The position numbers and the translations under genes were made by a program. Below, in pieces: positions 1 to 25,231 of a stretch of 25,231 bases of DNA; positions within the stretch are counted from its first letter, which is position 1, and every line of letters begins with the position of its first letter. The notes beneath the pieces are model-generated. The model did no database searches, was not told the DNA's origin, and was given only the letters and a program-made list of their open reading frames with translations. Source of the stretch: a virus; the IMG/VR virus record IMGVR_UViG_3300022200_001441, positions 1-25,231 of that record; one strand, written 5' to 3'.

Positions 1-399
1 AATGCAGGCGCAGAGGCTTACAACTTCGGCACGTTTTTCACTAACGTAGCAGGCACAGGCAACTACCTAACAGGCTCAATGGGTAGATTCCTATTGTTTG
101 ATTCTGCCTTAACAGATGCACAAGTTACTTTACTCCGCACACATTTAGAGAATGAATATGTAGAGGGGAATGTACTAAATTCTCCTGTAGACAATACTAG
201 TCCTTTAGTGACTGCAATTAGTCTAGAACAACTTGCTGGTACTATCCCCACACCTACAGGGAGTTTAATAGATGTTAAGAAGTCTACCCTATTAGCACTT
301 GGATACACTGGATCAGTAGCTGATATGGAATATCAGTACTTGGTTGATATGGGATACACTGGTGGGTTGCAAGATATGCTAGAGCAGTACTGGGCGTAA
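1..399 (+). CDS. tail fibre or other virion protein, C-terminal end (5' partial)
   Basis: The frame is open from the first base of the window, so this is the 3' end of a longer gene. The visible part begins in a LamG/concanavalin-like domain: GRFLLFDSALTDAQVTLL followed by an acidic helix is the usual closing strand and helix of such sugar-binding domains in phage fibres (family recall). The last 40 residues hold two imperfect copies of a short unit, GYTGSVADMEYQYL and GYTGGLQDMLEQYW, a C-terminal motif that I recall from tail-fibre-like proteins. The stop codon overlaps the terminase start (TAATG). A role in host adsorption is inference, because the N-terminal attachment domain lies outside the window. 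A Met at 79 could be mistaken for the start, but coding potential continues upstream of it. Confidence 0.65.
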   Translation, partial: NAGAEAYNFGTFFTNVAGTGNYLTGSMGRFLLFDSALTDAQVTLLRTHLENEYVEGNVLNSPVDNTSPLVTAISLEQLAGTIPTPTGSLIDVKKSTLLALGYTGSVADMEYQYLVDMGYTGGLQDMLEQYWA

Positions 400-1946
400 T
401 GGCTAAAGTAACTAAAGATGAGATTAGAGAAGCTGCTGAAGCAGATTTAATCACATTCATTAAATTAGTAGCCCCCCAAAGATTACTGGGGAATATTCAT
501 TCTGAATTAGTGGAGTGGTGGAATAGGTCAGATGCTAAGACACATCAACTGACCCTACTCCCAAGGGGACATCAGAAGAGTAACATGATTGCGTATAGGG
601 TAGCATGGTGGATTACTAAGAATCCAGAGGTTACTATCCTATACATAAGCTCCACAGCAAACCTCGCTGAGAAGCAACTGAAGGCCATACAGGACGTTTT
701 AACATGCTCAGTTTACACTAGGTACTGGCCTGAGATGGTGAACCCCCAAGAGGGTCGTAGAGAGAAGTGGACAGCGGGGGAGATATCAGTAGATCACCCT
801 AAGAGGAAGTTAGAGGGTGTTCGTGATCCTACTGTCTTTACTGCTGGATTGACTACAAGTATCACAGGCTTACACTGTGACATAGCAGTACTTGATGATG
901 TGATCGTACAAGAGAACGCCTACACAGAAGACGGACGTAATAAGGTACGGACTCAATACAGTTTGCTTTCGTCTATTGAGAACCCCGGAGCACAGGAGTG
1001 GGTAGTGGGTACTAGGTATCATCCAAGGGATTTGTACAATGATCTCCAAGAGATGCAAGAGGATACCTATGATGATGATGGAGAGTTGCTTGGCAGTGAT
1101 AACATTTATGAACTCTTTGAAAGAGTAGTAGAAGATCAGGGTGATGGTAGGGGACAGTTCCTTTGGCCTAAGATGCGGAGAGCAGATGGTAAGTGGTTTG
1201 GGTTTGATGTTGCTATCCTTGCTAAGAAGCGTGGGCAGTACTTGGATAAGACACAATTTTATGCACAGTACTACAATAACCCCAATGACCCTACAGGGTC
1301 TGGGATATCTGCCAACAAGTTTCAATACTATGATCGTAAGCACCTTATACAGAATGAGGGTGCATGGTACTACAAAGATAGAAAGTTAAATCTGTTTGCT
1401 GCTATCGACTTTGCATTCAGTCTTAAGAAGCTGGCAGACTTTACTGCCATTGTGGTAGTAGGGTTAGACTTCGAAGGTAACATCTATGTAGTAGATGTAG
1501 AACGATTCAAGACTGATAGAATTAAAGACTACTTTGAAAAGATTATGCAAGCCAATGTCAAGTGGGGCTTTAGAAAGATTAGAGCAGAAGTAACAGTAGC
1601 ACAACAAGCTATTGTAAGAGAGTTACGGGAACAGATTAAACAGTTTGGTCTTGCATTATCAGTAGAGGAGCATCGTCCTAGCCGCCATGAAGGAACTAAA
1701 GAGGAGCGTATCGCTGCTGTGCTTGAACCTCGTTATGATAATATGGCTATGTGGCATTATCGTGGTGGACATTGCCAGACTCTTGAAGAAGAGTTGGTTG
1801 CATCTCATCCACCGCATGATGACATTAAAGATGCCCTAACATCTGCCATAGAGATTTCAATTCCACCAAAGAGAATGGGTTATATGAAGACAGCACACAA
1901 CAATGTAATTAGTCATAGCCGCTTCGGCGGTGTATCTTACCGCTAA
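399..1946 (+). CDS. terminase large subunit (DNA packaging ATPase/nuclease)
   Basis: This is the motor that packages DNA into the prohead by ATP hydrolysis and cuts the concatemer. The ATPase half has a variant Walker A, LLPRGHQKSN (about residues 53-62), and a Walker B, IAVLDD (about 162-167), preceded by GLHCD. The nuclease half begins at LFAAIDFAFS, where Asp337 is the likely first metal ligand. It ends with HPPHDDIKDALTSAIE, the usual C-terminal acidic motif of the RNase H-like nuclease domain. The length of 515 aa fits podovirus TerL proteins. The ATG overlaps the stop of the fibre gene and the stop overlaps the portal ATG (TAATG on both sides), so translation is probably coupled. No terminase small subunit is visible; it may lie upstream of the window. 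Confidence 0.93.
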   Translation: MAKVTKDEIREAAEADLITFIKLVAPQRLLGNIHSELVEWWNRSDAKTHQLTLLPRGHQKSNMIAYRVAWWITKNPEVTILYISSTANLAEKQLKAIQDVLTCSVYTRYWPEMVNPQEGRREKWTAGEISVDHPKRKLEGVRDPTVFTAGLTTSITGLHCDIAVLDDVIVQENAYTEDGRNKVRTQYSLLSSIENPGAQEWVVGTRYHPRDLYNDLQEMQEDTYDDDGELLGSDNIYELFERVVEDQGDGRGQFLWPKMRRADGKWFGFDVAILAKKRGQYLDKTQFYAQYYNNPNDPTGSGISANKFQYYDRKHLIQNEGAWYYKDRKLNLFAAIDFAFSLKKLADFTAIVVVGLDFEGNIYVVDVERFKTDRIKDYFEKIMQANVKWGFRKIRAEVTVAQQAIVRELREQIKQFGLALSVEEHRPSRHEGTKEERIAAVLEPRYDNMAMWHYRGGHCQTLEEELVASHPPHDDIKDALTSAIEISIPPKRMGYMKTAHNNVISHSRFGGVSYR

Positions 1947-3730
1947 TGAGTAAAGTACAAGAGCTAAGAGACATCCTGACTCCTGAGATATTGGCTGCTG
2001 ATATAGTATCTAAGTATAGCCAATGGAAGATACAACGAGATGTTAAAGAAGAGGAATGGAAAGAACTTCGTAACTATGTATTTGCGACAGATACATCTAC
2101 GACATCTAACCGTACACTTCCTTGGAAGAACTCTACTACAACTCCCAAGCTGGCACAGATACGTGACAATCTCCATGCTAACTACATGGCTGCTTTATTT
2201 TCTAATCCTGATTGGATGAAGTGGGAAGGTGATAACCAAGACGACAACATCAGGACAAAGAGAGAAGGCATAGAAGCCTACATGAAGAATAAGGTTAAGG
2301 CTTCTGGTTTTGAGTTGACTATAGCTAGGTTGCTTTATGACTTTATTGACTATGGTAATGTATTTGGTGAAGTGATCTTTGTTAATGAAGAGACTACAGA
2401 TACTATTACAGGGGAAACTATTAAGGGGTATGTTGGCCCTAAGCTAATTCGTACTTCTCCATTTGATATTGTATTTAACCCCACTGCAATGAGCTTTCAA
2501 CAGAGTCCTAAGATTGTACGGTACGTAAAGTCCATTGGGGAATTAGAGCAAGAACTTCAAGAACGTCCTGACCTTGCTTATGATGAAGGGATTATCCAAA
2601 AGATAAAAGATGTTCGTACTTCTATTCATGAGTTTCGTGATGGAGATTTGGATAAAGCAGAGGGCTACTTGCTTGATGGGTTTGGTAGCATGAGAGAATA
2701 TTATGCTTCCGGCTACGTAGAGATACTTGAGTTTGAAGGTGACATCTATGATGCAGCTAGTAAAACCTTTTACAAGAATCATTTAATTACTATTGTTGAT
2801 CGTAAGTATGTAGCTCGTAAAATACAAAACCCTTCTTGGTTAGGTCATGGAGCTAGGGGGCATGTAGGTTGGAGAGAACGTCCAGACAACTTGTACGCTA
2901 TGGGGCCATTAGAGAACTTGGTTGGTATGCAGTACCGTATAGACCACCTTGAGAACCTTAAGGCAGATGCACTAGACTTAACCATTCATCCACCTAAAGT
3001 AATTACTGGGGATGTAGAAGCATTCACTTGGGGGCCAGATGCAGAGATCCACATCTCTGATGGTGATGGTAGGGTAGAGTTGTTATCTCCTAATGTAGCA
3101 GCTTTTCAAGTTAACAATGAAATCGCCTACCTCATGAGCTTGATGGATGAAATGTCAGGTAGTCCTAGAGAAGCTATGGGTATTCGTACTCCGGGAGAGA
3201 AGACAGCCTTTGAAGTACAGCAGTTGCAAAATGCTGCTGGTAGAATCTTCCAAGATAAGATTGGTAAGTTTGAAAAAGAGTTTATTGAACCTATCCTTAA
3301 CATTATGTTGGAGATTGGTCGTAGGAACTTAATAGGTGCTGATGTAGTACGTATCATGGATGATGAGTTAGGTATGGTAGACTTCCTCTCCGTCACTAAA
3401 GAAGATATTAAAGCTAGTGGTAGGTTGCGCCCTGTAGGGGCTAACCACTTTGCTGCACAAGCACAGTTGGTACAGAACTTAGCTGGTGTATTCGGAGGCC
3501 CGGTAGGGCAGATGATTGCCCCTCATGTATCAACTAAGAACTTAGCTAAGGCAGTTGAAGAACTGTTTGGTTGGGAGAAGTATGCAGTTATTCGTGAGAA
3601 CGTTGCTATCTTTGAACAAGCAGAGTCGCAACAACTTATAAATAATTTGCAAGAGCAGATGCAAGTGGAACAACAAATACCAGTTGAACCGGGGCTTCCC
3701 CCCGAACAACCTCAGGAGGTGATCCAGTAG
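1946..3730 (+). CDS. portal protein (head-tail connector)
   Basis: This 594-aa protein sits directly after TerL and before the scaffold, the normal portal position. It matches podovirus portals in layout: an N-terminal helical segment, a wing/stem region with ARLLYDFIDYGNVFGEVIF and DNLYAMGPLENLVGMQYR, then the conserved region SGSPREAMGIRTPGEKTAFE and a long helix before a Gln/Pro/Glu-rich tail. It forms the ring at one head vertex through which DNA enters and leaves, and it docks the terminase and the tail. The C-terminal codons PQEVIQ double as an extended ribosome binding site for the next gene, whose GTG start overlaps this stop (TAGTG). Confidence 0.9.
   Translation: MSKVQELRDILTPEILAADIVSKYSQWKIQRDVKEEEWKELRNYVFATDTSTTSNRTLPWKNSTTTPKLAQIRDNLHANYMAALFSNPDWMKWEGDNQDDNIRTKREGIEAYMKNKVKASGFELTIARLLYDFIDYGNVFGEVIFVNEETTDTITGETIKGYVGPKLIRTSPFDIVFNPTAMSFQQSPKIVRYVKSIGELEQELQERPDLAYDEGIIQKIKDVRTSIHEFRDGDLDKAEGYLLDGFGSMREYYASGYVEILEFEGDIYDAASKTFYKNHLITIVDRKYVARKIQNPSWLGHGARGHVGWRERPDNLYAMGPLENLVGMQYRIDHLENLKADALDLTIHPPKVITGDVEAFTWGPDAEIHISDGDGRVELLSPNVAAFQVNNEIAYLMSLMDEMSGSPREAMGIRTPGEKTAFEVQQLQNAAGRIFQDKIGKFEKEFIEPILNIMLEIGRRNLIGADVVRIMDDELGMVDFLSVTKEDIKASGRLRPVGANHFAAQAQLVQNLAGVFGGPVGQMIAPHVSTKNLAKAVEELFGWEKYAVIRENVAIFEQAESQQLINNLQEQMQVEQQIPVEPGLPPEQPQEVIQ
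3714..3725 (+). promoter_or_regulatory. extended Shine-Dalgarno sequence inside the portal 3' end
   Basis: The 12 bases AGGAGGTGATCC are a perfect complement of the canonical bacterial 16S rRNA 3' end (GGATCACCTCCT). The AGGAGG core lies 10 bases before the GTG at 3730. It lies within the last codons of the portal gene. It decides the GTG start of the 83-aa gene and predicts strong initiation there. Confidence 0.75.
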
Positions 3731-3981
3731 TGTCTAGGGCTATTTCAGTTCGTTGGACTAAGCACCTAAAGGACAGTGATAAAGTCAAACTGGAAGAACG
3801 ACTCACTAATTGTGCAGACGTACTTTCTGTTCTTAAGAACATTCTTGAGGAAGACATTAGAACTGTAGATAAAGCTATAATGAGTAAAGACAACTACCAA
3901 ATGGGAGCATGGGAGTTTTTCCAAGCAGACCAGATAGGTAGCAAGAGAACATTAATTAAACTATTAGAGTTAATCCCATGA
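3730..3981 (+). CDS. small conserved virion-module protein of unknown function (83 aa)
   Basis: I do not recognise a named family. The product is 83 aa, charged and predicted mostly helical (HLKDSDKVKLEERLTN then VLSVLKNILEEDIRTVDKAI), ending in TLIKLLELIP. It starts with GTG, overlapping the portal stop, and is preceded by the 12-base perfect anti-16S match at 3714-3725. It ends in an ATGA overlap with the scaffold gene. Small ORFs between portal and scaffold are common in podoviruses. A head-assembly role is inferred only from position. It is clearly coding, because overlaps on both sides and the ribosome binding site fit exactly. Confidence 0.75.
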   Translation: MSRAISVRWTKHLKDSDKVKLEERLTNCADVLSVLKNILEEDIRTVDKAIMSKDNYQMGAWEFFQADQIGSKRTLIKLLELIP

Positions 3982-4694
3982 CTGACCAGTCAAGTATTTT
4001 TAAATCGGAGTCTACCCAGACCCCTGCTGCTACTGAGACAGCACAAGCTCAGGAACCTGTACAAACTGTAGATGCCTATGCAGACCTGCTGGCAACTATT
4101 AAGAGTGCAGATGGACGACAGAAGTATGCGGATGTAATGTCTGCTTTGAAGAGCTTACCACATGCTAATGACCACATTTCTAGGCTAGAAGCTGAGATGG
4201 AAGAGTTGCGAGGGGAAGTTGCTAAGAGGCAATCAGCAGAAGAAGTACTTCAACGTCTAGAAAGCAGGACGCAGGAACAACCAGAACAACCCTCTGGTAA
4301 TGCTGTTGATCTAGCACAACTAGAACGGTTAGTAGATAGTAGACTAACTGCTCGACAAATGGCTGAGTTACAAGCAAGCAATCTTAAATCGGTTGTGAGC
4401 AAAGTAGCTGAAGTCTACGGTGACAAGGCTGAAGCAATGTTCTATACAACTGCTAAAGAGGCAGGCTTGACTATGGAACAGATTAATAATCTTGCAGCAA
4501 CGGCACCAGCCGCTGTACTTAAACTGGTAGGGGTTCAAGGCAAGGGGTTTAATATTCCTGCTAAGACTACTAGTAGTTTTAATACAGAGGCAATGAATAA
4601 CAATGGTCAAGTTCAACCATCTGCTAAGGTGCGCTATGGCGCTACCACTAAAGAGATGGTGACTGCTTGGCGAAATGCTAAACCAACTAATTAA
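3978..4694 (+). CDS. capsid assembly scaffolding protein
   Basis: The 238-aa product is acidic, Gln/Ala/Glu-rich and low-complexity at its N-terminus. Residues about 65-100 look like a coiled coil (ISRLEAEMEELRGEVAKRQ). The C-terminus is basic (AKVRYGATTKEMVTAWRNAK), as expected for the capsid-binding helix of scaffolds. It lies between the portal module and the major capsid gene, the standard scaffold slot. It would template prohead assembly and then leave the capsid or be degraded. There is little sequence-specific signature, so the call rests on composition, size and position. The ATG overlaps the previous stop by four bases. Confidence 0.82.
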   Translation: MTDQSSIFKSESTQTPAATETAQAQEPVQTVDAYADLLATIKSADGRQKYADVMSALKSLPHANDHISRLEAEMEELRGEVAKRQSAEEVLQRLESRTQEQPEQPSGNAVDLAQLERLVDSRLTARQMAELQASNLKSVVSKVAEVYGDKAEAMFYTTAKEAGLTMEQINNLAATAPAAVLKLVGVQGKGFNIPAKTTSSFNTEAMNNNGQVQPSAKVRYGATTKEMVTAWRNAKPTN

Positions 4695-4708
4695 TAGAGG
4701 ATACAAAC

Positions 4709-5683
4709 ATGGCTGGTCAAAATACTAGCAATAGTACTGCTTTCATTGAAGCGGAACAGTACTCCCAGTTTATTCTGGAAAACCTGCACGACGGTATGCT
4801 CCCCGATGGTTTGACACGAGATGTGTCTGACTTCGGTACTGGCACCACTCTGAACATCAAGACTGTTGGTACTCGTACCATTCAGGATGTACAGGAAGGT
4901 GTGGCAATGACTTTCAATCCTATTGACTCTGGTACAGTTACTCTGACTATCACTGATTATATCGGTGATGCTTGGTCAGTATCTGATGAGTTGCGTGAAG
5001 ATGGTTCACAGATTGATCAGCTTTCTGCTGCATCAGCTATGGAATCTACTCGTGCTATTCAAGAGAACATTGAGACTAAGTTCCTGATTGCTTGTGCTAA
5101 CGCACAAACTGCAAACTCACAGAACCTTGTGAATGGCTTTGCTCACCGTTTCTATGGTGGTGGTGCCTCCAAGCAAGTAGAACTGATGGACTTTGCTTAC
5201 ATGAAGCTGGCCTTTGATAAGGCTAACGTGCCTGTAGCTGGTCGTATTATGTTCGTAGATCCCATCGTGGAGATGACCCTGAACAGTTTGGTTGCTGTAA
5301 CTAGCATTGCTAACAACCCAATGTTTGAAGGTCACTTGACTGAAGGTTTCTCTCGTGAACATAAGTTTATCAAGAACATCTTCGGCTTTGATATCTATAC
5401 TTCTAACCGTCTGGCTCTGACTACTGGTGATCTTACCAACGTCACTGACCGTGATGGGGGTGCCGTAACTGGTGCTGCTGGTGAAGTACTGAGCATTGCT
5501 ATGTGTGTTGCCGATGACAACTGCAAGCCGATTATGCGAGCATGGCGTCGTCAGCCTTCTGTAGAAGGATGGCGTGAGTCTGAAATGCGGGAAGATCGGT
5601 ATCAAACTTCAGCACGATTTGGTTTCGGTGCGCAGCGTGTTGATACGCTGGGTGTTCTAATCACTTCTGCATCAGCCTACTAA
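4709..5683 (+). CDS. major capsid protein
   Basis: This 324-aa protein follows the scaffold gene after a 14-base gap with a GAGG ribosome binding site. Its features fit an HK97-fold podovirus capsid subunit: an N-terminal segment with SQFILENLHDGMLPDGLTR, an extended-loop-like region (TLNIKTVGTRTIQDVQ), the spine-helix-like stretch SAMESTRAIQENIETKFLIA, and a late segment with PMFEGHLTEGFSREHKF. Codon use is visibly different from most neighbours, richer in CTG, CGT, ACC and AAC, which suggests selection for high expression. It is followed at once by a strong ribosome binding site for the next gene and then by a terminator, so the pair 4709-6189 looks like the most expressed part of the late unit. 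Confidence 0.9.
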   Translation: MAGQNTSNSTAFIEAEQYSQFILENLHDGMLPDGLTRDVSDFGTGTTLNIKTVGTRTIQDVQEGVAMTFNPIDSGTVTLTITDYIGDAWSVSDELREDGSQIDQLSAASAMESTRAIQENIETKFLIACANAQTANSQNLVNGFAHRFYGGGASKQVELMDFAYMKLAFDKANVPVAGRIMFVDPIVEMTLNSLVAVTSIANNPMFEGHLTEGFSREHKFIKNIFGFDIYTSNRLALTTGDLTNVTDRDGGAVTGAAGEVLSIAMCVADDNCKPIMRAWRRQPSVEGWRESEMREDRYQTSARFGFGAQRVDTLGVLITSASAY

Positions 5684-5694
5684 GGAGATATACA

Positions 5695-6189
5695 ATGACT
5701 ATTGAAACTGCTGCTGTACGAGGCGTAGCCGTACATTATGGCCCCCGTGTTACCACTGGTAAATACGGTCGCTATGGTAATGAAACTGGTAGTGTAAAAA
5801 CTGCCGAGTGGACTTTCAACTATGATGATCTGCCTGCATACGATACTGATATTCTAGGTGTTAGCATTCCTGCTTACGCCAAGATTGTATCTGCTCGTTT
5901 GGAAGTACTTACTGCATTCACTTCTACCTCTACTACTACAGACTTGCTGATTGGTTTGGAAAGTGCGGTAGGTGTTGCTATTGATGCAGATGGCCTCATC
6001 GCTGCTGCCCAAGCTACACAGACTGCCATTGGTACTCGTGGCTTGGGTGTTGTGGGTGCTGGTGCTCTGGTAGGTACTGGTATTGGTGCCGCTGCTGGTA
6101 AGCTGGTAGTTGCTCCATCAGTTGATGACTTGCTGACCGGCAAGGCCCGAGTGGTTGTGGAGTATATCGTAGAAAAAGTCGGTAACTAA
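5695..6189 (+). CDS. small capsid-associated/decoration protein candidate
   Basis: The 164-aa product has no domain that I can name with certainty. It is Ala/Gly/Val/Thr-rich with alternating beta-like stretches (YAKIVSARLEVLTAFTST) and a Gly/Ala-rich middle (GLGVVGAGALVGTGIGAAAG), and it ends in a strand (GKARVVVEYIVEKV). It starts 12 bases after the capsid gene with a near-ideal ribosome binding site (AAGGAGATATACAATG) and shares the capsid gene's codon bias, which points to abundant expression. An intrinsic terminator lies 11 bases after the stop. Position and expression signals favour a head decoration or minor capsid role. This is inference. Confidence 0.65.
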   Translation: MTIETAAVRGVAVHYGPRVTTGKYGRYGNETGSVKTAEWTFNYDDLPAYDTDILGVSIPAYAKIVSARLEVLTAFTSTSTTTDLLIGLESAVGVAIDADGLIAAAQATQTAIGTRGLGVVGAGALVGTGIGAAAGKLVVAPSVDDLLTGKARVVVEYIVEKVGN

Positions 6190-6199
6190 GTTACCATCT

Positions 6200-6232
6200 G
6201 GACGGGGGAGCTTCGGTTCCCCTTGTCCTTTT
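6200..6232 (+). terminator. intrinsic terminator after the capsid genes
   Basis: A 12-bp stem (GGAC then GGGGGAGC pairing with GTTCCCCT then GTCC, one bulged T) closes on a UUCG tetraloop and is followed by TTTT at 6229-6232. Its place after the capsid genes is like the Tphi terminator after T7 gene 10. It would lower transcription into the tail genes relative to the capsid genes. Confidence 0.85.
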
Positions 6233-6247
6233 AATTAGGAGATTAAC

Positions 6248-6847
6248 TTGGCTATAGAACACGTGGATGCGCCAGATGGCGAGCGGCATGAACCTAAAGG
6301 ATTAGCTGCTGCTACAACAGGCCAGATTTATGTGGCTCGTGGGGGGGATACTGGGGAATGGATGTTCTTGCCTGCTGGTTGGGGTAACTATAGTGATAAT
6401 GCTACTGCCCAAACTTTTGATTCTACATCAGCAAAGCTAAGTATTAATGGTGCTGGTAGTACTACAGAACTTAATTACTTGCCTAGAGAAATTCGAGGTG
6501 TTGGCAACTTATGGAATACATCAACAAATAAAATTACTCCTATACGAATAGGTGATAGTTATAACCTGAGACTGACTTTGCCAGTAACAGCAAAATCTGG
6601 CACTCCTACCGTACTACAAGTAGATCTAGATATTGGTGGTGGAGCGACACCAACAAATTTAGTAGTAATTCTAGATATTGCATTAACAAAAACTCCTCCA
6701 TATACTATTTCAGTGGGCATTCCTATTTTTTGTTTGGCTACTTTTTTAACTAATGGTGGTCAGATTTTTTTAAAGACTGATACTGGCACACTAGATATTA
6801 CTGCACCTAGTATATTCTTAGATATGAATACTAGTGGTAATATATAA
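6248..6847 (+). CDS. candidate head fibre / virion surface knob protein
   Basis: The start is TTG, supported by AGGAG at 6237-6241 with 6-base spacing. The N-terminal 50 residues contain DGERHEPKGLAAATTGQIYV, a motif that I recall from phage head-fibre or virion-surface proteins, followed by a Gly-rich linker. The remaining 150 residues are alternating beta strands (YNLRLTLPVTAKSGTPTVLQ, GGQIFLKTDTGTLDI), consistent with a jelly-roll or TNF-like knob. The 3' part is noticeably more A/T-rich than the capsid genes, with TTA/AAA/ATA codons, consistent with a module exchanged between phages. It lies between the post-capsid terminator and tail tubular protein A, and its stop overlaps that gene (TAATG). 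A role in attachment to the cell surface is inference. Confidence 0.6.
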   Translation: MAIEHVDAPDGERHEPKGLAAATTGQIYVARGGDTGEWMFLPAGWGNYSDNATAQTFDSTSAKLSINGAGSTTELNYLPREIRGVGNLWNTSTNKITPIRIGDSYNLRLTLPVTAKSGTPTVLQVDLDIGGGATPTNLVVILDIALTKTPPYTISVGIPIFCLATFLTNGGQIFLKTDTGTLDITAPSIFLDMNTSGNI

Positions 6848-7605
6848 TGGCTAAATTAACTTTATTAGATATTGTACAAGATATTTTATCTGACATGGAT
6901 AGTGATACTGTTAATAGTATTAGTGATAGTGTGGAATCTTTACAGGTAGCACAGATTGTTAAGACTACATTTTTTGAAATTATTACTGAGGGTGAATGGC
7001 CTCACTTAGCAGAACTATTTCAAATTACTGGAAGTGGTGATAACTCTTTGCCTACCCACATGACTTTGCCAGAGAATGTTAGGTATGTTGAGTGGGTTAC
7101 ATACAATAAACGAACTGCTAGTGATACTAAAGATGAGTACGTTGATGTACGATACAAAGAACCCGCAGAATTTATGGCCCATATTAACCGAAGAGACAGT
7201 AGCCTAGCATCAGTTACTACTATCACAGATCCCACTCTAGTTAAACTATTAATTATTAATGACACTGCCCCAACATACTACACATCTTTCAACAACGATG
7301 TATTGGTATTTGATAGCTACGATAGTGGAGTAGACAGTACTATACAGAGTGCAAAAATCCAGTGCTATGGATATAGGGAACCTGTCTTTACTATATTAGA
7401 TAATTTTATACCTGACTTGCCCTCTAAGGCATTTCCTTATCTTTTGTCTGAGGCTAAGTCCGTATGCTTTAACGTACTTAAGCAAGCAGCTAATCCTAAG
7501 GAAGAGCAAAGGTCTACTAGGCAGCGTCGAAGACTCTCACAGGATAGGTGGAGATTGGCTGGTGGTATCACATATCCTAATTATGGCCGAAGGGGTAAGA
7601 AATAA
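6847..7605 (+). CDS. tail tubular protein A (gp11-like head-tail adaptor)
   Basis: This 252-aa protein begins LLDIVQDILSDMDSDTVNSI, a typical N-terminus of podovirus tail tubular A proteins. It continues with a helix before the motif TTFFEIITEGEWPHL and a beta-rich middle (THMTLPENVRYVEWVTYNK, RYKEPAEFM). The C-terminus is strongly basic (QRSTRQRRRLSQDRWRLAGG). It would form the ring below the portal that carries the tail nozzle. The family is about 190-260 aa long and this one fits. The ATG overlaps the stop of the head-fibre candidate, and its own stop overlaps the ATG of the 57-aa ORF. Confidence 0.85.
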   Translation: MAKLTLLDIVQDILSDMDSDTVNSISDSVESLQVAQIVKTTFFEIITEGEWPHLAELFQITGSGDNSLPTHMTLPENVRYVEWVTYNKRTASDTKDEYVDVRYKEPAEFMAHINRRDSSLASVTTITDPTLVKLLIINDTAPTYYTSFNNDVLVFDSYDSGVDSTIQSAKIQCYGYREPVFTILDNFIPDLPSKAFPYLLSEAKSVCFNVLKQAANPKEEQRSTRQRRRLSQDRWRLAGGITYPNYGRRGKK

Positions 7606-7778
7606 TGAAGTATGGTAACAAAGAACTTATAGTTGAGATGGCTCCTATGGGCAGACACTATGTTATGCGCTTCACTAAGGGGGGAGAACTCCCTGAAGTA
7701 CTTCGTGGTATGTACACCTCTCCAGTAGAAGCATACAAAGCTGCCCAACTGTATTTAGATACGGCTCAGAAGTCTTAG
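7605..7778 (+). CDS. small conserved ORF between tail tubular A and B (57 aa)
   Basis: This short gene fills the gap between the tail tubular genes exactly: its ATG overlaps the upstream stop (TAATG) and its TAG is directly followed by the tail tubular B ATG. The product starts MKYGNKELIVEMAPMGRHYV and contains GGELPEVLRGMYTSPVEAYK followed by a helix. The pattern LxGxYTSxxEAxxA with a final helix resembles a small phage protein family that I recall without a function. It looks like a beta-hairpin followed by a helix, and there is no signal peptide or membrane segment. It could be a tail-assembly accessory or an unrelated small modulator. Confidence 0.7.
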   Translation: MKYGNKELIVEMAPMGRHYVMRFTKGGELPEVLRGMYTSPVEAYKAAQLYLDTAQKS

Positions 7779-10100
7779 ATGGCTGTAGTTGCTGGTCAAA
7801 AGACATACTACTCCTTCGTAAAAGGACTAGTTACTGAAGCAAGTCCTCTGTTATACCCAGAGAATAGTGCTATTGTAGTAGATAACTTCCTTCTTAATCG
7901 TACTGGTAGTATCCAACGTAGGTTAGGGATGGAGTATGAAGCAGCCCATGTCTTAAGAGACTCTGGTAAAACTGCCGCGTCTTTAGCTGCCTCTGCAATC
8001 AACTTTAATGTCTGGAATAATGTCTCTAATAAACCAACCCTTCGATTTGGGGTAGTACAAATTGGAAGTGATCTTTGGTTCTTTGATTTATTTAAAGATA
8101 CTTTGTCTGCTAATATTAAAAATAGTGGTCTAGCAGTTAACACCACTGGAATTGGGGATACTATTGCTACTGTTTCAGCTATCAATGGTTATCTTATTGT
8201 AACAAGTAAAGAGTTTTCTCCTTTTTATCTTGAGTATGATGAAGCTACTGATACTATTACTAAGACTGCTATCGCATTTTCTATACGAGATCTATTTGGT
8301 ATTGATGATGGCCTTGCAGTTAATAATCGTCCTAGTACTCTGAGTCAAGATCACAAATATAATCTGCTTAATCAAGGGTGGGAATTACCCCAGATCACTT
8401 CTTTCCATTCTGCTCAAGGGGTGTACCCCTCGAACTCAGATATACAATACTTAGGCAAAGATGCTAATGAAGACTTTGATTCTTCATTGATCATCAAACA
8501 GTACTTTGGTAATACTCCTGCACCAAAAGGTAGGACAATTATAAATGCTTTCTCTAGGGGATTGAGCCGACAACAACAAGCAGATGTCTTTATTGTTAAC
8601 TTGTCGGGTAGTGAGTTTGGAGTAGATTATAGTTTTGATTTGGATACTCAATACTTCCAGTCATTAGTAACATCAAACTTTACTTCACTTAATTTAGATA
8701 CTGAAACTAGTAGAATATCTGTGTCTGCATCTTTTTCTGGTAGGATTTTTTACTCTGGAGTAGAGAGTTTAATCACTTCACCGGATAAAAATTCTCCTGA
8801 TTACTCCGGCTTTGTTTTTTTCAGTAAGCTAATCTCTAGTGTGAAGGACTTGGGTGAGTGCTACCAAGAAGCAGACCCTACTTCGGAACACATCTCAGAT
8901 ATTATTGCGTCCGATGGTGGATACATACAGATACCAGATGCAAGCAACATTCACAAGTTAATTCCTACGGATAGATCCCTCATAGTACTAGCAGAGAATG
9001 GTGCATGGGAAATTCTTGGTGATGTCCAATCAGGGTTTAGTGCTACTGGTTATCAAGTCAATAGGGTTAGTAGTATTGGTGCTATTGGCCCCGAAAGTAT
9101 TATAGATGTAGAGGGAACTATTCTATATTGGGCAGAAGGGGGTATATATGTACTTGCTTATGACCAAGCATCTGGGTTTATGCGACCTAAGAATCTTTCT
9201 GCTACTACTATACAGACTTACTACTCCTCCATTCCATCAGTAGCTAGGCAGAATGCCAAAGCATCTTTTGATCCAGAAACTCGTAGAGTATCTTGGTTAT
9301 ACAATGATGATCCAGAGTATACTGGATACACGGAGAAATCTAATTACAATAGGGAACTAATTTTTGACACCTTGTTGCAAGCATTCTACACAAATACCGT
9401 TAATAGAATTCCTGAAGATGCTGATGCACCTATGTTAGCAGACTTTGTGATTATGCCAAACTTTGTTACTACTGATTATGCAGAGCCTATGGTAATTAAT
9501 GGGGATCAAGTACAGATTAATACTGTTGATGTGACTCTAAGCAAAGATGTATTTACTAGGGGAGCTAGTTACACCAAGTATTTGACTGTACTTCCCAACT
9601 CAGCAGGAAATTTAAAGTTCACTTTTAGTAGCTATCGTAGTGGTACTTTCTTTGATTGGTATACTTACAATACTGCTGGTAGTAACTACACTAGTGAATT
9701 GCTGACTGGGTTTGAATTGGCAGGGGATGCTTCTAAATGGAAACAAGCACCCTATGTATCTTTTCATTTTACTAGAACGGAGACTGGATTTGAATCTGAT
9801 GGGCTTGGGGGTCTTGTTGCTACTAATCCTAGTGGTTGTTTTGTTAGTGCTAGATGGGATTTCTCTGACCACGCTAATAGCGGAAAGATTGGAGATGCAT
9901 TCCAAGCCTATAAGCTACTCAGAAATTATATTCCTGTGGATGTTAATGACGACTTTAATTATGGTCAGTCTGTGATTGTTACTAAGAACAAAATTAGGGG
10001 CAAAGGAAAGGCTCTGTCTATGCAGATTACTTCAGAGTCCGGTAAAGACATGAACTTATTGGGTTGGTCTATCCCATTCATAGGGAGTACAGCACCATGA
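7779..10100 (+). CDS. tail tubular protein B (gp12-like tail nozzle)
   Basis: The 773-aa product starts with the family hallmark TYYSFVKGLVTEASPLLYPE then VVDNFLLNRTGSIQRRLGME. It continues with a beta-propeller-like body (DRSLIVLAENGAWEILGDVQ, GAIGPESIIDVEGTILYWAE) and ends at LGWSIPFIGSTAP. It forms the nozzle at the tail tip, through which DNA and ejected proteins leave and to which fibres attach. The length agrees with T7 gp12 (about 790 aa). The stop overlaps the start of the cupin-SET gene by four bases (ATGA). Confidence 0.88.
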   Translation: MAVVAGQKTYYSFVKGLVTEASPLLYPENSAIVVDNFLLNRTGSIQRRLGMEYEAAHVLRDSGKTAASLAASAINFNVWNNVSNKPTLRFGVVQIGSDLWFFDLFKDTLSANIKNSGLAVNTTGIGDTIATVSAINGYLIVTSKEFSPFYLEYDEATDTITKTAIAFSIRDLFGIDDGLAVNNRPSTLSQDHKYNLLNQGWELPQITSFHSAQGVYPSNSDIQYLGKDANEDFDSSLIIKQYFGNTPAPKGRTIINAFSRGLSRQQQADVFIVNLSGSEFGVDYSFDLDTQYFQSLVTSNFTSLNLDTETSRISVSASFSGRIFYSGVESLITSPDKNSPDYSGFVFFSKLISSVKDLGECYQEADPTSEHISDIIASDGGYIQIPDASNIHKLIPTDRSLIVLAENGAWEILGDVQSGFSATGYQVNRVSSIGAIGPESIIDVEGTILYWAEGGIYVLAYDQASGFMRPKNLSATTIQTYYSSIPSVARQNAKASFDPETRRVSWLYNDDPEYTGYTEKSNYNRELIFDTLLQAFYTNTVNRIPEDADAPMLADFVIMPNFVTTDYAEPMVINGDQVQINTVDVTLSKDVFTRGASYTKYLTVLPNSAGNLKFTFSSYRSGTFFDWYTYNTAGSNYTSELLTGFELAGDASKWKQAPYVSFHFTRTETGFESDGLGGLVATNPSGCFVSARWDFSDHANSGKIGDAFQAYKLLRNYIPVDVNDDFNYGQSVIVTKNKIRGKGKALSMQITSESGKDMNLLGWSIPFIGSTAP

Positions 10101-10942
10101 GTCATGCTCTTGTTGAGCTTGCTCAATGTACTGAGGAACAATTACAAGAAGTAATCAAACTCTCTGTATCTGATGAGCAAGTAGAGGTAGATATCGTTCA
10201 TAGTTTTAGTCCCGGACTGTATATTAGAGAGATGCATGTACCTGCTGGTACTATGGTAATTGGTAAGTACCACAATACAAGCCATTTAAACTATATGCTG
10301 AAGGGTAAGTGTGTATTCTCTACCCCTAAGGGGGTAACCACTGAGGTTACTGCCCCATTCCAAGCTACTACTGGGCCGGGAAGGAAGATTGCTTACTTCA
10401 CTGAGGATTCTGTGTGGGTAAATGTCTTCCCCACTGAAACTAGGGATGTAGAAACTTTAGAAAAAGAACTATTTCAACCAGAGACTGCATTAGTAACAGA
10501 GCACCAGTCTTATAAGGCAGCTTATGAGGCTCTAGGAGAGCTTGAGAGAGAAGACTTTAGCCATGCCTGTAGGGAGCTAGGGTTTAGTGAAGAAGACGTT
10601 CGTACAGCCTCTTTAAATGCGTCTGATTGCATACCATTTCCTGATGGTAGCTATAAAGTCATAGTGCAGGACTCTTACATAGAGGGTAAAGGTTTGTTTG
10701 CAACAGCCAAGATTAAATCTGGGGAGGTTATTGCTCCTGCTAGGGTATCAAAGATGAGAACTCCTGCTGGTAGGTACACCAACCACTCAGTTCTGCCTAA
10801 TGCAGAGATGGTAATGTTGCCCAATGGGGATGTGAACTTGGTAGCAACACTAGATATTGAGGGGTCTTCTGGTGGCTGTGTTTTTAATGAGATCACAGTA
10901 GATTATGTAGAGGCTTTTTTGAATACGAGGATAGAAGAATGA
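10097..10942 (+). CDS. cupin-SET fusion protein, predicted protein-lysine methyltransferase
   Basis: I chose ATG 10097 (281 aa) over the in-frame ATG at 10064 because it gives the ATGA overlap used throughout this cluster and has AGGGAG at 10082-10087. Residues about 35-125 are a cupin-like double-strand barrel of a type recurrent in phages: LYIREMHVPAGTMVIGKYHN, then SHLNYMLKG, with His59 and His63 as possible metal ligands, ending at DSVWVNVFPTE. After a helical linker, residues about 185-275 carry the SET-domain signatures in order: EGKGLFAT with IKSGEVI, then RYTNHSVLPNA (the NHS-PN cofactor-binding motif), then NEITVDY (the catalytic Tyr motif). SET proteins methylate lysines using S-adenosylmethionine. 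The gene sits in the slot of T7 gene 13, between the nozzle and the ejection proteins, so a virion protein or an ejected modifier of host proteins is possible. The target is unknown. Confidence 0.8.
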   Translation: MSHALVELAQCTEEQLQEVIKLSVSDEQVEVDIVHSFSPGLYIREMHVPAGTMVIGKYHNTSHLNYMLKGKCVFSTPKGVTTEVTAPFQATTGPGRKIAYFTEDSVWVNVFPTETRDVETLEKELFQPETALVTEHQSYKAAYEALGELEREDFSHACRELGFSEEDVRTASLNASDCIPFPDGSYKVIVQDSYIEGKGLFATAKIKSGEVIAPARVSKMRTPAGRYTNHSVLPNAEMVMLPNGDVNLVATLDIEGSSGGCVFNEITVDYVEAFLNTRIEE

Positions 10943-11418
10943 GTGCAATAGTCTCAGCGATTGGAGCTACGGCAGTTGCTGCTGGTGCATTGGCTGTATC
11001 TGCGGTGGCCTTAGTAGGTGGTGCTGTAGAATCTCGTAAGGCGGGCAAAGCACAACGACAGTCTATGGAAATACAACAAAGACAGGCAGACATTCAAGCT
11101 GCTCGATCTAGGTATGCTACTGTTAGACAGTCTCGTATGACTAGAGGTGCTATGGAACAAGCGGCTGTTTCTCAAGGAGTATCAGGAAGTTCTGGTATCT
11201 TAGGGGCAGCAGCAGGACTCCAAGCTGCTACTGCTAGTGAGCTGGGTACTAGCCTCACCTTACAAGGACTATCGCAACAAGCCACTGCTGCTAACCAAGC
11301 GGCTTCATCTGCTCAATCTAATGCTGCTATCTGGGGAACAGTTGGGGGATTGAGTGGTTCTATCTTTAGTGATCTGGGTGGCTTTAGTACTCTAGGTAAG
11401 AAGGGAGGGACTACCTAG
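10939..11418 (+). CDS. internal virion protein (gp14-like ejection protein)
   Basis: The 159-aa product has an N-terminal hydrophobic helix (about residues 4-28, AIGATAVAAGALAVSAVALV) followed by a long Gln/Ala/Arg-rich helix (AQRQSMEIQQRQADIQAARS) and a Gly/Ala/Ser-rich region. This is the pattern of T7 gp14-type proteins, which leave the virion first and insert into the outer membrane to start the ejection channel. The gene order (nozzle, this gene, two very large internal proteins) supports the call. The ATG overlaps the cupin-SET stop by four bases, and the stop abuts the next ATG. No signal peptidase site is evident. Confidence 0.72.
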   Translation: MSAIVSAIGATAVAAGALAVSAVALVGGAVESRKAGKAQRQSMEIQQRQADIQAARSRYATVRQSRMTRGAMEQAAVSQGVSGSSGILGAAAGLQAATASELGTSLTLQGLSQQATAANQAASSAQSNAAIWGTVGGLSGSIFSDLGGFSTLGKKGGTT

Positions 11419-14400
11419 ATGGCAATCGGAATTACTCCAGAAGAAGCTAGGGCACTAGGAGTCTCCTATGAGGATGCTAGTACTACAAGTAGGAATGTTA
11501 CTCAACAAGTAGCTACCGATAAAGCGTACAATGTTATCTCTAATTATGAGATGGAAAACATTGATAATGCCATTGCTACTTATACAGGGACTACGACTGA
11601 ACCCCTTGATGCAATGGAGTTTATTGCTCTTGACAAAGAACAAGCACAGCCATTAATTGCTGAGACTTCTTTAGTAGAAGAAGCATTTTATGCTACTAGA
11701 TTACGATCTGTTACTGATTCTACAGCAGATATCATGGGGGATTACGACTTCTTCCATAAGGTAAAGGATGATCTAATAGCTACTGGAAGTAGCCCAGAGT
11801 TGGCTCAAGTCTACAAGGAGTTGACTTCATTGACTCCTGAACTGGATAGGGCAGCTATGATGTCTATCTTAGAGGATCAAACAATACCTCAAAATATTAA
11901 AGAACAATCCTTTAAGACCTTCCAACAAAAAGGTGGGGAGCTATTAGATCTTCGACAAGAGTACGTCAATGCTACTGCTGCCTTAGAATCTATAGAAGCT
12001 GACCGAGAGAAGCGGCGATCTGCTCCATTAGATCTTACCTTTCTTCAAGAAAGGTTAGAATGGAATCAAGAAAGAACTAATGAAATCAATGCAGTAGCCT
12101 CACAATTAGACCCTTCAGTATCTTCTTTCTGGTTGGGTGTGGGAGAGATAATTATTCCATTTATGGATCAAGTGTATGTCCAATCATTAAAAGATAAAGT
12201 ACTTGGTGAGGGTGGTGTAGCTAGTGATGTAGCTGGGGCTATTTTATTTGGAGAAAACAAACAACAGATTAGAGAGGCAATACGAAAGATGCCTTTTGAT
12301 CAACGTAAGGTAGCTGTTCGTGCAATGATCGAGGCTGTCAGTCAGTTGCCGGGAGGTGACTACAAGAAAATGATGTACCTCAGTACCTTAACAGATACGG
12401 GGGAGTATGCTACTTGGGAACGGGCCATTGATAATATAGTGGGGGTATTAGATACACTCACTGTAGCTGGCGTATTGGGCAAGGCAATTGTCAAAACAGG
12501 TGCAACGTTACTAAGAACACATCCAGCATCTGCTATAGAAACTGCTCGTATAGCTAGTAGGGCGGAGGCGGCTAGGTTAGCTACGGCTGCATTAATGGAA
12601 GCTACTGGGGATGCTGCTAAGTCTATGGGCACTAGTAAGGTTGAGGTGGCTAATACATATCTCCTACCTAAAATGTCTGATGAAGTTCTTAATGATTTGC
12701 CTACAGATGTAGTACAGCGTCTTAATGAGATTGAAACAAGACATGCTGGTATCTACGATAACCTTAAAACTAGTGGTATTAACTACACAGATGCAGAAAA
12801 GGTCGCTGCTCTTCAACAGACAACAAGAGATATTGCAGAAGTGCAGGGTATGCACTTGCGTATGGAATCTACTACTCTATCTACAGATGGGGAGTCTTTG
12901 TTTGGTACTGCCATGTATGGCAAGACATCTGAGAAATCCTTTGCTAGTGCAGAGGCTGCTGCTAAGGCAGCGTTAGACTCTGGTATACCTGTAGAAGAAG
13001 TTTCCTTCTTTGTTCGTAATGCAAAGACTGGTGAGTTAGATAGAGTCCCTCTTACTGCTGGAGAGTTAACTGAAAAGGGGACTATTCCAACTAGCAGGGC
13101 ACTATTTGGTGGGCCGAAAGGTCGAGGGTTTGGTACAGCTAGTGAGGCCGCTGAGTGGGCGGCTGCTTCTGGTAAGAACCCTAGAGATTTGCAGGTTATG
13201 GAGAGGTTGCCCACTGGTAAGATGAAGCCTATCTTCCTCTCTTTAGGAGAAATTACTTCTTCTGTTTTGACTAGAGCGGAGATGGCAGCAGGGGCTGGGC
13301 CAGCTAGGACTGGTAAGTTTTTTGTGGAGGAGTCCCGATTCTCTCTGGCATCTGTGCCAAAAGGCTCTGAGTTCTACATAGGTAGGACATTCTCTCGTCC
13401 ATTTGATTTACGAGATGCTGCTATTTTCGGTGGTGATAGTATATCTAGGGTAGCAAAGATACAAGGGGCTAGTTATATTGCAGACATTACCTCCAAGTTT
13501 GATAACTGGTTTGCTAGGGCTGCTCTTAAGGCAGCAGACAATGCTACTGCTATAGAGAAACAGTTTTTAGATATGGTTAGGCAAGATGTGTCCTCTCTGA
13601 AAAGAGGGCAGAAGGCTGATCTTTTCAAGGCATTGGAACAAGGGTCAACAGACTCTGTTACTTATACTAGAACAGACTTGGCTACTAAGTTTGGATTAGA
13701 TGAGGGAACTATTAGAGCATACTACACTTACAGGAAAGTGCAGGATCTTTCTTGGTTTCAAACTAATAAGACCTTCCGCAAGAAGCTGGAAGGTATGGGC
13801 ATGAAAGAGGTCAAGGGCATCTCTTCTGTAGATGGTAGACAGTTTGCTGCTCCTCTTACTAGAGAACAGGCTAGTAGTGTTACTCATGTGTATGATGCCA
13901 AACAATCTAAAGTTATCCCAGTTACTAAAGAGTACTTGGATGAGATGTATGCTGCTGGCAATTCCTTAGGTAAGATGCATAGTCCAATCAAGACCTTGGA
14001 TAGTAGGACTTCCCATGTACTAATTGATAACAAGACTACTACCCTTGGTAGGTTGCCAGATAGCCCACTCCCTTACATAGATGGGTACTATCAACGATCT
14101 TACCGAGAGAACTACTTCCTTGATAAAGTTCCTAAGAACGGAATCATGGTAGATGGTAAGTTCATTAATGATCCAGTAATACTAGAGGCTAAGTATGGTT
14201 CTGCTATAGCAGCAGGTACTAGCAAGGGCGTTCTGCAAGGCAAAGTAAATGACCTCAATGCTAATTTAGCTGCTAATGCAGACTACTACTATCGTGTGCG
14301 ACGAGCCAATGAGTTTGATGATGTTGATGTAGCAGAACTACAGTTACGAAAGAGTTACCAGAATGCTTCTAGAGGTAGGGGTGTCCACCTAGAGGGTCAG

Positions 14401-16434
14401 ATAGATAATTCCCTAGCTGCTATTGCTGATCCAATGGAATCTTTATTTAATAATATCCGTACTATGTCTAAGTATGTAGCAACAGATGACTTCATGGCTA
14501 GTTCACAACAACGGTGGGTTAATACATGGGGCAAAGCTACTGGTGGTAAGTACCCATTAAATTTTAAAGATGTTGCAAAGGGTAGACTAACTGACGATGA
14601 GTATGCTTCTGCTAGAGCAGTACATAAGCAGTTAGAAATGATGAACATGGCTACTGGAAAGACTGATGCAATCTGGCGTAACTTTATGCTGGCTGCTTCT
14701 GAAACTCTAGATGGTAGGTCTTTGATGTTAGCTGACATGACTAGAGGGTTGTCAGAGATCAGTCCTGTAGGGGCTGTACGAAGTGTCTCCTCTACACTGT
14801 TCATTGCCCTCCGTCCTATTAGGCAGTTGGTAATACAACCAGCACAGCTTATGCAGTTAGCCTTTGTAAGTCCCTTGTACTATGCCAGTGGTAGAGCATC
14901 CAGAGAGTTGTTGGCTCTGTCTTTATCAAGGGCTACTTGGGGCAATGTAGACCTGACTGCTAAGGTTAATGACATAGGGGCTAAACTCTTTGGAACTACT
15001 CCAAAAGAGTACGAGACTATTGCTAAACACTACTATGATAAGTCTGGTTTGCCATATAGTGTAGATAGTCACTTGTATATTGATGGAATCGTAAAGGATG
15101 TACATGCCAGCCACCTAGATAGTGGGCTGAAGAGGGCAGTGTCAACTGCATTAGCTCCGGTCAGGGCTGTTGTAGGCTTATCTAAAAAGATTGGCTTTGA
15201 TACTGGGGAATTCATTAACTTAACTGGTAGTTGGTTAACTGCTAGAGATAGGTGGATGAAGGCAAACCCCACTATAGCTACCAAATGGGCAGACAAACAG
15301 TATGTAGATGTCATTGATGCAGATGCAAGGGCATTGTCTTACGCCATGACACAACCGGGCAGCTTTGCCTACCAACAAGGCTTGTTGTCTTTACCATTAC
15401 AGTTCATATCAGTGCCACACAAGGCTCTTCTGTCTGTACTTCCTGCTGCTTGGGGTGGTAGTCGTACCCTAAAGGGCATAGAGAAGGCTGGGATAGCTGC
15501 TGGCAATCTAATTATGTTTGGTGGGGTGGGTGTTGGTATAGATAGTGCCCTACAAACAGTCTTAGAGACTACGGGGGCTGTTCTTACCGAAGAAGCGTCT
15601 ATGGGAATTAGGGGTGGATTGATGGATCTTGGTATGAATTCGTTACTAAGAACATTATCAGATGATGAGAATGATGGCACTGCCATTAAGTTCTCTGATA
15701 GCTTTTCTCCAATATCTGATAAGGTAATTCCCGGAGCAGAGATACTTACCCATCTATTAGATGGGGAGGTTAGTGCTTTAATAGGCCCATCTTTCCATGC
15801 ACTGGGAAGATTCAATGAAGTGTTTAATGATATTAAAGTTATTACTGCCAAGCCTGATGCTTCTACTCCCGAGAAAATTGTACAGACTATGGCTTCTGTA
15901 GCTAGTCTAGCCTCTGGGTTTAATGATGGCATTAAGACTATGATAGCTATGAATGCTGGGGTGCTTGTGTCTAAGAGTGGGGATGCAGTAGTAGAAGCTA
16001 CCTACCAAGAAGCTATGGCAAAGATGTTTGGACTACAGACATATGCAGAGGTAGCTACATGGGACATGGCTAGGAAATTGGGGGATCGTAATCAGTTAGC
16101 TAAAGATTGGGCTGCTTTGCTACATGCTAACTACTCTAAACAAAGACTAGCACAAGGTAGTACTAAAGCGGACTTTATGGAATTAGTGAGTAGGTACAAA
16201 GCTCTGGAGAACTTAGTTGATCCTGATATATTAGCCTTGGCCTACAAAGAGTTAGTGAAGTTGGAGACTAGGAGTTTATCTACTACCCAAGATAGTATGC
16301 TTAACTGGCTAATTAATGATGCTATGAATGGGCCAGAAGCTAGACAGAAAGCAATTGATTACATTAATGGTAGTTCAAATTCACAAGAAATAAAGGATGA
16401 TATGATTAAAATCTTAGAGTTGGGGATTAAATAA
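11419..16434 (+). CDS. giant internal virion / DNA ejection protein (1671 aa)
   Basis: This is the largest gene in the window and corresponds by size and place to T7 gp16-type ejection proteins. The sequence is mostly helical and charged, with a few hydrophobic stretches that could cross or enter the membrane, for example AGIAAGNLIMFGGVGVGIDS in the C-terminal third. Residues about 494-545 and 562-607 form an internal repeat. I see no lysozyme or transglycosylase catalytic motif at the N-terminus, unlike T7 gp16. The C-terminal 150 residues are helical and rich in Lys/Glu/Leu. It would be stored in the head core and travel into the cell with or before the DNA. Unlike in T7, it precedes the 666-aa companion. 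Function is inferred from context. Confidence 0.72.
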   Translation: MAIGITPEEARALGVSYEDASTTSRNVTQQVATDKAYNVISNYEMENIDNAIATYTGTTTEPLDAMEFIALDKEQAQPLIAETSLVEEAFYATRLRSVTDSTADIMGDYDFFHKVKDDLIATGSSPELAQVYKELTSLTPELDRAAMMSILEDQTIPQNIKEQSFKTFQQKGGELLDLRQEYVNATAALESIEADREKRRSAPLDLTFLQERLEWNQERTNEINAVASQLDPSVSSFWLGVGEIIIPFMDQVYVQSLKDKVLGEGGVASDVAGAILFGENKQQIREAIRKMPFDQRKVAVRAMIEAVSQLPGGDYKKMMYLSTLTDTGEYATWERAIDNIVGVLDTLTVAGVLGKAIVKTGATLLRTHPASAIETARIASRAEAARLATAALMEATGDAAKSMGTSKVEVANTYLLPKMSDEVLNDLPTDVVQRLNEIETRHAGIYDNLKTSGINYTDAEKVAALQQTTRDIAEVQGMHLRMESTTLSTDGESLFGTAMYGKTSEKSFASAEAAAKAALDSGIPVEEVSFFVRNAKTGELDRVPLTAGELTEKGTIPTSRALFGGPKGRGFGTASEAAEWAAASGKNPRDLQVMERLPTGKMKPIFLSLGEITSSVLTRAEMAAGAGPARTGKFFVEESRFSLASVPKGSEFYIGRTFSRPFDLRDAAIFGGDSISRVAKIQGASYIADITSKFDNWFARAALKAADNATAIEKQFLDMVRQDVSSLKRGQKADLFKALEQGSTDSVTYTRTDLATKFGLDEGTIRAYYTYRKVQDLSWFQTNKTFRKKLEGMGMKEVKGISSVDGRQFAAPLTREQASSVTHVYDAKQSKVIPVTKEYLDEMYAAGNSLGKMHSPIKTLDSRTSHVLIDNKTTTLGRLPDSPLPYIDGYYQRSYRENYFLDKVPKNGIMVDGKFINDPVILEAKYGSAIAAGTSKGVLQGKVNDLNANLAANADYYYRVRRANEFDDVDVAELQLRKSYQNASRGRGVHLEGQIDNSLAAIADPMESLFNNIRTMSKYVATDDFMASSQQRWVNTWGKATGGKYPLNFKDVAKGRLTDDEYASARAVHKQLEMMNMATGKTDAIWRNFMLAASETLDGRSLMLADMTRGLSEISPVGAVRSVSSTLFIALRPIRQLVIQPAQLMQLAFVSPLYYASGRASRELLALSLSRATWGNVDLTAKVNDIGAKLFGTTPKEYETIAKHYYDKSGLPYSVDSHLYIDGIVKDVHASHLDSGLKRAVSTALAPVRAVVGLSKKIGFDTGEFINLTGSWLTARDRWMKANPTIATKWADKQYVDVIDADARALSYAMTQPGSFAYQQGLLSLPLQFISVPHKALLSVLPAAWGGSRTLKGIEKAGIAAGNLIMFGGVGVGIDSALQTVLETTGAVLTEEASMGIRGGLMDLGMNSLLRTLSDDENDGTAIKFSDSFSPISDKVIPGAEILTHLLDGEVSALIGPSFHALGRFNEVFNDIKVITAKPDASTPEKIVQTMASVASLASGFNDGIKTMIAMNAGVLVSKSGDAVVEATYQEAMAKMFGLQTYAEVATWDMARKLGDRNQLAKDWAALLHANYSKQRLAQGSTKADFMELVSRYKALENLVDPDILALAYKELVKLETRSLSTTQDSMLNWLINDAMNGPEARQKAIDYINGSSNSQEIKDDMIKILELGIK
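12898..13239 (+). repeat. internal protein repeat in the giant ejection protein
   Basis: Two tandem units of about 50 residues share the pattern LFG...K...F, then A-rich helix EAA..AA.SG, then a strand and TG turn. Unit 1 (residues 494-545) contains FASAEAAAKAALDSGIP and AKTGELDRVPL. Unit 2 (562-607) contains FGTASEAAEWAAASGKNP and LPTGKMKPIFL. The DNA has diverged, so the duplication is old. Confidence 0.55.
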
Positions 16435-18434
16435 TGGCTACCTTTCAACCTGATCGACCAACTACAGACTTAGGTGCTGCTACCTTTGTACAACAAGGGG
16501 TTAAGGATGTGGGTAGGGAGTCCCTTGCTAATCTACTTGCCACTGCTGGTAAAGCAGCATGGGAATTTAAGGTGGCTGGTGATATTTCTCAGACTCAGGA
16601 GCAGGCAGCACAAGCCATTACTGAATTCACTAATCAAGCAACTAGTGCTAACGATGCAGTAATTAATGCACAGGCTCAGTTCATAGAGGCTAATGATGCT
16701 GTGCAGTGGGGGGCTAGTTCATATAGTCCCACTGCGGATGAGGTCAAAGCATTGGAAGATGCAAAGACTAATTTAGCTAGGGTAAAGACAGCAAGAGCAA
16801 ACAATGTCATTACCGAAACAGAGATGAGGGCTAGGGTATCTGACATTACTCGTAAGGGTATCTCTTTAATGCCGGGTAGGAGTCGAGAGTTCATTCAAGC
16901 TAGTAATGAAGCACTTGGCACCTACTCCGGTAACATTCAGTTGGAGGCAGAAAGACAAGCCGTTCTTATGAAGACTAGGCAGGATTCTCAAGTAGAGGTT
17001 GATAAGCAAACAGATAAAATTTATGGGATGGCCCTTACTGCGGGCATAAGTCCTGTTGATTCTCAAGGTAGAATAAGAGATAGGCAGCAAGTGATTGCCG
17101 AGTACTCCCCCTTAGCAGTAGACAACCAGTACATTGCACAGGTTACTGCTCAAGTACAGGGGAATGAGGTGTTTCAGCAGCAGGTACTGCAAGATCCTCG
17201 TATGCTTAATAAGTTATCTACTTCTAATTTAATGGATCTTAATGCTGCATACAAAAGTTTGGATACTATGGTAGATCCACAAACTAACCAGCCATTATCC
17301 ATAGAACAGAAGATAGTTCAGCTACAGACTTTCAAAGCACAAATGCAATCTAAATTTGCTGGTGAGTATGGTGGTGCCCAAGAGACAGCACAGTATAAGA
17401 ACATGGTTAGTATGATAGATAGTCAATACGCCCTATTAGAAAAGAATCTTATGGGGGGAACTAGTAAGGATTATTCCGTTAATCTTGTATCTACTGCTGC
17501 TAATGAGATTACTATGACAATTCAGAATAACCCTGTACTACGAGAGGCTATGATCTTGAAGCAAGTAGTGGGTGAGGGGCAGTTGTTAGAAGTCTTGCGG
17601 CAAACTGGAGCAGTAGATTTTGTGTCTGCTATATCCTCTGCTGTGAGGGGACTTCCATTACGAGCAACTGGTAGTAATACCCCAGAGGAGCAAGCACAAA
17701 CCTTTGCAGTTGGTTCTACTATTCATGCAATGGTACAAGAGTTGGCTGGAGGTGAGTGGGGTACTGATGATACTGATCAGGTAGTGCAAGCAACTACAGG
17801 ATACTTAAGTAACTGGCAAGCTGACACTGCCAAGAATAATAAAGTTCTGTTTACTATGTTAGCTGACCCAAACTTCTTGCCTTTGTCTGATAGGATTCCA
17901 GATGAGGCTAAGGATAATGTAGGTTCTGCTTTGGCTGATGTTGTCTTTGATACTATGATGAATCATGTTGGCCCTAGAGTTAATACTAATACTATGACAA
18001 TCACCACTAGTGGTAGTGGTACATCAATAACAGCGAAGTCAAATGCTACTAAAGAAGATAGAGCTACCATACAACAGTTGAATAGTTTAACACAACAAAT
18101 GCAAATGGCTGTTAAGGGGATACTCCATCTACAGGGAAGTGAGCAGTATGCTAGTGCCAATAAAGCTATAGGGGATATCATGCAAAGTGTTGCCCAGTCA
18201 GCTACTGTAAGTAATGCTGAAGCTGCTGCTACTCTTAAAGAAGAAAAGAAAATCTTTTGGGATTGGGTATGGAAGGATGGTACTGGCACATTAGAGCAGT
18301 ACAAAGCTAAACTAAAGGCTAGAGAGGCAACTGTTCCTAGTAACAAAACCCCAGAGGTGGGTTCTATAGAGCAAGGTTGGAAGTTCAACGGTGGTGATGC
18401 AGGAGATGCAGCTAACTGGACTAGGGTAGCATAA
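16434..18434 (+). CDS. internal virion protein (666 aa, gp15-like candidate)
   Basis: The product is a long, mostly helical, Gln/Ala/Thr-rich protein, fitting the second large core or ejection protein of podoviruses. It starts FQPDRPTTDLGAATFVQQGV. It ends with PEVGSIEQGWKFNGGDAGDA and NWTRV, a version of the short GxxxxGYxFxGGDPxxxxxW motif that recurs at the ends of phage virion proteins (recall). Its ATG overlaps the stop of the 1671-aa gene (TAATG), and its stop overlaps the next gene in the same way. No enzyme motif or signal peptide is visible. By context it should be packaged in the head and ejected. Confidence 0.68.
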   Translation: MATFQPDRPTTDLGAATFVQQGVKDVGRESLANLLATAGKAAWEFKVAGDISQTQEQAAQAITEFTNQATSANDAVINAQAQFIEANDAVQWGASSYSPTADEVKALEDAKTNLARVKTARANNVITETEMRARVSDITRKGISLMPGRSREFIQASNEALGTYSGNIQLEAERQAVLMKTRQDSQVEVDKQTDKIYGMALTAGISPVDSQGRIRDRQQVIAEYSPLAVDNQYIAQVTAQVQGNEVFQQQVLQDPRMLNKLSTSNLMDLNAAYKSLDTMVDPQTNQPLSIEQKIVQLQTFKAQMQSKFAGEYGGAQETAQYKNMVSMIDSQYALLEKNLMGGTSKDYSVNLVSTAANEITMTIQNNPVLREAMILKQVVGEGQLLEVLRQTGAVDFVSAISSAVRGLPLRATGSNTPEEQAQTFAVGSTIHAMVQELAGGEWGTDDTDQVVQATTGYLSNWQADTAKNNKVLFTMLADPNFLPLSDRIPDEAKDNVGSALADVVFDTMMNHVGPRVNTNTMTITTSGSGTSITAKSNATKEDRATIQQLNSLTQQMQMAVKGILHLQGSEQYASANKAIGDIMQSVAQSATVSNAEAAATLKEEKKIFWDWVWKDGTGTLEQYKAKLKAREATVPSNKTPEVGSIEQGWKFNGGDAGDAANWTRVA

Positions 18435-19075
18435 TGGCAGAGCCTTGGTTGAAGTATGCTCCTACTGATGGGCCTTGGACTACATATGCTAAGGCTGCTG
18501 GAACTGCTGCACAGGCCGTGGCAGAAGAAGCTGTTGATTTTATTCCCATTATTGGAGATGTTAAGGGTGCTATCGAAACTAAAGAAGCCTTTGATAAAGG
18601 AGATAAACTAGGGGTAGCTTTGGGTGCTGCTAGTATGTTTCCTATTATTGGAGATATTCTAAGTAAGGGAGGTAAAGCTATTAGAAAGGGGGGTTTGCCG
18701 GGATTTAAATTAGAAACTACTACTCCTAATTTTGATGCGGCATTAAAAGATCCTGAATATTTTCGCACAGCTAAAAAAGTTGAAGTGCGAATGGTGGAAA
18801 TGTCTCCATCGGAATACATTAGGGCAGCAGCAGAGGGATTTACCAAGGAGGGTTATCCTACGGGGCCAATTGCCCTTAGAGAATCTAGAAATCCTAAGTT
18901 AGTGGGGCAATATGCAAAAGATATGGAGGCTGGCGACAAGTTCCCTGCCCTGTATCTTGACTATTCTAAGGGTGGGTTTGGACAGGAAGGTCTTCATCGT
19001 GCAATGGCAGCAGAAAGTTTGGGTTATGAGACTGTCCCTGTAGCAATACGAACAGATGTTGGAGTTTCAAAATGA
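18434..19075 (+). CDS. putative ejected protein with ParB-like C-terminal domain
   Basis: The 213 residues show three parts. First is an N-terminal EPWLKYAPTDGPWTTYA, a motif typical of podovirus internal virion proteins. Second is a Gly/Ala-rich, partly hydrophobic segment with a doubled motif, DFIPIIGDVKGAIE (about 35-48) and MFPIIGDILSKGGKAI (about 68-83), which resembles pre-toxin or membrane-associated segments. Third is a C-terminal domain (about 115-205): VEMSPSEYIRAA, VGQYAKDMEAGDKFPALYLD, QEGLHRAMAAESLGYETVPV. The G-Q-E-G-x-H-R-A...VPV pattern is that of the ParB/Srx-like nuclease or NTPase fold found in phage and mobile-element effectors. Together they suggest an effector delivered with the DNA, but a structural role cannot be excluded. 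It overlaps the endolysin gene by four bases. Confidence 0.55.
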   Translation: MAEPWLKYAPTDGPWTTYAKAAGTAAQAVAEEAVDFIPIIGDVKGAIETKEAFDKGDKLGVALGAASMFPIIGDILSKGGKAIRKGGLPGFKLETTTPNFDAALKDPEYFRTAKKVEVRMVEMSPSEYIRAAAEGFTKEGYPTGPIALRESRNPKLVGQYAKDMEAGDKFPALYLDYSKGGFGQEGLHRAMAAESLGYETVPVAIRTDVGVSK

Positions 19076-19419
19076 AGTACTTTAAGAGAGAAGAGTTTGT
19101 CTGCCCTTGTTGTGGGGTAGAGGATATGCAGGAAACATTCTTAAACATGCTAGACATAGCAAGAGGAGAGGCAGGTGTTTCATTTACAATTAATTCTGGC
19201 TATAGGTGTAAGTCTCATAATGCAGAGGTCGGAGGGGCTACTCATAGTGCACACACTACCGGATATGGAGTTGACATTTCTTGTACCAGTACAGCAAACA
19301 GATTCAAGATTGTCAATAGCTTACTAGCTAGGGGATTTAATAGGATTGGTATTGCTAACTCATTCATTCATGTTGATTGTGATCCCAGTCTACCATGCAA
19401 AGTAATATGGGTGTACTAA
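19072..19419 (+). CDS. endolysin, peptidase M15 family (L-Ala-D-Glu or D-Ala-D-Ala type peptidase)
   Basis: This 115-aa protein is a compact zinc peptidase that cuts peptidoglycan peptides at lysis. It begins YFKREEFVCPCCGVEDMQ, the usual N-terminal Cys-containing motif of the M15A subfamily. It continues with FTINSGYRCKSHNAEVGG, then SAHTTGYGVDI, where His61 and Asp68 are zinc ligands, and FIHVDCD, with His100 as the third ligand and Asp102 beside it. All expected catalytic positions are present. There is no signal peptide or membrane anchor, so release depends on the holin encoded next. The ATG overlaps the preceding stop by four bases. Confidence 0.9.
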   Translation: MKYFKREEFVCPCCGVEDMQETFLNMLDIARGEAGVSFTINSGYRCKSHNAEVGGATHSAHTTGYGVDISCTSTANRFKIVNSLLARGFNRIGIANSFIHVDCDPSLPCKVIWVY

Positions 19420-19420
19420 G

Positions 19421-19813
19421 ATGAGTGTATTAAATCTATTGATAGGCCCAGTCACAAGCCTACTGGATAAGTTCATTGAGGATAAGGATCAGAAGAGTGC
19501 TTTGGCGCATGAAATTGCAACAATGTCAGAGAAGTACGTGCAAGAAAGTGCGTTGGCTCAGATAGCAGTGAATAAGGTAGAGGCTGCTAGTCCTTCTTTA
19601 TTTACATCTGGCTGGCGACCTGCTACAGGGTGGGTATGCGTACTAGGTATGGCAGGTAACTTTCTTGTTATACCCTTTGCAAACTTTGTAATGGCTTTAA
19701 CAATGGAGATTCCTGTCACAGTACCTTTAATACCTTTAGATACAATGTTACCTGTGTTACTGGGTATGCTTGGTCTTGGTGGACTGAGGACTTTTGAGAA
19801 GACGAGGAAGTAA
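19421..19813 (+). CDS. holin (3TM, GTA-type family)
   Basis: The 130-aa product has an amphipathic N-terminal half (LIGPVTSLLDKFIEDKDQKS) followed by FTSGWRPATGWVCVLGMAGN, a transmembrane segment, and LDTMLPVLLGMLGLGGLRTF near the end. The SGWRP-GW...LLGLGGLRTFEK pattern is that of the 3TM holin family first named from gene transfer agents. It would form the inner membrane holes that release the M15 endolysin. The gene starts two bases after the endolysin stop (TAAGATG) without an obvious ribosome binding site, so it is probably translated by coupling. It ends in a basic tail, as expected for a cytoplasmic C-terminus. Confidence 0.82.
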   Translation: MSVLNLLIGPVTSLLDKFIEDKDQKSALAHEIATMSEKYVQESALAQIAVNKVEAASPSLFTSGWRPATGWVCVLGMAGNFLVIPFANFVMALTMEIPVTVPLIPLDTMLPVLLGMLGLGGLRTFEKTRK

Positions 19814-19814
19814 G

Positions 19815-19967
19815 ATGACGGCACTAGAGTTTATTAACACTGCATGGCCTGTTGCTGTAGGGTTTATTACTCTGGTGATTGTGCTGGCTAAGATGCACAA
19901 TGACATTGATACTTTAAAGGAGAAGGTTAAGGTAATGTTTGAACTATGGAATAAGAGGGGGGATTAA
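19815..19967 (+). CDS. small membrane protein of the lysis cassette (50 aa)
   Basis: The gene starts one base after the holin stop and has GAGG at a suitable distance within the holin 3' end. The product has one transmembrane segment (about residues 12-27, PVAVGFITLVIVLAKM) followed by a charged helix with heptad spacing (HNDIDTLKEKVKVMFELW). This topology, N-out and C-in or the reverse, would suit a small holin partner, an antiholin or a spanin-like component. It is shorter than known inner-membrane spanins, and no lipobox-containing partner ORF was seen. Its stop codon lies in the loop of the terminator hairpin at 19955-19974. Confidence 0.65.
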   Translation: MTALEFINTAWPVAVGFITLVIVLAKMHNDIDTLKEKVKVMFELWNKRGD

Positions 19968-19974
19968 CCCCCTC
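19955..19974. terminator. hairpin terminator between convergent gene blocks
   Basis: GAGGGGG pairs with CCCCCTC around a 6-base loop (GATTAA). It lies exactly between the last + strand stop (19967, in the loop) and the first - strand stop (19980). The T-tracts on both sides are short (ATTT on the + side, CTTATT on the - side), so termination may be partial. Its position fits a bidirectional terminator. Confidence 0.65.
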
Positions 19975-19979
19975 ATTTC

Positions 19980-20183
19980 CTATGCTGCGATAGTATTATC
20001 TGCCATAGTGATTGCCCAGTACTGTTCAAACATCTCCTTCATATAGGCAGGGATACGGATACGTTCTTGCACTCCCTTGCTATCTTCCAGTGTCATAGTG
20101 TACTCATTACCATGGTTCCATGAGTATGCAATGATGTTCTTGCCTTTGAATACCTGCATACTGTGCTCTACTCGTAATCCCAT
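19980..20183 (-). CDS. hypothetical protein (67 aa), last gene of the - strand block
   Basis: I do not recognise a family. The product has two beta stretches (QVFKGKNIIAYSWNHGN and YTMTLEDS), a basic strand (RIRIPAYMKEMFEQYW) and no membrane segment. The ATG at 20183 is preceded by GGAG at good spacing within the end of the helix-turn-helix gene, which it overlaps by 16 bases. A second Met at codon 9 is possible. Because it is last before the hairpin at 19955-19974, it is probably co-transcribed with nrdJ and the helix-turn-helix gene. Confidence 0.55.
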   Translation of the reverse strand: MGLRVEHSMQVFKGKNIIAYSWNHGNEYTMTLEDSKGVQERIRIPAYMKEMFEQYWAITMADNTIAA

Positions 20184-20491
20184 TCTTCATTCTCCATTCT
20201 AAGATTGATTTCTTCTTGTACCATGAGTAGGTCTAAAGGATCACCTGTTCTAGCTTGATCACTTGACAACAACTCCTCCCCATTCAAGTAACAACCACTA
20301 CCAACATCCCTAAAGAATGCTTCATACCTATCTGCTCTTTGTCTCTGTCTTTTACCTCCTTTGTTATTAAGAACAGAGTGTACCGTTGTCCTAGATAGAT
20401 CCAAAGACTCAGCAATCCATGATATAGACTTACCATCACGATGTAAAGCCTTGATGACAGACTGCTGAATGTGGTTCACATCATTACTCAC
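20168..20491 (-). CDS. small helix-turn-helix DNA-binding protein (107 aa)
   Basis: Residues about 9-45 form a homeodomain-like or resolvase-type helix-turn-helix: SVIKALHRDGKSISWIAESL, then DLSRTTVHSVLNNKGG, followed by a basic stretch (KRQRQRADRY). The C-terminal half is acidic (EEINLRMENEEWDYE) and could contact a partner or oligomerise. It starts with GTG, overlapping the end of nrdJ by 8 bases, with no clear ribosome binding site, so translation is probably coupled; a GTG at codon 5 is an alternative. There is no catalytic domain, so it is more likely a regulator than a recombinase. A role in switching expression is inference. Confidence 0.65.
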   Translation of the reverse strand: MSNDVNHIQQSVIKALHRDGKSISWIAESLDLSRTTVHSVLNNKGGKRQRQRADRYEAFFRDVGSGCYLNGEELLSSDQARTGDPLDLLMVQEEINLRMENEEWDYE

Positions 20492-22175
20492 AACTTTTAA
20501 TGCCTGTGTCTACATCTATGTAGCAGGCTTGTGGTTCATCAGTAGTAGTTCGTTCAACTAAGATACCAAACCTTTTGCCTGATGGATTAAAGGTCGTGAC
20601 ACCCTTACAACCAAGCTCCCATGCCTTAGTATAGATAGCCTTGAACTTATCCCAAGGTAGGGTAGGATCTACGTTGATCGTCTTCGATACAGCAGAGTCT
20701 ACATACTTAGAAGATAGAGCCAACACAGCAAGGTGCTCATCCTCTGTACATTGCATAGCTGTCTTACCTTTAGTTCCGTACTCACGGTAAGCATAGTCAC
20801 TCACTGTCTCTACTATAGGGCCATTGAAAGTTTGTATGGTACGGTCATACTCATGGCTAAACACTGGCTCAATGCCAGAGGATACATTGTCAGCAGTTAG
20901 ACTGATAGTTCCTGTAGGTGCTATGCTAAGTAGGTGACTGTTCCTAATGCCATGCTTCTTGATTAGCTTTTGTACTGAGTTCGGGAGGGTCTGGATAAAC
21001 TCTCCTTTAAGGTAGTACTTAGCATCGTAAAGAGGGAAGACACCCTTCTCACTAGCAAGTAAAGCACTAGCCTTGTAAGTCTCATCTCTAAACACTCTCA
21101 GGACTTCCTCAAGCCACTCTAAGAAGGCTGCTGAACCATACTCGTACCCTAGTATCTCCCCTGCATTGGCTACCCCTGTAAGCCCTAAGCCCATCCTACG
21201 TTTGTTGTAAGATTCTTTCTCTTGTTCTACTAATGGGAAAACTGTGTTGTCATGGATGTTATCCATAGCCCTTGTCACTATGGGGATGTCTTGTTTAAAC
21301 TGCTCGAAGTCAAAGCCTACGTCCGTAGTTACGTACTTAACTAAGTTGTAACTACCCAACAGGCAAGCACCGTATGGTGGTAGTGGCTGTTCTCCACAAG
21401 GATTAGTAGCCGCAATCTCCTCACAATAGTACAGGTTATTCATCTCATTAATACGGTCAATGAACAGTACACCCGGCTCTGCCCATTCCCATGTAGATCG
21501 CATGATCTCTTCCCATAGGTTAGCTGCATTTACAGTCTTGTATACCCTACCCTCAAAGGTAAGGTTGAAGGATTTGTTCTTAGTAACACACTCCATGAAC
21601 TCATCAGTCACACCAATAGAGATGTTGAAGGCAGTGAGTTGATCACTGTTCTGCTTGGCTCTAAGGAACTCTTCAATGTCTGGATGGTCTACCCTAAGCA
21701 CACCCATCTGAGCACCCCTACGATGACCTGCACTAGCTATAGTCTTACATATAGCATCATAGATCTGCATGAATGATACTGGGCCAGAGCTACGACTACC
21801 AAGAGATACAATGTTATCTCCCTTAGGTCGTAGGTTACTGAAGTCATACCCTATACCACCACCTAAGCGCATAGTCTCCGCAGCTTCTGTAGCTGTCTGC
21901 ATAATAGACTTCATTGAATCCTCTACTGTGCCACTGACAAAACAGTTGAAAGCAGTAAGAGTACGAGGGGCACCAATGGCAGCTTGTGTCCTACCACCAC
22001 CCATAAATCTTTGATTCAGTAGTATGCTACGTAAAGCAAGGAAGTGTTCATGGTTGTCCTTGAGAGTAGAGGCAAACCTTGTCTGTGCTTCATAGAAAGA
22101 CTCACCTTCAAGTCTATACTTCTCTGCATGTTTCTCTTCACTAAGTCTCAGTGTTGGCCCATATTGTTTATTCAT
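20484..22175 (-). CDS. nrdJ: ribonucleoside-triphosphate/diphosphate reductase, adenosylcobalamin-dependent (class II)
   Basis: This 563-aa enzyme reduces ribonucleotides to deoxyribonucleotides using a radical made from vitamin B12. Visible residues are the redox Cys78 (TAFNCFVSG) and the active-site loop ATNPCGEQPL with Asn258, the thiyl-radical Cys260 and Glu262. The partner Cys271 is in GACLLGSYNL, and the phosphate-binding loop SIAPTGTISLTADN lies at about 417-430. The C-terminal tail has two Cys (551 and 562, CYIDVDTGIKSCE) that may shuttle electrons from thioredoxin or glutaredoxin. There is no ATP cone and no class I radical subunit nearby. The length fits short phage NrdJ proteins. 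AGGAG lies 8 bases before the ATG. Activity would depend on host cobalamin. Confidence 0.95.
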   Translation of the reverse strand: MNKQYGPTLRLSEEKHAEKYRLEGESFYEAQTRFASTLKDNHEHFLALRSILLNQRFMGGGRTQAAIGAPRTLTAFNCFVSGTVEDSMKSIMQTATEAAETMRLGGGIGYDFSNLRPKGDNIVSLGSRSSGPVSFMQIYDAICKTIASAGHRRGAQMGVLRVDHPDIEEFLRAKQNSDQLTAFNISIGVTDEFMECVTKNKSFNLTFEGRVYKTVNAANLWEEIMRSTWEWAEPGVLFIDRINEMNNLYYCEEIAATNPCGEQPLPPYGACLLGSYNLVKYVTTDVGFDFEQFKQDIPIVTRAMDNIHDNTVFPLVEQEKESYNKRRMGLGLTGVANAGEILGYEYGSAAFLEWLEEVLRVFRDETYKASALLASEKGVFPLYDAKYYLKGEFIQTLPNSVQKLIKKHGIRNSHLLSIAPTGTISLTADNVSSGIEPVFSHEYDRTIQTFNGPIVETVSDYAYREYGTKGKTAMQCTEDEHLAVLALSSKYVDSAVSKTINVDPTLPWDKFKAIYTKAWELGCKGVTTFNPSGKRFGILVERTTTDEPQACYIDVDTGIKSCE

Positions 22176-22395
22176 GTATGTTGCTCCTGTTTTTGTCAGA
22201 TATAAATTCCCAATTCTTTACTACCTTACCTGTATAGTATTGATATACTCTACTGAGAGCGGCTAAGTCCTGCTTCACATCGTCAGGGTAATCTTGGTAA
22301 CCGTGCATACTACATAAGTTCTTAATTGATTCATGTAGTGAATCACTTACTAACTTATCTATTTGATCAGGCTCCATTGAGAAGGTTATTAGCAT
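22168..22395 (-). CDS. small helical protein of unknown function (75 aa)
   Basis: The product reads as two helices around an acidic loop: DQIDKLVSDSLHESIKNLC and DDVKQDLAALSRVYQYYTG. Small phage proteins with the pattern IDxLVxxxL...ALxxVxxYY are common in early regions and have no assigned function (recall). The 63-aa protein at 24777-24968 shows the same pattern and may be a paralogue. The ATG overlaps the DUF3310 stop (TAATG), with GGAGAG upstream, and the stop overlaps the nrdJ start by 8 bases. Confidence 0.6.
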   Translation of the reverse strand: MLITFSMEPDQIDKLVSDSLHESIKNLCSMHGYQDYPDDVKQDLAALSRVYQYYTGKVVKNWEFISDKNRSNIHE

Positions 22396-22703
22396 TATAA
22401 ACTCTCCATCAAAAGGTCAATGTAATGTTTTGCTTTCTCTAGGTCAGCCTTACCACCCTTTGAATTGTACCTACAGATGTACTTAATGACGTTACCGGCA
22501 CAGAAGCCTATGTCGTTAGCCTGTATAAACTCTACAGGCTGTATCTTCATGTCCTTGTAGTGGCTACCCCCCACTTGTACACCAAGTGCCCTTGCTTTTT
22601 CATGCTCTTCAAAGGTCAACTCTGTCTGTTTATACATTGCTCTATGAGCGTAATCCCACTCAGAAGGTGTTACATTATCTAAAGATTTTTTCATTTTATC
22701 CAT
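22395..22703 (-). CDS. DUF3310 protein (putative nucleotide kinase-associated)
   Basis: Residues about 42-101 match the DUF3310 pattern: VQVGGSHYKDMKIQPVEFIQ, then NDIGFCAGNVIKYICRY, then KGGKADLEKAKHYIDLL. This small family is widespread in phages and is often labelled nucleotide kinase or SaV-like without biochemical proof. It lies among nucleotide and DNA metabolism genes, which agrees with a supporting role there. Two starts are possible: Met1 at 22703, where GAGGG lies only two bases upstream, or Met4 at 22694, which makes an ATGA overlap with the preceding gene. I kept the longer form. The stop overlaps the next ATG (TAATG). Confidence 0.8.
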   Translation of the reverse strand: MDKMKKSLDNVTPSEWDYAHRAMYKQTELTFEEHEKARALGVQVGGSHYKDMKIQPVEFIQANDIGFCAGNVIKYICRYNSKGGKADLEKAKHYIDLLMESL

Positions 22704-23386
22704 CGCCCTCTTTTGTTGAGTACCATAGGTACAAGTATTGGTGTGCCTCCAAGTGAATCAAACTTGTATATGTCTACCCATGTCCATGAATCTTTTAATC
22801 CATACAGGGCGTTGTAATCATTCAACATTGCAGGAGGTAAGCCTGCTGTCATTAACTTTCTAGCTGGAATGTTATCATGATTGCCTTTAGAAATTACCAT
22901 AGTGGGGAACATCTCTTGAAGCAATGCACAATCCCTCTTTGCATGGTAGTACTCAGTCTCTGCATCTAAAGCATCAGGCTCTGACTCGTGATAAGAACCC
23001 CTGTGATGGTCTATAATATCCCCTACGTTGAGTATTGTATCACACTTATACAACCTTTTGGTAGCGTATAAGAAGTCTAGTGCATCCTTGTGTTGATATG
23101 GTAAGTGCATATCAGATATAACTAGAATGTTCTTAATATCATTTCTAATTACACCACATCCTAACACTGGCCGCTTCAGTACATTACGAATAGCGTACCT
23201 AGCAGCCACTGAATTAGGATCAAGTAAGCATCCCACTGACATAGCCCACCTAAGTTGGTGCATGTCTGCATAATAACTAATCTCAAATACGCTGTGATGA
23301 TGCCCCTGTATAGAGTTGTGTGAGTACTTAGCTGCATTGTTCCTAGTGTTAGAACTTACACTATGAGTCATGAGAGTATCAATCAT
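22691..23386 (-). CDS. calcineurin-like metallophosphoesterase with circularly permuted motif order
   Basis: The 231-aa product has all the metal-binding motifs of calcineurin-like phosphoesterases, but in an unusual order. Residues about 6-80 carry the part that normally ends the domain: MTHS (His8), NSIQGHHHSVFEI (GHxH at 28-31), then WAMSVGCLLDPNSVAA and RPVLGCGVI. Residues about 86-209 carry the part that normally begins it: NILVISDMHLPYQ (DxH at 92-94), LNVGDIIDHH (122-128), SKGNHDNIPARK (168-177), DSWTWVDIYKF. The last residues, TPILVPMVLNKRGRW, are again what I would expect at the usual C-terminus. All ligand positions are kept, so an active phosphatase or nuclease is plausible. The substrate is unknown. 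The start has GGGAG upstream; both ends overlap their neighbours. An assembly error is the main alternative. Confidence 0.82.
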   Translation of the reverse strand: MIDTLMTHSVSSNTRNNAAKYSHNSIQGHHHSVFEISYYADMHQLRWAMSVGCLLDPNSVAARYAIRNVLKRPVLGCGVIRNDIKNILVISDMHLPYQHKDALDFLYATKRLYKCDTILNVGDIIDHHRGSYHESEPDALDAETEYYHAKRDCALLQEMFPTMVISKGNHDNIPARKLMTAGLPPAMLNDYNALYGLKDSWTWVDIYKFDSLGGTPILVPMVLNKRGRWIK

Positions 23387-23594
23387 CTTCTACTTCTCCC
23401 ATTGATAACAGCATTCGTTTTGACTGTTCTAATAACCAAAGAACATCAGCAGGGTTTAGTGTGGATGTACCATCAAGAATTAACTGTTCTTGTTCCTTAC
23501 TCCAACCTAGTACAATAAGAGATTCATATTCTCCTTTACATCTTTCCAGAACTACATCTGGATCTTTGTCTTTGTGTAGTTGTATTACTGTCAT
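23379..23594 (-). CDS. hypothetical protein (71 aa)
   Basis: The product starts MTVIQLHKDKDPDVVLERCK and continues YESLIVLGWSKEQEQLILDG, then LNPADVLWLLEQSKRMLL. Small phage proteins with a DPDxxLxxCKGxYxxxxVxGW pattern are frequent in early regions without known function (recall). I prefer the ATG at 23594: it makes an ATGA overlap with the endonuclease I stop and has GGAG six bases upstream. A GTG four codons earlier would use that same GGAG as coding sequence. The stop overlaps the metallophosphoesterase start by eight bases. Confidence 0.65.
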   Translation of the reverse strand: MTVIQLHKDKDPDVVLERCKGEYESLIVLGWSKEQEQLILDGTSTLNPADVLWLLEQSKRMLLSMGEVEDD

Positions 23595-23989
23595 TTGATA
23601 CTCCACAGATGAGGTGTAGTTTCTCTAGTATAATGTTGGAAGTTATAACTTTCTGCCCATTCACCATGAGTACGTCTAGTACCATCCTTCCTACGTTGTG
23701 CATTGGGCATGGGTTTATCTGGGTCAGAGAAGATGAATACTAAAATCTCATTCTTCTTTAGGTTAGCTGCTACATCAACATACTTACGAGCTTCCCCACT
23801 AGTACGGAACCTTCCCTTAACTTCTATGTAGATTACAATCTTACCATCATGGTATACAAAGTCAGGTTCATATAGTTTCTTTTGTACATAGGACAACTTA
23901 CAAGGGTGGAACTTACAGGCTCTTAGTTGTTGTTTGTGGAGGTCGTGTTCAAACCAACTATCATATCCATTAGGGGGTTTCTTTTTCAT
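23591..23989 (-). CDS. endonuclease I (T7 gp3-like Holliday junction resolvase)
   Basis: The 132-aa product cuts branched DNA such as four-way junctions, and in T7 relatives it also helps degrade host DNA. The PD-(D/E)XK core is complete: Glu14 in WFEHDL, Asp43 in LYEPDFVYHDG, and Glu56 and Lys58 in IYIEVKGRFRTS. These correspond to T7 Glu20, Asp55, Glu65 and Lys67. The downstream part (ILVFIFSDPDKPMPNAQRRK, then THGEWAESYNFQHY) matches the C-terminal half of the family. I chose ATG 23989, preceded by GGGGGA, over an in-frame TTG at 24001. Its N-terminal region overlaps the end of the 54-aa gene. Confidence 0.9.
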   Translation of the reverse strand: MKKKPPNGYDSWFEHDLHKQQLRACKFHPCKLSYVQKKLYEPDFVYHDGKIVIYIEVKGRFRTSGEARKYVDVAANLKKNEILVFIFSDPDKPMPNAQRRKDGTRRTHGEWAESYNFQHYTRETTPHLWSIK

Positions 23990-24134
23990 TGTGTCCCCCA
24001 AAGGTATCTGTCAAGGTTCTATGAATCAATGTGGCTAATGATATAATTGCTGGATCAGCATCCTCTAGCACATCAAATTTAACTATAACTTCCTCACCTT
24101 CCATTGTAATATTTATATTAGTTGTAGTGTTCAT
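23970..24134 (-). CDS. small ORF between thyX and endonuclease I (54 aa)
   Basis: The 54 residues fill the gap downstream of thyX, starting two bases after its stop and overlapping the first 20 bases of the endonuclease I gene. The start ATG has GAGG about ten bases upstream inside the thyX 3' end. The product begins MNTTTNINITMEGEEVIVKF, followed by an acidic segment and a helix (PAIISLATLIHRTLTD). There is no recognised domain. Spacing and ribosome binding site support a real gene, but a leader or untranslated spacer cannot be excluded. Confidence 0.5.
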   Translation of the reverse strand: MNTTTNINITMEGEEVIVKFDVLEDADPAIISLATLIHRTLTDTFGGHNEKETP

Positions 24135-24136
24135 TT

Positions 24137-24784
24137 TTATTTATCCTCATAAGTTAATGCTTGCCAACTAGTCCTAAGCTCTGCAATAGAACTAATTATA
24201 TCATAAATTTCCTTAGCAACAACAGTCGTTTCTTTCTGTGCTGTTGATTCCATCCTTTGATTACACACTCTGGCAAAGGCTACGAGGCTACCAGTCCAGT
24301 ACCATGAGGTCATCATAGACTGTGGCAGTACCATCCTTGCCTGCTCAGGACATACACCCATGCTCAGTAGCTCCTTGTACACGCTCGTAAGCCTCAGCAT
24401 AGCCCTGTGGTAGACAGCGCCAGCCACACCACTATGTTGGATAGGGTTAGCAGAAGATCCCTGCTTGACGTTATCAGCAGCCTGCCTCCATACATCTGGC
24501 ACATGGAATGTCGGAGGATCACTAACATACCTGCGACTTACTTCATTCCAGACTAAACCTACCTGATGCTTGACCAACTGTCTGGCTACGAACACTGGGG
24601 CTTCTACTAAGACTGTGACTTGCACATGGGCAAAGGGTGTCCAGTGATTATGCTTTGCTAGGTACTTGATCAAGTTAATATCTTTGTTACTAAGAACAGT
24701 AACTGTCTTATCAAAGCTAACTCTAGCACTGTTAACCACAGTGAGGTCACTTCCCATGTGATCAATATAGTCTACACTACTCAT
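24137..24784 (-). CDS. thyX: flavin-dependent thymidylate synthase
   Basis: The enzyme makes dTMP from dUMP using methylene-tetrahydrofolate, FAD and NADPH. The ThyX signature is present in variant form at residues 72-86: KHQVGLVWNEVSRRY instead of RHRxxSxNExSxRY, keeping His73, Asn80, Glu81, Ser83, Arg85 and Tyr86. The N-terminal part has HNHWTPFAHVQVTVLVEAPV, with the expected His residues before the flavin-binding strands. The C-terminal part has GVCPEQARMVLPQSMMTSWY, with the conserved Arg150 and LP. The length of 215 aa fits. Together with nrdJ it covers dNTP and dTMP supply. The ATG overlaps the stop of the upstream 63-aa gene. Confidence 0.93.
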   Translation of the reverse strand: MSSVDYIDHMGSDLTVVNSARVSFDKTVTVLSNKDINLIKYLAKHNHWTPFAHVQVTVLVEAPVFVARQLVKHQVGLVWNEVSRRYVSDPPTFHVPDVWRQAADNVKQGSSANPIQHSGVAGAVYHRAMLRLTSVYKELLSMGVCPEQARMVLPQSMMTSWYWTGSLVAFARVCNQRMESTAQKETTVVAKEIYDIISSIAELRTSWQALTYEDK

Positions 24785-24968
24785 GATTCACTAACCATTC
24801 ATTGTACTCATCATAAGTCATAAAGTATTCGAGTACCGTATCTATTGCTTTACGGTACTCAATGTCCTTATCCGGTGTATCATATGGATCCCAATTTAAA
24901 TGATAGCTCTGTTTCAAAGTTGCCACCACAATCATATCTATACATTCATCCTGTAATTCAATCTTCAT
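24777..24968 (-). CDS. small helical protein of unknown function (63 aa)
   Basis: The product is acidic and helical: ELQDECIDMIVVATLKQSYH, then DIEYRKAIDTVLEYFMTYDE. It resembles the 75-aa protein at 22168-22395 in the pattern IDxxVxxxL, acidic loop, AxxxVxxYY/F, and may be its paralogue. GAGGA lies about six bases before the ATG. It is preceded by the only sizeable intergenic gap on the - strand (24969-25037), which holds a candidate promoter, so it may be the first gene of a transcript running through thyX to nrdJ. Confidence 0.65.
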   Translation of the reverse strand: MKIELQDECIDMIVVATLKQSYHLNWDPYDTPDKDIEYRKAIDTVLEYFMTYDEYNEWLVNHE

Positions 24969-25008
24969 TGTAATTCCTCAGTTTATTTTCTATGTTAAAC
25001 AGGTATTG

Positions 25009-25036
25009 ATACTACCGATATACATGCTTATGTAAA
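25009..25036 (-). promoter_or_regulatory. candidate sigma70-type promoter before the thyX-nrdJ block
   Basis: On the - strand, TTTACA (25036-25031) and TAGTAT (25014-25009) are separated by 16 bases and would start transcription about 35 bases before the ATG at 24968. The same gap (24969-25037) also contains an imperfect 7-bp inverted repeat (24979-25002) in the presumed leader. The match is moderate, and the region is A/T-rich enough for chance matches. Confidence 0.3.
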
Positions 25037-25037
25037 C

Positions 25038-25231
25038 TCATTCGCCTTGCTCCCAAGGCCAGCAGCGGTCGTCTGCTATGCCTGTGATCCTAAACTCGAC
25101 TGTCGGGCCGGTCGTGTATGTTTGCTCACCAGCAAACCCAGCAGCACGTAATTCTTTGACCAACTTATCCGCATCCTTGAAATTCATAGCACTAAACCAA
25201 TACCACATGCGGGGCTTGCATAATTCAAACA
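25038..25231 (-). CDS. hypothetical protein, C-terminal part (5' partial at window end)
   Basis: The frame is open to the window edge and stops at TGA 25040-25038. The visible 63 residues include MWYWFSAMNFKDADKLVKEL, AGFAGEQTYTTGPTVEFRI and a Trp/Cys-containing end (DDRCWPWEQGE). The Met at 25208 has no ribosome binding site, so the gene probably begins outside the window. No family is recognised. The composition is more G/C-rich than the following gap, which supports coding. Confidence 0.55.
   Translation of the reverse strand, partial: FELCKPRMWYWFSAMNFKDADKLVKELRAAGFAGEQTYTTGPTVEFRITGIADDRCWPWEQGE

Follow-up and report, generated by a model that had tools for sequence, protein, structure and literature searches.

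A phage cupin-SET protein family encoded beside DNA-ejection genes: a candidate modifier of ejection proteins in podoviruses

Results

The window, by which we mean the whole 25.2-kb IMG/VR virus record analysed here, encodes in order a terminase, a portal, a protein of phrog_7931 where a scaffold would be expected, a capsid, tail proteins, a tail appendage, a protein in which a cupin domain precedes a SET domain, a 159-aa protein and an internal virion protein of 1671 aa. The window portal shares 51-60% identity with those of MW202697, MEP401/402, Klyazma and GP100, and by sequence comparison the portal and tail genes are closest to those of Zobellviridae and similar podoviruses; the carrier is a virus of bacteria. 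On the minus strand the window also encodes a ribonucleotide reductase large subunit (20484-22175), a thymidylate synthase (24137-24784) and a metallophosphoesterase (22691-23386). The cupin-SET gene and its surroundings comprise the following features:

7779..10100, plus strand: upstream neighbour, tail appendage or tubular tail B-like protein (phrog_8094, E 6e-192)
10082..10087, plus strand: Shine-Dalgarno-like AGGGAG, ~10 nt 5' of the ATG (from the sequence)
10097..10942, plus strand: cupin-SET gene, 281 aa (phrog_34170 match, E 2.6e-68)
10178..10480, plus strand: predicted cupin (RmlC-like jelly-roll) domain, residues 28-128 (AF2 model; VIA-align Z ~10 to cupins; homologous to phrog_12032 and phrog_24280)
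10481..10645, plus strand: predicted helical linker, residues 129-183 (AF2 secondary structure)
10646..10927, plus strand: reduced SET domain, residues 184-277 (Pfam PF00856; PDB profile matches; VIA-align to MLL1 and vSET)
10685..10693, plus strand: GxG motif, G197-K-G199 (G199 in 127/127 relatives)
10781..10801, plus strand: NHS..PN motif, N229-N235, predicted part of the SAM-binding site (N229 in 126/126 and H230 in 125/126 readable relatives)
10901..10906, plus strand: D269-Y270, catalytic tyrosine position (Y270 in 127/127, D269 in 114/127 relatives)
10939..11418, plus strand: downstream neighbour, 159 aa, ATGA overlap (phrog_8168)
11419..16434, plus strand: large internal virion protein, 1671 aa (phrog_12003 "internal virion protein", E 3e-33)

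The open reading frame runs from an ATG at 10097 through 281 codons to a stop at 10940-10942, and ATGA overlaps join it to the genes on both sides. These limits, together with the Shine-Dalgarno-like element, confirm the gene as it had been called in an earlier interpretation made without database searches (the sequence-only reading), which proposed a cupin-SET fusion and a predicted lysine methyltransferase. The downstream protein and the protein annotated as internal virion protein B in the Zobellviridae phage ICBM2 are members of one family (phrog_8168).

Three SET motifs, GKGLFAT, RYTNHSVLPNA and EITVDY, occur in the expected order, as the sequence-only reading had noticed, and exceed chance. 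The profile search that it had proposed gave a borderline score for the window protein itself, 22.2 bits against Pfam SET (E 1.9e-4), 0.2 bits short of the 22.4-bit cut-off, but its relatives pass: of 26 SET-bearing records that we searched, 23 exceed the cut-off, and all 18 members of the first alignment give matches (best 3.4e-8). A search of the PDB by sequence returned no close relative for the single window protein, and a profile of the family matches SET structures of the MLL type and of PBCV-1 (E 7e-6 to 1e-3). Across 127 complete relatives, mostly ~28-53% identical to the window protein, the positions of the SAM-binding and catalytic residues are nearly invariant, and E265 is kept in every one. 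Two copies with variant SET motifs, one with NQS in place of NHS (L124:7875-8789) and one with AN in place of PN (L115:5941-6807), are possible decayed enzymes.

An AF2 model of the window protein, built from an alignment of 42 sequences that comprised only this protein and those of the fetched loci, reached a pLDDT of 93 and a pTM of 0.89. In VIA-align comparisons of this model, the SET half (residues ~181-272) superimposes on the MLL1 SET domain (Z 10.0, 1.9 Å over 80 residues, 30% identity) and on PBCV-1 vSET (Z 9.0, 2.0 Å over 80 residues, 29% identity), and residues 28-128 match many cupins with Z ~10, among them HP0902 (Z 10.4, 2.6 Å over 85 residues). Because the model is confident and both parts find structural matches of their own kind, the cupin and SET halves are both real as far as prediction goes, and the proposed fusion is borne out to that extent. 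The MLL1 superposition covers both the NHS-PN and the DY segments, from which we infer the knot that these motifs would form. A profile of the cupin-only relatives retrieved weak cupin matches from the PDB and no phage chain.

The window protein departs from familiar members of both superfamilies, and in these two respects the sequence-only reading needs correction. First, 35 residues separate the GxG and NHS motifs in 53 of 54 measured relatives, as against 41-63 in standalone bacterial SET proteins and, by our count on the profile alignment, 69 in MLL1; the domain lacks most of the SET-I region. SET-I usually forms one side of the substrate groove; a SET-I of the usual size is typical of characterised enzymes but variable across the superfamily, and it is not decisive for SET membership. 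With SET-I mostly absent, the groove may be incomplete, and other elements, perhaps from a partner, would have to complete the lysine channel. Second, the cupin has no conserved metal ligands: the putative ligands H59 and E62 are kept in 84/127 and 49/127 relatives, position 59 being H, Q or Y and position 62 variable, and the second-motif region has no conserved histidine in the alignment of relatives, its K97 being present in 127/127. We therefore rule out a cupin metal enzyme, since the His/Glu ligands of the two cupin motifs are not conserved. Purifying selection acts on the protein, the median dN/dS being 0.05 in the cupin and 0.10 in the SET domain.

The sequence-only reading had regarded SET domains as sporadic in phages; this family is instead widespread in podoviruses, with relatives encoded on 538 IMG/VR stretches. 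A cupin-only query gave at least 573 IMG/VR matches, and among phage records the full fusion was found in 8 and the cupin alone in ~50, with a few bacterial genome contigs (L124-L128) also carrying the full fusion. At least three phage layouts carry relatives, namely the Zobellviridae-like layout of the window, a P22-like one and a BPP-1-like one, in most cases immediately ahead of the first ejection gene. Cupin-only relatives occupy the same gene slot in other phages, and since many relatives are of this form the SET domain is not generally essential. When SET presence is mapped onto a tree of 101 cupin domains, 5 changes are required, and supported branches force at least 4 of them; this tree is uninformative on how common each form is because our queries steered the sampling. 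The SET domains of both cupin clades separate from standalone bacterial SETs (aLRT 86, in a SET tree of few columns), so that one ancestral cupin-SET fusion followed by losses is possible on the sequence evidence; separate SET origins in the two clades found no support, this tree of few columns being compatible with one origin.

The slot itself is best defined by its neighbours. The window gene follows the tail tube/appendage gene and precedes the gene for the first internal virion protein, an order that agrees with the synteny of Zobellviridae, P22-like phages and T7. We compared 96 downstream neighbours, of which 61 belong with phrog_598 and 14 with phrog_21132 by sequence match (each named "DNA ejection", and the two sets may overlap); four match phrog_8168, the family of the window's own neighbour, and more than 90% of the downstream neighbour proteins start with Met-Ser. 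In P22-like phages the gene falls between the head closure gene (gp10) and the gp7 "DNA ejection" gene, which is the place of P22 gp14. Two Zobellviridae encode a GNAT acetyltransferase in the slot:

L224:6636-7100: GNAT acetyltransferase of ICBM2 (Pfam E 1.1e-5)
L226:6755-7201: GNAT acetyltransferase of GP100 (Pfam E 3.3e-5)

The GNAT in this slot ("pc40", Cobavirus/SIO1) has already been equated with T7 gp13 (PMC6775973). T7 gp13 (L139:808-1224) is confidently modelled as a GNAT over its full length, with Z 12.2 to GNAT domains across 127 of its 138 residues, a likeness of fold only, as a sequence profile gave no GNAT match. With GNATs in the slot of the window's family and a GNAT fold for T7 gp13, the placement of the gene in the position of T7 gene 13 by the sequence-only reading was right. 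The slot holds ~100-aa proteins with no significant Pfam match in MEP401, CVT22, CW02 and MW202697, which on sequence are perhaps decayed GNATs. These proteins (L221:6747-7043, L222:6740-7051, L225:6801-7091 and L227:6686-6982) slightly resemble the end of T7 gp13 at their C-termini, and GX1 (L223) has a Gly/Ala-rich protein of 230 aa in the slot. For P22 gp14, sequence comparison did not support a GNAT and gave one weak glyoxalase match; its family, DUF2824, was found in 0/42 cupin-bearing records and in 3/3 P22-like controls, a search that diverged copies could escape.

GNAT and cupin genes also occur side by side. In BPP-1 the GNAT gene bbp24 overlaps the cupin-only gene bbp23 between terminase and portal (L345:5480-6399), a BPP-1-like locus (L071:2398-3782) has a GNAT-like gene overlapping a cupin-SET gene in the same place, and in zth2-2 a GNAT lies one gene downstream of the cupin-SET gene. 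Strict mutual exclusion of the two is ruled out by their joint presence in L071 and zth2-2, and they are therefore not simple substitutes. A comparison of 84 downstream gp7-like proteins, 45 of them from loci with SET, revealed no lysine column that tracks the presence of SET, the largest gain in lysine frequency being 0.15.

Discussion

Here we describe a family of phage proteins in which a cupin is joined to a reduced SET domain, most often encoded immediately ahead of the ejection genes of podoviruses. The family is already in PHROGs, where phrog_34170, which matches residues 21-274 of the window protein, carries no function, and single entries bear SET names. UOF81456.1 is a full-length cupin-SET relative, and the "SET domain containing protein" A0A6J5PTS6, found by structure, is a SET protein of an uncultured phage. 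Our search of the open-access literature, with subscription papers outside its scope, found no earlier description of the cupin-SET family. SET domains as such are familiar from both bacteria and archaea (PMC3980110). The SET enzyme and the cupin are thus each of a known kind, and what is new is the architecture and its genomic role.

We consider the best explanation of the locus, and one with about an even chance of being correct, to be that the protein modifies ejection proteins while the virion is assembled. The cupin barrel would serve as a non-enzymatic adaptor and the minimal SET domain as a SAM-dependent methyltransferase; the protein would be produced from the late structural operon, act most likely during virion assembly, and methylate an amino group, probably of a lysine, on a neighbouring ejection protein, for which the gp14/gp7-type protein encoded just downstream would be the prime candidate. 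It would thereby fill the slot that GNAT-fold proteins occupy in T7 (gp13) and some other Zobellviridae. Enzymatic activity, substrate and timing are all inferred here, and we favour an assembly-time modifier because of the position of the gene and its neighbours, because it alternates or pairs with folds that modify amino groups, and because its catalytic residues are near-invariant. Counting against it are the loss of most of SET-I, the existence of cupin-only relatives, the lack of a lysine column that follows SET, and the coexistence of GNATs with cupin-SET genes.

Several of these points would suit a non-catalytic assembly factor, in which the cupin is a chaperone or a tail or ejection component and the SET domain is accessory, SAM-binding or purely structural, with no methylation. 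Cupin-only relatives share the slot, SET-I is largely gone, the metal ligands of the cupin are unconserved, and T7 gp13 goes by the name "probable scaffold protein" in Pfam. However, conservation within the domain is among the highest at the residues that serve known SET enzymes in SAM binding and catalysis (Y270 and N229 without exception where readable), and a purely structural SET fold would need none of them. We regard this alternative as fairly unlikely.

We think it quite improbable that the protein is directed at the host, being packaged or made during infection and methylating a host protein for takeover or anti-defence; action on host proteins was one of the options in the sequence-only reading. 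Phage GNATs can have host targets (Rac, as cited in PMC10504331), but in each of several distinct phage layouts the cupin-SET gene overlaps or abuts its neighbours at a fixed place among the late structural genes, outside early or accessory regions. The suggestion that the product is packaged found no support. Assembly requires T7 gp13 and P22 gp14, neither of which is known as a major virion protein, and this is a mild argument against packaging.

A short tail fibre or adhesin is very unlikely: it follows the PHROG and GenBank names of cupin relatives, phrog_12032 ("short tail fiber protein") and phrog_24280 ("tail fiber adhesin") matching residues 12-134, but the model shows a compact protein of cupin and SET domains that has no features of a fibre, we found no experimental basis for the name, and the gene stands in the gp13/gp14 position away from the tail spikes. 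The region of these matches corresponds to 10130-10498 of the window, and we found no evidence behind the tail-fibre names.

Comparison with known systems helps to place the proposed modifier. PBCV-1 vSET, a viral methyltransferase for H3K27, and MLL-type SETs share the SET fold and motif order with the window protein, which differs from them in lacking most of SET-I, in its fusion to a cupin and in its location within a phage structural operon. T7 gp13, the Cobavirus/SIO1 GNAT and P22 gp14 sit in the same slot, directly before the first ejection or internal virion protein; the GNATs resemble SET in being an amino-group-modifying fold, whereas GNAT and cupin-SET proteins are not homologous. 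The cupin-only podovirus proteins (phrog_12032 and phrog_24280; BPP-1 Bbp23, BA3, VvAW1) have a homologous cupin and in most cases likewise precede the ejection gene, but lack the SET domain and are mostly ~136-190 aa long.

To our knowledge, SET methyltransferases have been studied almost entirely for chromatin. We put forward, tentatively and as a view that is more doubtful than the modifier itself, that podoviruses regularly modify amino groups of their DNA-ejection proteins when building infectious virions, by SET methylation here and, in T7, Zobellviridae and BPP-1-like phages, by acetylation through GNATs. In the present family a cupin would act as adaptor, and the substrate groove of the minimal SET domain may be complete only together with a partner. 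The current annotation of the cupin family as short tail fibres is probably wrong, and our reading offers a concrete, testable role for it as well as for the gp13 slot of T7-like phages, which is poorly understood. That a widespread phage SET family with a near-invariant core is encoded before the injection genes, where it alternates or co-occurs with acetyltransferases, suggests a part for protein modification in podovirus assembly or genome delivery.

Follow-up and report, generated by a model that had tools for sequence, protein, structure and literature searches.

Calcineurin-like metallophosphoesterases belong to a superfamily that includes Mre11/SbcD and LpxH as well as the serine/threonine phosphatases, and its metal ligands lie in the motifs DxH, GDxxD, GNH, H, and GHxH. 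Here, the first half of a chain in this normal order (DxH, GDxxD, and GNHD) is denoted segment A, the second half (the single His and GHxH) segment B, and the C-terminal strand and tail segment C. Among described phage proteins, the closest are those of PHROG 221 (phage metallo-phosphoesterase), which occur in Autographiviridae, pelagiphages, and others. Both halves of these proteins are homologous to those of the protein described here and share its ligands, but they are arranged A-B-C; the closest PHROG 221-type isolate is 39.9% identical, the best value among 60 of 632 records listed. In phage K1E, which encodes a PHROG 221 protein, the canonical gene follows genes for an exonuclease and endonuclease VII. 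The nearest relatives in phylogenetic trees are canonical sisters from IMG/VR and one MAG (L116, L117, L122-L125, L127-L131, and L142), which also have the order A-B-C and are 37-43% identical to our protein in A and 44-61% identical in B. Among proteins of known fold, YfcE, PolD DP1, LpxH, and Mre11/SbcD share the fold of a canonical sister model (Z 12.5-14.8) but differ in segment order from the permuted protein.

Jumbo-phage DNA adenine methylases have a fold unrelated to that of the metallophosphoesterases. Circularly permuted forms of these methylases are a precedent for the natural permutation of a phage enzyme (PMC7824862). In a 2007 survey, approximately 31-35% of within-fold alignments of the metallo-dependent phosphatases (SCOP d.159) are listed as non-sequential, in a section that names no d.159 protein (PMC2213659, Table 3). 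As far as the comparison of structures goes, this listing argues against absolute novelty, and non-sequential alignments of this kind may stem from symmetry within the fold. No earlier description of a permuted metallophosphoesterase was found in the openly accessible portions of the full-text literature; the sections available from PMC7824862, PMC9503650, PMC12419801, PMC3175470, and PMC2876114 do not describe one, and those from PMC12667903 make no mention of phosphoesterase, phosphatase, calcineurin, phage, or viral. We consider it probable that the gene described here represents the first recognized natural permutation of the metallophosphoesterase fold, with an order B-A-C that arose once at the canonical locus, is carried by phages with dissimilar terminases, and retains a working two-metal site. 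An inherited swap in which all metal-binding residues are kept offers a natural experiment on the freedom with which a fold can be rewired, and the 21 distinct full-length permuted proteins together with their normal-order sisters allow a direct test of the tolerance of a two-metal site to re-threading of the chain.

The gene is located in a 25,231-nucleotide stretch of viral DNA (hereafter, the window), where it occupies positions 22691..23386 of the minus strand and encodes a 231-aa protein with the segments in the order B-A-C. Segment B (residues 2-82; 23141..23383, minus) contains His8, within MTHS (23363..23365, minus), and the GHHH version of GHxH (residues 28-31; 23294..23305, minus), of which residues 29 and 31 are ligand histidines. 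Segment A (residues 83-213; 22748..23140, minus) contains DMH (DxH; residues 92-94; 23105..23113, minus), GDIID (GDxxD; residues 122-126; 23009..23023, minus), and GNHD (residues 168-171; 22874..22885, minus). Segment C (residues 214-231; 22694..22747, minus), the normal C-terminal strand and tail, is C-terminal here too. The open frame and the residue positions of the four motifs agree with an earlier note on this DNA. Joint 1, from B to A (residues 81-86; 23129..23146, minus), is a short linker that lacks a remnant of segment C, and joint 2, from A to C (residues 210-215; 22742..22759, minus), is a short turn that lacks a remnant of segment B; the same note had placed the joints near 23126-23143 and 22730-22753, only 3-12 bases away.

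The motif order along the chain is His8, GHxH, DxH, GDxxD, and GNHD. His8, left unplaced previously, occupies the alignment position of the 'xTHG/xVHS' histidine that precedes GHxH in canonical enzymes, and segment B therefore contains three ligand histidines. Membership in the superfamily is indicated by a Pfam PF00149 match (5.6e-8; residues 86-201) and by a match to phrog_221, the phage metallo-phosphoesterase group, in two stretches (1.8e-39). All superfamily ligand motifs are present in 21/21 permuted rows of the alignment, none of which has the collinear, DxH-first order. A Pfam match over half of a protein is not in itself a mark of permutation, since the canonical protein of L116 is likewise less than half covered. 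NCBIfam yielded no match for the window protein or L175 and only sub-threshold matches for L116 and L107, and neither of the two proteins compared with PADLOC gave a match.

The kind of rearrangement was evaluated with a profile HMM built from 12 canonical sisters, which was run on the permuted proteins in their native form and after rearrangement to A-B-C. The native window protein was matched in three pieces that follow each other in the chain order B-A-C: B with 114.1 bits (residues 4-83; profile positions 133-212), A with 137.6 bits (residues 85-209; profile positions 2-125), and C with 9.8 bits (residues 214-230; profile positions 212-228). Once rearranged to A-B-C, the same protein gave a single match of 291.1 bits. 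Three pieces in the native form and one piece in the rearranged form were obtained for all 19 full-length permuted proteins analyzed, the window protein included. The C piece is weak on its own (3.3-14.2 bits across the 19 proteins), and its placement after A is also seen by alignment in 21/21 full-length permuted proteins. A plain circular permutant, with the old C-terminus fused to the old N-terminus, would read B-C-A, whereas C here follows A. In this rearrangement, A and B have exchanged positions and C has not moved. The earlier description of the enzyme as circularly permuted is thus borne out as to a real change of order, which the HMM detects, but not as to its kind.

Homologs were compiled from scans of IMG/VR that were seeded from a permuted query and classified with segment HMMs; two of the scans covered the best 80 loci, in one case among the matches listed, and the resulting counts are therefore lower bounds. 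The B-A order was identified on at least 31 IMG/VR contigs besides the window, from at least 28 different dataset numbers. L112, which ends at a contig edge, was left out of this count, and locus L001 is the window itself on the opposite strand rather than a canonical relative. Among the matches listed, the first set of ORFs comprised 40 B-A, 108 A-B, and 9 A-only ORFs and the second comprised 11 B-A and 69 A-B ORFs, numbers that include loci re-fetched from one contig. At the level of distinct proteins, the earlier set held 21 permuted (two of them cut by contig ends) and 79 canonical sequences, and the addition of L172 and L175 brought the number of distinct full-length permuted proteins, window included, to 21. 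Identity of the permuted relatives to the window protein ranges from 100% after rounding (L002) down to 44% (L175). In cellular genomes (genome_contigs), the sole relative was L122, which has the canonical order. A PF00149 search for a second copy in the same phage returned one match per record in 13 records, the window included, most of which are fragments.

The permuted protein was predicted by AlphaFold2, from 14 permuted sequences, to form one compact domain (pLDDT 82.7, pTM 0.85), consistent with the earlier proposal that the fold may be retained; the model of L116, a canonical sister, was likewise built from 14 sequences and had a pLDDT of 86.4 and a pTM of 0.86. Strands of segment B are predicted at residues 4-8, 24-28, 35-40, 45-50, and 76-81. 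When elements of the two models were matched by eye, B (4-81) corresponded to canonical residues 131-210, A (86-209) to 4-128, and the strand at 215-220 to 213-218. Two new short turns, one from the end of B to the first strand of A and the other from the end of A to C, would join these canonical-like elements, and halves A and B would still come together to build the two-metal site.

An order-dependent aligner gave the permuted model a best Z of only 6.4 (103 residues of 1ii7_A, which is Mre11) and aligned A and then C while skipping B (model residues 85-223 on 1ii7_A 1-270, and 86-231 on LpxH chains 2-242 or 2-243). By the same aligner, the canonical model reached Z values of up to 14.8 and scored at least 8 against 481 of 993 chains, each model having its own candidate list. 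Order-dependent comparison therefore performs poorly on the permuted form, and similar proteins elsewhere could be missed. Foldseek found no solved chain matching the permuted model at E 0.001. In sequence searches of solved structures at E 0.1, the canonical profile had no match, and the three matches of the permuted profile, all weak, were to a phosphoribosyltransferase that is unrelated. The BFVD library of viral structures contained one full-length match, the separately predicted 240-aa protein A0A516M849 (TM 0.90 by query length; 62% identity over 229 alignment columns), which is most likely a member of the permuted clade.

Phylogenetic reconstruction from the rearranged alignment grouped 19 permuted rows as one clade relative to 42 canonical rows (support 98/96), and a tree of 21 permuted and 47 canonical rows likewise recovered one permuted clade (100/95), with one change of order on the tree. 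The clade was also recovered from segment A (98/90). It was not recovered from segment B (79 columns), where permuted genes grouped weakly with L130/L131 (80/39), and a single permuted clade was not rejected by these data (p-AU 0.317). The larger tree placed canonical L130/L131 beside the permuted clade (93/85, not starred); in the 19-versus-42 tree (87/43) and in the A tree (96/84, starred), they grouped with the other canonical sisters. The trees were rooted at the midpoint, and the nested position of the clade, together with the normal order elsewhere among the genes seen, suggests a change from canonical to permuted. The permuted genes form a conserved clade among normal-order phage genes, and a single origin is probable.

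The positions H8, H29, H31, D92, H94, D123, D126, N169, and H170 are invariant in 21/21 permuted and 47/47 canonical rows, in agreement with the earlier claim that every metal ligand was kept. Whole-gene dN/dS was 0.036 between L006 and L108 and 0.042 between the window and L088, the latter with synonymous sites near saturation (pS 0.71). Values for the near-saturated pairs L088-L108 and L088-L002 were 0.082 and 0.043, respectively, and several other pairs were saturated at synonymous sites, leaving dN/dS undefined; the value of 0.264 for the window and L002 derives from very few changes. Short pieces of the gene are less constrained, with dN/dS of 0.125-0.415 in C and up to 0.25 at joint 2. 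The low values where dN/dS is measurable point to purifying selection on the gene. If the two-metal site is retained, the permuted protein would have enzyme activity, as an active phosphodiesterase or phosphatase.

We regard it as very likely that the gene is a rearranged tailed-phage calcineurin-like metallophosphoesterase, of order B-A-C, that belongs to one clade, has kept its ligands, would be active, and arose by duplication at the canonical locus. Since the window is an IMG/VR virus record, a chimera of metagenome assembly could be invoked for the B-A order. However, independent assemblies share that order, namely the further contigs (at least 31) with proteins 44-100% identical to that of the window; the same two joints occur in 21/21 full-length proteins; and the gene overlaps both of its neighbors. 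An assembly artefact is in effect refuted, with a probability that is practically nil. A dead or moonlighting protein, in which the chain folds and enzyme function has been lost, would have a parallel in Vps29, which is not known to have enzyme activity and chains of which are among the structural neighbors of the canonical model, but the invariance of the nine motif positions (21/21) and the low whole-gene dN/dS where measurable make it very doubtful. The new linkers are short, as might be expected if the site were completed between chains in a domain-swapped dimer, and the weak grouping with L130/L131 in the B tree, together with an identity between the window and L131 of 61% in B and only 40% in A, would be compatible with a gene assembled from halves of two lineages. 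Both variants appear quite unlikely, given that the single-chain model has a pTM of 0.85, that constrained trees were not rejected in either half (p-AU 0.30-0.46), and that B is closer to the window than A in 12/12 sisters, so that the excess in B is not particular to L131.

Duplication followed by outer loss is the textbook route to circular permutation, and the earlier note had proposed it as a tandem duplication of the entire gene from which only the outer parts were then lost. This would bring B ahead of A, but it would also put the tail between B and A, where the linker is short and C is absent in 21/21 proteins; C instead follows A, both by alignment (21/21) and by HMM pieces (19/19). 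The order B-A-C is left unexplained by such a route, which cannot alone yield it and which we consider highly improbable. B-A-C needs either a duplication of A-B with internal deletion of the second B or a one-step exchange of A and B. The origin by duplication that we favor would have taken place at the canonical gene's own locus, where a partial tandem duplication of A-B would have given A-B-A-B-C, loss of the first A would have given B-A-B-C, and deletion of the second B would have given B-A-C. With B-A-B-C as an intermediate, a whole normal domain could have survived until the last step. The clade allows a test of whether natural permutation proceeds via a duplicated intermediate. No ORF with a duplicated half was detected among the ORFs of the matches listed in either set.

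Several other sources of the swap were considered and set aside. Direct repeats at the joints comprised only three short two-copy pairs, none of which links joint 1 to joint 2, ruling out a direct-repeat scar. Phi NF-1 and Achromobacter Axy09 seemed at first to have a possible B-like stretch before A, but their complete proteins are canonical, with an N-terminal extension. A split-gene route via phage K1E, suggested by two small BFVD models, was rejected because NC_007637 has a single metallo-phosphoesterase gene of 1008 bases.

The gene is tightly flanked in the window. Its start overlaps by 8 bases a 75-aa ORF (23379..23606, minus) that has no Pfam match and has homologs in L088, L108, and L102, and its end overlaps by 13 bases the gene for a small protein of a phage 'nucleotide kinase' PHROG group (22395..22703, minus; phrog_236, 2.5e-22); overlaps on both sides resemble those in a packed phage operon. 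An endonuclease gene (23591..24001, minus; phrog_945, 2.4e-24), labelled 'endonuclease' by PHROG and which we take to be T7 EndoI-like, is encoded nearby. In L130 and L122, the canonical gene has a homolog of the endonuclease upstream, and in L130, L129, and L123 it has a homolog of the small kinase-like gene downstream. The canonical locus L130 is thereby much like the window, with the endonuclease upstream and the kinase-like gene downstream, two small ORFs intervening before the latter.

Exonuclease and endonuclease HMMs were seeded from neighborhood ORFs chosen by eye, nine of which are PHROG-named exonucleases or endonucleases. Both genes were found upstream in 9/18 permuted loci with at least 2.5 kb of flank, in 5/10 canonical-sister loci with such a flank (9 contigs), and in 13/74 of all canonical loci, sisters included; because some scoring loci are themselves HMM seeds, these counts are descriptive and not a test, and among the permuted loci one protein is common to L088 and L089 and a second to L092, L094, L096, and L100. 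The window, the flank of which is too short for the 2.5-kb count, has the endonuclease nearby. Neither gene was detected by these HMMs in permuted loci L097, L098, L099, L104, L105, and L111. When inspected by eye, L097 is flanked by a helicase-like ORF on the upstream side and a methylase-like one on the downstream side, and an HNH-like ORF is present in L104 and likewise in L109, which is outside the 18-locus count. ThyX and ribonucleotide reductase genes also occur in the neighborhood. Permuted and canonical relatives share a common neighborhood in part of the loci.

Given the adjoining phage exonuclease and EndoI/EndoVII genes, the probable substrates of the protein are DNA ends or nucleotides, acted on during the processing of phage DNA or the breakdown of host DNA. 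The mycobacteriophage metallophosphoesterase Gp48 has phosphodiesterase activity that is abolished by D10G, and it reportedly damages the DNA of the host and blunts defence (PMC12287305). Gp48 is no more than a possible lead to the role of the permuted family.

The window terminase is 63% identical to that of CRP-5 and 58% identical to that of MEP401, both of which are Zobellviridae, and the window portal is 57% identical to those of MEP401 and MEP402, which makes this family a possible placement for the 25-kb fragment. The structural genes (plus strand, 79-19813) and the replication and metabolism genes (minus strand, 19980-24968) converge near 19.8-20.0 kb, and CRP-5 and MEP401 have an identical convergent layout. 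A search of 16 further permuted records for the window terminase, run without a positive control, gave no match. In pairwise comparisons, this terminase showed nothing of note in the L115 record (best E 0.58) and weak similarity in the L100 record (25% over 142 aa, E 1.2e-4), as compared to 63% for the CRP-5 control. A terminase shared among the permuted-gene phages was ruled out by pairwise comparison of the window, L115, and L100 records, and the dissimilarity of their terminases shows that more than one lineage of phages carries the permuted gene.

In MEP401, a calcineurin-like phosphoesterase (L158:9990-10757) lies between an endonuclease and a protein resembling the window kinase-like gene. 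It was dismissed as a parent of the permuted gene despite occupying the same slot, as neither segment HMM matches it, and it is possible that one phosphoesterase family replaced another at this position. The permuted protein of L107 (L107:2317-3195) has an extra N-terminal stretch before segment B with two CxxC pairs, which resembles a zinc ribbon, although Pfam matches are weak and sub-threshold. In MW202697 (L159:8465-9211), a protein annotated polB follows an HNH endonuclease and has a CxxC-rich tail reminiscent of the L107 ribbon. Lastly, the structural genes of the window include a 292-aa ORF (10064-10942) that matches the SET domain at 22.1 bits, slightly below the cut-off of 22.4; a SET methyltransferase domain, if present, would be odd for the structural region of a podovirus.
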